DNA from: Diacronema lutheri
Lineage: Eukaryota; Haptophyta; Pavlovophyceae; Pavlovales; Pavlovaceae
Direction: 5' to 3'
DNA length: 64,000 nucleotides
NCBI GenBank assembly: GCA_019448385.1
Contig: JAGTXO010000029.1
Span: 372,001-436,000 of the forward strand
The position numbers and the translations under genes are program-made. The notes below the pieces were generated by a model. That model saw only the letters and a list, made by a program, of their open reading frames with translations, had not been told where the DNA came from and did no database searches. Positions 1 through 64,000 of this stretch are shown piece after piece (within the stretch, counting starts at the first letter, position 1; every line of letters begins with the position of its first letter).

Positions 1-1
1 A

Positions 2-508
2 GAGAGCGTTGGGGGCTCTGATCTCGTCCGTCGGCTGCAGCGCGACGACGACGACGTGCTGCGCGAAGCGAGCGTGCTCACTGGCTTGGTGGGCTCGCGG
101 CTTGCCGAGTCGCGCGTGCTCCCGCCAAAGGCGCACCGTCGCGCGCCCACGGTGCGAGCCCGTGCGGCGCGGCGCGGCGTGGCAGGGCGCGGCGCGGCGC
201 CGTCGCGCCACGCGCCGCGCGCGCTGAGCGCGCGCGGCCGTGCGCGCCCGGCGGCGTTCTTCCGCGCGGCGCAGGCGACGTTCCCCGACTTTGAGCTCGT
301 CACCCGCTCGGCCAAGGCTGGCGGGCTGAGCGCCACGCAGTTACCGCAGCGCCCAACACTCACGCCTCTCGACCGCACGTCGCACGGCTCATGCGCGTAC
401 GGCGGCGCTCTCGCGCACTCTGCTGGCCGCGCGAGCTCTGGCACCGGCGCGGACGAGCCGCTGCTCGCCTCGCCTCTCGTCTTCGAGGCCGCTGTTGCAG
501 GCGGGTGA
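2..508 (+). CDS. 3' end of an unrecognised gene (partial)
   Basis: The window opens inside a frame that reads like real protein (acidic and Leu-rich, including RDDDDVLREASVLTGLVGS) and stays open to a stop at 506-508. A possible intron at about 152-274 starts GTGCGAG and ends GCGCAG. It is a multiple of three, so both spliced and unspliced forms stay in frame. The part after it (from ATFPDFELVTRS) is polar and looks coding. I recognise no family. The 5' portion lies outside the window. It could also be chance coding in GC-rich DNA, so confidence is low. Confidence 0.35.
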   Translation, partial: ESVGGSDLVRRLQRDDDDVLREASVLTGLVGSRLAESRVLPPKAHRRAPTVRARAARRGVAGRGAAPSRHAPRALSARGRARPAAFFRAAQATFPDFELVTRSAKAGGLSATQLPQRPTLTPLDRTSHGSCAYGGALAHSAGRASSGTGADEPLLASPLVFEAAVAGG

Positions 509-534
509 GGCGGCGCGCGGCGCGCACGGCCTGC

Positions 535-569
535 ACGCGCGCGCACGCGCGCGCGCGCGCGCGCGCGTC
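535..569. repeat. CG dinucleotide microsatellite
   Basis: Alternating GC/AC dinucleotides about 35 bp long lie in the interval between the first gene end and the UPF0029 gene. The rest of 509-943 shows no convincing coding feature on either strand. Confidence 0.7.
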
Positions 570-943
570 GCGCCGTGCCGTCCGTCAAACGGACCGCCCC
601 GACCCCGCTTTCGGCCATCGCCCTCTACTGCGCTTTCGCAGGCTCGGGCGCGCGAAGCCGTTGTCGGCAAGTGCCCGGTACGCGAGCAGCCGCATGTCGC
701 CGTGGTCATGCGACGACGCGCCAGAGCCAGTGCTCGGCTTCTGAGCGCGCGCCCAAAGCCGTGCGAGGCAAGGCCGGCGCGGGACGCGTACGCTCGGGAC
801 CAAGGCGAAGGAGCACGACGCTTGCATGCCGCGCGCCCTTTGCTCGGGCCAACGTTCTTTGCTCGGCATGACGACAGGCTCGGCGGCCGAGGATTGTTGT
901 TGTTGTCGAAGCCGTGCGGCGTGTAGCACCGCCGCCGCTGTGT

Positions 944-1711
944 TCACCGAAGCGCCCCTTGTCCAGCATCTCTGGCGGCATCGCCGTCGGCGGCGGCAGC
1001 GGGAGGGCTGACCCGTCGCGCGCAGCCGGCCGTCGCGTCGCGCGCGCGCCGGAGGAGCTCATCCTCGCGCCCGGCGCCGACCGAAAAAGTGACGCGCACT
1101 TCATCGTCCGCAAATTCCTCACCCACAACCTCGCACGGCGCGAGCGCGCCTGTGAGCGCGTAGAGCGCACCCACCTCGCCGATGGGCGCGCCGAGCGTGA
1201 CCGTGGACGTGGACGCGACAACTTCGACCACGCCCGCGCCTTCGGCCTCGCCGATCAATTGCCGCGCCGCTGCGCCGTACGCACGAATCAGCCCGCCCGC
1301 GCCGAGCTTTGGACCGGCGCGGAAGCGCGCGACCGCGATCACCGCCTCGCGCAGCTCGGACGCCTGCAGCGCGGCGAGGATGGGGCGGCCGGCCGTGCCC
1401 GCGGGCTCGCCGTGGTCGATCGAGCGCACACCATCGGGGCAGACGCACGCCCAGCACACGTGGTCCGCACGGCTGTGCTCCGACGCGACGCGCGCGGCGA
1501 AGAGCGCCGCTTCGGCCGTCGAGCGTGCGCGGCCGGCGTATGAGACAAAGCGGCTCTTGCGCACCTCGTGCACGGCGGGGCCGACGTCCGCGCGGAGTGT
1601 GCGTGCGCTGGCCGGCGCGGCCGCGCGCGCGCTCCTCGCCGCCGAGGCGAGCGCCACGACGAAGAGCCGGTGAGGTCTCGCGCGAGACGTCGGGCCGGGG
1701 TGCGCCGCCAT
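944..1711 (-). CDS. UPF0029/IMPACT (YigZ-type) family protein
   Basis: A 255-residue protein on the minus strand. The family signature is clear in the middle: HGEPAGTAGRPILAAL corresponds to the D-D/H-GEPSGTAGRPIL motif of the YigZ/IMPACT N-terminal domain. It is preceded by the usual SRFVSYAGRA start of the domain and an Ala/Cys core (HVCWACV). No RWD domain is seen, so it is closer to the bacterial/plastid YigZ form than to animal IMPACT. The first 40 residues are Ala/Arg-rich with a short hydrophobic stretch (LFVVALASAA) and could be an organelle-targeting peptide; that is inference. The family is linked to translational stress control, but the exact molecular role of single-domain members is unclear. 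It starts 64 bp from, and divergent to, the CTL gene. Confidence 0.85.
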   Translation of the reverse strand: MAAHPGPTSRARPHRLFVVALASAARSARAAAPASARTLRADVGPAVHEVRKSRFVSYAGRARSTAEAALFAARVASEHSRADHVCWACVCPDGVRSIDHGEPAGTAGRPILAALQASELREAVIAVARFRAGPKLGAGGLIRAYGAAARQLIGEAEGAGVVEVVASTSTVTLGAPIGEVGALYALTGALAPCEVVGEEFADDEVRVTFSVGAGREDELLRRARDATAGCARRVSPPAAAADGDAARDAGQGALR

Positions 1712-1775
1712 CGTGCCACCGCGTCCTTGGCTTTTTGTCGTCCGGCCATCTCCAGATCTGCCCGTCCGCCTCTCG
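1712..1775. promoter_or_regulatory. 64-bp bidirectional promoter interval
   Basis: Only 64 bp separate the start codons of the divergent UPF0029 and CTL genes. The interval holds one T-rich motif, CTTTTTG (1731-1737), 39 bp before the CTL start. The same heptamer occurs before CIAO1. No TATA box is visible. The function is inferred from position. Confidence 0.45.
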
Positions 1776-3684
1776 ATGTCGGACGCCTTTGGCTACACGC
1801 CGCTCGACGCGCGCGCACGCGAGCGCAGTGAGGCGCTCAAGGGCCCGCGCGCGTGTAAGGATGCGCTCTGGGCCGCCGTTTTTCTCGCCCACCTCGCCCT
1901 CGTCGCGGCGCTCGCCGCGATGCACGTGCCCGAGCTGATTGCGGCCGCGCGCGACGGCCTGCACGACCCTGGCGCGAACGCGACGCTCGAGCCGCAGATG
2001 CAGGCGGCGCTGACGCATTCGGCCGAACTGGCGTGGCCGTACCTGCTCGTTGGCTTGGGTGTCGCGTTCGTCTGGAGCATCGCGTGGATTGGCATCGTGC
2101 AGGCCTTCGCCGAATCGCTCATCTACATCGCGCTCATCGCGACGCCCGCTGTCTTCCTAGCGCTCACGCTCTGGCCGGGGAACCCGTCGCCCGTCGCGAC
2201 GGGCGTCTTCTTCATCGTCACGATGTTCTACGCGTGCTGGATCGTGCTCACGCAGCGCAACCGCGTCGAGTTTGCGCGCCTCACGCTCGCCACTGTCGCG
2301 GGCGTCATCCGGACGTACGCGCGAGCGCGCGCCGCGCGGGGCGCATCCGGCGCGCGCCCGTGCGTGTGCGCTCACATGCGCGCGCGGCGATGCATGGCCG
2401 TCGGCGTGCAGGCACCCGGGCATGTGGATCGTCAGCCTCCTCTCGATGGTTCCCGCGGTCGCGTGGCAGCTCGCGTGGCTCATGACGGCGGGCGCTACCT
2501 TCTTCCACTTCCGCGCGCATGGCGAACGCTTCTCGTACGTGGACAGCCGCACGGGCGAGAGCCGCGAAGGCGTGTCGATTGGCGCGCTCGGCGTGATCAC
2601 GCTCGTCTTCCTCCTCCTCTCCACTTACTGGTCCGATTCCGCCGCAACTCCTTCTTCTCCGCCGCGCGCGCGCCGCCGCGCGCGCGCCGCCTCGCCCGCC
2701 GCCGCTCACGCCGAGCCGCCGCGCTGCGGCCCGCGCGCACGCGCGTGACAATGCAGGACGAGCCAGGTGATCTCCAACGTGGTGCACGTGACCAATTCGG
2801 GCGTACTCGCGACGTGGTACTTTCGCCAGCGCTCGCGCCTGCCGCGCCCGACCGTGCATGCGCTCGGCCGCGCGCTGAGCACGTCGTTTGGTTCGATCTG
2901 CCTCGGCTCACTGCTCGTCGCGCTCGTGCAGCTGCTGCACGACATGGCGGAGAGCGCGCGGCAGAACAGCGCGGAGGGCGGCCTCGTCTCGTCGATCGTG
3001 TGGTGCTGTGTCGTCTGTTTCATCGGCTACCTCGAGGCGCTGATCGCACTCTTCAACCACTGGGCTTTCACGCAAGTGGCGATCTACGGTAAGGACTTCA
3101 AGACGGCCGCGCGGCACACGTGGCACCTGGTCGAGGCGCGCGGGCTCTCGGGCCTCGTCAACATGAACCTCACGTCCAACGCCGTAGGCCTTGGCGTGCT
3201 GCTCGGCGGCGTGCTCAGCGCCGCGCTCGTCGCGGGCCTTGCGCACGACCGCCTCCTCGTGGCGCCCACCTCGAAGCCTGGCGTGTCCGAAGATGTTCAA
3301 GGCGTATACGCGGCCGCGTACGCGCTGACGATCGCAGCGGCGGCGGTGTGCGCCGTCGCGTGCACGACGACCATCTCGTCCGCCGTCACATCGGGCGTGA
3401 CGACCCTGTTCGTCTGCTGGGCGGAGGACCCGGCGGCGCTCCTCGCGTCGAACCCGCCGCTGCACGCGTCGTTTGAGCACATCTCGAGCGGCTTCCTGCG
3501 CGATCATCCGCCGCGCCACGGGCCGGGGCCGGACGGGCGCGCCGACGTGGAGAACCCGCGCCCATTGCCCGCGCAGCAGTACCAGGCGCCCACCGTCGCC
3601 GTCGGCACGCCCGTCGGGCAGCAGCCGCCGCCGCCGAATGTGCCCGTCGCGCACGCAGTGCCCGCGTCGCAGGCCGGCCCGTGA
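1776..3684 (+). CDS. choline transporter-like (CTL/SLC44, Pns1) membrane protein
   Basis: Three exons: 1776-2314, 2412-2630 and 2757-3684. The phases join perfectly: the intron 2 junction rebuilds YWTSQVISNVVHVTNSG, the diagnostic CTL signature. About ten hydrophobic segments are spread over the protein, and the last conserved CTL block (NHWAFTQVAIYGKDF, then a short amphipathic region and two membrane spans) is present. The C-terminus is a Pro-rich cytosolic tail. The family transports choline or ethanolamine-type substrates across the plasma or organelle membranes; the substrate here is not shown. Donors are GTACGCG and GTCCGAT, unlike the GTGCGC donors of most neighbours, and acceptors are GTGCAG and ATGCAG. 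The start was chosen because MSDAFGYTPLDARARE is the first Met with coding character. Confidence 0.9.
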
Positions 3685-3817
3685 GCGTGCGCGCCGCGCA
3701 TGGGCGCAGCGGCGTGTGGCGCGCGCATGAGCGAGCCTGCGACTGGGGGTGCCTGAGTGAGTGGATGGATTCCGGGCAGAGTGGTCGACGCAGACAATCT
3801 CACTCCCAGTCTCACTC

Positions 3818-6134
3818 TCAGTCTGCGCTCACGCCGAGGATCTTGACGTCCTCGACGGGCCGATCGTGCCGGTTGCACTTCACCTTCTCGATCGCGAGAC
3901 ACACGTCCATGCCCTTCACCACGCGCCCGAAGACCGTGTGCTTATTGTCGAGCCATGGCGTCGGCACGGTCGTAATAAAAAACTGCGAGCCGTTGGTGCC
4001 GGGGCCCGCGTTCGCCATCGAGACGGTGAACGGCCGGTCGTGCCGCAGCGAGCGGTGGAACTCGTCCTGCGGCGCGCGCCGCAATGATCGGCGGGTCAGG
4101 CGCGGCGCACACGCGCGCGCCGCCGGTGCGCCCGCGCGCGCCGCGGCTCGGCTGCGCCGCCGCTGAGCGGCGGCGAGCGACCGGCGATCGCGCAGCAGTG
4201 CGGCGTGCGCACCTCGAACTCGCCGCCCCAAATCGACGTGCCTCCGGTGCCATCCCCGAGCGGGTCGCCCGTTTGGAGCATGAAGCCTTTGATCACTCGG
4301 TGGAAGAGGACGCCATCGTAGTAGCTGCGCACGCGCACGATGGCGGCGGTGGCAGCGATGGGCGATGCACGCAGCGCGTGCGCGCTGTGCGCGGTGCGCT
4401 CCACGCGCCCACCCCGCGCGAGCGCGGCGGGCGGAGGCGGCGCGCGCGCTTTCTACGCCGGCGCTCAGAGGCGCGCGATCGGGCGCGCGGTGTGCGCGCG
4501 CACCCGTTGCGCGCGTGCGTCATGAAGTTTTCGACGGTGCGCGGGCACTCCTGCGCGAAGAGCTTGATGTGGATCTCGCCGAGCGACGTGGCGACCACAG
4601 CGGCGCTGCCCGCGCCCGGCGCGGCGACCGGCTGGTGCGCGGCGGTGAGCGCGAGCTCGTCGCGCGTCGGCTTCTCGTTGAACACATCGCGGCCGGCGGC
4701 CATCTCGTCCTCGGGCTCGTCGGGCTCGCGCCGCGAGACGAGGAAGAAGCGGCCGCGCTTGAACGCCGCCGCAAAGAGCGTTGGATCGCCGACGGGCGAC
4801 GCCGAGACGGGCGCGGCCGCCGCACCGCCGGTGAGCGCGCGCGCCCGACCGTCGCGCCGGTCCTGATGCAGCGCGAGGGAGACGAAACGCTCGGAAGATT
4901 CGACCTTGCCGAGCACCCGGACCAGCCGGTTGCTCCGCAGCGAGATGACCTTGACGCCGAGGAGCGACGGGTAGAGCAGGAAAGTTCCGGAAGCATCGAA
5001 GACGGCCGTCGATGGCGGCATCAGCTCCGGCGGCAGCGCGCGCAGCTCCTTCTCGACGGCGAGGCGGCGGCCAAAGTCGAAGGCGTCGAGAGCGTGCGGC
5101 AGCCCCGCCGACGCGCGCTGCGCCGCCTGCAGCGCGCCAATGCTCTCGTCGTAGACGCGCGCGAGCTTGCCGGTCGAAAAGTGCCACACTCGCACCTGCC
5201 AATCGGTGGACGTCGTTGCGAAGGAGCGGCCGTCGGGCGAGAAGGCGAGGGAGAGCGCGACGGCCTTGGCCTTGGCCAGCTCGTACAGGTCGGTCTCGCT
5301 CTTGTACGCGAACGCCGCGCTCGCCGGCAGCCGCGCCTCCGCCTCGACCGTCGCGCCGGCCGCGCCGGCCGCGCCGCTCGGTGCATCGGCGTCCGCGTAG
5401 GCGTCCGCGTCGACGTCCGCCGCCGTCGCGGCCGTCGCGGCCGAGCCGGCGTCCACGTCGGCGCTCCAGTACTCGAGCAGCCCTTTGCCGTCCGTTGAGA
5501 TCACCGCATCCAGCGGCGCGTTGTACCGGATGAGCACGACGGGCGCCCGGTGCACGCGCACGACCGCGAGAGGCGGCGTGTCCGCGGGCTTGTTCGTGTT
5601 GTACAGCCAGATGGCAGGGGACTGGCGGTCGGAGACGGCGAGGAGAGTTCGGCTCGAGCCACTCGGCGAGATGAACTCCGCCGCGCCCGGCACGAACCCG
5701 TTCGCTTTGATCCACGAGACCATGTCGAACGCGAGGACGTCGAAGACTTTGATCGAGCAGTCGTCCGACGTCGTCGCGAGCGACGTGCCGTCGTGCGAGA
5801 GGGCGAGCGCGTTGATCGAGGCGAGATGGGCGCGGAAGTTCTTCACAAACTCGATCCCCACCGCTCCCTTCTTCCAAAACTTGACCTGCCCGTCGCGCGA
5901 CGCGGTGAGGACAAAGCCGGTCGGCGCGACCGCGATGTGCGTCACGACGTCGCGGTGCATGTACGAGCGCTCGTACATGTCGGCGCAGGGCAGCGCGTCG
6001 AGGTAGAGCTGCTCGTATGCCGCGTCGTCTGGCGCGCAGCGCGGCTGCTTGCGCGGCGGCTCCGCCGCGTCCGCGTCCGCAGGCGCGCCGGCCTCGTCCG
6101 TCGGCGCGCCGGTGTCGTCCGGCATCGTGCGCAC
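3818..6134 (-). CDS. PPWD1: PPWD1-type peptidyl-prolyl isomerase (WD40 + cyclophilin)
   Basis: Minus-strand gene with exons 6134-4504, 4324-4213 and 4066-3818; both introns use GTGCGC donors and GCAG acceptors and keep phase. The N-terminal half carries WD40 repeats (for example [20 protein letters not shown] and [17 protein letters not shown]) after an acidic leader. The C-terminal cyclophilin domain retains the catalytic and binding residues: the [15 protein letters not shown] block (Arg, Phe, Met, Gln), SQFFITT, and [14 protein letters not shown] with the binding Trp and His. Two Met codons (6134 and 6125) are possible starts. PPWD1 proteins are nuclear spliceosome-associated prolyl isomerases. 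A charge-rich Asp/Ala insert sits between WD repeats. The length (about 660 aa) fits the family. Confidence 0.93.
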
Positions 6135-6312
6135 GTGTGGCGTCTGTCAGTCCCCACTGTGTGACCGTGCGGCGCACTTTGTGACTGATTCAGGCCAGAC
6201 GGGCGCACACCGACGAGACTCCGTGCGCTCACGGTGCACGGAACACCCGTCCGCCTGTGCGCGCGTGCGTAGCTCGGAGAAATCCGCGCTGCATTCTTGA
6301 CGGCTTCACAAG

Positions 6313-7791
6313 TCAGCCATGGCTACGCTGGGGGCGCGCAAGCGAGCGGCAACCGTGGAGGTTCGAGCGGCGCTCGTATAGCGCCAGCACGGCCGTCGTC
6401 CGCACCTCACGGACATGACCAAAGCCCAGCGTGCTCAGCTTGAGCTCCATCTGCTCGCGGCCGTCGGCCGTGTAGCGCCACATGGGCCCTTGCCGCTCTC
6501 TCGCCTCGTGCGCGTAAATCACGTAGCCGACCGGCGCGGGGTCCGTGCTGCCGCCAGCGCCGCCAGAGCTGCCGCCGCCACCGCCGCTGCCGCCGCCGCC
6601 GTCGCTCGTGCACACAACGGCCGTCTGCTCGTACGCGTGATCGGTTTTGTTGCTCGCGTCGAGCCAGAGGACCTCGGGCAGTGAGACACAAATCGGGCGG
6701 TTGGCGGCACGATCCACGACGAGCACGATCAGCGGGTTCACGCGCCACACGAGCTTCATCGGCTCGGCGTGCGTGCAAGAAGTGTCCGCCGCGTCAAGTT
6801 GCCGCAGGATGAACTCGCTGTCGACCACGATCGGGTCGACGACCGTTCGCGCGTCGATCTTAATGTGGTCCGCAAAGTCGCGCGGGACGTCGCTCAGCGC
6901 CGAGCAGCGCGTGCAGGTAACGCCCTCCACGTGCTGCTCCAGCCTGTGTGGCCCATTGCGCAAAGCCGGGTTCAGCTCCTTGAGTGACGTGAGGAGGGCG
7001 TCGAGCACCAGTAAGACCGGCAGCGGCTGGACGCCGTCCGACGGTGCGCTGCGCGACTCAGGCGATGCGAGAAGCGAGAGGACTTCGGCGGCACCCACCG
7101 CCAGCTCGTCGATGGTTTGCTGCGTGCGGTCAGCCTTGTCCAGCGCATCGAACGCGCGCTTTAGCCACTTGGCGACCGCCTCCAGCCCGCTTGGCACCGC
7201 GTCGCGCGGTCGTGCGCGAGCGAGCTCACGGCGCGCGAGCGCAGCCGAGCGCGCGAGGATGACGGCCGCCACCGCCGGGCTTCGCGGAAGGAGCTCGGGC
7301 GGCGAACGCGTCGACGCGTCACGCGTTGCGGCCGCGCGCACCTGCCGCCTGCTCACGGCCACGAGCACGCGGAACTCTTGCTCGCTCATGCGGCCGAGGG
7401 TGTGCCCATCGTACGTCGCCACGATGCGCGATGCCTCGGCTCGCACGGGGCCGGGCGGCGCGCCCGCAGCGGGCGGCGCGTTGCGAATTGCCACGACCGC
7501 GCTGCCGGCCGGCCCACCGTCGACCGCCGCGCCGTCGCCCGCCTCACCCTCGGCGACGCCGCCGCCGCCCGCGCGACCGGCCGCCGCACCAGCGCCGCCG
7601 GCCGGCGCGCTCGGCGCGGTGACGGCGGCCGTGAACGCCGCCGCCGAATGAAGTGCCTCGGCGAAGTCGGTCAGGCGCTTGCGGCCAATCTCGGCGATAT
7701 CCTCGGGTGTTTTGGATGGCGCCGCCCGTGCCTGCGTCTGCTTCTTGCCCGACGAGTGCCTGTGATTGGGCATTGGGGGAAGGACGGACAA
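6313..7791 (-). CDS. unrecognised protein with a USP-like C-terminal half
   Basis: An unspliced frame of 492 residues, immediately upstream (in transcription) of PPWD1 with 178 bp between. The N-terminal third is basic and low in complexity. The middle is helical (PSGLEAVAKWLKRAFDALDK). The last 200 residues contain one CxxC pair (VTCTRCSAL), hydrophobic strands (VWRVNPLIVLVVDRA), a YEQTAVVCTSDGG segment and GYVIYAHEARERQGPMWRY. That order resembles the C-terminal lobe of ubiquitin-specific proteases (zinc pair, Y-x-L-x-A-V-V, GHYvayv, W-y). However, the expected catalytic His in GHY is replaced (GYV) and no Cys box is evident. A degenerate USP fold is therefore only a suggestion. A Gly/Ser linker interrupts the C-terminal part. 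Confidence 0.5.
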   Translation of the reverse strand: MSVLPPMPNHRHSSGKKQTQARAAPSKTPEDIAEIGRKRLTDFAEALHSAAAFTAAVTAPSAPAGGAGAAAGRAGGGGVAEGEAGDGAAVDGGPAGSAVVAIRNAPPAAGAPPGPVRAEASRIVATYDGHTLGRMSEQEFRVLVAVSRRQVRAAATRDASTRSPPELLPRSPAVAAVILARSAALARRELARARPRDAVPSGLEAVAKWLKRAFDALDKADRTQQTIDELAVGAAEVLSLLASPESRSAPSDGVQPLPVLLVLDALLTSLKELNPALRNGPHRLEQHVEGVTCTRCSALSDVPRDFADHIKIDARTVVDPIVVDSEFILRQLDAADTSCTHAEPMKLVWRVNPLIVLVVDRAANRPICVSLPEVLWLDASNKTDHAYEQTAVVCTSDGGGGSGGGGGSSGGAGGSTDPAPVGYVIYAHEARERQGPMWRYTADGREQMELKLSTLGFGHVREVRTTAVLALYERRSNLHGCRSLARPQRSHG

Positions 7792-7924
7792 ACACGTTTG
7801 GAGCTCGCTTGCAACCCGGAATGCGGTCCGGGTGATTTCCCGAGACGACCCACTGGTTCAAAGTTGAGTTGTTGATATCTTGGGCGCGCCAAAGCTTCAT
7901 AGAATTTAGGGGAATGCATATCTA

Positions 7925-7967
7925 AGACTGCACGTTTGACGTTTCAATCTATTGGAACGTGCAGTCT
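7925..7967. repeat. perfect 12-bp inverted repeat (hairpin)
   Basis: Arms at 7925-7936 (AGACTGCACGTT) and 7956-7967 are exact reverse complements, separated by a 19-nt AT-richer loop. It lies in the 243-bp interval between the start of the unrecognised minus-strand gene (7791) and the possible gene at 8035. It could be a transcription-factor half-site pair, an RNA hairpin or the remnant of a small element. Nothing in the sequence decides between these. Confidence 0.7.
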
Positions 7968-8034
7968 GAGATCGTGAGGGCGGCATGGTATCACGACGTT
8001 CCCGCCTGCGTGCGCGCGCGCGGCGCGCAGCGCG

Positions 8035-8560
8035 ATGGACCTCAACGAGCTCTTCCTCGTCACAGAGCAGAAAGACCGCACGCTGACGCTCAGCGACCAC
8101 GCCGAGCGCAAGCGCCGGTGCATCATCGCGTTCCGGGCGCGCTCTGCCGCGCGCATCCGCGCAAGGCCGCGTCACCCTCGCGTGCCCGCGCCACATAGGC
8201 GATGGCGGCGGACGCGCGCTGCGAGCCACGCGCAGCCCGTGCGCTCTCGCCGCAGCAGACGGATTCATTTCCGCGTCACCTGCCACGCACCGCGCGCCGC
8301 TTCTCCACGCGCGCGCGCGCGGCCGGCCGCGCGCACGCACGCCGCGCAGGTCGAGCCGGAACGCCGGATGACGGCGCGCTGCGCGGTCTGTGTCGACTGG
8401 ATCAAGGCCACCGACGCGTGCGCCTACGTTTGCGGGCTCATCAACCACCGCGATCCACCTCCCCCCCCCTCCCCCCAAGGTGCACCTGCGCTTCCACTGC
8501 GGGAGCGAGTGGATCTTCAGCCGTCTGTCCGTTCAGTCGTCCGAGCGCCGCACGTCGCCG
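8035..8560 (+). CDS. possible small spliced gene, unresolved
   Basis: Short protein-like islands follow one another on the plus strand. The first is at the ATG 8035 (MDLNELFLVTEQKDRTLTLS, then HAERKRRC). The second, in the same frame near 8380-8450, holds CAVCVDWIKATDACAYVCG. The third, after a strong pyrimidine tract and AAG at about 8478-8480, reads VHLRFHCGSEWIFSRLSVQ. Possible donors include GTGCATC near 8125, but I could not join the pieces with consistent phase and a clean stop. I recognise no family. It may be a real multi-exon gene ending close to the convergent gene at 8582, or chance coding. Confidence 0.3.
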
Positions 8561-8581
8561 CCCCCGTGCGCCGCACGCTCT

Positions 8582-10210
8582 TTACGCGGCGTCCTCCTCC
8601 TCGCCCTCGCCCTCGCCTTCGTCCGCGTCGTCGCCGTCCGCCTCGTCGGCCTCCTCGCCCGGCTCGGGCGCGAGCTCGTCCGCGGCGGGCGCGCCCTCCG
8701 CCGCCGCCTTGTCGCGCGCCTTGGTCGCCTCGGCGAAGACGGCGTGCGCGGCGCGCACCCACTGCGCGAGGAGGAACGCGACGAAGCTCACCTGCTTAAA
8801 CTGCCCGTCGCTCACGTCGCCCAGCCGCTTGAGCGCGCGCTCGAAGGGGCGCGCGCGCAGCTTCTTGGAGGGCTCGAAGGCGTCGATCTTTGCAAGCAGC
8901 TCCGCGCCCCACGGGATCGTCGTGCCGAGCATGGCCTTGGTCTTGGGCCACGCCGGCAGCCTGCGCGCGATGCCGAGCGCGTAGTACACGGCCTTGACGG
9001 CGATGACAACCTCGCGCTTGACCACCTTGTACCCCTTGATCTCGGCGAGCTTGCCCTTGTCCAGTGCAAGCAGGTTGGCACGCGCCGCCCTCAGCTTGGC
9101 CGCGCCCGCCCGCAGCTCGTCCTCGCCCGCCTCGGCCAACGCGCCCGCGAGCCGCGCCTCCTCCTGCGCGTACACGGCGCGCATCGCGGCGAGCTCGGCG
9201 GCCTCGCGGTGCAGCCGCGCGAGCTCGAGCGCCTCGAACTTTGCGCACAGCGCGAGCGCGAGGCCGTGCACGAGCGCGCAGTCCGCGTCGCTGAGGTGCG
9301 TCGCCGCGCCCAAGTTGTCGACGCCGACGATGCCGACGCACGCGCCGGTCGAGTCGATCATCGGCACGCAGAGGTAGTCACCCTTGCGCGGCATGTACCA
9401 GAACTTGACCGACGGGTTCGTGATCGCCGTCCGCCACAGCCGGTACGGCTTGGGCTCGGCCGCCATCGCGTCGTCGATCGCGGCGAAGGAGACGCCCTCG
9501 CCCACGCCCACCCGCCGCCGCGCGCCGCCGCCCTCCTCCTCGTCATCGTCGGCGGCGGCGTCGTCGTCGCCGCCGTCGGCGGGAAGCGTGACGCGGAGCA
9601 GCTCCTTGCCCACGAGCAGCGGCACGTCCGCCTCCGTCGCCGCGACGTACTCGAGCTTGGTCGGCCGGTGCTTGGCCGGCTCGGCGGTGGGTGCGCCCTC
9701 CTCGCCCTCGTCCGCCGCCGGCTCGGCGGGCTCGTCGTCCTCGCCGGCGGGCGTGGCGGCCGACGCGTCGGCGGCGGGCGCCTCCGCCGCCGGCGGCACG
9801 GGCAGCACGCGCTCCGGCCGGTCGGCAAGCGCGACGTACGCGTTGGCGCCGAGCCGCTGCCGCACGTAGGCGAGCACCGCGTCGTACGCAGCCTCGATCT
9901 CGTCGGCGGCGGCGAGGGCCTCTTCGAGGTGCTCGGCCTCGGCGCTGTGCTGCACGTCCTTCATCAACGCCTGCTTCTCCGCCGCATGCGCCTTGACCGC
10001 CTCCGCCTGAACGTGCAGCGCAAGCCGCGCGCGCAGCCGCTCGGCGTCCGCCGCGTCCGCCTGGACCTTGGCCGCCGCGTCAGCTTGCCGGACGAGATAC
10101 TCGCCGAGAAACTCCACCGGGTCGGCGGGGAGCTGCGCGACGGCCTGCGCGATGCCGTCGGCCAGCGCCGAGCCGACCGTCGCCTTCAGGTAGGCCGAGT
10201 CGAGCACCAT
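8582..10210 (-). CDS. axonemal protein: Dpy-30 + GAF-like + dynein-stalk-like domains
   Basis: A single exon of 542 residues from the Met at 10210. In order: an N-terminal Dpy-30/RIIa-type dimerisation motif (YLKATVGSALADGIAQAVAQ, then PVEFLGEYLV, residues about 7-42); a charged coiled coil; a GAF-like core (DYLCVPMIDSTGACVGIVGV, about 293-312); another helix; then about 120 residues resembling the dynein heavy-chain stalk and microtubule-binding domain (EIKGYKVV, VIAVKAVYYALG, then W..K.MLG, and FKQVSFVAFLLAQWVRA). The tail is Glu/Asp-rich. Dpy-30 plus GAF recalls radial-spoke protein 2, so a radial-spoke or other axonemal role is inferred. The stalk-like end is unusual for a non-motor protein. 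An upstream in-frame Met at 10312 lies in the shared promoter and was rejected. Confidence 0.7.
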   Translation of the reverse strand: MVLDSAYLKATVGSALADGIAQAVAQLPADPVEFLGEYLVRQADAAAKVQADAADAERLRARLALHVQAEAVKAHAAEKQALMKDVQHSAEAEHLEEALAAADEIEAAYDAVLAYVRQRLGANAYVALADRPERVLPVPPAAEAPAADASAATPAGEDDEPAEPAADEGEEGAPTAEPAKHRPTKLEYVAATEADVPLLVGKELLRVTLPADGGDDDAAADDDEEEGGGARRRVGVGEGVSFAAIDDAMAAEPKPYRLWRTAITNPSVKFWYMPRKGDYLCVPMIDSTGACVGIVGVDNLGAATHLSDADCALVHGLALALCAKFEALELARLHREAAELAAMRAVYAQEEARLAGALAEAGEDELRAGAAKLRAARANLLALDKGKLAEIKGYKVVKREVVIAVKAVYYALGIARRLPAWPKTKAMLGTTIPWGAELLAKIDAFEPSKKLRARPFERALKRLGDVSDGQFKQVSFVAFLLAQWVRAAHAVFAEATKARDKAAAEGAPAADELAPEPGEEADEADGDDADEGEGEGEEEDAA

Positions 10211-10359
10211 GGCCTCAGGTAGGCGTAACTGCTGCCGGCAAGCAAAAGCCGCACACGACTCCAAAAAAACTTTTAAAAAAGGCCTTTGGGGCTTTTCGTC
10301 TTGTGATGGCAAAAGCCGCCCTTCGTGCGCTCGAGTGATCCCGGGGGGGTTCGTGCGAC
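10211..10359. promoter_or_regulatory. 149-bp bidirectional promoter with A/T runs
   Basis: The interval between the divergent axonemal and profilin-like genes is AT-rich compared with its surroundings. It carries an A7-C-T4-A6 block (about 10263-10281) and repeated CTTTT or AAAAG motifs. Its function as a shared promoter is inferred from position and composition. Confidence 0.45.
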
Positions 10360-10839
10360 ATGCCGAGCGCGCCGCAGGACGCGGGGACGGCGAGCGCCAT
10401 CAAGGCGCTCGAGCGCTACGTGAATGGGCTGATCACCGACTCGTCCCGCCTCGTGCAGGGCTGCGCCATCGTGCCGCTCGCGCCATCCGAGCAGACGGCT
10501 GTCGCGCCGTCGTCCTCTTCTGGCCGCAAGACGATCGTGCTCGTGCAGAAGGGGACGGCGCTGCGCGCGCCCGAAGCGGCGACGATCCTCGAGCGCACGC
10601 TCGCTGGCACGCTCCACCGCGACTACGTCTACGTCGGCGGCGCGCAGTACATGATCACCAACGTGCAGCGCCGCTCCTTTTACGGCCGGCTCATGTCGGC
10701 GGCCGCGGCCGGCGGCGTCGTCGTCGTGAAGACGAACAAGCTGCTGGTGGTCGCGACGTACGCGGCGCCCGCATTGCCCGCCGAGGCCGTCCCGCATGTC
10801 GAGAAGTTCGCCGACGAGCTCGCGAAGCTCGACTACTGA
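10360..10839 (+). CDS. profilin-like actin-monomer-binding protein
   Basis: One exon, 159 residues. The C-terminal half matches the profilin pattern: FYGRLMSAAAAGGVVVVKTN, then a short strand (LLVVATY) and a closing amphipathic helix (EAVPHVEKFADELAKLDY). The first helix (ALERYVNGLITDS) and the strand after it (GCAIVPLA) also fit profilin order, although the classical N-terminal Trp is absent. The length is slightly above the usual 120-150. Profilins bind G-actin and poly-proline and control filament growth in the cytosol. The gene is head-to-head with the Dpy-30/GAF protein. Assignment rests on the C-terminal half. Confidence 0.7.
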   Translation: MPSAPQDAGTASAIKALERYVNGLITDSSRLVQGCAIVPLAPSEQTAVAPSSSSGRKTIVLVQKGTALRAPEAATILERTLAGTLHRDYVYVGGAQYMITNVQRRSFYGRLMSAAAAGGVVVVKTNKLLVVATYAAPALPAEAVPHVEKFADELAKLDY

Positions 10840-11309
10840 GCGCGGCGGGTCGCCGGCCAAGCGCGACCCGCCAGCCGGGCCCTAGAGATTTGCGCGCAAC
10901 ACCGTGCCGCCGCGAAGGGCCATGCGCTCTCTGACACCGGCGCCTCCGCCGGATTTCGTCGCTCGAGCATGCGCCGCTGATGACTGTAAGTCACCGTCAG
11001 AAAAAAAACAGAAAAAAAAGGGAGTCCGACCGAGACTTTTCCAAATTCGGCGGGCGCCCTCGCGCGTGGTGCGTCGCAGAGGGGGCTCACAGTGCGCGCC
11101 AACTGCTGCGGCGCGCTGGCCGGGAGCCGGGCGAAGGGGAATGGAGCGTGGCGGGACGCGGCAGTGGCAGGGCGGCGGCAAGCCGCATCCCGCGTGCTCG
11201 AGCGGCGCTCGGCTGTCGAGTGCGCTTGCCGCGCTCTCGCCAGAGCGCCGCTCGCCGTGCACCGTGCCTCACGCGCGCTCGGACGCGCGGTGACGTGCGC
11301 GCGCAGGCC
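10840..11309. other. intergenic region, no gene seen
   Basis: 470 bp between the profilin-like gene and BTF3. The only marked features are an A8 and an A8 run separated by CAG (about 11000-11020), which may belong to the BTF3 promoter, and GC-rich sequence without conserved coding. Confidence 0.4.
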
Positions 11310-12027
11310 ATGAATCAGGATAAGCTCAAGAAGATGGCGGAGTCCGTCCGGACGGGCGGCAAGGGCTCTGTTCGCCGCAAGAAGAAGGCGATCCACAAGA
11401 CGACCACGACGGACGACAAGCGGCTGCAGAACACGCTCAAGCGGCTCAGCTGCAACAACATCCCGGCGATCGAGGAGGTGAACCTCTTCAAGGACAACGG
11501 CACGGTGATCCACTTCACCAACCCAAAGGTGCAGGCCTCTATCGCCGCGAACACGTACGTGATCTCGGGCCACGCCGAGACGAAGCGGCTGCAGGACCTT
11601 CTGCCGAGCATCATTAACCAGCTCGGGCCGGACAACCTCGACGCGCTCAAGAGGATGGCGCAGGACCAGGGCGGCGCGGGCGCCTACCCGGGCGGCGGGA
11701 AGATTACCGAGGCGCCCGAGGAGGAGGATGACATGCCCGAGCTTGTCGACAACTTCGAGTGCGCCGCGCGCGCGCGGCCGTGCGCGCGGACGGGGCGTGC
11801 CGCCGTGAGGGCGCGCGCGCGGACGGGGCGTGCCGCCGTGAGGGCGCGCGCGCGGACGGGGCGTGCCGCCGTGAGGTCGCGCGCGCGGACGGGGCGTGCC
11901 GCCGTGAGGGCGCGCGCGCGGACGGGGCGTGCGCGCGCTGCGAATTGCGCTCACGCGTCGCTTCTCCGGCACGCCTGCTTTGCGCGCGCTCGCCCACCCA
12001 CCGCGCAGGGAGACCGCGAACAAGTGA
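11310..12027 (+). CDS. BTF3: BTF3 / NAC beta subunit
   Basis: Exons 11310-11758 and 12009-12027. The protein begins MNQDKLKKMAESVRTGGKGS, runs through the basic ribosome-binding stretch (VRRKKKAIHK) and the NAC domain (NNIPAIEEVNLFKDNGTVIH, NPKVQASIAANTYVISG), and ends DMPELVDNFEETANK. The last exon adds only ETANK plus stop and restores the canonical BTF3 tail. NAC-beta pairs with NAC-alpha at the ribosome exit tunnel to shield nascent chains. The length (about 155 aa) is normal. The 250-bp intron (GTGCGCC...CGCAG) carries a 33-bp minisatellite. An upstream in-frame region without conservation was excluded. Confidence 0.95.
11770..11937. repeat. 33-bp minisatellite in the BTF3 intron
   Basis: About five near-identical copies of a 33-bp unit (core GACGGGGCGTGCCGCCGTGA) at about 33-bp spacing, entirely inside the single BTF3 intron. 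Copies differ at one or two positions. Confidence 0.85.
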
Positions 12028-12688
12028 GCGCCGCGCGAGCCGAGAGGACAGGACACGTCGACTGGCAAGCCACGTTGACTGGCACGGCACGTTGACTGGA
12101 CCGAGCTGTGAACTGACGGGCGGCGCATCGGCGGCAGCGCATGGTTGGCGGCCAACACCCATCGAGCGTGGCAGTGCTCGCGGGGCGCAGCGCGCGGCCT
12201 CGCGGGCGGCGCACGCTGCCGGTGGGTGAGAGCGGCGAGGGTGTGGGGGGAGCGGATGCGATGGCCGGCTGTGGCGTGCGGGCTGAGCGGAGGCGGGCTG
12301 CCGATGCACCCGCGGAGATACCACGCGGCGCACGCTGAGGGCGGCTGTGGCCCGGTGTGGAGCCAGTGGAGGCGGCGCTGAGCGCGCTAGTAAGGCGCTG
12401 GGCCACGTTGTCGTGCCCGTCCGCACGGGCCCTCGGCTCGCCGATGCTGTCAAGGCCCCATTGTGCACCGTGCGACTCACGGCGCACACTGTGCATGGTC
12501 GGCTTGTGCGCGCGCCAACGGCGGAGCGCCGTCGTCCGAGGAGGGGGCGGCTGTGGCTTGACGCGTCTGGCGCCTATGTACCGTCAGTCAGGACACAGCA
12601 ATCAAATCCGTATACCCGGATTGAGGACCGACTTTAAAATCTTTGCGACGGACGGACGCCTGTCTGAATCCGTCCCGAGAGAGGAAGC
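12028..12688. other. intergenic region with small repeats and an inverted repeat
   Basis: 661 bp between BTF3 and the SDR gene. It holds two direct CACGTTGACTGGCA-like repeats (about 12068-12100) and a 6-bp inverted repeat AATCCG/CGGATT (12605-12622) with an AT-rich stretch (ACTTTAAAATCTTTG) about 50 bp before the SDR start. That stretch is a plausible promoter. No convincing gene. Confidence 0.4.
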
Positions 12689-13762
12689 ATGTGCAGCACC
12701 GAGGAGAAGGGCTTCTCGCTCGCGAACCAGGCGGAGCGCTTCGCGAAGCACAAGGAGACGAACAACCGGCGCGTGCTTGCGATCGAGGAGTTTTACGACG
12801 GCTCCAAGCTCCAGGGCCTTCGCGTGCTCATCGTCGGCGCCAACCGCGGCCTCGGGCTTGCGCTCGCCAAGCAGGCGAAGGCGGACGGCGCGAACGTTGT
12901 CGCCACATGCCGCAAGACGTGCCCCGAGCTCGACGAGCTCGGGCTCGAGCTCGTCGTTCCACACATCGACGTGCAGAAGGAGGACGCGATGTGCGAGCTG
13001 ACCAAGGCCCTCGAGGGCAAGGCGCTCGACGTGGTGATCCACAACGCCGGCTACCTGTACGACGTGGAGTCGATCGGCAACCTCAACTTTGAGCAGGAGA
13101 TCAAGCAGTTCGACGTGTGCGCGCTCGGGCCGCTGCGCGTGACGAACGCGCTCATCAAGGCCGACCTGCTCAAGCAGGGCTCCAAGGTCATCGTGATCAC
13201 CTCGCAGGCCGGCTCGGTCGAGTGGCGGTGCGTGCAGAACCCAACGGGCCAGAACTACGGCCACCACAGTGCGCGCCGCGCGCTGCTCAGCTCGCCGCCC
13301 CCGCGTGGTTCACCCTCACGCCGGGCGGCTTCACCCGCGCGGCGGCGCGCAGTGGCCAAGGCGGCGTCCAACATGGCAAGCCGCCTCCTCGCCGCCGAGC
13401 TCGAGGACAAGCAGATCACCGTGCTCATGCTCCACCCTGGTGAGCCGCCGCGTCGCGCGCATCGCCCCACCCCGACCGTCGCCGCTTTGCGAGGCGCTGA
13501 CGCGCGCGCGCGAACGCGGCGCGCGCACGCGCACGTTGCACGCCTCCCCCCTCCCCCTCCCTCCCCCTCTTCCCCTCGTTCCGGGCGTGCAGGCTTCAAC
13601 AAGACGGAGATGACGGAGCGGTACAAGGAAGTCTGGGACAAGGAAGGCGCGGTCGACGTGGAGGTGGGCGCAAAGCGCGTGCTGCACGAGGTGACCAACG
13701 CGTCGCTGGCGTCGTCGGGCCAGTTTGTGAACGTCGAAGACGGCCTCCTCATCCCGTTCTGA
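12689..13762 (+). CDS. short-chain dehydrogenase/reductase (C-factor-like SDR)
   Basis: Exons 12689-13268, 13353-13439 and 13593-13762 (introns GTGCGCG...GCAG and GTGAGCC...GCAG). The Rossmann cofactor motif is VLIVGANRGLGLALA; DVVIHNAGYL is the NAG strand; VIVITSQAGS carries the catalytic Ser region. The spliced active-site segment reads NYGHHMAKAASNMA where C-factor SDRs have NYG-YRMSKAALN. The catalytic Lys is kept, but the Tyr four residues before it is His, although a Tyr lies two residues further upstream. The C-terminus (HPGFNKTEMT...NVEDGLLIPF) is typical. An N-terminal extension of about 45 residues precedes the fold. Substrate unknown; NAD(P)-dependent activity is uncertain because of the His. 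Confidence 0.88.
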   Translation: MCSTEEKGFSLANQAERFAKHKETNNRRVLAIEEFYDGSKLQGLRVLIVGANRGLGLALAKQAKADGANVVATCRKTCPELDELGLELVVPHIDVQKEDAMCELTKALEGKALDVVIHNAGYLYDVESIGNLNFEQEIKQFDVCALGPLRVTNALIKADLLKQGSKVIVITSQAGSVEWRCVQNPTGQNYGHHSARRALLSSPPPRGSPSRRAASPARRRAVAKAASNMASRLLAAELEDKQITVLMLHPGEPPRRAHRPTPTVAALRGADARARTRRAHAHVARLPPPPPSPSSPRSGRAGFNKTEMTERYKEVWDKEGAVDVEVGAKRVLHEVTNASLASSGQFVNVEDGLLIPF

Positions 13763-14024
13763 ACGCGTCTGTCTGGCGACGCACATTTCCGACTGCACAT
13801 TTGACCTGGAGGCAGAGGCGCGCTGGCACTGCACTGTCACTGCCATGAACTGTCGCGACATGTCCCCGATGCGCATTGACACTCAAGCGAGCCGGACCGC
13901 CTCTCCTCTGACAAAGAATTGGGGAATTGGGCTCGCTGGACATCTGGAATCTCATCTGTGCATGGCTTGGGGGCTGACAGTCAATTCGAGCGCGGCGAGG
14001 GTGTGGAGGAGCCTTCGCGCGGCT

Positions 14025-15017
14025 TTACCCTGCCTCGTCGGGCGAGTTGATCCACCACCGCATGGCGCCCTCGGAGCGCCGCGAGGCATGCAGCGCCGGG
14101 CCGCTCGAATGTCGCGCCGACGCCGCCGCGAGCGCGCGCGCCGACACAGCGGGCGGCTTCGCTTCAGCGGGCGCGCTCGCCGGTTGCCTGGCCGCGCAGA
14201 CGGAATTTTGGCGCTCGAGCTCGTCGTTGGGCACGCCCGGCCACCAGTCGCCCGACCAGCGCGGGCGCGCGGGGCCGCGCCGCGCGCTGCGCGCGTACTC
14301 GCCGTCTGTGCTGCCGTTGCACGCCTGCTGCGCCGACGAGCACGGCGTGAGGCAGAAGTAGGCGAAGTAACGGACACCGGCGCGGGTGCCTGTGAGGTAC
14401 CAGCGCGTGCATGAGTTGAGCGGCGTCTGCAGGAAGCAGCTCATCCCGTACCGCACGCCGTGGTGCGCGGCGATGTTGGCGAGGCCCGGCGGCAGGCAGA
14501 TCTGAACGCATGTGCCTGGCGCGCGGTGTGTTGCCCCGGGGCAAAGAGGAGGGGGAGGGGGGCGGAACGAGGCACGCGCGCGCGCGCGTGAGCACGCGCG
14601 CGCCGGTGCGGGCGCGCGCTGTGGGCGGCGATGCGCCAGCCAGCGCCGCCGCGGCCCAAAGCGCTCGGGCCCTCGAGCCGTTCCGCCCGCGCAGCGCGCA
14701 ACGAGGCCCTCACCATCCTCCACGTGGTACGCGTCCTGCATCTTGTCGTCGGGGCACGGCTTGGCGAGGCTCGCAGGCCTGAGCTCCTGCTCGCACTGAT
14801 CGGCGGCGATGTGCCCGCACTGGAACGACTGCGCGGTCTCGACGGCGGACACGCACGCATCGCGTTCCGTCGCGTTCACGCGCGCGCGCTCCGCCTGCTT
14901 AGGCGGTTGGCGCAGAGCGGCAGGGCGCGTTGCGCCATCACCCAGCACGAGTAGGACGAGCGCCACCGCGCAGAGCGCGCCGCCGCACGCGGCGAGCCCC
15001 TTTGCGAGCGAGCGCAT
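14025..15017 (-). CDS. unrecognised Cys-rich single-span membrane or secreted protein
   Basis: Exons 15017-14714 and 14515-14025 (GTGAGGG donor, CCAG acceptor, phase kept). After a basic start (MRSLAKGLA) comes a hydrophobic segment (GALCAVALVLLVLG) that acts as signal anchor or signal peptide. About 200 extracytoplasmic residues follow with many Cys: a first set around RDACVSAVETAQSFQCGHIA and a second, CVQICLPPG...YGMSCFLQTPLNSC...FCLTPCSSAQQAC. No known domain is recognised. It lies just downstream of, and on the same strand as, the subtilase gene (105 bp gap). Both are predicted to enter the secretory pathway, but a functional link is only inference. Confidence 0.65.
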   Translation of the reverse strand: MRSLAKGLAACGGALCAVALVLLVLGDGATRPAALRQPPKQAERARVNATERDACVSAVETAQSFQCGHIAADQCEQELRPASLAKPCPDDKMQDAYHVEDGEGLVARCAGGTARGPERFGPRRRWLAHRRPQRAPAPARACSRARARASFRPPPPPLCPGATHRAPGTCVQICLPPGLANIAAHHGVRYGMSCFLQTPLNSCTRWYLTGTRAGVRYFAYFCLTPCSSAQQACNGSTDGEYARSARRGPARPRWSGDWWPGVPNDELERQNSVCAARQPASAPAEAKPPAVSARALAAASARHSSGPALHASRRSEGAMRWWINSPDEAG

Positions 15018-15049
15018 CCTTCCCGCCAGCCGCCCGCTCGACCGGCCCG

Positions 15050-15082
15050 AAAAGGGAGACCCGAAAAAAGCTTCTCCCTTTT
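15050..15082. repeat. 10-bp perfect inverted repeat between two minus-strand genes
   Basis: AAAAGGGAGA at 15050-15059 pairs with TCTCCCTTTT at 15073-15082 across a 13-nt loop. It is in the 105-bp gap between the subtilase stop (15123) and the Cys-rich protein start (15017). It could be a 3'-end signal for the first or a promoter/5'-UTR hairpin for the second. Confidence 0.65.
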
Positions 15083-15122
15083 TTGAAAGGGCCACAAAGG
15101 GGGGAGGGATGCAGAGGGCCCG

Positions 15123-18100
15123 CTAGGACAACTCAAAAGTACGCCGGCGCCGCCATCCCCGCAGCGCCAAAGCGAGCGCTGCAAGGGAGGCAAGCGCGAG
15201 TGTGCTGGCGCCAGCGCTGTGCCACTGCCAGACGTACGGGTGTCTCGCCTCAGGGCGCTCGCCTTGGGCCATCTGGAGAAGCGCCGGCGTTTTGTGGAGG
15301 CCGGTGCCCGGCGAAGCGATGCCGAGGGAGAGTGGGAGCATGCCCGCGGCGCTGACGCTCGGGTCGGCTGCCGCGGCTGCGCGCAGCTCCTTGAGCAGCT
15401 GCCAGCGGCGACAGTTGCGACGCGGCTCCCCCACGTCGCAGAGCTCGCGCTCGCGCGAGGGATTCTGAGGCATGCACCACGCGGTCGGCTCTGCGTGCCC
15501 CGGGTTGCGACAGTAGCTGTGCGCGCCGAGCCCAGCGTCGGGATACACGGCGTGCACGTAGGCGTGTGCGTGCGGAGTCTGGTCGGTCCACGGTTGGCAC
15601 CGCTGTCCGGTGCGAGTGCTGCTCACCGTACCTCGGTCTGCGCACGGCGGCGCGTAGGTCGGGGGAATCATGTGCGTGCGCGCACGCACGGGGCGACGAG
15701 GCGAGGGGCCCTGGCAAGAGGACGCCAGGCTGGCGAACGCGCACGCGCGCACAGTCGAAGGCGTCGTCGTGCTTGTAGCACTCTGGGTTGAGCAGCTCGG
15801 CGATGACAAAGCCGCGCTCGTCGTACGGCCTGCCCGCAAAGCTGCCACCCGTCGCGACGAGCTGCGCGTCGACGGACAGTTTGTAGCCGCACGCGTTGTG
15901 ATCGCAGTGCGCGCAGCACATGCCGTCAGCGCGGCTGTCGTACATGCGGAAATGGTACCTGCCGGGGAAAAGAAGCTGCTCCTTGCTGCGCCAGCCGGCC
16001 ATGACGATGACGCCGTTGTCATCGAGCACCTCCCACTCGTTGTCCTCGGGCCTGTTGTCGAGAGTCACCTCGATGGACACTGCGGACGAGAGCAGAGACA
16101 CGTTCGCGTTGAAAGATTCGAGCGCGCCCGCGCTCACGCTTGCGCCCACGAGCACGGGCACGGTGGCCTGCGAGCGGAAGGTGGCGCCGCGCGCCACCTC
16201 CGCGCCAGCGACGAGCACGCGGAACTGGCCATGTCCGTGCTCGCAGCAGAGGCCGTCGCCCTCCTCGTCGAAGATGGCGAAGTTGTAACGGCCGTCCGGC
16301 ATGCACGCGCTCTGCGACCTGGTCGTGTTGAACGCGAGGAAATTGTACTGGCCGCCGCTGATCACCGTCGAGCCGTCCGCTCGCGACAAGCGCCAGGACG
16401 TGTCGCGGATGTGCCGGTCGGGCTGGGCGGACAAGGAAATGTCGGGGCGCGACACAGCGCGCGCAGGCGCATGCCCGCGTGAACGCACCACGCCCGGGCC
16501 GAGGAAGCGCGAGGCGCGCGCCCCGCCCGCTGCCGCGCGCGCGAGCCAACGGCGCGCGCACATCTGCACCGGTGGCGGCACGCGCGCGTGGCGCGCACAG
16601 TCAGCTCGATTGTGACGACCGTGCATGCGCTCGGCGCAGCCGTCGACCCCTCGGCTCTTGGCGGGGCGCGAGCAGCGGCGCGGCCGCTGCCGTTGGCGGA
16701 CTTTTCAAGCGCAGCCAGCGCAGCGGAGGTTGCTCGCTCCGCCGCCGCACCCGTATTCCGCACCGCCTTGCCCGCCCGCCGCTGCCACGAGCCCTGCCGG
16801 CCGCATCGCCGCCCCCAGCACGACAGCGGCACGCGCTGCGCCGCGGGCTGTGGCGTCGGCGTCGGCACAGACGTGAACGACGGGCGCGGCGGGAGCGCGG
16901 GCGTCCGTGGCGCGCGCATGCCGTGCGACGGCGATGAGGGCGAATGCGGCGGTGGGTGCGGCGGTCGATGCGGGTGGCGAGCAGGCGGCCGAGACGGTGG
17001 CGGGGATGGCGGCGGAGGAGGCGAGGGTGACGGCGGCGGTGGGCACGGCGGCGAGGGCGTCGAGGGCGTCGAGGGCGACGGCGGCGACGGCGGCGGCGAG
17101 CGCTCGGCCGGCGGCGTGGCTGGTGGTGGCGGCGCCGGGTGGTGGCCGTCGCCGTGCGCCAGGCCCAGCGGCGGCGGCGAGCGCTCGGCCGGCGGCGCGG
17201 CTGGCGGTGGCGGCGCCGGGTGGTGGCCGTCGCCGTGCGCCAGGCCCAGCGGCGGCGGCGAGCGCTCGGCCGGCGGCGTGGCTGGCGGTGGCGGCGCCGG
17301 GTGGTGGCCGTCGCCGTGCGCCAGGCCCAGCGGCGGCGGCGAGCGCTCGGCCGGCGGCGCGACGGGCGGTGGCGGCTTCGGGCTGGGTAGCGGCCCGGGC
17401 GACGGGCTGGGTAGCGGACGGTGCGGCGGGTGGGCGACGCCCGAGCCGACGTTGAAGGGGGGCGGAGGGGGCGGCGCGAGCGCCGCGGCGGGTGCGGGCA
17501 GCCCGAGGCCAGGCGCGACGTGCGCGAGCAAATTGGGCTCGTTGTTGCGCGGCGCCGTGGCGGTAAGCAACCCCGCGGTCGCCATCGCGAGTACGCGCTC
17601 GCTCACGGCCGTAGCGCTCAGCGTGGGCGCGGCGCCGAGCAGCCGCGCGCAGATGCCAGCGACGTGCGGACATGCCATTGACGTGCCCCAGAGCGCGACG
17701 GCGCGCGTGCGCGAGCCGATCCACGCCGACACAATGTTCACGCCGGGGGCGAACACATCGACGCACGGCCCAAAGTTGGAGAACGAGGCGACGTGGTCCG
17801 CGGTCGTCGAGGCGCCCACCGTCAGAGCGTCCGGCGCGGACGCGGGCGAGCGCGTGCACGCATCGGTGCCTTCGTTGCCCGCGGCGACGGTGACGACGAT
17901 GCCGCGCGCGTGCAACGCGGCGACCATCCGATTCGTGAGCTCGTGCCGGCCCGACGTGAGCGAGAGCGACACGACCTTGGGTCGGCCGGCGGCGTCGTGC
18001 TCGGCCACCCACTCGAGCGCGGCGAGCGTTGCTGACGTGAAGCCTGCGCCGTTGCAGTCAAGCGTGCGCAGCGGGTGGATCGTCGCGAGCGGCGCGATGC

Positions 18101-18731
18101 CGAACGTCGCGCCGCAGCACGAGCCCGCGCAGTGTGTGCCGTGCCCGTGGCAGTCGTCCGCGCGCGGCCGGTCGCGCACAAAGTCGTAACCGTCGCCGAC
18201 GCGGCCGTCGAATTCGGCGTGCGCGTAGTTGATGCCCGTGTCAATCACGTAGACGGAGACGCCAGCGCCCTGCTCGCCCGGCGGCGAGCTCGTGTGCCCG
18301 TCCAACGGCAGCTGCCGCTGATCCAGGCGGTCGAGCGCCCATGGCGGGACGGCGCCCGCTGCCGCGGTCGCGATGGGCAGATCGCGCTCGACGCCGAGGC
18401 CGAGCAGCCGCAGCGCCGACGCGTCGAGCGCGGAGAGCTCAGCCGCAAAGCCGTCGATGAGCGCGCCGAACGTGCGCCGCGCGCGCACCGCCGGCGCGAG
18501 CGCACCGAGCGCGTCGAGCACAGCGCGCACGCCGGCGCGCCCGAGCCGGCGTGCACCCGCGCGGCCGCCGGGCGCGGGGCGCGCGTGCGCGGCGACGACG
18601 GCCGCGAGCCGCGGGTGGAGGCTTCCAGGCGCCGCGTCGAGCAGCGACGTCATGTCGACCGTGTACGGCGACGGCCCGCCATGTACTGCGTGCTCGCCGC
18701 CCGCTTGCAGGAGCAGCAGCACAGCGAGCAT
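15123..18731 (-). CDS. subtilisin-like (S8, proteinase K type) protease with Pro-rich repeats, GDGxCC modules, kringle and C-terminal membrane segment
   Basis: Exons 18731-16599, 16422-15753 and 15637-15123. The start was chosen at MLAVLLLLQAGGEHAVHG, a signal peptide; an upstream Met at 18776 is possible. The S8 domain has the Asp (YVIDTGINYAH), His (HGHGTHCAGS), oxyanion Asn (TVAAGNEGTD) and Ser (GTSMACPHVAG). LRTLDCNGAGF is proteinase K-like. A Pro-rich linker with 27-residue repeats follows. Two tandem modules carry GDGLCCEHGHGQF and ADGMCCAHC, with DTSWRL and DNEWEV starts. Splicing then creates a kringle (YRGTVSSTRTGQRCQPW, SYCRNPG, WCMPQNP). The protein ends with a hydrophobic span and a basic tail, so it is probably surface-anchored. 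Donors are GTGCGCG. Kringle plus subtilase in one protein is unusual. Confidence 0.85.
17098..17360. repeat. 81-bp coding tandem repeat in the subtilase
   Basis: About 3.2 copies of an 81-bp unit encode PPAERSPPPLGLAHGDG plus HHPAPPPPA in the linker after the protease domain. Copies are almost identical at the DNA level, which points to recent expansion or conversion. The unit is a multiple of three and keeps frame. Confidence 0.9.
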
Positions 18732-19084
18732 CCGGCCGCTCCGATGCTGTGCAACGGTCAATTCGAACGGTGACACTCGTCTCAGTCAGAGTTGAGCAAC
18801 AATCATATTGTTCGACTGTGAGGGGCGAGTTGAGCATGTTCGAGCTGCGCGCAGCCGAGCGGAGCGCCTGCGCCATACGATTGGATTGGGCGACAAGAGA
18901 CATACACATTTGAAATTGACAAGACGGCAGCGGCTGGGCACGCGAGCCATCAGAGCCAAGCACGCGACGGCCGACGGGTGCGAACCAGCGCACAAGGCGG
19001 GAAAGGCGCACAGAGCGCGCGCAGGCGAAACAGGGTGGGCCAATTGGGGTGAACGCAGCGCCCCTCAAAGCCGCACAGCGACGC
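18732..19084. other. intergenic region with AACAAT/ATTGTT inverted repeat
   Basis: 353 bp between the subtilase start and the Pumilio stop (both minus strand), so it should contain the subtilase promoter. An inverted repeat AACAAT-CAT-ATTGTT lies at 18798-18812. The adjacent TATTGTTCGACTGTG is shared exactly with a site inside the dynein gene near 42656, probably by chance. No gene seen. Confidence 0.4.
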
Positions 19085-20310
19085 TCATCGCACGTGGTAG
19101 GAGCGCGCATCATCGCCATCCGACGCAACCGACTGGCGGGCGTTGCTGCCGCGCTCGCGGCCCTGCCTGCCGCCGCCGCCGCCACCACCACCACCACCGC
19201 CGCCAGCGCCAGCGCCACCGCCTTGTCGGCCCGACTTGTGCGCGTGCTTCTCGAGCTTGTGCAGAATGTGCTTGCCGTGCGTCATCTTGCGCAGTGCTCC
19301 GCTGTGCGCGCACGCGCAGCGGAACGCAGGCCGGCGAGGGACGGGTGTGCGCGACGCGTCAGCCGCCATCGTGCGTGCGTGACAGCAACATCAGCCGCCA
19401 TCGTGCGTGCGTGACAGCAACATCAGCCGCCATCGTGCGTGCGTGACAGCAACATCAGCCGCCATCGTGCGTGCGTGACAGCAACATCAGCCGCCATCGT
19501 GCGTGCGTGACAGCAACATCAGCCGCCATCGTGCGTGCGTGACAGCAACATCAGCCGCCATCGTGTGCGCGCGCGGGGGCACGGGCGCGGGCGCTCGCGC
19601 GTACGCGTTGCACTGCGCGTAGTGGGCGATGAAAGAGCGCTGCTGCGCCGAGCACACCTCGATCGTGCGCTGCAACACGTAGTTGCCGAATGGGTCGCGC
19701 ACGAGCGCGTCGAGGTTTCGGAAGCTGCACGCGAGGGACGGGGCGAAAGCCGCGTGGGCGACGAGTGAGCGACCGCGCGGCCGCACCCGTCGCGCTCCCG
19801 CCGCAGCGACGCCGCTGCCGCCGCAGCCGCCCGCCGCGCCACGCCACGTTGCCGTCTCCATGCCCGTCGTCACGGCCGCCGCCGTGGCGCGCGCGCGCGC
19901 GCGCGCGCACCAGATGCTTGGGTCGTGGCGCTGCTCGGAGCTTTGGCCGAGCAGCTCGTGGATGAGGGCCTCGCGCTCGGTGTGCGAGGCGTACTGGAGG
20001 CACTTCTCGACCACGTTGGACGCGAACTTGTGCGTCGAGTACTCGACGGCGTGGGCGATGACGACGGCGGCGACGACGGAGCGCGGCTGCGGCGGGCAGA
20101 GCTGCACGACGTGCTGCATCACGTAATTGCCGTATTGGTCGCAGCAGAGAGAGCCCGCGTGCAGCTGCGTGGCGCGCGGAGCGCAGCGCGGCGCAGCGCG
20201 GCGCAGTGCGGCGGCGGCGCGCGTGGCGGGGGCGGGCGATGGCGCATGGCGGGGGGGGGGCGTCGACGCGCGTCAAGAGTTGCGCGGCGCGGCGCTCGGC
20301 TTCAACTCGG

Positions 20311-20350
<40 letters not shown>

Positions 20351-23300
20351 GTTCGTGGAGCTTCTGCGCAGCACAGAAGCTTCTGCGCAGAGGCTTTTGT
20401 GGGAGGTGCGCAGAAGCTTCGGTGCTGCACAGAAGCTTCTCGTCCTGTGTGCGCCGCGCGCACCGGGATGAGCTCGGCGAGGAGGAGCTCCTTGTGCGCG
20501 TCCGCCGCGTGCTCGAGGACGCGCTGCAGCACGCGGCAGCCGTAGGAATGGACGGCGAGCGAGAGCGCGTGGCCGCGGAAGGACTCGAGGATGGGCGCGG
20601 AGTGGAGCGCGGGCACGCACTCGATCGCTTTTTGAATCACATGGTTGCCTTGGCGGACGGAGGGGCGGACGGAGGGGCGGACGGAGGGGCGGACGGAGGG
20701 GCGGACGGAGGGGCGGGGCGGGAGGGGCGGACGGAGGGGCGGGGCGGGCGGGGCGGGCGGGGCGGCGGCGGGGAGGTGGGCAAGGGCGAAGAGGGGCACG
20801 GCGAGGCGAAGGAGTGCACACGGCGATGCGGGGTCGGCGCGCGCCGGCGGGTTTGCCTGGGCGCGTGGCGAGGCGCCGCGCGGCGCGGCGCCGCGCGGCG
20901 CGGCGCCGCGCGGCGCGGCGCCGCGCGGCGCGGCGCCACGCGGCCCGACGCCAGGCGGCACGCTGCGCCACGCGGCGCGCGAGAGCGCGCCGCACGGCGG
21001 TGCGCTGCGCCGCGCGCACCATTCTGGTCGCGCACGCACTTGGTGGCGCAGGCAGAGAGCTCGTGGACGACAAAGAGCTTGTGCTCGAGGGGGGCGCGTT
21101 CGAGAAGCTTTTGCAGCACGCGGCACGAGTACATCTGCAGCGCGAGGGGCACGACACTGCCGCGCACCGTCTGCGCGAGCTGCTCGACCATCTGCGCGCT
21201 GCCGAGCTGCAGCAGCTTCTGCACAACGTAGTTGCCGAACACGTCGACGGACAGCCTGACGGCGTGCGGCAGCACCGCGTCGAAGAGCGCGCGCACGTCC
21301 GCGTCGCTCGCGCTGTCGAGGCGCTGCTGGACGGCGCGCGAGCCGTTCTGGTCCTCGCACAGCTGCACGAGGAAGGGCGACGCGTCGGCGAGGCACGCGC
21401 ACCGCGCGAGCTGCTCGCAGAGGGCAGCGGACGATAGCGCGCGCTCCGCGGAGCGATCGATGCCGCCGCCCGCGCCAGCATGGCCGTCGCCAGCATGGCT
21501 GCCGCCAGCATAGCTGTTTCCAGCATGGCTGTCGCCAGCATGGCTGCCGCCGCTCGACAGCGCGCGGGCGCCGTGCGCGCCGCCGTGCGCGCTGCCAACG
21601 CCGCCGACGCCGCCGACTGACGCGCGGCCGCCGCGGTCGCGCCCGCCGCCGCGCGAGCAACGCGCGTCGACGCTCGCCCGCTCGCCGCCAGCGCGCGGCG
21701 GCGCGCGTTCGGCGGCGCCGCGGCGGCCAAGCGGCGGCTGTCGGTCGGCACGCGCGCCCGCGTAGCCGGCGCGCGCGTGCTCGCCCGCGTACCCGCCGCT
21801 GAGCGCGTACGGGCTCAAGCCGACATCGCCTCCGTACGCGCCGCCGTCCACGCACTGCATACCGGCGTGCACGCCGCCGCCGGCCGCGGCGGCACCCAAG
21901 TGCGCGTGGCAGCTGCTTGAGATCGCGGCGCTCACCGCGGCGGCGGCGGCGTGCGGCAGGCAGAGCGTCTGGATCAGCCCGTTGCCGAGGGGTAGCAGCA
22001 CGGGCACGAGCCCTCCGCCGCCGTGCGCCTGCGCCTGCGTGTAGCCGTGGGCGTGGGCGTGCGGCGGCGGCTGCGGAGCGCCGAAACTGCAAAATGCGCT
22101 CGAGCAGCTGCTGCCGTCCGCGCCGCGGGGCGCGTGCATGGCCGGCTGCGCGGCCAGGACGGGTGCCCACCGCGGCAGCTCGGAGACATGCGCACCACTC
22201 GTGCCCTGCATCGCCTGCGCGGCGGCGGCGACGGCGGCGCGCGGGGCGGTGGCGGACGCGGGCGCGAGCGCTGCCGCGTCGGTGCCCCGCGGCTGATCGG
22301 CGCATGGCGCGGGCGCTGCCGCGTCGGTGCCCCGCGGCTGATCGGCACGCATGGCGCGGGCACGCAGGGCGCGTGCGCGCAGGGCGGCGTGCGGCGGCGC
22401 GGCAGCGCGCGCACCGCACGCATCGCGTGGTTGGGCTGCGCGCCGCCGTCGATGGCGGCCGCGCGGCTCGCGCCCGCCGCGGCCCAATCGCACGCGCCGC
22501 CGCCCTCTCTCGCGCCCCCGCCGCCCGACGACGGCGCCGAGCCGCGCACCGACGGCGATGGCGAGACGTGCGCCGAGCCGCTGCGGTCGGAGGCGGCGCC
22601 GCCCCAATCGGAGCCGGCGAGCGAGCCGACACGCTCAACGACCGACGCGCGGCGCGCGCCGCCGGCGTGCGCGGGCGGAAAGGAGCCGTGCTCGTGGCCG
22701 CGCTCGGAGCCGCGCTCGGAGCCGCGCTCGGAGCCGCGCTCGGAGCCGATCGGCGTGGCGCTCGGCGGCGAGGCAGCGATGGAGGACGCGTGGAACGAGC
22801 CGTGCGAGGGCGCGCGGCGCAGCCCGAAGAGCAGCTCGCTCCCCGCCGCCGTGCCGCCCTCGTCGCCGTGCGTGAGCGCGAGGGCGCCGAGGTCGATCTC
22901 AGGCGCGCCCACACAGCCGCGCGCGCGCGCGAGCAGATCCGCGTCGAGGCCGGGCTGCGGCGACGTTCCGCTTAACGGCGTGGTGGCGTAGCCGGCGTAG
23001 CCAGAATGGCTCGCGCACGCCGCCGCGGCCGCGTGCACGTCCAGCGGCGACGGGCTGCTGCTGCGCTGGCTGAAGTCCGTCTCGACCGAGTGGCGGCCGC
23101 ACGCGTGCGCGCCGTCAAACGTCGTCGAATCGGCAGAGAGGAGCGACTCAAGCGAGCCACCGAAGAGCGAGTCCGCGCGCCGGTCGCGCGGGCGCGGCAG
23201 CGTCGCACACGAGCCCGCGATCCAGATTGGCTTGCCCGCGTCCGCCGCCGGCTGCGGCGGCGCGTGCGGGTGGGGGCCGCGGTGCGCGTACGGGTGCGCG

Positions 23301-23419
23301 AGACCAAAAGCAAAGGCACTGTCGGCGGCGTCCACGGCGAGGTCGGCGTCGTGCGGCGCGCGCCCAAAGCCCGCCGCCAGCCCTGCGGAGAGTTGCCGCG
23401 GCAGCATCATGGGTCGCAC
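19085..23419 (-). CDS. Pumilio (PUF) family RNA-binding protein
   Basis: Six exons: 23419-22415, about 22337-21020, 20648-20464, 20164-19911, 19724-19614 and 19301-19085; phases fit at every join. The first two exons encode a long Ser/Gly/Ala-rich leader with a SERG repeat. PUF repeats follow: LVQLCEDQNGSRAVQQRL, VDVFGNYVVQKLLQLG, YSCRVLQKLLERA, then spliced DQNGNHVIQKAIE, YGCRVLQRVLEHA, DQYGNYVMQHVVQL, HKFASNVVEKCLQYA, RDPFGNYVLQRTIEV, and the closing LRKMTHGKHILHKLEKH. These give the usual eight RNA-reading repeats. PUF proteins bind UGUA-type 3'-UTR sites and repress or localise mRNA in the cytoplasm. The tail is Gly-rich. The exon 2 start is uncertain because a local duplication offers two acceptors. 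Introns hold a 36-G run and minisatellites. Confidence 0.92.
19360..19565. repeat. 32-bp minisatellite in the last Pumilio intron
   Basis: About 6.4 virtually identical copies of a 32-bp unit (CAGCCGCCATCGTGCGTGCG plus 12 bp) with no spacers, inside the intron 19613-19302. Confidence 0.95.
20312..20347 (+). repeat. uninterrupted 36-G tract
   Basis: Thirty-six consecutive G on the plus strand, in Pumilio intron 20463-20165. The pre-mRNA therefore carries poly-C upstream of the acceptor, while the non-transcribed plus strand could form G-quadruplexes. Confidence 0.95.
20360..20440. repeat. AGAAGCTTCT-centred foldback cluster
   Basis: Several overlapping copies of GCACAGAAGCTTCTGCGCAG-like sequence flank the poly-G tract, including the perfect palindrome CAGAAGCTTCTG (20374-20385). 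The copies are in both direct and inverted arrangement within the same intron. Confidence 0.75.
20650..20945. repeat. two minisatellites in one Pumilio intron
   Basis: Intron 21019-20649 holds a 12-bp array (GGGGCGGACGGA, about 20652-20760, passing into GGGGC/GGGC repeats) and a 15-bp array (GCGCCGCGCGGCGCG, about 20872-20945, four or more copies). Confidence 0.85.
22268..22345. repeat. direct duplication at the exon 2 acceptor of Pumilio
   Basis: A segment of about 35-40 bp (GCTGCCGCGTCGGTGCCCCG and onward) is duplicated in tandem. Each copy includes an in-phase minus-strand CAG that could serve as the splice acceptor. Confidence 0.7.
22680..22750. repeat. 12-bp coding repeat (SERG) in Pumilio exon 1
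   Basis: Four to five copies of GCTCGGAGCCGC encode GSERGSERGSERGSERG on the minus strand in the disordered leader. Confidence 0.85.
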
Positions 23420-23814
23420 CGGAGGAAGGACCCAGGGCCAGCGCCGTCGGCTAACCGGGGTCCGTCGTTTGGATAGGACCGGGATACCGGACTAGCAGTA
23501 GTCGGCGCGTCAGAAAAGCGCCGACGAGAATGAATATTCATAATAATATCGTATTCTTATTTCAAAGCGCGGCAATTGGCGCGCGTGCCGGCGTGCCCTG
23601 TACCCATGCCACGGCTTGCAAGCCACGGCCCACGTGGGCCGTGGCATGCTGCCACGCGGTGAGGGAGCGCACTGGTAGGATGGCATGCGATGCGCTCCAG
23701 CGTTGCCACGTCGCGGCGTTTCATTGGGCTCAGCGCGGAAGAATGAGGGCGACGCTTCCTGGCTCAGCGCGGACGCTCGCGCCGATTTTGAAACCGGCGT
23801 TCTCTCTCCTCCGC
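23420..23814. promoter_or_regulatory. divergent promoter region with palindromes
   Basis: 395 bp between the divergent Pumilio and SepSecS genes. It contains an AT-rich core at 23529-23570 with the palindrome TGAATATTCA (23531-23540). It also contains a perfect 24-bp palindrome at 23622-23645 (left half GCCACGGCCCAC, centre CACGTG). A second nested pair, CATGCCACGGC (23605-23615) and GCCGTGGCATG (23638-23648), brackets part of it. CACGTG is a classical bHLH/bZIP (E-box/G-box) site; regulatory use is inferred. Confidence 0.55.
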
Positions 23815-25639
23815 ATGAACGCGGCCAATCTGCAGCTCGCCGAGCAGCTTGTGAACGCGCAGTACGTGCGGCAGGGCGCGCAGGTTCGGCATGCGCGCGA
23901 GTCGTTGCTCGCCAGTCTGCTTGCGCAGCGCCGCATGCCCGAGGTCGGTTGGGACGAGACGAGCATCGAGCTGCTGCTGCACGAGCTCGCCGGCATGGAC
24001 TCGAACAACTTTCCGGGCAACACGGGCGTGGGCGAGCGCGAGGGGCGGCTGCTCTGCCCGCTGGTCGCGCACCGGCATTACCGCCTCGCCCACGGCATCG
24101 GACGCTCGGGGGACATTGCCGAGGTGCAACCGAAGGCCGCCGGCTCGTCGCTGCTCGTCAAGCTCGCCAACGCGCTCGCGCTCGACCTGCTGCGCCGCGC
24201 GGGCGCGCCTTCGTTCGGCGCCGCGCTCGTGCTGCCGATGGCGACGGGCATGTCGATCGCGCTCGTGCTGCTCGCGCTACGCAAGCAACGCCCGTCCGCC
24301 ACGCACGTGCTCTGGCCACGCCTCGACCAGAAGGCGTGCCTCAAGGCCATCATCCTGACGGGGCTCACGCCCGAGGTAATTGACGGGTGCATCGTCGGCG
24401 AGCAGGTGCGCGCGCGCGCCGCGTGGTTCAACTGGCCAGCCACGTGACGGGCGTGGCCGCGCGCGCGTGCGCGTACCAGCCCTCCCCGTCGGCGCCCGGC
24501 GCCGCCCCACCACGGCGCGCACGCACGCCGCGCTCGTCGCGCGTGCGGTCGCCCGGCAGATTGAGACGGACATGGACGCGCTTCAGGCGCGGCTCGACGC
24601 GCTCGGCTCGGAGCGCGTGCTGTGCGTGCTCTCCTCCACCTCGTGCTTCGCGCCGCGCGCGCCCGACAAGCTTCTGCCGATTGCGCGGCTGTGTGACCAT
24701 CACGGCGTGCCGCACGTCGTCAACAACGCGTACGGTGTGCAGGCGCGGCCATTAATGAGAATGATTGATGCGGCGGCGCAAAATGGGCGCGTCGATGCGG
24801 TCGTCCAGTCGACCGATAAGAACCTCGGCGTGCCCGTCGGCGGCGCGATCATCGCGGCCGTCGGCAAGGGGCCGGGCGCCGCCGCGTCCAAGGCCTTGCT
24901 CAAGGCGATCGGCGGCACGTACGCCGGGCGCGCGTCGATCGCGCCGATCGTCGACGCGTTCTGCACGATGCTCTACCTCGGAGCCGAAGGCTACGCTGCG
25001 CTCGTCGTCGAGCGCGAGGCGAACATGCTCTTCCTCGCGCACGCGGTCGGCACCGTCGCGCGCGCGCACGGCGAGCGGCTGATTGTGAGCGGTGCGAACC
25101 CTATTTCAATTGCGGTGACGCTCGGTGTGGCGCTCGGCGCGCGCGAGCTCGAGGCCGCGCGGCCAGGCGGCGCCGACGCGGCGTGCGCCGCGCCGCCGGC
25201 CGCGGGAGGCGGCGACGGCGATGGCGGTGGCGGTGGCGGAGGCGCCGCGGACGCGGCCGTGCGCGGTCCGGGTGCGGCCGCGTCCGGTCCGGCTACGGCC
25301 GCGTCCGGCTCGGGCCGGCGGCTCGAGGCGGCGGAGTACACCGCGTTTGGCGCACGGCTCTTCCAGCGCCTGTGCTCGGGCGCGCGCGTCGTCGTGCCGA
25401 CCGAGCGCAAGGTGATTGACGGCGTCGAGCTGCTCGGCTTTGGAGCGCACGTGCGCGGCTACCCGAGCGTCTATTTCACTGTCGCGGCGGCGCTTGGGCA
25501 ATCGCGCGCCGAGATTGAGCTCTTCGCGAAGCGGCTGGATGCCGTCTTCGTCGAGTTTGAGCGCGCGTCGCGGGCGGAGGCGCGCGGCGGTGTGGGCGCT
25601 GCGGCGGTGCTGCAGCCGCGCGACTGCGCGGGCAAGTGA
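23815..25639 (+). CDS. SEPSECS: O-phosphoseryl-tRNA(Sec) selenium transferase (SepSecS)
   Basis: Exons 23815-24405 and 24560-25639 (GTGCGCG donor, GGCAG acceptor). MNAANLQLAEQLVNAQYVRQ matches the family start, so upstream in-frame Met codons were rejected. Signatures run through the protein: MDSNNFPGNTGVGEREG, HYRLAHGIGRSGDI, QPKAAGSSLL, VLPMATGMSIALVLLAL, the spliced STSCFAPRAPDK and VVNNAYGVQ. The PLP Lys lies in STDKNLGVPVGG. SepSecS converts Sep-tRNA(Sec) to Sec-tRNA(Sec) with selenophosphate in the cytosol, so this organism should make selenoproteins. A Gly/Ala-rich insert (about 60 aa) near the C-terminus has no family counterpart. The gene is tandem to CysRS with 137 bp between. Confidence 0.96.
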
Positions 25640-25776
25640 GCAGGCGTCCCTGTGACCCTGTCTGTCACATCACTGTAGAATCGACCGACGCCATTGTGCA
25701 CGCCGGAAGGCTGCTTGTGAGCGAATCCCCTGGTCATCAGGCTCGCGCGGACGCGCGCGGCTCGGTGCGCCGGTGC

Positions 25777-28700
25777 ATGGCCTTGCTCGCGTCGCTCATG
25801 CTGCTGCTCGTGTGCCTCGCGCCGTCGGCAGCGCGCGCGCCCGCGCAGCTCCAGCGCTCGCTCCGCCTCGCGGCGGGCGGCGGCGCGCGGCACGCGCCGC
25901 GCGCACGGCGGCTCGGCCACGCCGCGATGAGCGCGCGCGGCGCGGGCGGGAGGCCAGGCGCGCCGCGGATGCCGCCGTCGGTTGGCGCGGCCGTCTCGTC
26001 GCTCTCCTCCTCCTTCGCGCCCCCCCTCGATCCGACCGACACCGGCGCCGACTGGCGCGGCGCGGACGCGCGCGACGGCGGCGCGCCGACGCTCGTGCTG
26101 CTCAACTCGCTCTCGCGCGGCAAGGAGCCGTTCGAGCCGCTGTCGGGCGGGCGGGCGGTGTCGTGGTACATCTGCGGCCCGACCGTGTACGACTCGGCTC
26201 ACCTCGGCCACCTTCGCAATTACGTGGGCTTCGACATCGTGCGTCGCGTCCTCGAGGACTATTTTGGGTACGACGTCTGCTACGTGATGAATGTCACCGA
26301 CATCGACGACAAGCTGATCCTGCGCGCGCACCGGCGGCGGCTCGAGTCGACGCTCGGCGCGCTCGACGGCGCGCTGCACGCCGAGCCCGCCCTCGCGCCG
26401 CCCGGCTCGTCGCTCGCCGACGCGCTCGCGCGCGCGCGCGCGCTCCTCGTCGCCGCCGACGGCGGCAAGTCGCTGCCCGCGCTGATGAGCGCGCAGCGCG
26501 CGCTGCGCGACGCGGCGGAGGGCGCGGGCGGCGGCGCGGCCGCACTCGCCTCGTCGGGCGCGCTGCGCGCGTGCGAGCCCAACGCCGACCTCGTCGCCCT
26601 CGCGCGCGAGTACGAGGCGGAGTTCTTCGCGGACATGCGCCGCGTCAACGTGCGCGCGCCGACGGCCATCACGCGCGTCACCGAGTACGTGACGGAGGTG
26701 ATCTCGTACATTGCGGTGATCGGGCGGAATGGCTACTGCTATGCCACGCCCGACGGCTCGGTCTACTTTGACACGGCTGCCTTCGCCGCGAAGCACGAGT
26801 ACGGCAAGCTCAAGCCGACGACGCTCGACGCCGCGGACGAGCAGGCGCTGCTGCGCGAGGGGGAGGGGGCGTTGGCGGAGGCGGAGGGCGCGGGCGCGCA
26901 GGTGGGTGGCGCCGATGGTGGCGGCGAGGGCAAGCGGCGCGCGCAGGACTTTGCGCTGTGGAAAGCGAGCAAGGCGGGTGAGCCCGCGTGGCCGTCGCCG
27001 TGGGGCGCGGGCCGGCCGGGCTGGCACATTGAGTGCTCGGCAATGGCGTCGGACCTGCTCGGCAACGCGGTGGACATCAACGCGGGCGGCGTGGACCTCA
27101 AGTTTCCGCACCACGAGAACCAGGTCGCGCAGTGCGAGGCGCATTTCGACTGCTCGCGCTGGGTGCGAACATTCCTCCATTCGGGCCATCTGTCGATTGA
27201 CGGTCGCAAGATGTCAAAGTCGCTCAAAAACTTCATCACCGTCGACGAGGCGCTCGAGGCGTACTCGCCGTCGCAGCTGCGCTTCCTCTTCCTCCTCCGC
27301 GGCTACGCCGACCCGATGGAGTGCGCCGTTGCGCGAGCGGCCGCGCCCCCGCCGCGCGCGCCGGGGGCGCAACGCGCAACGCGCAACGCGCAACGCGCAG
27401 CGCGCAGTCGGGGGTGGGTGGGCAGTTGTGGGTGGGTGGGCAGTTGTGGGTGGGTGGGCAGTTGGGGTTGGGTGGGTAGTTGGGTGTGTGTGAAAACGCC
27501 AACAAGCAGAAGGAAGCGCGTTCGCGCAACGCCCAACGCGCGGTCGTGCGACCGCGCGTCGCGCGCGACCGCGCGACACACGGCAGGTACACGCCAAACG
27601 CGATGAGCTCGGCCGCAGGAATGCACGAGCGCTTCAAGGAGTTTCTCACGTCGGTCGACATCCGGCTGCGCGAGACGGAGCCGCCCATCTCGCGCGCGGG
27701 CGCACCGGCCGCGGCCGCGGAGGCGGCGAGCGCGCGCGTCGAGAAGTGGGGCGACGACGAGCGCGCACTCGCCGCCGCGCTCGCCGCCAAGAAGGCGGAG
27801 GTGCACGCGCATCTGTGCGACGCCATCGACACGGCAGGCGCTCTCCGCGCGCTCGAGCAGCTGCTGCGTGAGACGAACCGGTGCGCGGCGTAGGGGCGGG
27901 CGGCGCGGGGGCGGGCGGCGCGGGGGCGGGCGGCGTAGGGGCCGAGCGGCGCGGGGGCGGGCGGCGCGGGGGCGGGCGGCGCGGGGGCGAGCGGCGCGGG
28001 GGCGGGTGGCGCGGGCTGAGCGGCGCGGCGCGGGCAGCGCACGCGGGTGGCGTGCGCGCGGCGCGCACGCGGCGCGCGCGCGGGCGGCGCAGCGCGCTCT
28101 CAGCTCGCGCCACGCGCGTGCGCGCGCCGCCCGCGCCGCGCCGGCCCGCGCCGCGCCGGCCCGCGCGGTTCGCAGCTACCTTGGCAGCCGACCCGCCGCA
28201 CGCACCAACCGGCCGCTGCTTCTCGAGATTGGCCGTTACTACGCGCGGCTGTTACGCACATTTGGCGTCACCGACGTGCCCGAGGTGGAGCGTTTCTCGC
28301 CTTTTGGCGCGGAGGCGCGGGGCGGCGGCACGGACGCGGGCGCGGCGGGCGCCGGCGCGAACGCCGAGGGCGTTGCCGCGCCGCTCGTCGAATGCCTCGC
28401 GGCGTTCCGCGACGAGGTGCGCGTCCTCGCCGCGGCGGGCGCGGACGGCGCGGCGCTGCTCGCGCTGTGCGACCGCGTGCGCGACGTGCAGCTGCGCGAG
28501 CTCGGCGTGCGGCTCGAGGACCGCGCAGGCCAGCCGGCGCGTTGGACCCTCGCCTCGGCCGCCGAGCTCGCCGCCGAGGCCGAGGCGGCCGCGCGCGCGT
28601 CGAGCGAGCGAGACGCCGCGCGCGCGGCGGCGCAGAGCAAGCAGGCGGCGCTCAAGGCGATGCGCGCCGTGCCCGCCGCCGAGATGTTCTTGCCACGGCA

Positions 28701-28990
28701 CGACGCCACCTTTGGCAGGGATGCCTCCTTCTCACAGTGCGCGCGCTGCGTGCACGCCGAGCGCGCGGCGCGCGCGCACGTGCCCACGCGCACCGCACCG
28801 CGCCGCGCCGCGCCGCGCCGCGCCGCGCCGCGCCGCGCCGCCTCGCCTCGCCTCGCGCATTAGGTGGGACGAGCGCGGGCTGCCCACCCACGGGCCCGAC
28901 GGCGAGCCGCTCTCCAAGGGCGCGCGCAAGAAGGCGGAGAAGGCTTTCGCCAAGCAGTCGGCGAACGGGGCGGCGCCATCGGACTCGTGA
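25777..28990 (+). CDS. CARS: cysteinyl-tRNA synthetase
   Basis: Exons 25777-27320, 27587-27880, 28176-28736 and 28864-28990, all with GTGCGC donors. Each junction rebuilds conserved sequence (DPMEYTPNAM, ETNRYLGSR, FSQWDERGLPTH). Class Ia motifs: the HIGH equivalent is HLGH after WYICGPTVYDSA; GWHIECSAMASDLLG and the zinc/active-site KFPHHENQVAQ are present; KMSKSLKNF is the KMSKS loop. The start at MALLASLMLLLVCLAP gives a signal-peptide-like N-terminus followed by a basic Ala-rich stretch, as in plastid proteins of algae with complex plastids. Organelle or dual targeting is therefore inferred. Ala-rich inserts enlarge the domain between HIGH and KMSKS. It charges tRNA(Cys). Confidence 0.95.
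27405..27485. repeat. 18-bp minisatellite in CysRS intron 1
   Basis: GTGGGTGGGCAGTTGTGG-type units repeat about four times inside intron 27321-27586, next to CGCAACGCG octamer repeats. G-runs of three make quadruplex formation possible. Confidence 0.85.
27890..28020. repeat. 15-bp minisatellite in CysRS intron 2
   Basis: About eight copies of GGCGCGGGGGCGGGC, with a few variants, lie at the 5' end of intron 27881-28175. Confidence 0.85.
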
Positions 28991-29318
28991 GCGCCACTGC
29001 GCCTCCCGGACACCCGGACACGACCTCTAGAACACGTTCCGGAGTGGTTCCGGATTGTAGGCTGAGCGGTTCGAGACACAGCCAGTGTCCGCACTTCGCG
29101 CGCCTTGTGGCGCCACGCGCACGCCAATTGACGCAGGCGGGTGTGCAGCCCCTCCTCCCCCTCTCCTCCTTTCCTCCTCCATTCCCCTCGCGCTCCCGAC
29201 AACAGCCGCTCACGCCGTCGACGGGCCCCGCGTTTCGGAGTGTGCGGCCCAGCGCTCGGCGCTCGGGCGCGCGCCGCCCGCCCCGCCTCGTCCACGCGGC
29301 GGCTGCTCGGGTGAGACC
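28991..29318. other. convergent 3' intergenic region
   Basis: 328 bp between the CysRS stop (plus) and the CK1-like stop (minus). A C/T-rich stretch (about 29150-29200) is the only marked feature. No gene seen. Confidence 0.4.
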
Positions 29319-32300
29319 TCAGGTGACGCGGCAGTAGCCGAGCGTCACCATCGAGCGGTTGTTGTCCCACGCGCTCTTAATCTCCTTCTTGTAGTCGCGC
29401 GTGCGCGACGAGACCTGCGCGGCCACGCGGCGATGCACGCGGCCACGCCGCGCGGCTCAGCGTCGCCGGCGCACCGACGGGCGCGCGCTGGGCGCGTGCG
29501 GGCTGGCGGCGCGCGGGGCGCGCCGCGTCGGTGGGCGGCACGTGCCTGCGTGGAGAAGGTGGTCGCCTTTGGTTTTGAGAGGACAAAGACGTTTTGGTCC
29601 TGCCAGCTCGCCACGTTGGTGATGATGTACCCCGCGTCCCAGTGCTTGTGGATCACCTCGCTCGGGTACTTGAAGTCGACCTCCACCTTCTGCGACGAGT
29701 AGGGCTCGCCCTTGCTCATGATGATCACCGACGCGAGCTGCGGCTCCTCCGAGAAGGCGCAGCAGCTGTTTTTTTTCAAAGGGGGCGGGGCGGGGGGGCG
29801 GGGCGGGGCGGGGCGGGGCGGGGCGGGGCGGGGCGGGGCAGGGCGGGGCGGGGCGGGGCGGGGCGGGGCGGGGCGGGGCGTCAGGCGGCGCGGCGAAGAG
29901 CGGCCGACGCCGCGCACACGCCGCGCGGCTGCGCGCGGCGCTTGTGGTCGTACGAGATGAAGAAGTCCTTTTGCCACTTTTGCTTGATCCAATTGATCGG
30001 GATCATGCACGACACGCAGTACGACTGCTTGTAGTAGGCCTGCTGCGGCTGGAACTTGGTCACGACGATGCCCCAGCCGATCGCGTCGCGCGCGAGCGAG
30101 GTCACGTAGTAGCCCTGCGCGATGAGGCGACGCGCGGGGCACAGGGCGCGGCTTAGCGGCGGCGTGGACGGCGGGGCGGACGGCGGGGCGGGGCGGGGCG
30201 GGGCGGGGCGGGGCGGGGCGGGGCGGGGCGGGCGGGGCGCGAGCGGCGGGTGGCGCGGTGCGTGCGCCGCGCCTTGTTCCAGTACTCCTTGATGAAGCGC
30301 TTCAAGTCCTCGAGCGAGGTCTGGTGCGAGAGCGTCTGCTGCGCGTACCTGTGCGCGCCGAGGGGCAACGGGCGGGGGCCGCGGTCGGGGCGGTTTTTTT
30401 AAAAAGGGCGCCGGTTGGAGGAGGGGGGGGGGTGGGGTAGGGCGTGCGCCAGCGCCGGCGGCGGAGCGCGGCGGGGCGAGGGCGGGCGGTCCGGGCGAAA
30501 GAGCGGTCCGGGCGAGGGCGGGCGGTCCGGGCGAAAGTGCGGTCCGGGCGATGCGCACTTGTGGTTCGAGTTGAAGAGCGCGGTGTACACGGAGCCGTCA
30601 AAGCAGATGTGCTTAATCCACAGGCCCTGCTTCCAAAACTCGTTCACCTTGTTGAGCAGGTTCTGCGAGCACGGGCAGCCGGCGCGGCGCGGCGGCGCGC
30701 CATTTGAAGCGGCGCGCGCAGCTCGCCGCCGGCGCGCGCCGCCGTGTCGCGCAGGTGCGCGCGCGCACCTGGTAGGTGGTGTGCGATGTGTACGCTTCTC
30801 TCCCCTCGAGCGGGTTATTCGAGATGACGAACCACATGAAGGCGCGGCATGGCTCCTGCGGCGGCTCGGTCTTCACCTTCTTCGCGCCGCCGGAGCGCTC
30901 GTCCTCCGCCGTGTCCGCCTTGTCGCGCTTCCGCTTGGAGCCGGCGCCCGGCGCGCTGGCCGCCGCGGCGGGCGCGGCCTCGTCGGGCGTCTCGGCCATC
31001 GCCTTGAGCTGCGCGTGCCAGGCGGTCATGAGAGTGTAGTTTCCAAAGTTGAGACAGTGGTCGAGGAACTCGTAGTCGGGCTCCTCGTGGAAGGGCAGCT
31101 GGCGCACGTACGTCACGTAGAACTTCATCTGCGCGGTGCGGTGCGGTGCGGTGCGGGCGAAAGGGCGCGCGCACGGCGGGGCAGCGCGCATGGCGGGGCA
31201 GCGCGCATGGCGGGGCAGCGCGCATGGCGGGGCAGGCGAAACGGCGCGTGAGCGCGCGCGTGCGAGCGCGCTCGGCGGCGCGGCGCGGCGCGGCGCGCGG
31301 CGGGACGGGGAGGGGGGAAAAGAGAGGGGGGAGGGGGGGGGGGGTGTGCGCGGGGAGACGGGGGGCGGAGCACGCACCTGCTGCGGCGCGGTCGCGCAGA
31401 TGGCGGAGGGCGTCATCGAGCCCTTAATACGCAGCACCTTCTGGTCGCGCTGCTCCTTGTCCGCACCCTCCTGCCCCTGCCACGGCAGCCGCCCCTGCAG
31501 CAGGTAGAGCACCGTGTACGCGAGGCTCTCGAGGTCGTCGCGTCGCGCGAGCGTGCGGCCCGCGTGGCAGTGGAGCGACGCGTACCGCGTGGTGCCGTGG
31601 AACTGGCCGAGGGCCTGCGAGTAGTCGATGTGCGTCACGCCCTCACGGTCGGCGGTCGCCTTCTTGCGCCACGACGACGAGAAGCCCAGGTCGACCATGA
31701 CGGGGTCGTGCGTGAGCATGTCGATGTTCGTGACGGGCGTCTGCGCAACGTTACCCTGCGACTCGTCCGTCGGCTTGAAGGGCACGAGGAAGTTCTCGGG
31801 CTTGACGTCGCCGTGGATGTCGCCCTTCTCGTGCAGCCCCTGCAGCAGCCGCAGCAGCTTGCGCCCGACGGCGGAGACCTGCTCGCGCAGGTGCGAATGC
31901 GGGTGGGTGTAGCGCATGGAGTCCGCCCATGTCGCGAGCGTCGGGCCGAGGCGGTCCATCACGCACACGTGCCACTTGCCGCTCACGCCTGCGCGAGCGG
32001 AGGGGAGGGGAAGGGGAGGGGAAGGGAGGGAGGGGAAGGGAAGGGGCGCGAGGGAGGAAGGGGAGGGGAAGGGGAGGGGAAGGGAGGGAGGGGAAGGGAG
32101 GGAAAGGGAAGGGAAGGGGCGCGCGGGAGACGGCACGGCCACGCGAGCGGCGGCGGCGGCGGCGTGAGAGCGGCGGTTGGCAGGTGCGCGGGCGTCCGAA
32201 CGCAAAGGGGCACGGCGGCGCCGGTCAATCCGCGTGCCAGCGCGCCGGCCGACCACGCGCACGCCGACCGCGCGCCGTCCGCACGCCGCGACGTGGAGCA

Positions 32301-32729
32301 CGGCGCCGCCCGCCGCGGGCGCGCGCCTCCGGCCGAACGCGGCGGAGCGCCGCGCACGGCGCGGCGCGGAGTGGGCGGCACGTGGCGGCCGTCGCGTCGC
32401 GCGTCCGACGCGCGCGTGGCAGCCGCGGCGCGCGGAGGCGCGCCGCCGGTGCGCGCGCGGCGCGCGGCGCGCGGCACGGGCGGCGCGGCGAGCGCACCGG
32501 TGTAGTGCACCTTTGGCACGCCCTTGCCCTGCATCTTCCTCAGCATGGCCCACTCGTGCTTGGCGCCCGACGTCTTGTCGAGCTTGATCGCGACCTGCAG
32601 CGCGCTGTTGCTCGCCTTCCAGCCGGCGTACACCTGGCCCGAGTGGCCGTCGCCGAGGAGCTGCGTGCGGTCGAGGACATACTGGTTGGACTTGGGCCCA
32701 ATGCACGATGGGATCGAGTCGTCCGCCAT
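29319..32729 (-). CDS. CK1-like protein kinase with C-terminal MLK/HD16-like domain
   Basis: Eight exons: 32729-32498, 31988-31378, 31128-30769, 30662-30559, 30348-30273, 30114 to about 29942-29954, 29765-29546 and 29414-29319. The kinase has the P-loop LLGDGHSGQVYAG, Lys in VAIKLD, the catalytic loop DIHGDVKPENFLV, VMVDLGFSSS (DLG in place of DFG), and the CK1 signature GTTRYASLHCHAG...RRDDLESLAYTVLYLLQG. A Lys-rich nuclear-type stretch (GSKRKRDK) follows. After that come the tandem W-rich repeats of plant MUT9-like kinases and HD16 (IKEYWNKGYYVTSLA, WIKQKWQKDFFIS, HKHWDAGYIITNVASW). Such kinases phosphorylate nuclear proteins including histone H3 and clock or flowering factors in plants; the substrate here is unknown. 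Exon 5 can only be closed with a GC donor, and exon 7 also appears to be. Confidence 0.9.
29784..29880 (+). repeat. (GGGGC)n pentamer array in a kinase intron
   Basis: About 18 GGGGC units, mostly perfect, in the intron between kinase exons 6 and 7. A second array lies at 30180-30236 in the previous intron. Confidence 0.9.
30180..30236 (+). repeat. second (GGGGC)n array
   Basis: About ten GGGGC units preceded by GGCGGGGCGGAC units, in the intron 30272-30115 that begins with GC. Confidence 0.85.
31175..31232. repeat. 17-bp repeat in a kinase intron
   Basis: Three to four copies of CGGGGCAGCGCGCATGG in the intron between kinase exons 2 and 3. Confidence 0.75.
31990..32125 (+). repeat. purine-rich GGGAAGGGGA array in kinase intron 1
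   Basis: An irregular (GGGGAA/GGGA)n tract of about 130 bp. On the transcribed sense (minus) it is a long polypyrimidine stretch leading directly to the acceptor at 31989. Confidence 0.85.
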
Positions 32730-32927
32730 CGCGCGCGCGCGCGGCGCGCAGCCTCAATGCGCGCGAGACCTGCTGACGGCCACCCCACCCTCGGGAGGGC
32801 CCCTACGCCGTCTCTCGCGCGCAGGTCGCGGAGCACACGATGGCGCCTTCCTGCACCGGCCTTTTGACTTTTTGTACTTTTTGGCAGTTTTGGGGCCCAC
32901 TCTCGGACTCTTCACCGGCCATCAGCG
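32730..32927. promoter_or_regulatory. 198-bp bidirectional promoter with CTTTTTG repeats
   Basis: This lies between the divergent CK1-like kinase and CIAO1. CTTTTG, CTTTTTG and CTTTTTG sit at 32861, 32868 and 32877, at 7-9 bp spacing, 45-67 bp before the CIAO1 start, the same motif class as before the CTL gene. Regulatory role inferred. Confidence 0.45.
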
Positions 32928-33929
32928 ATGGCGTCGGCGTCGGCGTCGGCGCGGCTGGAGTGCGTCGCCGAGCTGCGAGGCCACACGGACCGGGTGTGGT
33001 GCGCGCGGTGGGCGCCGTCGGGCGCGCTGCTTGCAACGTGCGGCGGCGACCACACCGTCCGCATCTGGGCGTGCGACGGTGCGGGCGCCTGGGCATGCCG
33101 CGAGACGCTCTCGGACGTGCACACGCGCACCGTGCGCCGGTGCGCGTGGTCGCCGTCGGGCGCGCAGCTCGCGACGGCGAGCTTCGACGGGACGGTGGGC
33201 GTGTGGGAGCTGGCGCGGCCGGGCGGCGAGACCGAGTGCAGCGCCACGCTCGAGGGCCACGAGAACGAGGTGAAGGACGTCGCGTGGAACCGAACGGGCG
33301 GCCTCCTCGCGACGTGCGGCCGCGACAAGTCGGTATGGATCTGGGAGGTGGTGGAGGAGGGCGAGTTCGAGTGCGCGTCGGTGCTGCGCGAGCACACGCA
33401 GGACGTCAAGGCCGTCGTGTGGCACCCGCACGCCGACACGCTCTTCTCCGCGTCGTACGACGACTCGATCCGCGTATGGGCGGCGGACGCGGACGGCGAG
33501 TGGGCATGCTGCGCGGCGCTGCGCGCGCACGAGAGCACGGTGTGGGCGCTCGCCTTCGACGCGGCAGGCGAGCGCCTCTACTCCGTCAGCGAGGACCGCG
33601 CCCTCGTCGTGTGGAAGGCGGATAGCGAGCAGCGCTATGGCGGCGCGCCCGCGTTCGCGCCGCACGCGCGACTCGACCGCGCGCACGCACGCACAGTCTT
33701 CTGCGTGCACTGCGACGGCGCGTCGGGCCGCGTCGTCACCGCCGGCGCCGACGACGCGCTGCGCGTCTTCGAGCCCACCGATGGGGGCGACGGCCTCCGC
33801 CCGCTCGCCGAGGCGCGCGGCGCGCACGCGGGCGACGTCAACTCGGCGGCGTGGAGCCCGCGCGCCGACGGGCGGCTCTGCACCGCGGGAGACGACCGCG
33901 TCGTCCGCATTTGGCAGCTGTCGGCGTAG
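32928..33929 (+). CDS. CIAO1: cytosolic iron-sulfur assembly protein CIAO1/Cia1 (WD40)
   Basis: A single exon of 333 residues with seven WD40 repeats. The first is ELRGHTDRVWCARWAPSGAL and the third LEGHENEVKDVAWNRTGGLL; the last ends GDDRVVRIWQLSA. The length and the WD-only layout match CIAO1 rather than larger WD proteins. CIAO1 forms the cytosolic targeting complex with MMS19 and CIAO2 and delivers Fe-S clusters to apoproteins. The spacing and wording of the repeats (H-x-D-V-K, D-x-S-x-R-V-W) fit the family. The gene is intron-free, unlike most neighbours. Confidence 0.9.
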   Translation: MASASASARLECVAELRGHTDRVWCARWAPSGALLATCGGDHTVRIWACDGAGAWACRETLSDVHTRTVRRCAWSPSGAQLATASFDGTVGVWELARPGGETECSATLEGHENEVKDVAWNRTGGLLATCGRDKSVWIWEVVEEGEFECASVLREHTQDVKAVVWHPHADTLFSASYDDSIRVWAADADGEWACCAALRAHESTVWALAFDAAGERLYSVSEDRALVVWKADSEQRYGGAPAFAPHARLDRAHARTVFCVHCDGASGRVVTAGADDALRVFEPTDGGDGLRPLAEARGAHAGDVNSAAWSPRADGRLCTAGDDRVVRIWQLSA

Positions 33930-33971
33930 GCACGCCGAGTTGCCGCGTGTCGGCGTGAATGGAACCCCAGG

Positions 33972-34490
33972 TAGGGCGCGCTCTACCACCGCGACTGGAC
34001 GGCAGCGCGCATCATCTACCACGACGTGCTCGACATGGTCGCCGACCACCTCGGCATGCGTGAGCGCATCACGTCCGAACGCGGCCGCTTCGACCGCGTC
34101 AAGCAAGGCTGGGCGCGCGCGCTCCGCACGCACAAGGAGCACAAGGAGGACGAGGAGGGCGCCGACGAGGCCGGCACGGCAGGCGACGGCGGCAGCGGCG
34201 GCGACGGGCACGGCGCGCGCGGCGGGCCCGGCGGGCGCGGCGGGCGCGGCGGGCGCGGCCGCGGCGCGCGTACGGCCGGCGGCGCAGCAGCCGCCGCTGG
34301 CGCCACTGCCGGCACAGCCGCGCCCAGCACCGGCGCTGGTGCTGGCGGCTCACGGCGCGCCCAGCACCGGCGCTGGTGCTGGCGGCTCACGGCGCGCCCA
34401 GCACCGGCGCTGGTGCTGGCGGCTCTCGGCGCGATGGCCGTGGCGCGCGCCGCCGTGGCGCCAGCCGCGGCGCTCCGGGCGGCGGCGTGA
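33972..34490 (+). CDS. orphan exon-like stretch after CIAO1
   Basis: After a CCAGGTAG that could be an acceptor, a frame reads ALYHRDWTAARIIYHDVLDM and continues VADHLGMRERITSERGRF and VKQGWARALRTHKEHKED before turning into Gly/Ala low complexity. The first 60 residues look like genuine helical protein, but there is no good upstream start or donor exon on this strand. It may be the last exon of an alternatively spliced transcript or a gene remnant. Family not recognised. Confidence 0.3.
34325..34435. repeat. 37-bp tandem repeat
   Basis: About three copies of a 37-bp unit (CAGCACCGGCGCTGGTGCTG plus 17 bp). The core is a near-palindrome, and the unit length is not a multiple of three, so the region is unlikely to be coding. 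Confidence 0.85.
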
Positions 34491-34989
34491 GCGGCTCGAG
34501 CTCGCCGACGCGCGGGGCCACGCCGACGGCCAAGCGCCTCCGTTGGGCCAGCGCCGCAGCTGCGAGTGGCGCAGCGCCCGGTCGGCCGGCTGCAGCCACA
34601 CGGCGGGGCGGCTCGGCCAGCCCGAGCACGCGCGCCGCGCCGCCGGGCCCGAAGGAGGCCCGGCCGAGCCGCGGCCGCGCGCATGACGCCGCCGCCGCCG
34701 CGCGCACCCGCGCGGACCCGCCCACGGACGAGGCGGCGCAGCTCGGCCGCAGTGCGGCAGCCGCGCGTCCGATGCCCGCGCAGCGCGCGGCAAGCAGCGC
34801 GGCGGCGGTGGTCGGGCCGCCGCGCAGCCACAGCACGCGCAGCTGAGCACAACGCTTTACGCGATCGTCAAGCCTCAGCAAGGCCGCTTTTATCGGCTTG
34901 ATGACCCGGATGGGATTGTACTCATATGGGTATTTTTTTTAAATTAAAATACGAACCCCATAGATTAGTGATAGAATCCCGTGGGAAGC
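34491..34989. other. intergenic region, ending in an AT-rich block
   Basis: 499 bp without a convincing gene. From about 34914 to 34981 the composition turns sharply AT-rich (T8-AAATTAAAATAC and CATAGATTAGTGATAGAATC), in contrast to the flanking GC-rich DNA. I take this as the upstream edge of the retroelement. Confidence 0.4.
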
Positions 34990-35880
34990 ATGCCGGCCGC
35001 CGGACGGCTGCTCGCAATGACGCACGCGTGCGCCCCCGTCTCGGGGGAGGGTGGGGCGCGCGTGCTCGTACGCTACACGGTGGAGGGCCCGTGCCCGCGC
35101 GAGTTCGACCCGGCCTTGGGCCTCTACACGGTGAGCGTCGACGGGCACTTCCTGGTGCGGCTCACGATCGACCAGGCGCCCTCTGGCGGCGCGCGCGGCT
35201 TCGTCGCGCTCGTGGTCACGCATCCGCGCGGCGACGAGTACGTTGAACACGTCGTGCGTGGTCACGCCGGCGCCCTCCTTCATTTGCGCGCCGGCGCCGC
35301 CATCTCCGCGCGGCTGCTCCCGGCGGATGGCGAGCCCAGCGCGCTGCCAGGCTGCGCGCGCGCACAACTGTCGGTCGAGCTCGTGATGCGCAAGCGCAAG
35401 CGCGCGGCCGACTTGGAGGAGGACGAGGCGGACGAGCGCGCAGCGCGCATCGAGCGCCGCGCCGCGCGCGCGACGCGCAGGCGTGCGAGCACCGCGCCGG
35501 GCGGCGCACGCGGCGCGAGCGGCGACTCGAGCAGCGAGCGCACGGGCTCGGACACCGAATGGTCGGACGGCTTCTCGAGTGACGACGAAGCGCGGCGCGC
35601 GGCGCGCTCGGCTCCGCGCGTGCGCCGCGTGGGGCGCCGGCTCGCACGCGCACCGCTGCGCGACCAAAGCGCAGACCACGGCGAAACCGACGGCCGTGCC
35701 CTCGAGTCTCAGGAAGCTCCCGGCCAGGCGCGCCGTGCCGAGCGCGGCAGAAGCACGGCACGAGGGCGCGAGCCCAGAGGAGCGAGCCCAGCGCCGGACC
35801 GAGGCGGGGATGAGGGCGAGCACGCCGATGGAAGGGACGATTGCTCTCGGGGGGATGAACGGCTCCGATGGTGCGATTAA
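34990..35880 (+). CDS. unrecognised protein upstream of the RT frame
   Basis: A 296-residue protein. The first 140 residues look folded (LVRYTVEGPCPREFDP, GLYTVSVDGHFLVRLTID, GFVALVVTHPRGDEYVEHVV). The rest is a basic then acidic low-complexity tail (MRKRKRAADLEEDEADERAA, SSSERTGSDTEWSDGFSSDD). The stop overlaps the start of the RT frame by 13 bp at a run of nine A. It may be a first ORF of the retroelement (basic, nucleic-acid-binding in character) or a host gene into which the element inserted. No family is recognised. Confidence 0.45.
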   Translation: MPAAGRLLAMTHACAPVSGEGGARVLVRYTVEGPCPREFDPALGLYTVSVDGHFLVRLTIDQAPSGGARGFVALVVTHPRGDEYVEHVVRGHAGALLHLRAGAAISARLLPADGEPSALPGCARAQLSVELVMRKRKRAADLEEDEADERAARIERRAARATRRRASTAPGGARGASGDSSSERTGSDTEWSDGFSSDDEARRAARSAPRVRRVGRRLARAPLRDQSADHGETDGRALESQEAPGQARRAERGRSTARGREPRGASPAPDRGGDEGEHADGRDDCSRGDERLRWCD

Positions 35881-38822
35881 AAAAAAACTCTCGCCTGCTT
35901 GACAGCCACGGCATCGCTGACATCGCGCGCCCGGAGGTGCTCGCGCAGATGGTGGCCAAGCACCCGGTGCGTGTTGAGAGCGTCGACGCTGTCCTCGACG
36001 GTGTGGATGACGCTCCGCACCTTCGGGTCCTGCCCGCCGACATCGAGACTGCTTTTCGCCACCTCGACACCGACAAGGCTGCTGGCGCGTCGGCTTGGCG
36101 CTACGAGTACCTCACGGCGCTGGTGCCGACCGTGCCCTTCCCCTCTCCCGTCGCGGCCGATGCGGCGGCCGCCGGTGCGTACTTCGCGACGCGCTTTGCG
36201 AACGGCGCGCTGCCAGCTTGGTTCAACTTTGTCTTCTCGTCCGTGCGGCTGCTCGCCCTGCGCAAGCGCGCCCCGTCTGCTGACGAGGCGGAGGATGCCA
36301 GGCCGGTGGGCATTTCCTGCGCGCTCCGCCGGGCGGTGACGAAGGCGATCTTCGCGAACGCGTCTTTGAAGGAGACCTTCGCGGGCCACCTCGCGCCGCA
36401 GCAGCTTGGGGTGGCGGTCGCGGCGGGCGCCACCAAACTCATCATCGGCCTGCGCGAGCTGCTGGACGCTGAGCTGAGCTTTGGCATCTTCACCCTCGAC
36501 ATCTCCAACGCCTTCAACTCCGTCTCTCGCGCAGCCGTCCTCCGCCAGCTGTCCGACGGCAGCGTCCCCGGCGAGATCCGCGCGCTCGCTCGCCTTGCGC
36601 ACGCGACTCTCGGCCCGCAGGCGCCCGTCTTTGCCGGCGGCGGTAGCGGCGGCGCGCCCCTCACGCAGCTTCCCTTCCGAAGCTCGGAAGGCGTGCAGCA
36701 GGGCTCGGTGGAGGGCAGCTACTTCTTCGCGGTCGCCATCCAGCCCGCGCTCGTGGCCCTCGACGCCGAGCTCGCCGCGGTCGGTGGGGCCGCGCGCGCA
36801 GGTCATGACGACGTCTACGCCGTCGGCCCGCCCGCTCTCGTCGCCGCTGCGCTCTCGCGCTTCGAGGCTGCGCTCGCCGGCCTCGGCCTTCACGCCAATC
36901 TGGCCAAGTCGGCGTGCTGGATCGATCCGCGCAGCGCTGATGCGCTCGAGGGCTGCCGGGGGGCCGTTCCCCTCGGCTCGGTGGCGGACCCGGCCACTGG
37001 CGCTCTCCACTACGGCCTCAACATCTACGGCGTGCCGGTGGGCTCACCTGGCTACGTGGGCAGGACACTCGCGACCAAGACCGACGAGATCGCTGGCATC
37101 TCGAACAAGCTGATCACAACGCTCGGCTCGTCGGCCAAACAGTCGCTGTGGGTCCTCACCCGCCGCTCCACCATCTTCCGCTTCTCCTACTTGATCTCCC
37201 ACTCGTACCTGTCAGACTCCCTGCAGGCCGCGGCTGCCTTCGACGACATCCTCGCCCGGCAGGCTACCGTCGCTCTCGGCGTCTCCGTCTCGACGGATGC
37301 CATCGCGAGCCGCCGGCTGCCGCTCCCGATTGCGATGCATGGCACCGGCCTGCGCAAGCAGGTCGACCTCGCTCCCGCCCTGATCTGGAGCGCCGCCAGC
37401 CTCGCCCTGCCGCACCTGCTCGACACGCGCGCCGCGGACGGCTCGGTCCTGGAGGCGGGCGTCCTCGACCGGCCTGCCATCGCGGCGCGCGTCGGGCACG
37501 ACGCCTTCGCCGACATGGACGCGCACGGGTGGCGCTCGTTCCTCGCCTCGGGCTCGCGCCTGGGGCGCGATCTCGCCTCCGCCTGGCACGCCATGCAGGC
37601 CGAGCTCGGCGGCGGCCAGGGCGACACGGAAGTGCGCGTCCTCCGCCTGCCGCCCGGCTCCGTCGCGCCCGCCGCTCCCGCCGCCGGACGCCGGCCTAGC
37701 CTCTTGGCCGACATCACTGGCGACCGCGAGCGCTGCCGCTTCGACATGCTCAACGCTGAGCACGCCGCCATGCCGCCGGGCTCGCGCCCACGCGGCCTCT
37801 GGTTTGGCCTCGGCAAAGAGAGCGGCCTCTTCCTCGAGGCCCTGCCGCGAGCCTATGCCGCTTTCTCTCCGGCGGAGTGGGCCGAGGCGGTTGCGCGCTA
37901 CTTGGGTCTGCCGAGCCCCGTGTGCGCGCAGCTCGCGGCGGCGGGCGCGCGCCTCGCGCGCAGCGGCAGCCAGCGCCCGATCCCGGTCGATGCGTTCGGC
38001 GACGCGCTCGCGGCGGCACCGGGCGTCGCCCACGACCACGTCGCGAAGCTTCGCCACGACCCCGCTCTCAACCTGCTCGCCTCGCTGGCTCGCGGATACG
38101 CCGGGACCTACGCGCGGCGCGAGGACGCGGACATCTTTGGCTCCGTGCTCGCCGGCGTGCCGCCGGCCGGGCGCGCGGCCCTGCGTCGTCGGCGCGTGCC
38201 CACCGTCGATCTCGTCGTAGTGCTCAACGGTGCGGGCTCGGCCCCTCAGCTCGTGCAGACACTGTGCGAGCTCAAGTCGATCTCGTACTGCCCCACGCGC
38301 TACGGCCAGTCGGACACGCGCCGCTGCCAGGCCGCTGAGCGGCGGGCGGCGGCCGTCGGCGGCGAGCGGCGGCGTGCGTGCGCTCAACTCGACGAGGAGC
38401 TCTTCGGCATGCAGCCGGGCCAGGTGGGCCCGATGCAGGCGCGCCTCAACTCGTTCCCGCCGATCCGCGCGCTGGTCATCGGCTCGTTCGGCGAGTGGTC
38501 GGCCGGCCTCGCCGACCTGCTCGTCACCTTCTCGCACATGGGCACGGACGCGTGGATGGCGCGCATGGGCGCGCCCTCGCGCGACGTCGCCCGCGCGGCC
38601 CTCGAGCGCCACATGCGCCTCCAGCTCGCCGCGTGCGTCGTGCGTGGGCACGCGCAGCTCCTGCTCGCGCGCGCGCAGATGGCGCGCGGACAGGCGCCGC
38701 CGCACCGCCACGCGGCTCACGGCGTCCAGGCGGATGTGGACGCCTGCGGCGGTGTGGACGGCCTCTGCTTCCGGCGCGGCGACGGCGGCGGCGGCCGGCG
38801 GGGGCCGGCGAGGGGTGGCTAG
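35868..38822 (+). CDS. reverse transcriptase with C-terminal PD-(D/E)XK-like endonuclease domain
   Basis: 984 residues. RT blocks are in order: the conserved entry region (LPADIETAFRHLDTDKAAGA, about 45-65), LGVAVAAGATKLIIGLRELL, motif A FTLDISNAFNSVSR, motif B SSEGVQQGSVEGSYF, motif C AGHDDVYAVG (Asp-Asp kept, although the usual aromatic-x-DD start is altered), and motif D GLHANLAKSACW. A thumb/connection region follows. Near residue 780 the sequence PTVDLVVVLNG...QTLCELKSISYCP fits a PD-(D/E)XK nuclease (D...E-x-K). This would give target-cleaving ability without an AP-endonuclease domain, as in other restriction-like-endonuclease retroelements. No zinc knuckle is evident. Confidence 0.75.
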   Translation: MVRLKKNSRLLDSHGIADIARPEVLAQMVAKHPVRVESVDAVLDGVDDAPHLRVLPADIETAFRHLDTDKAAGASAWRYEYLTALVPTVPFPSPVAADAAAAGAYFATRFANGALPAWFNFVFSSVRLLALRKRAPSADEAEDARPVGISCALRRAVTKAIFANASLKETFAGHLAPQQLGVAVAAGATKLIIGLRELLDAELSFGIFTLDISNAFNSVSRAAVLRQLSDGSVPGEIRALARLAHATLGPQAPVFAGGGSGGAPLTQLPFRSSEGVQQGSVEGSYFFAVAIQPALVALDAELAAVGGAARAGHDDVYAVGPPALVAAALSRFEAALAGLGLHANLAKSACWIDPRSADALEGCRGAVPLGSVADPATGALHYGLNIYGVPVGSPGYVGRTLATKTDEIAGISNKLITTLGSSAKQSLWVLTRRSTIFRFSYLISHSYLSDSLQAAAAFDDILARQATVALGVSVSTDAIASRRLPLPIAMHGTGLRKQVDLAPALIWSAASLALPHLLDTRAADGSVLEAGVLDRPAIAARVGHDAFADMDAHGWRSFLASGSRLGRDLASAWHAMQAELGGGQGDTEVRVLRLPPGSVAPAAPAAGRRPSLLADITGDRERCRFDMLNAEHAAMPPGSRPRGLWFGLGKESGLFLEALPRAYAAFSPAEWAEAVARYLGLPSPVCAQLAAAGARLARSGSQRPIPVDAFGDALAAAPGVAHDHVAKLRHDPALNLLASLARGYAGTYARREDADIFGSVLAGVPPAGRAALRRRRVPTVDLVVVLNGAGSAPQLVQTLCELKSISYCPTRYGQSDTRRCQAAERRAAAVGGERRRACAQLDEELFGMQPGQVGPMQARLNSFPPIRALVIGSFGEWSAGLADLLVTFSHMGTDAWMARMGAPSRDVARAALERHMRLQLAACVVRGHAQLLLARAQMARGQAPPHRHAAHGVQADVDACGGVDGLCFRRGDGGGGRRGPARGG

Positions 38823-39121
38823 GCGTGTGTGGGTGTCCGCCCATGACGCGTCCTGCCACGTCCTTGCCGTCCCGGCCGTTCCCGCTGCCGGCGTGCACAG
38901 GGTCGACGCCCTGATTTCGGCCTGATGTTGCGTGCGCCCTTTCGCTCGCTCCGTTTGTCCAGCCTCGGCCCCGTGCGCGCCCCTCCTGCTGACCCGCCTG
39001 TAAGCGTCGTTAGTATTTTAAAAAAACAAAGTAGCATGGGCGGCCTCTGCCTGCAATCCACCCTCGACCAGCACTTGGGGCTTTGCGGGCGGAGCTCGCG
39101 TGCAGCATCCTGCAGACGACA
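38823..39121. other. region between RT frame and CLUAP1, AT-rich tail
   Basis: 299 bp holding the presumed 3' untranslated part and A/T-rich end of the retroelement (39010-39035), then 86 bp to the CLUAP1 stop. No gene seen. Confidence 0.4.
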
Positions 39122-40651
39122 CTAGAATTGGTCGTCCGAACCGGCGTCGTCGCCCTCGCCGTCCTCATCGCCGTCCTCATCCTCATCCTCATCTTCGTCG
39201 TCCTCGTCGTCGTCGTCGATGAGGCCGTCCTCGTCGTCGTCGCCCATGCCGTGGGCACCCCTGCGACCGTCCGCCGTGTCGTCGTCCTCGTCCTCGTCGT
39301 CCTCGCCGTCGTCGTCGTCGTCGTCGTCGTCGTCCTCCGCCGGATTCATCGAGCCAACGACGGCGCCGGCGCCGCCGGCTTGGCCGACGTTACCGCCGCG
39401 CCCGCCGGCATCGGCTGAGCCCCTGCGCATGCCGGCGCCGTCGGCTGAGCCCCTGCGCATGCCGGCGCCGCCGGGCCGTTTGGTTGGCCGCTGCGGCGCG
39501 CCGCCTCCGCCGCGGCTGGACGAGCGCGAGTTGCCCGCCGACGGCCCGTTGCCACGAGCCTCCATCATGAGTGCCTCGTCGATGGCCTGCTCGTCGATCT
39601 GCGCGTGCGTCCGAGCGGCGGGCGTTGCGCGCGCGCGCGGGTCGGGCGCGACGCGCGCGAAGGCGCGCGGGCCGGTGCAGGCGCGTGGTGCGGCGCGCGC
39701 GCGCACCTGCGCCTGGCCGCGCATGAGGCGGAGCTCCTCCTCGCGCAGCACGCGCTGCATCGCGCGCATCTGCCGCTCGTGCGCCTCGAGGCCCTCGAGC
39801 TCGGCGGCGTGGACGGCGTCGAGCTCGGCCTCGAGGAACTGCATGTTGCGCCAGTTGGACAGGTATGCGTCGTACTGCACGACCAGCGCGCCCTCGAGCT
39901 TCTCGTACTCGTCGAGGAAGGCGGGCCGCACTGTGGCGAGTGACGAGAGACGCTTCTCGTGGCGCTCGAGCTCGGCCTTCCGCTTGTCGATCTTGGCGCG
40001 GAGGGCGGCCTCGTCCTTGGACACGTTGGCAAGCATACGGTCCATCTCCTCCACCTGCGACGCCATCGTCTCCGCCTGCGCCGCCAGCCGCCGCTGCACG
40101 TCCGGCAGCTCGAAGGAGCGCGAGAGCGCCTTGGCGTGCAGCTCGCGGTTCTCCGGGTGGAGGGCGAGGAGCTCGTGCAGCTTGGCGCCGTGGCGGACGA
40201 TGTCGGCGGCGAGCGCGCGCGTCGTCTTCAGGTCCGCAAACTTCGCCGTGCCCACCGCATCGGGCACGGCCAGCTCGTCGTCGCCGCCGCCACCGCCGCC
40301 CGCCGCGTCCGCGTCCGCCGCGCCGCGGTGCGCGTCGTGCAGCACGGCGGCGACCTTGAGGAGCTCCTTGACGGCGAAGCCGTTTGCGGAGTAGAGATTC
40401 TTCAGATTCAGCTTGATCCGCCCCTTCAGCATCATCGCCTGCGCCGTCTCCTTGAGGAAGTGCACGCGGTCGGCCTCGGTCTCGATCGAGTCGTCGATCG
40501 AGATCGACGAGTCGTACCGCTCGACGAGCCAGTGGAGAATGTCGGCGACGAGCTCAAAGTTGGGCGTACGGAACGACTGCATTGACACCAAATGCGGGTA
40601 CCCGAGCGCGCGCAGCATCTCCGTCAGGTTGCGCAGCTCGCGGTGGCTCAT
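39122..40651 (-). CDS. CLUAP1: CLUAP1 / IFT38 (qilin), IFT-B complex subunit
   Basis: Exons 40651-39707 and 39598-39122 (GTGCGCG donor, GCGCAG acceptor). The 108-bp intron happens to lack stops. The start MSHRELRNLTEMLRALGYPH and the adjacent RTPNFELVADILHWLVERYD are the diagnostic calponin-homology-like N-terminus of CLUAP1. The next block is DRVHFLKETAQAMMLKGRIK, and the central 200 residues are coiled coil (MASQVEEMDRMLANVSKDEA). The C-terminus is a Gly/Arg-rich stretch followed by a tail of more than 60 Asp/Glu-rich residues. IFT38 is a peripheral IFT-B subunit needed for cilium assembly. It faces the dynein gene, with 135 bp between start codons. Confidence 0.95.
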   Translation of the reverse strand: MSHRELRNLTEMLRALGYPHLVSMQSFRTPNFELVADILHWLVERYDSSISIDDSIETEADRVHFLKETAQAMMLKGRIKLNLKNLYSANGFAVKELLKVAAVLHDAHRGAADADAAGGGGGGDDELAVPDAVGTAKFADLKTTRALAADIVRHGAKLHELLALHPENRELHAKALSRSFELPDVQRRLAAQAETMASQVEEMDRMLANVSKDEAALRAKIDKRKAELERHEKRLSSLATVRPAFLDEYEKLEGALVVQYDAYLSNWRNMQFLEAELDAVHAAELEGLEAHERQMRAMQRVLREEELRLMRGQAQVRARAAPRACTGPRAFARVAPDPRARATPAARTHAQIDEQAIDEALMMEARGNGPSAGNSRSSSRGGGGAPQRPTKRPGGAGMRRGSADGAGMRRGSADAGGRGGNVGQAGGAGAVVGSMNPAEDDDDDDDDDGEDDEDEDDDTADGRRGAHGMGDDDEDGLIDDDDEDDEDEDEDEDGDEDGEGDDAGSDDQF

Positions 40652-40786
40652 GGCGCGCAGCGCCCCCGGCCCGCCCCCGCGGCAACAACGGTCGTCGGGC
40701 TCCCGACGGCCCAACGGGACGAGCCCGGCGTCCCGACAAGTCCGTTATTTTTTCGACCTCGCGGGGCGCGCGCGTTTAACGGCGAC
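40652..40786. promoter_or_regulatory. 135-bp shared promoter of CLUAP1 and dynein heavy chain
   Basis: The two cilium genes are head to head. The interval holds one T-run (GTTATTTTTTCG, 40744-40755) 32-43 bp before the dynein start and is otherwise GC-rich. Co-regulation is inferred from the arrangement. Confidence 0.45.
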
Positions 40787-43700
40787 ATGGTGTCCCTGCC
40801 GCCGCTCGCCCCCGCCTTCAAGGCGCTCGCCGTTGGCGAGGGGATGGACGTGGGCGGTGCGTCGAGCGTGCCGTTGCAACCGGTGCCGCGCGGCACCGCC
40901 TCTGCCCGCCTCGCCGCGCTCGAGCACTCGTCCGCCGGCCCGGGCGCGGCCGCTGGCGTCGGCGTCGGCGCAGGCGGCGCAGGCTGCGCGGGCGTCGCGG
41001 GCGCCGTCGGCGGCGGCGCCTTCTCGACGGCGCGCGCGCACCGGACGGTGAGCGCGCCGCTTCCTGACGGGCGGCTCATCGACATGGGCGGGCCCAACGC
41101 GCTCGCTGACCTCGAGCGCGCGCTGCTCGAGCACCTCGCAGGCGCGATGGGCACGGCGCTGCACGTCGTCGAATCATCGCTGCAGGGCAAGGGCGCGACG
41201 GCGGGGAGCAGCCAGGCGGTGCGCTCCTTCTTGCTCGGCAAAGAGAGCGGCGGTGCGCTGCTCGTCTTCCGCACGATCGAGCGCGAGGGCGGCCTGCGCA
41301 AGCTGCGGCTGCACGCGTACCTGTCGGCTCAGGCGGCGCGCGAGCCGCTGTCCGGCGACCTGGGCGCGTGCTGCGTGCGCATGTCGCGCGCGGAGGCGGC
41401 GCGGGGCGAGCAGTCCGCGCCGAGCGCGCGCGCGCCGCTCGATCTCGCCGCCGCGGTGACGGGCGGAGCGGGCGGGCCGGGCCGCCGCCGCTCATCTTTC
41501 GGCGGGGCGGCCGCGGCGCCGTCGGCTCGCGAGCTGCTGCTGCGCGTCGCGATCGCCGCCTTCCCGCCGCCGCGGCCGCCGTTGCACCAGCCGCTGCACG
41601 GCGCGCACGCGCACGCGGCGGGTGGCGACGCCATCGTGATGCGCAGGGGCGCGCCAACCGTCGCGTGGGCGGCGGCGGCCGCCGCACGCGACGGCGGGTC
41701 CGGCGGGTCCGGCGGGTCCGGCGGGTCCGGCGGGTCCGGCGGCGGCGGCGGTGGCGCGCCCGCGGACGCGCTCGGCACCGTTGACGCACCGAGCGCGCTT
41801 GGTCGCGCGGACGGGCTGAGCGGCAGCTTGCTCGCCGCGCGCGCGCTGCTCTCGCAGCTCTACCTGCCCCTCTTGGCATCCCTGCAGCGGCTCTATCTCC
41901 GCGTGCCGCACAGCGCCGCACGGGCGGCAGACGGCGGCGGCATCGGCGGCGGCGTCGGCGCCGGCGCGGTGGGCGACGCGCTCGCGCTGAACGGCGTGCC
42001 GCGCGGCGGCGGACCATTCGAAAGCGACGCGCAGCTCGAGCGTTTTGTCGAGGCGCTGCTCGCGCTGCGCGTCGATGTGATCGCGTGCGTGCAGTCGTTT
42101 GGCGAGGCCGCTGAGACGCTCTCGGCGTCATATCATCTCGCTGCACCGCGTATGCCATTTCCGCTCACCGAGTTCCCGCCACAGGTGCTCTTCGCCGCGC
42201 TCGGCGAGCCGGCGACCGCCGCCACGCTCGGCGTGGCGGGCGGCGGCAACGGCGGCGGCGGCGGTGGCGGCGGCGGCGGCGGCGGCGGGCGTGGTGGCGG
42301 CAGTGGCAGTGGCAGTGCGGCCGGCGGCTCGGCCGACGGCGGCGACGGCGCGGCGGATGGCGGCGCGGACGCCGGGGCGGACGGCGGGGCGGAGTCCTTC
42401 GCCGCCGAGTCGGACGCGGACGGCCGAACGGACGGAGGCCGCACAGACGGCGGCGGCGGCGAGCGCGCCGACCGCGCCGACCGCGCCGATCGCGCGAGTG
42501 CCGGCGACGGCGACGGCGACGGCGACGGCGCAAGCGATGGCGGCGGCGTGCTCTCCGAGCGGTACGGCGGCGTGTCGGGGCTCGAGGTGCTTGCGCGGCT
42601 GGGCGGCGAGGCGGAATATCGCGCGGTCGCGAGGGGTAGCGCCGCCATCGTGGCGTATTGTTCGACTGTGCTCACTGGCTGGGCGATGGAGCTGCGTGGT
42701 GCGATGGGAGGGCAGCACGCGGGGCCGATGGGCGGCGCGGCGCGGCCGCCGTACCACGCGCTGTCTCAGCCGGCGACCGCGCTCGTCGCCGCGGCGGCCG
42801 CGCTCGGCGAGCGCGAGCGGCGTCCGACAATGCCCAGCCGCCGGCAGTTGCTGCCCGCGCTCGACGCGCCCGCGCGGCCGCACACGTCGCCCGACGGCGG
42901 CGGCTGGGCGCAGCCGGCGGCGGCGGCGCCGCCACCCGCCATCGTGCCCGCCATTGCTGCCGCCGCCGGCGGCGGCGGCGCCGACGGCGTGCTGGGCGTC
43001 GGCGGCGTCGGCGGCGGGTTTGGCGGCGCGCGCCGCCGCTCTGTGCTCGACGCGATGAGAGCGGGCGGCGGCGGGGCGAGTGGGGCGGGCGGCGCGGGCG
43101 GCGACGTCGGCGGCGGCGGCGCCGGCGCGCTTGGCGGTGGTGGCGGCGGCTATGGCGATCGCAGCGGCGATGGCAACAGTGCGCCGCTGCTCGGCGGCGA
43201 CGGCTCGGGCGCGGACGCGTTCTCGGCGGCGGTCGAGGCGGCGGCGGCGCTCGGCAAGCGCGACGACGTGGTGCCGGACACGGCGGCGGACACGGCGGCG
43301 GACGCGGCGGCGGACGCGGCGGCGGACGCGGCGGGCGCCGAGCAGGACGCGGAGGCGGAGGAGGGCCCGCTCGTCGAGCTCGAATACTGGCGGAGGCGAA
43401 TGGGCGCGTTGCTGCAGGTGAGCGCGCAGCTGCGCTCGGCCGAGGCGTGCGCGATGGTCGGGATCGTGCGCGCGGCCGCCGCGCTCGGCCAGCGCGACGC
43501 GGCGGAGGTGTGTGACGGGTGGCAGCGCGTCGTCGAGGCGCTCGACGACGCGGCGAGCGAGGCGCAGGACAACGTCAAGTACCTGACGACACTGCAGCCG
43601 CTCATCCTCGTGCTGTACACGGGCTCGCTCGCGCAGATGGCCGACGCCGTCGGCCCGATCGTCGACCAGTTCCGCCTCGTCGCGACGGTCTCGCGCCACT

Positions 43701-45514
43701 ACAACAGCGTCGAGCGGCTGGCCAACCTGCTGCACCGCGTGTGCGCGCAGCTCGTGCGCAACACGCGCGCGTGCCTCGAGCCACCGGGCGAGCCGCGGCT
43801 GCTCCGGCAGAAGGCGAGCGCCGCGCTGCCGCGGCTCGGCGAGGCGCGCGCGCTGCTCGAGGCGTTCACCGCCGCCGTGCGCCGCCTCGCCTCGCAGCTG
43901 CCCGCCACGCTGCCCGCCACGCTGCCCGCGCAGCTGCGCGCGCAGCTGCCCGCGCAGCTGCGCGCGCAGCTGCCCGCGCAGCTGCCCGCGCAGCTGCCCG
44001 CGCAGCATGGCGGCGTGCCGGCCGTTGCGACGCTCAGCGCCGCGCCGATCGGCGCGGGCAAGGCGCCGTTGCTGAGCACGGCGGAGCTCGACGCGCTGTT
44101 CGGGCCCGTCGAGATCTTCGCGCTCCGCCTCGAGCAGCTGAGCTCCGTCCTGACCACCGCGTACCAGTTCGAGCAGCTCGCGGCGACGCGCGTCGACGGC
44201 CTCGCCGAGCTGAGCGCGCTCTTCCGCGCAGCGCTGCGCGTGCTGCACGACCGGCACGGGCGCGTGCTCGACACGGCGGACGCGCAGTTCGAGCTCGATT
44301 ACTACCGGCTGCTCATCGTCGTGCGCAGCCTCGAGTCGACGCTGCAGTCCTTCATCAACGCGCGCTTCGACAACACGCGCAACACCGACGCGGCGTTGCA
44401 CCTCCTCTCGCACTTTGCGCGGCTGCTGCGCGCGGGCGTCGTGCGCGACGACCTGAGCTCCAAGCTCGCCGTCATCTTCCAGGCGTACGCGCTCGACATC
44501 GAGGGCGTGCAGGGCGAGTACGAGGCGCGTAAGGCACAGCCGCCCATCTCGCGCGCGTTCCCGCCCGTCGCGGGCCGCGTCGTGTGGGCGCGGCAGCTGC
44601 TGCGGCGGATCGAGGGCCCGATGGCCATCTTTGCGCGGCACGAGCAGCTGCTGCGCCGGCCCGAGTCGGCGAAGATCGTGCGCCACTACAACCGCGTCGC
44701 GCGCGTGCTCGTCGAGTTTGAGCTCGTGTGGGTGCGCGCGTGGAGCGGCTCCGTCGACGCGGCGCGCGCCACGCTCGCGGCGCCGCTGCTCGCGCGCCGG
44801 CCGGGCACGGGCGAGCTCGCAGTGAACCTCGACCCGGCGGTGACGCAGGCGCTCGCCGAGGCGCGCCACCTGCTCCGCCTCGGCGTCGCCGTGCCCGACG
44901 GCGCCGCGGCGTTGCTGCACGCCGCGCCGCGGCTGCACGCGCACGCGAACGCGCTCGGCGGCGCGCTCGCGTCGCGCGCGCGCGTGTCGCGCGAGCTGCC
45001 GACGGAGCTGCGGCCGCTCCTCGCCGCGCACTTTGCGTCCGTCGACCGCACGCTCGCGCGCGGCGCGGGCGAGCTCTCGTGGGCGTCGGCCGACGCGCCC
45101 TTCTACCTGGCGGCCGTCGAGCGCGGGCTGCGCGAGCTGGGCGCGCTCGTGTCGCGCCTCAAGGGCCTCGCCGAGTTCACGCTGCAGCGCGCGCTCCGCT
45201 CGATTGCGACGTGCTCGCTCCTCGCGCTGCCCGCGCAGGGGCGGACCGTCGCGCTGCACGACTTTGTCGCGATGAACCGCGAGTCGTGCGCGCGCGCGTC
45301 CGCGCTGATCGACGGCAAGCTCGAGGAGGCGGAGCGGGCGGTGCACCTGATCTTCGAGGCGCTCGACGAGGCGGTCGTGTGCGGCGCGCGCCAGCCCGTC
45401 CGGGCGGACGCGCGCGCCGCCGTCCGCCGGCACTACCACGACCTCGCCGGCCATGCGCTCCTCACGGCGACGCGCGGCGCGCTCGCCGCGCTGCAGGCGC
45501 GGCTCACCGTCCGG

Positions 45515-45547
<33 letters not shown>

Positions 45548-46192
45548 GGACGCGGCGGTGGACGCGGCGCTGCCGCCGCGCTCGCGGCGGGCGCGCGCCG
45601 CGTGCGCGCGCGCGCCGAGCTGGGCGGCGGCGGCGGCGGCGGACGCGGCGGACGCGGCGGACGCGGCGGCGGCGGGCCGTCATCGCCGCGCGCGGTCATC
45701 GCCAGCGCGGCGGCGGCGGCTGCGGCGGACGCGGCGGCGGACGCACCGGCCGGGCGGGTGGGCGTCGCGGCCGCCGACCCGTCGTCGCCCCTCTTCGAGG
45801 TGCACGTCGAGCTCTCTGTGCCGGCCGTGACGATCTCGCCGTCCGTCGACACGGTGCAGGCGGCGGTCAACCTCGTGGCGCGCGAGGCGCTCTCCGTCTC
45901 GCGCGCGCAGTTCCGGTGGTCGTGGGCGGAGGCGGCGGCGGAGGCGGAGGCGAGCGGCGAGGCGGCGCGCCGCGAGCTCGACGCCGCCGCCGCCGCCGCG
46001 CGCCAGCGCGCGGCGCTCCTCGCGATGCCCGACGGCGCGGACGGCGTCGCGCAGGGCACGGACGAGCTACAGCGGCCGCTCACGCACGGCGAGCGCGCGC
46101 GGCTGCTCGCCGCCGTCTCGGACGGGCAGTTCCACCGCAAGGCGCGCGCGCTGTACGAGTCGATCGTCGCGCAGCAGCACGCGCAGCAGCAC

Positions 46193-46256
<64 letters not shown>

Positions 46257-46670
46257 ACGCCGATGCGCGCGCGGGCCGGGGCGGCGACGGCGGCGCGCTC
46301 GCGCCTGGGGCGGCGCCGGCGGCCGGCGAGGTGGCGATCGCGGCCGCGCCGGCCGCGGCGCCGGCCGCGGTGCCGGCCGCGGCGCCGGGCGCGGCGCCGG
46401 CCGCGGCGCCGGCCGCGGCGCCGGCCGCGGCGGGCGACGTGGCGGGCGACGGGGCGGCGGCGGCGGCGGCCGCGCCCGTGCCGGCGAGGCGGCCGCCGTC
46501 GGCGCCCGCCGCGGCCGAGCCGTCCGCGCCCGCCGCCGCCGCCGTCGGCGTGCGCGCGCGCGGCGTCGACGCGCGCGTGTCGCTCGCTGCGATGGCTGAG
46601 GGACTGCGCGCCGAGCTGTCGACTGGCGCCGAGTGGCTGCGCGAGGAGGGCGCGGCGACGGCGCCGTCGC

Positions 46671-46701
<31 letters not shown>

Positions 46702-49598
46702 CGACGCGCGCCGTGGCGCGCGGCCGCCCGACGTGTCGCGCGCGTTGCCGCCGCCGCCGAGCGCGGCCGCGCTCTCGGCCGCCGCCGCCGCCGAAGCGGC
46801 GGTCGTGGCGTCGGGCGGCGGCGCGGCGGCGGCGGCGGCGGCGCGGCGCGACACGCTCGCGCGCGCGGCGATCGACGCGCGCCTCGCGTCGGCGCTGTCG
46901 CACTGCGACCGCGACGGGTCGGGCGACGCGTCGTTTGGCGAGTTCGTCGCCGTGTGCAAGCGCCTCGCACGCCGGCACATGCACTCGATGCACAGGCCGC
47001 TCGCGGCGGACATGGCCATCGTGCGCAACGTGCTGCGGCTGACGGGCTCGCTGCACGGGCTCGCGCTCGCCGTCGAGGAGCACGTCGGCTCGTACGCTGG
47101 CTTCGCGCACCTGTGGACAGCATCTGTGCGAGAAGAGGTTGGGCGCTTCCTCGCCACGCAGCCGAGCGCCGATGCGATCATCGTCCAGCTCGCAAAGTAC
47201 GCGGCGCTCGAGGCGCGCGTCGACGGCCTGCCGCCCTTCGCCGCGTACGGCCCGCTCGTGCTCAACACGGCGCACCTCAAGCTCGCGCTGCGCGCCGAGT
47301 GCGGCGCGTGGCGCGGCGCGTACGCGCGTGCGCTGCACGCGATCGCCAAGGCGCACCTCGATGAGCGCCTCGCCTTCTTTGCGACCTGTCGCCGGGCGCT
47401 CGCGCGCGACGTGGGCCTCTCGCCGCCCGCCGCCGCGCTCGCGCGCCGCGCGTCGCGCCACGGCCTCGCCGTCGGCCTCGCCGACGGCGGCGTCGGCGGC
47501 AGCGTCGGCGGCGACGGCGGCGACGACGACGGCGGTGGCGGCGGCGGCGGTGGCGTCGGTGGCGGCGGCGGCGGCGGCGCAGAGCGCGCCGGCCGCTCGT
47601 CGTCGGAGGAGGCCGCGTCCGAGCGCTCGCGCGACGGCGAGGTGCGCCGGAGCAGCTGCGCGAGCGCCGGCGCGGCCGCGGCCGGCGTCGGCGGCGGCGG
47701 CGGTGGCGGCTTCGTCGTCGTCGGTCATGGCGGCGGCGGCGGCAACGTGCTGCTCCACTCGTCCGCGCTCTCCGAGCTGCGCGCGCTGATGGCGTCGATC
47801 CGTATGGTGCAGGCGGCGGACGAGCAGGTGGACGCGGACGTGGGCCGCACGCACGAGCTGTACGACGCCCTCGCGCTGCACATGCCGCGCAAGGTTGCGC
47901 GCGCCGAGGTCGACGCGGTCGACGACCTGCGTGGCTCGTGGCGCCGGCTGCGCGCGCGCGCGGACGAGCGCGCGAGCGAGCTGAGCCGCATGCAGGACGA
48001 GCTGCGCGCGCGGCTGCTCGGCGCGCTGCGCGCGTTCACCGCCGAGCTGCGCGCGCTGCACGAGCAGTGGGAGGCGGCTGGGCCGCTGCGCGCGGATGTG
48101 CCCAACGACGAGGCGCGCGGCCGCCTCGCGGCGTTCGCGCTCGCGTGCGAGAGCCGCGCGGCGCAGCTGCGCGAGCTCAACGTGGGCGAGGCGCTCTTCG
48201 GCCTCGAGCAGACCGCCGCGCCGCAGCTCGTCGACATCTCGCGCGGCTGCGCGCTGTGCGAGAAGCTGCTCGCCCTCGAGGCGGAGCTCGGCCGCGCGAC
48301 CGCGCGCCACCTCGACGCGCCGTGGGTTGAGGTGGGCGGCGCAACGGGCGCGTTCGGCGCGTCGGTCGCGCAGCACGCGCGGCTCGCGGCGCAGCTGCCC
48401 GCCGACGTTCGGCGCGCGCCCGCCTTCGTGCGGCTGCGCGCGCGACTCGACGAGCTCGGCGCGTCAGTGCCCGTGCTGCGCGACCTCGCACAGCCCGCGC
48501 TGCGCGAGCGGCACTGGGTGCAGCTCGCCGCGCTCGCCGGGTTGCGCGCGCTCGACCCCGCCGACCCGGCGCTGACCGCGCGCCGGCTGCTCGGCGGCGG
48601 GCTGCGCGCGCACGCGGCTGAGGTCGCGCAGATCGCGTACACGGCGCGCGAGGAGGCGTCGCTCGAGACGCGCCTCGCCGCGGTGCAGGCGGAGTACTGG
48701 GCGGCCGCGCTCGAGTTCGAGCCGTACAATGGCCGCCCGCTCGGCGTGCTCAGCCTGCGCGCGACGGCCGAGCTGCGCGCGCGCGTCGACGAGGCGCTCA
48801 CCGACCTCGGCGCGATCGCCGGCTCGCGCTTTGGCGGCCCCTTCGAGGCGCGGTGCGGCGCGGCGACGGCGCAGCTCTCCGCCGTCGCCGAGGTGCTCGA
48901 CGCGTGGGTGCGCGCGCAGCTCGCGTACGTGCGCCTCGCGCCGCTCTTCGGCGCCGCCGACGTCGCCCGCTCGCTGCCGCGCCAGGCGAAGCTCTTCGAC
49001 GTGACGGAGCGCGCGTGGGCCAAGCTGCTGCGCCGCGCGGCCGAGTCGAGCGGCGTCGTCGCGCTCGTCGCGTCGGACGAGCACCTCAAGGCGTCGCTGC
49101 AGCTCGTGCTGCAGCAGCTCGAGACGTGCGCGCGCGCGCTCACCGCGTACCTCGAGTCGAAGCGCGTCGCCTTCGCGCGGCTCGGCTTCGTCGGCGACGG
49201 CGGGCTGCTCGAGATCCTCGCGCAGGCGGCGGTCGAGCCGCGCGCCGTGCTGCCGCGCCACCTGCCCGCGCTCTTCGACTCGGTCGTGAGCGTCGAGCTG
49301 CGCGACGACCGGCCGGCGGAGCGGCGCGGCGGCGGCGGCGGCGCAGGCATGGGCGGCGGCGGCGGCGGCGACGACGGCAGCGGCAACGGCGGCGGCGGCG
49401 CCGAGCTCGACGGCGCGGCCGGCGCGCACGCGGGCGGCGCGCTCTGGCGCATCGTCGCCGTCCTCTCCGCCGAGGGCGATCGGCTCGCGCTCGACGGCGG
49501 CGTCGCGGCCGACGGGACGGCGATCGTCGTGCGCGTCGCCGAGCTCGACGCTGAGCTCGCGCTCGCGACGGCGTTCGCGCACCGCTCGGCGCGCGCGT

Positions 49599-49648
<50 letters not shown>

Positions 49649-50358
49649 GGCGGCGGCGCGCCCGCGTCGGCGGCACTCGGCGGCGGCGGCGAGGCGCTCG
49701 GCGTCGCGCTCGTCGGCGGCGCCGAGGCGTGGCTGCATCGGCTGCACCACGCGGTCCGCGCGCACGTGCGCGCGCACGTGCGCGCCGCCGCCACCGACGC
49801 GGCGGACCCCGCCGGCGTTGCGGCGAGCGCGCCCGAGCGGCTCGCGCGCGGCTCGGGCGCGGCGCAGGCGGGCCTGCTCGCGCTCGCGCTGCGCTTTGGG
49901 CACGAGGTGGACGAGGCGCTCGCGGACGGCGCGCCGGCCGACGCGCTCGGCGGCGCGGCGCGCCGCGTGCGCGCGCGGCTCGCGCGCGTCACGGCCGAGG
50001 CCGCGGCGCTGCGCGCGAGCGGCGCGCCGCCGGTGGACGAGCGGCCGGCGCGGTCCGACGCGGACGGGTCGGCGCAGCGCGCGGTCACGGCGGCGCTCGC
50101 GCCGACGGCGGCGGCGTCGCGCGGGTTGGACGGCGCGGCGCGGCGCGTGCTCGGCCGCCTCGAGGGCCTGGCGCTCGAGCTGCTGCGCGAGCGCGACGCG
50201 CTGGGCGCCCTTGTGGACGCGGGCGCGCGCTCGCGCGACGACTGGACGTGGCAGGGGCAGCTACGCCACTCCTTCGAGTTCGACGCGCGCGAGGAGGCGG
50301 CGGCGGACGCGTGGCGCGCGGGTGCGCGCCGCGGCGGCGGTGGCGGCGCGCAGATCGA

Positions 50359-50401
<43 letters not shown>

Positions 50402-53400
50402 TGGGGGCGCGCGGCCGCGCCGCGCGCGCCGACGGCCGCCGCCGCCGACTCGGCGCACGCCGCCGCGGTCGCGACGGTCGCGCGCGCGGGCGCGCTGCGC
50501 GTGCGCGCGCCCGGCGGCGCGTGCATCGACTACGGCTACGAGTGGCTTACGCGCCGATACAGCGCGCAGCTCCCCACCTGCGCGCAGAGCAGCCGCGCGC
50601 AGCTCGCGCTCGCGCACGCGCTGCGCGACGCGGCGGCGCCCGCGCTCGTCGGCGCGCCCGGCGCGGGGCGCGGCGAGCTCGTGCGCGAGCTGGCGCGCGG
50701 GTGCGGCCGGATGCTGCTGCAGCACGAGGCGGACGGCGCGGCGACGGGCGCGCAGCTCTGCCGCCTCGTCGGCGCGCTCGCCAGCGCGGGCGTGTGGTGT
50801 CTGCTGCGCGGCGCGCACGCGCTGCGGCCGGCGGTCGGCGCGCAGCTCGCGCTCGCGCTCGGCGCCGTGCTCTCCGCCATGCGCGCGCGCGCGAGCTGGT
50901 GGCGCGACCCGACGGCGCCGTACGCCGGCGGCACGGCCGCCGGCGCCGCGCATGCGCCGCCGGCCGCCACGGCGGGCGGCGCGGCCGGCGGCGGCGGCGG
51001 CGGCGGCTTTGACGCGCCGAGCGCGCCGATGGCGGACGGCGCGTCGCCGCTGCCGCGCGGCTCGGCGAGCTTCTGCGTCATGCTGCACCTGCCGCCGGCG
51101 CGCGAGTGCGTCGCGTCGCTGCCCGCGTCGCTGCGCGCGCTCCTTCGGCCCGTCGCGCTCGCGCCGCCGGACCTGGCGCACGTCGCGGGCACGCTGCTCG
51201 CCGCGCGCGGCTTCGCCGACGCGGCGGCGCTCGGCGCCGCGGCGAGCCGCCTCGCGGCGCTCGTCCAGCTCGCGCTCCGCCCGCCCGCGCGCGGCGCGAG
51301 GGCGGGCGCTCCGGCGGCGAAGCCGGCGGCGGTCGCGCTCGCACCCGCCGCCGACGGCCTCGACGCGAGCCGCGCCGTCGCGCTCGCGCCGGCCGTGCTG
51401 CTCCGCGCGCTGCACGCGGCGGCCGACGCGCGCGCCGCCGCGCCCGCCGGCGCGGACGAGCGCGCGCTGCTCGTCGCGCAGCTGCGCGCGCACGCGCTGC
51501 CGCGGCTGCCGCACGCGGACGCGCGCGTCGTGCGCGCGCTCGTCGGCGAAGCATTTGGCGTCGTCGAGCTGGACGCCGCGCCGGCGGCGGGCGCGGGGGG
51601 CGCGGCGGGCGGTGGCGGCGCGTCCGACGCGCTCGCCGCCGAGGGCGCCGTCGAGCCGCCGCCCACGCGCGCGAGCTCGTCGGCGTCGCTGCCGTCCACG
51701 GCTGCGGGCGCGGGCGCGGGCGCGGGCGCGCCGGCCGCGCGGGCCGAAGCCGCCGTGCGGCTCGCGCTGCTCGTCGCGCTGCACTCGCGCGCGCCCGGCG
51801 GAGCGGAGGCGGAGCGCGCCGACGACGTTGGCGGCGCGTCGCCGCGCGAGGGCGGTCGGCACGCCGCGCACGCGCTCGAGGCCGAGCCCGCGTGGCTGGG
51901 CAAGTGCGAGGCGGTGCACGAGGCCGCGAGCGCGCACGGCGCGATCATCATCGTCGGCGCGCCCGGCTCGGGCAAGAGCGAGGCGCTGCGCACGGTGCTG
52001 CGCATGCGCCGGCGCGCGGCGGCCGCGCGCGCGTCCGGCGCGCGCGTCGGCGCGACCGGCCGGCGCGCGAGCGTGGGCGCGGCCGCCGCCGCGGCGCCGG
52101 TCGAGCGGCGGCTGTATGTGCGCGCGACCGACGCGGCCGCGCTGTGGGGCAGCGTCGACGCGGCGCACGGCGAGTGGCGCGACGGCGCGCTCGCGAGCGC
52201 GTGGCGCGACGCGCTCGCTGCCGACGCGCCCGAGGGCGCGGCGGATGCGCGCGACGACGGCGGCGGCGGCGGCGGCGACGGCGAAGGCACGTGGCTCGTG
52301 CTCGACGGGCCGGTGGACGGCGAGTGGCTCGCGCAGCTCGGCTCGGTGCTCGGCGCGGCGCGCGGCGCGCTGCACCTGGGCAACGGCGACCGGCTGCCGA
52401 TGGCGCGCGGCATGCGCCTCGTCGTCGAGACGGACAGTCTCGCGCACGCGCCGCCGGCGCACGTCTCTCGGTGCGGCGTCGTGCACTTTGGCGCCGAGAC
52501 GCTCGGCTGGGAGGCGCTGTGGCGCGGCTGGCTGCGCGCGCACACGCTGCTCGGCGACGCGCAGCGCGCGACGCTCGACCGTCTCGCGCAGCACTACCTT
52601 GGGCTGCGCGCCGACGACGACGCGGCCGGCGCGGCCGCCGCCGGCCGCGCCGCCGCGCCCGGCCGGCCGCGCGAGAGCGCGCTCGCGTTCGGCGCGCGCT
52701 CGTGCGGGCCGGCGGTCGCGCCGCTCTCGGACGTGGCGCGCGTGAGTGCGCTGCTCGCGCTGATCGACGGCCACCTCGCCGCCGCGCGCGAGGCCACGCT
52801 CGAGCTGCAGGCCGACGCCGGCGGCGACGGCGGCGAGGCCGACGACGCGCAGCAGCCCGCGGACGACGCGGCCGGTGCGGGCGGGCCGGCGCGCGGCGCG
52901 CCGACCGCGGGCGGCGACGGGCCGGCGGCGGCGGCCTTGTCGGGCGTGGGCGGTGCGGACAAGGATCGGCCCGACGCAGCACGGTCCAGTCGCCTCCGCC
53001 GCCGCCACTCGCGGCTCGGCTCGATGTGCGGCTCGACGGCGGGCGGCGGCGCACACGCCGGCGGCGCGCCGCGCGACTCTGCCAGCGCGCGCGCGCGCTG
53101 CTCGCGCTCGAGCGTCTCGATGGGCAGCGCGAGCTCGGCGGCGGCAGCCGTCGCGGCGGCGGCCGCCGCCACGGCCGGCGCCGCCGCCGCCGCCACCGCC
53201 GCCGCGACCGCCGCCGCCAGGCGCGGCGCCGGCGCGGCCGACGCGCCGGCGGCGCGGCCGGCGACGCTGCGGCGCGGCTCGACGAACGCGTCGAGCCTCT
53301 GGCGCGTCGCGTTCGCGGTGAACGGGTCGACGACGGCGTCGATCGCCGCAGCGTCGGCCGTGCCGCTCCTCTCGCACGGCGCGCTCTGCCGCATCTTCGT

Positions 53401-53650
53401 CCACGCGCTCGCGTGGGCCATCGGTGGCCATCTGCCGCGCGCGGGCCGCGCGCGCGTCGACGCGTGGCTGCGCGCCGCGTCGCCGAACGAGCTGGCGGCG
53501 GGCGCGGTGGACGAGCTGGGCCTGGCGCAGCTGGCCGCTTCGCCGGACGTGCACCGCTCGCCCGCCGCGAGCAAGGGCGCGAAGGGCGACGCGCCGCCGC
53601 CGGCGGCGGGCACGGCGCGCGCGGCTTACGGCGGCGCGGATGGCGGCGGC

Positions 53651-53709
<59 letters not shown>

Positions 53710-55890
53710 CGGCGGTGGCGGCGGCGGCGGCGGCGGCGGCGGTGGCGAGCGCGAGCGCTCGACAGGCACGCGCGCGCGGCTGGGCCGGCGCTCGGGCCAA
53801 GGTGCCGGCGCCGACGGCAGTGGCGGTGGCGGCGGCGGCGGCGGCGCGGGCGGCGTGGGTGCCGACGCGCAACCGGCGGCGGCGTCGGCGCGCGGCGGTG
53901 GCGGTGGCGCTGGCGCCGCGGTGGGCGCGGCTGACAGCGCGGACGCGAACGGCGGCGGCGTGGCGGGCGCCGTGCTGCCGCCCGCGCCGCGCGTGGACGG
54001 GCATGGCGGGTACGGCGGGCACGAGCTGACCGTGTACGAGATGATGCTCGCTGTGACGGCGGACGGCGCATCGTGGGAGCGCGCCGACGGTGCGCTCAAC
54101 GCGCTCCTCGACGCGGCGGCGGCGGCGGGGGCAGGGGACGGCGGCACTCCCGCGCGGGCGGGCGCGCGGAGTGGCGGAGGCGGCGGACCCGCGCCGGGCG
54201 GCGCGTCCGTCGGCCCGGCCCTCGTCACGCCGGCGCTCCACCCGAGCGCGCTGCGCGCGGGCGAGCCGCTCGCGCTGGTCGGCGGGCGCGCGCTGAGCGG
54301 CTGTGGCGAGGTGCTGCTGCCGACGGCCGAGTCGCTCGTGCTCGCGCAGCTCATCCGGCTGTGCCACGCGCCGCAGCCCGGGCCGAGCGGCGGCGCGCTC
54401 GAGGCGGACGCGGCGCGCGGCGCGAGCGGCCGGCGCCTCGTGCTGCTCGCGGGTGCGGCGGGGTGCGGCAAGCTGTCGGTGGCGCGGCTGCACGGCGCGG
54501 CCGAGGCGCTGCGCCATTACGCGCCGCCCGACGAGACGGCCGACGAGGCGTTCGGCGGCGCCGGCGTCGACGGCGCGAGCGGCGCGGCGCGCAGCGGCTA
54601 CGGCTACACGGAGCTGCCGCTGCGGCTGCACCCGACGGTGCGCGCGCTGCGCGTCGCGCTGCGCGCGCTGCTCGAGCCGCTGCCGCAGGGCCGCGCGCTT
54701 GGCCCCGCGCACGGCCGCCGCCGGCTGTGCGTGTGCGTCGACGACGTGGGCGCGGGCACGGCCGACGCGGGTGGGTGCGCCGAGCTGCTGCGCGCGCTGC
54801 TCGAGGCGCGCGCGCTCCCCGAGCCGCGCGCGCCGGCGGGCAGCGCGCGCGTGCGCGGGCTGCTGCTCCTCGGCACGCTGCACGCGCAGCCCGCGCGCGC
54901 CGCCGAGCGGCCGGCGGCCGCCACCGCCGCCGAGCCGCGCGGCCGCGGCCGGCTCGGCTCCGTCCTCACGCTCGGCGGCAACGGCGGTGCGGGCGGAGGC
55001 GCGGGCGCGCCGCCCGCGCCCGCCGGGCTGCCCGCGCGGCTCGCGCGGCACGCGTGCGTGCTCTGCGTCGACGCGCCCTCCGACGGCGCCGTCTCGTCCG
55101 TCTTCCGCCCGCTCCTCTCGGCGCTGTGGGCGCACGAGGCGGCGACGGGCGTCGCGGCCGGCCCGCTCCTCGGCGTCGCGCACGTCGACGCGCACGTGTC
55201 GATGTGGCGCGGCGCGGACAGCACGGGGCGCGAGGCGGCGGCGGTGGCGCGCAAGCTGCAGCTCCTCGCCGCGGCGGGCGGCGCGCCGCCCGCCGCCGCC
55301 AAGATGCGCGTGGGCGGCGCGACGCGCGCGACGGTCGACGGCAACGTTGCGATCGGCGGCGGGCGCGTCATCTCGCGCGTCTCCGCGGCGGTGGGGCTCG
55401 CGGCGCACGCGATCGCCGTCGACTCGGCGGGCAGGCGGCACGTGACGGCGGAGCGGTGCGTCGAGGTGCTCGTCCCCATCCTCGATCGGCTGCCCGCGCT
55501 CACGCGCGCGCTCGCCGCCGCCGTCGCGGCGGGCAGCGCCGTCGAGCTCCCGCGCCCAAGCCGCGCGCCCGCAAAGGCGGAGCGCGCCGGCGCCGGCGGC
55601 GCCTCCGCGGCGGCGGTCGCCGCGGCGGCGGCCGCCGCCTCCGCCGCCGCCGTCGCGGCAGCGGGCAGCGGCATGCACGGCGCGCGCGCGCGCGCCGCAG
55701 CGCCGAGCGCTCTACCGCCCGCGGCCGCCGACGCGGGCGCGGGCGCGGGCGCTGGCGCGGACGCGCCGGCCGCGCCGCACGCCGGCGCGCCCGCGGGCGG
55801 CGGTGGCTCGGACGGCGGCGGCGCGGACGCGCGCGGCGCGCGGCCGCACTGCGCGAACGACGCCGCCGAGCCGGCGGCGGTGGCGACGGT

Positions 55891-55921
<31 letters not shown>

Positions 55922-56237
55922 GGCGTTGGCACCGGCGGCGACGGGGGCCGCGGCGCCGAGCGCGCGCGATCGCTCGCGCCTGCAGCGGCGGGCGCGGCGG
56001 CGGCGGGCGCGCACGGCGTCCGCAGCTTGGTTGACGGGGGCGCACGCGGGGATGAGGATGAGCCGGCGTTCCTCACCGTCGCGAGCGCGTTCCTCACCGT
56101 CGCGCCGGCTGGCTTGGGCGCGGGCGCGGGCTTGGGCGCGGGCGCGGGCGCGGAAGGCGTGCGCCCGCTGCCGAGCCCGACGGCGTCGGAGCGGCGGCTG
56201 GGCGGCGCATCGGCCAACGCGGACCGGCTTTCGGCGC

Positions 56238-56275
<38 letters not shown>

Positions 56276-58585
56276 AGCGGTGGCGGTGGCGGCAGCGGCG
56301 GCGGCGTTGGCGTCGGCGGCGGCGGCGGCGGTGGCGGCGTCGGCATCGGTGGCATCGGCGGCGGCGGCGGCGGTGGTGGTGGCGGTGGCGCCCCTGGTCT
56401 CGACGACGAGGCGCTCAACATTCAGCGCGCGCCCCTCCTCTGCCACTCGGCGGTGCAGGTGCCGACGACCGTCACGTTTGGCCAAGTGCACGCCGTCTTC
56501 GCGGGGCTCGCGCTGCTGCCGCTCGTCAAGCTGACCAAGGCGCGCGCGGAGGTGCTCGCCGAGAAGCGCGAGGACTCGGCGATGGCGGAGGCGGCGCTCG
56601 CGGCCGCGGCGGTGGAGGCGGCGCAGCGCATCTCGCGCATGCAGCTCTCGGGCGGCGGCATGGGCACGCGCGGCCACTCGCGCACCGTCTCGCGCGGCGT
56701 CTCGCGGCACGCGTCGCCGGGCGCATCGCCGCGCGGCGACGACGCGCCGTCCGCGCTCGCGAGCCGCAAGGTGTCGCTTAATCAGCATGGCGGCGGGAGC
56801 GGCGGCGGCGGTGGCGGCGGCGTTGGCGGTGGCGGCGGTGGCGGCGGCGGCGGCGGCGAGGCGGCACCACCGCCCGTCGCCGCGCAGGCCGCGCCGCGCA
56901 GCCTGCGCGGCGGCGGCGCGCATCGCGCGGGCGTCGGCGGCGGGGGCGGCGGCGGCGGCGCGTCGGCGGCGGACGGCGGCGGCGACAAGCGCGAGGCGAG
57001 GCGCGCGGCCGCCGCGTCGGCGTCGGCCACGGCCGCGAGCGCGGACGAGCGCTGGCACGAGGACGACCGTTCGATGGCGTCCGACCCCGTTCCTGGTCTC
57101 GACCCTCCACCGGCGGCCGGCGGCGGCGTTGGCGGCGGGAACGGCGGCGGCGGCGGTGGCGGCGGCATTGCGCTACCGGACGAGCCGTTTGGCGCGGACG
57201 AGCCGCCGCCCGCGGAGGGCGCGCCCGCCGCGGACGGCGACGGTGGCGCGGGCGCGCGCGCCGCCGCGCAGATGGGCGCGCGCTCGCACTCGATCGGAGG
57301 CGGCGTGCGCCGGCAGTCGGAAGGGGCCTCGTCGCTTGCGGCGGCTGGGCAGCGGCGCCCGTCGATCGATTCGTCGGACACGCACGACGGTGTGGCGGCG
57401 GAGGGCGGCGCCGTCGCCGTGCGCCGGCGCAGCGGCAAGGGCAAGGCGGACGCGGCCGAGCGCGGCGCGGACGCGGCGCTCGCGCACCGGCCGCGCGCCG
57501 CGCCGGTGTCGTACGGCGAGAGCGGCGCGCGCGGGATCGACCTGGCGTCGCTGCCGACGGCGACGCAGCTTGCGGCGAGCCTTGGGCCGCAGCTGCTCCT
57601 CGCGGCGTGGGCGCACGAGTGCGAGCGCGTGCTCGCCGACGGGATGGTGGACCACGGCGGCAAGCTGGCGCTCGATGTGGACGCGCCCGCCACGCACAGC
57701 GGCGGCTCGTCGCACGGCGGCTCGACGCGCGGCGGCAAGGGCGCGCGCGACGTGGCGCCCCCGCCGCCGCGCACGTGGTTCCGCGCGCAGCTCGAGCGCC
57801 TCGTGCGCGCGGCCTTCCCCGAGCACGCGGCGGGCGCGCTGCACGAGCGCGAGGCCTTTGCGCTCTTCGCGCCGACGGCGCTCGCCTCGCCCGCGCTCGC
57901 CGCAGCGGCGGGCAACGGCGTCGTGGGCTCGCAGCAGGCGGCAGCCGCGGCGGCCGCGGCGGCGGGCGCGGCGGCCGCGGCGGCGCGCGCGCAGCTCGAG
58001 CCGCCGCGCGACGGCTGGGCGGCGCCGCCATCTTTTGCGTTCGCCATTCCGCTGCCGCCGCCCGCGGGCGTGCTTGCGATTGGCGGCGGCGAGTATGGGC
58101 CCGTCGCGCAGGTGGGCGCGCTGCACGATGGCGGCGCGCACGCCGAGCTCCGGCGGCTGCTGCTGCTGCACGCGCGCGCGCAGACCAAGCACGCGCCGCC
58201 CGGCGTCGGCGTCGGCCGCCTCGAGCTGCACGACGATGCGATCATCGCGTGCGTCCGGCTCACGCGCTCCCTCGCGCTGCCTGCCGGCCACGTGCTCCTC
58301 GTCGGGCCGGCGGGCACGGGCCGGCGCACGCTCGTCCGCCTCGCCGCGTACGTGCTCGGGCACGCGCTCGCCGCGCCGCCGCCGCCGCCGCCCGCCGAGG
58401 CGCTCGGGCTTCACGGCGACGGCGGCGACGATGCGCACGCGCGCGGCGCAGACGGCGGCCGCGCCGACGGCGCGGGCGGCGCGGCGGCCGGCGGCGGCGG
58501 CGACGCGCACGGCGTGGCCGCTGCGGCGGTGGCCGCTGCTGCCGCCGCCGGTGGCGGCGGAGGCGCCGGCGCCAGCAGCAGCAGC

Positions 58586-58616
<31 letters not shown>

Positions 58617-59996
58617 GCACGGGCGTCGGTGGCGACGAAGGCGCGCACGCGGCGCGCGAGCTCGCGGCGAGCTGCGTGCTGGGCGGCTGCCTGCTGCCCG
58701 TGCTGCGCGCCGCCGCGCTCGCGCGCGTCGGCACGACGGTCCTCCTGTCCGACGCGCACGTGCTGCACGCGGGCGCGCTGCCCGTGCTCCACGCGCTGCT
58801 CCGCTGGCCCGAGTACCTCCTCGAGCTGCTGCCGCGCGCGCAGGCGGCCATGCTGCTTGCGGAGCTCGAGGCGCAGGATCGGCAGGAGGAGGCGGCGGCC
58901 GCGCTCGAGTTGGCCGAGCTGCGCGCCGCGCGCGCCGGCGCAGCGCACGGCCGCGCCGCGTCGATCGACGGCGGCGGCGCCGTCGACGCGCACGGGAGCG
59001 GCGGCGGCAGCGGCGGATTTGGAGGCGGCGGCGGCCGCGAGGCGCCGCTGCGCCGCATCAAGCGCCAGTCGCTCGTCACCGAGCTCGCGCTGTCCGCGCC
59101 GGGCGCGGACGGCGAGCGGCGGATGGGCGCAGCGGCGAGCGCCGCGGCGATCGTCGCCGCGGCGAGCGCGCCGCTGCACGCGCCGTCGGCGGCGAGCGGC
59201 GGCGGCGACGGCTCGGCGGGCGGCGCGTGGCGCGGCGGCCGCGCGCAGGTCGGCCAGCAGGCGCGCCGGCCGCTCTCAGCGGCCGGCGGCGGCGGCGGCG
59301 TCGGCGGCGGCGGCGGCGGCGGCGGCGGCATGGCCGGCCGTCGAGCGGCCGTGCCCGCCGCGTCCGGCGGCGCGGCCACCGGCGCGAGCGCGGCGACCGG
59401 CCTCGTCGCGCCGCCCGCCGCGGGCTCGGAGGGGCGGATGCGCGCGGCAGCCGCGCGGCGCGTGCGCCGGCACGTGCGTGTCGTGCTCTGCCTCGCGCCC
59501 GAGCCGGCGCACGCGCACGCGCACGCCGGCGGTGCACGCAGCGCGCTGGGCGCCGTGTGCGCCGAGGCCGCCGGGCTGCACGCGCACCTGCGCGCGCAGT
59601 GGGTGGGCGGCTGGCCGCACGAGGCGCTCGCCGCGGTCGCGCTCGGCGCGCTCGACGACGCGGAGGGCACCGGCGCGGACGGCGCGGACGGCGGGATGGC
59701 CTCGCCGCAGTCGGCACGCTCGGTGTGCTCGGCGGAGGGCCTCCCGATCAGCAGCCGGACCGCGCGGCTCTCGGACCATTCCGACGACGACGGCGACGAC
59801 CTGACCGCACAGGCGCTCTCGGTCGCGTACGCGGCGGCGCCGGCGCCGGCGCAGCCGCAGCCGCAGCCGCAGCCCGGCGCGGCCGTGGAGCCGCCGCCGC
59901 GCGCGTCGGGCGCCGCGTCCGCGGCCGCGCTCGCCGCGGCCGCCGCCGCATCGTCGGGCGCGGCTGCGGACGCGGTGGCGGACGCGAAGTCGCCGC

Positions 59997-60063
<67 letters not shown>

Positions 60064-61863
60064 AACCGCCGCCGCCATTGACGGCGCAGCGCACCAGCCG
60101 CCGGCGGAGGTCGGGTTTGCGCTCGGCGAGATCGTCCTGCCGGTGCACGCGCGCGTCGCGCGGCTGCTCGCCGACGCGCACCGCACGGCGGTCGCGGCGC
60201 GCGCGCGCAGCGTTGCCCACGCCGAGCGCGCGGGCGGTGCGCCCCTGCCCGCGCTCATCGACGCGCGCACGCTCGGCGCGGCGGCGCGCGCGTACGCGGC
60301 GCTCTGCCGCGCGGCCGAGCACCGGCTGGGCGGGCGCGAGGAGCTGATCGACGCCGCGCTGCGCAACCTGGCGCAGGCGGAGCGGGACGTGGCCGAGCTG
60401 TCGCGCGCGCTCTCGTCCGAGCGCGCGCAGCTGCAGCGGAGCAACGAGGGGCTCACGGACATGCTCCGCCTCATCTCGCTCACGACGGCAGAGGCGCAGC
60501 GGCGCAAGGGGCTGCTCGCCCTCTCGACGCGCGGCCTCGCCGAGCGCACGCAGCGGCTGCAGCTCGCGACGGTCGAGCGGGAGGCCGGGCTGGGCGACGC
60601 GGTGCCGCGCATGCGCGCGGCGGAGGAGGCGATTGCGTCCATCTCGGACAAGGTGCGCGCGCGCGCGCGCGATCGCTCGCCCGTCCTGCCGTTCGCCCGC
60701 CCCGCCCTTCGCCCGCCCGCCCACCCGCCCGCCCGTCCGCCCGTTCGGCCGCTTCGCCCGCGCGCGCCGCGCGGCGCCCCTGCAGGACGTGCAGTGGCTC
60801 AAGGCGCTGCGCAACCCGCCCGAGGTGATCAAGCTTGCCTTCGACTGCGTGCTGCTCATCCGCCAGCTGCCCGTCGAGCCGCTCCGGTTGCAGGAGCGAG
60901 AGCCGAGCAGGGCGGACGCGGCGGCGGCGGCGACGCGCGCGCGCGAGGAGACGGGGCCGGCCGAGCAGCAGCTCGCGATCGTGCCGTCGTGGGCGCTCGC
61001 GCAGGCGATGCTCGCCGACGCGTCCTTCATCCGCGAGCTGCTCTCCGTCGACAAGGACTCGCTCAACGACGAGACCGTCGAGCTGCTCCACGCGTACACG
61101 CAGCACGCCGACTTTAGCGCGCAGAGCGCGCGCCGCGCGTCGGCCGCGCTGTCGGGCCTCGTGCAGTGGGTGAGCGCGCTCGTCCAGTTCCACGACGCGG
61201 CGCGGCGCATCAAGCCGGTGCTCGCGCGGCTGCGCGCCGCGCGCGTCGAGGCGCGCGTGCACGAGGGCCGGCTGCGCGACGCGCAGCTCCAGCTGGACAA
61301 GTCGGCGGCCGAGGTGGCGCAGCTGCAGGCGCGCCTCGACGCCGAGACGAGCCGCAAGACGGCGCTCGCCGCCGACGCGCGGGCGGCGGAGGCGAAGCTC
61401 AAGCTCGCGCGCGAGCTCGTGTCCAACCTCGTCGCCGAGCGGCCGCGCTGGCAGGCCGCGCGCGCCGCCGCCGCGGCTGAGCGCGCGACGCTGCACGCGG
61501 ACGCGGCGTGCAGCGCGGCCGCGATCGTCTACGGCGGGCCGCACGCGCCGCACGCGCGCGCGCGCCTCGTCGCCGAGCTCGCGCAGCTCGGCGCCGCGCA
61601 CGGGCTCGCGCCGCGCGCGTCGCTCGAGCCGGGCCTCTTCGGCGCGACCGACGTGCAGCGCGCGCGCTGGGCGGGCGCGGGCCTGCCCGCCGCGGACGCG
61701 CACGCGCGCGGCTCGGCGCTCGCGATGCGGCACGCGGCCGGCTGGCCGCTCGTCCTCGACCCGCACGGCGTCGCGCTGCGCTGGCTGCGCGGCGCGCACG
61801 CGCGGCACGCGCGCTGGCGCGCGGCCGGCGCGCGCGCCGACGACGGGCCGCTCCCGCCACCGC

Positions 61864-61918
<55 letters not shown>

Positions 61919-64000
61919 GCGCGCCGCGCACGCCGGCGGCGCGCGCGCCGGCGCGGTCGACGCGGCGGACGCGGCGGCGCGCGACGGCCTCGTCGAGGTG
62001 GACGTGCGCGCGCGGCCCGCGGTGCTGCTGCGCGCGCTGCGCGCCGCGCTGGGCGCGGGCGCGGCGCTCGTGCTGAGCGGCGTCGACGCGTGCCCGTTGC
62101 CGCTCGCGCTCGCCGACGTGCTCGCCGCCGGGCCGCGGCTGCGCGCGCGGCACGCGCACACGGCGGCGGACGCGTTCAGCCCGCTCGGAGGCGGCGCGGC
62201 CGACGCGGCGGCGGGCGCGTGGGGCGGCGGCGGCGGCTCGGCTGTCGCGGCGGGCGCGGTCGCCGCCGCGCGCGCCGACGCGGCGCTGGGTACGGAGGCC
62301 GACTCGGCGGCCGAGGCGGCGGCCGCCGCCGCGCTGCGGCCGGCCGGCACGTGGGCGCCGCGGCTTGCGGTGCGCGCGGGCGACGCGCTGCTCGAGGCCG
62401 AGCCGACCTTCTGCGTCTACGTGCTCTCGCCGTGCGAGCGCGCCGCGTCGGCCGTGTGCGGGCCGGGCGACGAGCTGCGCGCGCCACTCGCGCGCGCGCC
62501 CGCCGCGCCGCGCGCCGCCGGCGTGGCCGCGGCCGACGGCGAGTGGCGCGGCGGGCGCGCGCTCATGCTCGACGAGTGGAGCGGCGGCGTGCTCTCGCCC
62601 GTCTGCTTCGCGCCGTCGGCGGGCTGCCTCGAGGCCGTGCTGCTGCGCGCGGCCGTCGCGCTCGAGCGGCCCGAGCTCGCGCTGCAGCACGCGGCCGTGC
62701 GCGCGGACGCGGCGCGCGCGGGCGCGGCGCTCGGCGCGCGCGAGCGCGCGCTGCTCGGCGCGCTCGCGCACGCGCACGGCCGCGTGGTCGAGCACGTGGG
62801 CACGCTCAGCTCGCTCGGCGCGCAGCGCGGCGCGCTCGCTGCCGCGCTCGCGCGGCGCGACGCGTGCGCCGAGAACGCCGCGCGGCTGGAGCGCGCGGTG
62901 GCGGAGTGGGCGCCCGTCGCGCGGCACGCGCTCGCCGCGCACGTCGCGCGCGCGAGCGTCGCGCATGCGGCGCGCGGCGCACGCGCGCGCCCGTCGGTCG
63001 CCGAGGCGGAGCGGCTGCTCGCGCGCGCGTGCCGCTCCGCGCGCCACCACCGGCTGCCCGAGGTGCGCGCCGCGCTGCTCGCCGCCGAGTACACGCGGCT
63101 CGCGCGCGCGGCGGGCGCGCGCGGCTGCGCCGACGCGCGCGAGCGGCTCGTGCTCGACGTCGCGCTCGCCGCGGCGGTCGACGAGGCGCGCACCGGCGTG
63201 CGCGTGTCGCGCGCGCTCGTCGGCGAGTTCGCCGCCGCCGCCGTCGCCGAGGCCGCCGCCGACGCCGACGCCGGCGCCGGCGCCGACCGCGCGCCCGCCG
63301 ACGCGCCCGCCGACGCGGCGCGCGCGCGGGCGGCGGGCGCGCTCTCGGCGCCGCTGGTGACGGCGGGCGGCCTCGGCGGCGAGCTGCGCTCGCCGCCCGC
63401 CGGCTGGCCCGAGTGGCTGCCGACGGGCGCGGCCGCGCAGCTGCGCGTGCTGCACGCGCTGCCCGCCGACGTCGGCCTCAAGAACCTCGCCATCTCGATC
63501 GGCTCGCCAAACGAGGAGACGCAGGCGGCGTGGCGCGCGTGGGTGCGGCTGCGCACGCCCGAGCGCGTGCCGCCGCCGCGCTTCGCGCGCGAGCTCGCCG
63601 GGCCGCTCGCGCGGCTGCTCGTCGTGCGCGCGCTCCGGCCCGACCGGCTCGCGCGCGCGGCGGACGCGTACGCCGACGCGGTGCTGCGCACGCCGCCCGC
63701 CGCCGCGGCGCGCGCGAGCGACGCGCCGGCCGGCGGGCGCGAGGGCGCGGGCGCGCCACTGCCGCCCGCGCGCGTGCGGCTCCTCGACGCGGCGGCGGAC
63801 GGCGGGCCGGACGCGCCCGTCGTCGTGTTCGCCGACGGCGGCGCGACCGGCGCGCTCTCCGCCGGCGCGCTCGCCGCCGACCTCGTGCGCGCGCTCGCCG
63901 CCGAGACAGGCTGCGGGCGCGCGCACCCCGACGAGCGCGCGCACGGCCGCGCCAGCGGCGGCGCGCTCCGGCTGGGCGGCGGCGGTGGCGGCGGTGGCGC
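40787..64000 (+). CDS. giant dynein heavy chain (partial, runs past window end)
   Basis: Exon 1 is 40787-60652 (6,622 codons, phase 0). Exon 2 starts 60786 and is still open at 64000 (1,071 codons). Order: tail DHC_N1 (about aa 860-1565, from VELEYWRRRMGALL); an EF-hand loop DRDGSGDASFGE (aa 2041-2052); linker DHC_N2 (about 2560-2830, LLEILAQAAVEPRAVLPRHL); AAA1 (P-loop GAPGAGRGE, aa 3289); AAA2 (GAPGSGKSE, aa 3724; LDGPVDGEW); AAA3 (GAAGCGK, aa 4556; CVDD); AAA4 (GPAGTGRRT, aa 5840); stalk CC1; microtubule-binding region and CC2 in exon 2; AAA5 (GWPLVLDPHG); start of AAA6 (LLVVRALRPDRL). Typical heavy chains are about 4,500 aa; this has 7,693 in view. Gly/Ala/Ser-rich inserts account for most of the excess. 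AAA1 lacks the P-loop Lys and Walker B acids. Confidence 0.9.
41697..41745 (+). repeat. 9-bp coding repeat (GGS) in dynein
   Basis: Five copies of GGCGGGTCC encode GGSGGSGGSGGSGGS in the N-terminal tail. Confidence 0.85.
43900..44007 (+). repeat. 12-bp coding repeat (Q-L-P/R-A) in dynein tail
   Basis: Copies of CAGCTGCCCGCG/CAGCTGCGCGCG, with a CCACGCTGCC variant at the start, encode a QLPAQLRAQLPAQLPAQ stretch within the DHC_N1 region. Confidence 0.85.
46193..46255 (+). repeat. (GCG)21 poly-alanine
   Basis: Twenty-one consecutive GCG codons (aa 1803-1823) in the dynein tail, followed by long Ala/Pro stretches to about 46560. Confidence 0.9.
49601..49657 (+). repeat. poly-glycine (19 codons)
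   Basis: Nineteen consecutive Gly codons, nearly all GGC, at aa 2939-2957 in the linker region. Confidence 0.9.
53642..53746 (+). repeat. poly-glycine (35 codons)
   Basis: Thirty-five consecutive GGC/GGT codons (aa 4286-4320) between the AAA2 and AAA3 modules; the longest homopolymer in the protein. Confidence 0.9.
59999..60064 (+). repeat. poly-alanine (22 codons, GCC)
   Basis: Twenty-two Ala codons, almost all GCC (aa 6405-6426), between AAA4 and the stalk. A different codon is used from the GCG run at 46193, so the two expanded independently. Confidence 0.9.
61866..61916 (+). repeat. poly-glycine (17 codons)
   Basis: Seventeen GGC codons in exon 2, within AAA5 after the GWPLVLDPHG motif. 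Confidence 0.9.

Follow-up and report, generated by a model that had tools for sequence, protein, structure and literature searches.

The question raised by this locus is what a dynein heavy chain gene of about twice the normal size encodes. Dyneins are viewed as motors for which AAA1 is indispensable. The gene was analysed in a 64,000-nt stretch of the Diacronema lutheri genome (contig JAGTXO010000029.1, positions 372,001 to 436,000 of the forward strand; hereafter the window).

Gene model and domain arrangement

The gene spans 40787..67441 (+) in window numbering continued downstream, and consists of four exons with 8,743 codons, ending with TAG at 67441 (Table 1). The gene end is located 3.4 kb beyond the window, and the remainder is supplied by the next 6,788 contig bases directly after it (L009; L009:655 corresponds to 64655 in the continued numbering). 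The 6,843-aa open frame at 40586-61117 (+) corresponds to exon 1 and a read-through of the intron. The initial annotation had claimed a heavy chain of at least 7,693 residues with the full dynein domain order. The in-window exon bases give exactly 7,693 codons, and the full gene is larger than was claimed; the order was confirmed by Pfam, which gives DHC_N1, DHC_N2, AAA_6, AAA_8, MT and AAA_9 in sequence. The C-terminus of the spliced product is dynein-like. AAA5 is strongly degenerate, as are AAA6 and the C-terminal domain; the last two match Dynein_heavy (E 8e-4) and Dynein_C (E 0.01-0.02) only below the cut-off, and the alignment there is collinear. The Chlamydomonas gamma chain has 4,485 aa, and the window gene is ~4,250 residues longer. 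According to the usual splice sites of the genome, the predicted length is about 8,485-8,743 residues; under the most permissive rule it is ~6,550.

Table 1. Positions of the features of the dynein gene and of the contig end (window numbering, continued beyond 64000)
Feature	Position	Strand	Description
Exon 1	40787..60652	+	Start codon to end of stalk helix CC1, residues 1-6622; open frame, splice junction
Intron 1	60653..60785	+	133 nt, GTGCG..GCAG; joins CC1 to microtubule-binding domain in frame
Exon 2	60786..64655 (in window 60786..64000)	+	Ends at L009:655
Intron 2	64656-64794	+	139 nt, GTGCG..GCAG
Exon 3	64795-66542 (L009:795-2542)	+	Spliced frame
Intron 3	66543-66693	+	151 nt, GTGCG..GCAG
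Exon 4	66694-67441 (L009:2694-3441)	+	TAG stop
DHC_N1 tail part (docking/dimerisation)	43292..45463	+	Pfam DHC_N1 2.9e-107; one insert >=15 aa (30 aa)
Linker, main part	47792..49309	+	C82b positions 1138-1638; DHC_N2 1.8e-61; zero inserts >=15 aa
AAA1, degenerate	50504..51214	+	C82b positions 1820-2040; 29/94 invariant positions kept
AAA1 Walker A position	50651..50680	+	GAPGAGRGEL vs GPAGTGKTET
AAA1 Walker B position	50789..50821	+	GVWCLLRGAHA vs GxWxCFDEFNR
AAA1 sensor I position	51074..51112	+	VMPPAREC; asparagine of ITMNPGYAGR lost
AAA2	51851..52675	+	Walker A GAPGSGKS, Walker B LVLDGPVD, arginine-finger region HVSRCG, all kept
Insert, 154 aa	53552..54013	+	Very long glycine run
AAA3 Walker A to Walker B	54452..54757	+	GAAGCGKLS to VCVDDV
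Largest single insert, 291 aa	56714..57586	+	AAA3-AAA4 region; 349 aa when merged with neighbour
AAA4 Walker A to Walker B	58304..58762	+	GPAGTGRRT to VLLSD; AAA_8 8.1e-12
Stalk helix CC1	60293..60652	+	Start approximate
Microtubule-binding domain	60786..61232	+	One 21-aa insert
Stalk helix CC2	61233..61502	+	
AAA5 motif WPLVLDPHGV	61743..61772	+	Residues 6942-6951; placed via exon 2 offset
Degenerate telomere-like array	L009:6071-6788		Mostly TGAGGG, some TTAGGG

The gene is subtelomeric, its end being ~2.6 kb from a TTAGGG/TGAGGG telomere-like array at the contig end. The GC content climbs from 0.75 to 0.85 along the gene, and GC1/GC2 is 0.85/0.65 compared with 0.61/0.36 in C82b, an ordinary gamma chain gene of the same genome. 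The D. lutheri assembly is described as having 73.25% GC (PMC8379373). The open frame at 35859-38819, just upstream of the dynein gene, matches a reverse transcriptase below the threshold (E 8.6e-4).

Gamma ancestry and loss of the AAA1 motifs

For the tail-to-AAA3 part, the best PDB matches are the Chlamydomonas gamma chain (7kzm_C, 1.3e-177) and DNAH5. When a 500-aa tail piece was compared with the genome, the identities were 46% for C48b, 39% for C9a, 37% for C82b and 40% for C9:2394530, and the next match showed 29% at E 2.9e-23. C82b gives 2,996 bits to 7kzm_C, C48b is also nearest to 7kzm_C (1,034 bits), and C36a is a beta chain. A linker tree was made from 12 of the 24 heavy-chain loci (10 ordinary, the window gene and C48b; D. 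lutheri only). The gamma clade is recovered at 100/100 and the pair of the window gene and C48b at 99/97, both members of the pair being of unusual composition and the window gene forming a long branch. At the level of sequence, the window gene is assigned to the outer-arm gamma (DNAH5/8) class, and not to the beta or inner-arm classes. The sister C48b (C48:295000-314999, L030-L031) is located on the same contig, 120 kb upstream, and is a second degenerate gamma chain; its AAA1 reads GAPGSGKAG at the Walker A position, Walker B (LDEL) is kept, and sensor I is lost. Intact gamma copies also exist in the genome.

The outer-arm set is large for an alga with two flagella, with five gamma-type tails and two beta-type chains (C36a, and C75a by the tree). 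The DNA of C82b and C9a, both intact gamma chains, is 99-100% identical over ~250 AAA1 codons (L018:6501-7250, matching L023) and 46-99% identical elsewhere, with other high patches; the pattern looks like a recent gene conversion taking in the catalytic module. A third giant degenerate heavy chain was observed at C5:453000-472999 (L032-L033), with 7,109 aa and a frame open through the 20 kb examined. Its AAA1 P-loop position reads GDADGGKCE and its linker match is only 4.6e-11. C5:459174 is not counted as a gamma relative, as blastp gave zero hits to the other 12 proteins and the dynein matches are weak. At C93:78936-79082, a weak AAA_6 match (E 9.8e-4) lies in a 7,567-aa open frame, perhaps another giant AAA protein. 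The search of IMG/VR gave no relative.

AAA1 powers dyneins (PMC8754002). In the alignment, the AAA1 of the window gene lacks the lysine and threonine of Walker A, the two acids of Walker B, and sensor I. The genome (43,492,796 bases, 103 contigs) was searched, and 30 PF08393 matches were collapsed by hand to 24 heavy-chain loci, the counts of this search being lower bounds. The AAA1 Walker A (GxxxxGKT) is retained in 21 of the 24 loci. The exact Walker B pattern is present in 18, and C6 and C47 are outside the pattern yet have both D and E. Ten ordinary loci, C48b, C5 and the window gene were studied at length. In the other 11 alignment rows, C48b included, D and E of Walker B are kept (near-invariant columns). 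C75:797957, in which the exact motifs are missing, was rejected as a degenerate chain, as its AAA1 reads GPAGVGKTE and CLDEFN. Between ordinary classes, AAA1 is the best kept among the compared modules (58-64% identity to C82b for four chains), whereas the window gene shows 21%. The predicted structure of AAA1-AAA2, itself of low confidence (pLDDT 59.5), matches dynein rings, and carries no argument on pocket geometry. The AAA1 ATPase site looks destroyed, and the motifs of a catalytic motor are missing. Since the composition is shifted by GC pressure, a part of the AAA1 loss (e.g. K to R) is possibly drift.

The other modules were compared within the D. lutheri genome. Of the positions that do not vary among three ordinary outer-arm chains, the window gene keeps 77/127 in the tail, 44/61 in the linker, 26/39 in the stalk and 28/48 in AAA2, and AAA1 shows the lowest retention of the modules compared. 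The microtubule-binding domain has 38% identity to that of C82b, and four ordinary chains of other classes have 26-44%. For the linker, the identity to C82b is 31%, compared with 24-30% for ordinary chains of other classes. The predicted structure of the microtubule-binding domain shows the dynein fold for this domain, with gamma as the nearest class and matches tied in Z. Conservation is at the ordinary paralogue level in the DHC_N1 tail, in most of the linker and in the microtubule-binding domain. A tail insert contains an EF-hand-like loop, DRDGSGDASFGEF, at 46907..46945 (+), found in the window gene only among the 13 heavy-chain proteins scanned. The strict pattern, picked after the loop had been seen, occurs once, compared with an expectation of 0.004 per locally shuffled protein, and the Pfam EF-hand_1 match is weak (E 0.011, below the cut-off). 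Calcium control through this putative loop is a lead only.

Nature of the inserts

When the protein was aligned with six ordinary heavy chains from the same genome, 51 inserts of at least 15 aa were found, with a total of 3,594 aa and blocks of <15 aa left out of the tally. The low-complexity residues of the window gene and C48b were masked for this alignment and restored afterwards. The inserts make up ~40% of the protein. Low complexity amounts to 32% of the window-gene protein, whereas for ten ordinary dyneins of the genome the largest frames have 0-3%.

The third codon position has strictly the lowest A+T in 40 of the 51 inserts, position 1 in seven and position 2 in none. The pooled A+T by codon position is 448/887/227 for the inserts, whereas that of 15 introns, counted from the first base, is nearly flat (141/187/170). 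These introns are mostly C-rich. They comprise the 12 scoring at least 4 among 24 machine-placed introns of other loci, together with the three of the window gene; as the score rewards GTGCG and GCAG, the derived consensus is partly built in. Glycine is encoded by GGC at 86% in the inserts and at 81% in both the core and C82b, and the codon use for Gly, Ala and Ser in the inserts is much as in ordinary genes. The inserts contain no in-frame stop, compared with 10.5 expected from Markov resampling (least seen, 2), and the 8,743 codons contain none compared with about 50 in the resamples. All 51 inserts preserve the frame. An in-frame GTGCG..GCAG pair is present in only three of them (258 aa removable), and a looser donor gives four (317 aa). 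With any GT..AG, 28 inserts have a pair, and 2,189 aa are removable when one longest candidate is taken per insert. The periodicity, the codon usage and the scarce splice pairs point to translation of most of the inserts. The excess was correctly described beforehand as Gly/Ala/Ser-rich blocks between and inside the AAA modules, and these blocks are mostly coding. The accompanying caution, that stopless introns may be mistaken for inserts, is reasonable in principle: 12 of the 15 introns studied are free of stops in the first frame, and C48b has a probable in-frame intron of 252 nt at L031:5516-5767, detected by the same splice-pair scan. For most inserts, however, splice consensus, composition and codon periodicity led us to reject an intron.

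The inserts are unevenly placed. One insert point falls in the DHC_N1 tail compared with 7.8 expected, and none in linker positions 1138-1638 compared with 5.9 expected, both ranges having been picked after viewing the map. Inserts are present in the first 242 tail positions, at positions 906-1137, and in the final part of the linker (C82b positions 1639-1815), where five reach 15 aa. Twelve of 36 insert points lie near an insert of C48b, compared with 4.1 expected (P 0.0006). The common positions fit either an expansion that began in common or surface loops shared by both.

Interpretation and known systems

According to the initial annotation, the product would be among the largest motor proteins, which the analysis does not support. 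The domain order is complete and the frame is open, in keeping with an active giant motor, but AAA1 has lost both Walker motifs and sensor I; this reading is scarcely credible, and we reject it on these motifs. It is very improbable that the gene encodes a dynein of ordinary length with many in-frame introns, or that the contig is mis-assembled. The C48b intron and the stopless introns agree with the former, but the usual splice pair is rare in the inserts, the A+T contrast between inserts and introns is large, and codon use is ordinary. Moreover, removal of the inserts does not rescue AAA1, as the lost motifs sit in aligned sequence. A nucleotide-sensing scaffold is also improbable. In such a protein AAA2-AAA4 would still bind nucleotide and thereby switch the stalk, with no power stroke from AAA1, and the site of action might lie away from the axoneme (e.g. 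arm assembly, haptonema). The AAA2 Walker A and B motifs are intact, the AAA3 Walker A lysine and much of the AAA4 P-loop are kept, and the EF-hand-like loop could add calcium control. However, the AAA3 Walker A threonine and the AAA4 motif NNCTIDWF are lost.

In the main competing reading, that of a ghost gene, a former gamma heavy chain is decaying slowly near the chromosome end, and the full product would have no positive role. The frame would stay open because stops are rare at >80% GC and truncated chains would poison dimers. The same idea has been put forward for DNHD1 (PMC8754002), and it is consistent with the subtelomeric position, the extreme GC, the degenerate AAA1, AAA5, AAA6 and C-terminus, and the intact gamma copies. 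Against it, every insert is in frame, stops are absent and the splice sites are intact. AAA1 is lost, whereas the linker and microtubule-binding domain remain at the level of ordinary paralogues, and avoiding dimer poisoning needs no conserved microtubule-binding domain. We regard such decay as rather unlikely.

With moderate confidence, we favour an expanded non-catalytic outer-arm gamma heavy chain, a pseudo-motor that may act as a tether, brake, spacer or scaffold. A gamma heavy chain gene would have been duplicated, and two copies, the window gene and C48b, would have been released from selection on ATP hydrolysis by AAA1. In-frame low-complexity inserts would then have gathered in both copies, aided by GC pressure, the window gene being subtelomeric. 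Selection would have continued on the DHC_N1 tail, the linker, the stalk and the microtubule-binding domain. The genomic setting agrees with duplication, a relaxed AAA1 and repeat growth driven by GC. We infer that the gene is expressed and its product assembled into some outer arms in place of the active gamma chain, where its tail would pair with the catalytic beta chain. On the neighbouring doublet it could act without hydrolysis as a tether, brake or spacer, as Cik1/Vik1 do for Kar3.

The tethering or braking role is proposed because arm assembly needs the gamma tail and not the gamma motor, as seen in oda2-t, where arms form without that motor (PMC12338079; PMC11496786), and because rigor binding has been linked to gamma orthologues and outer-arm activity seems to be suppressed by the gamma chain (PMC4415241). 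On the other side, the degenerate AAA5, AAA6 and C-terminal domain exceed what loss of hydrolysis needs, and the intact gamma genes may do all the work. The microtubule-binding domain of C48b is poorer (29%), and therefore no tether role common to both sisters is established. It is doubtful, though conceivable, that there is a pseudo-motor family of at least two gamma-derived chains. Their dead ring would serve as a microtubule clamp and spacer beside an active beta partner, so that in some outer arms a live leg would stand next to a dead one. Calcium control through the acquired EF-hand-like loop and a restriction to one flagellum or to the haptonema are conceivable.

The locus is of interest because the lost AAA1 contrasts with the kept tail, linker and microtubule-binding domain, and because of the role that the product may have. 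The window gene shows that an AAA ring tolerates in-frame insertion on this scale. If the non-catalytic gamma chain is real, it is a natural separation-of-function case that asks for gamma-chain roles besides ATP hydrolysis, and whether dynein evolution made non-catalytic partners as kinesin-14 did. In the open-access literature (titles and abstract openings; subscription papers outside the scope), no report of the gene or of AAA1-dead outer-arm chains was found, and the sole paper found there on D. lutheri and dynein treats the alpha chain.

The best solved relatives, Chlamydomonas ODA2 gamma and DNAH5/DNAH8, share with the window gene the tail, linker, stalk, microtubule-binding domain and domain order. 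Unlike ODA2 gamma, the window gene has a destroyed AAA1, the large excess of residues, and degenerate AAA5, AAA6 and C-terminus. The Kar3 partners Cik1/Vik1 resemble the proposed chain in having a non-catalytic head, which acts as a foothold beside a catalytic partner (PMC4338441); their motor family is unrelated, and the likeness is one of analogy only. In oda2-t, too, a gamma chain without motor activity still permits arm assembly (PMC12338079; PMC11496786), but this laboratory mutant has no motor domain, whereas the window gene keeps the stalk and binding domain. None of the best 60 of 87 PDB sequence matches is named DNHD1. By description only, the nearest published case is this animal orphan or 'ghost' chain, likewise a heavy-chain paralogue that is degenerate and yet retained (PMC8754002). 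Unlike DNHD1, the window gene is clearly an outer-arm gamma chain, has an algal host and carries huge inserts.
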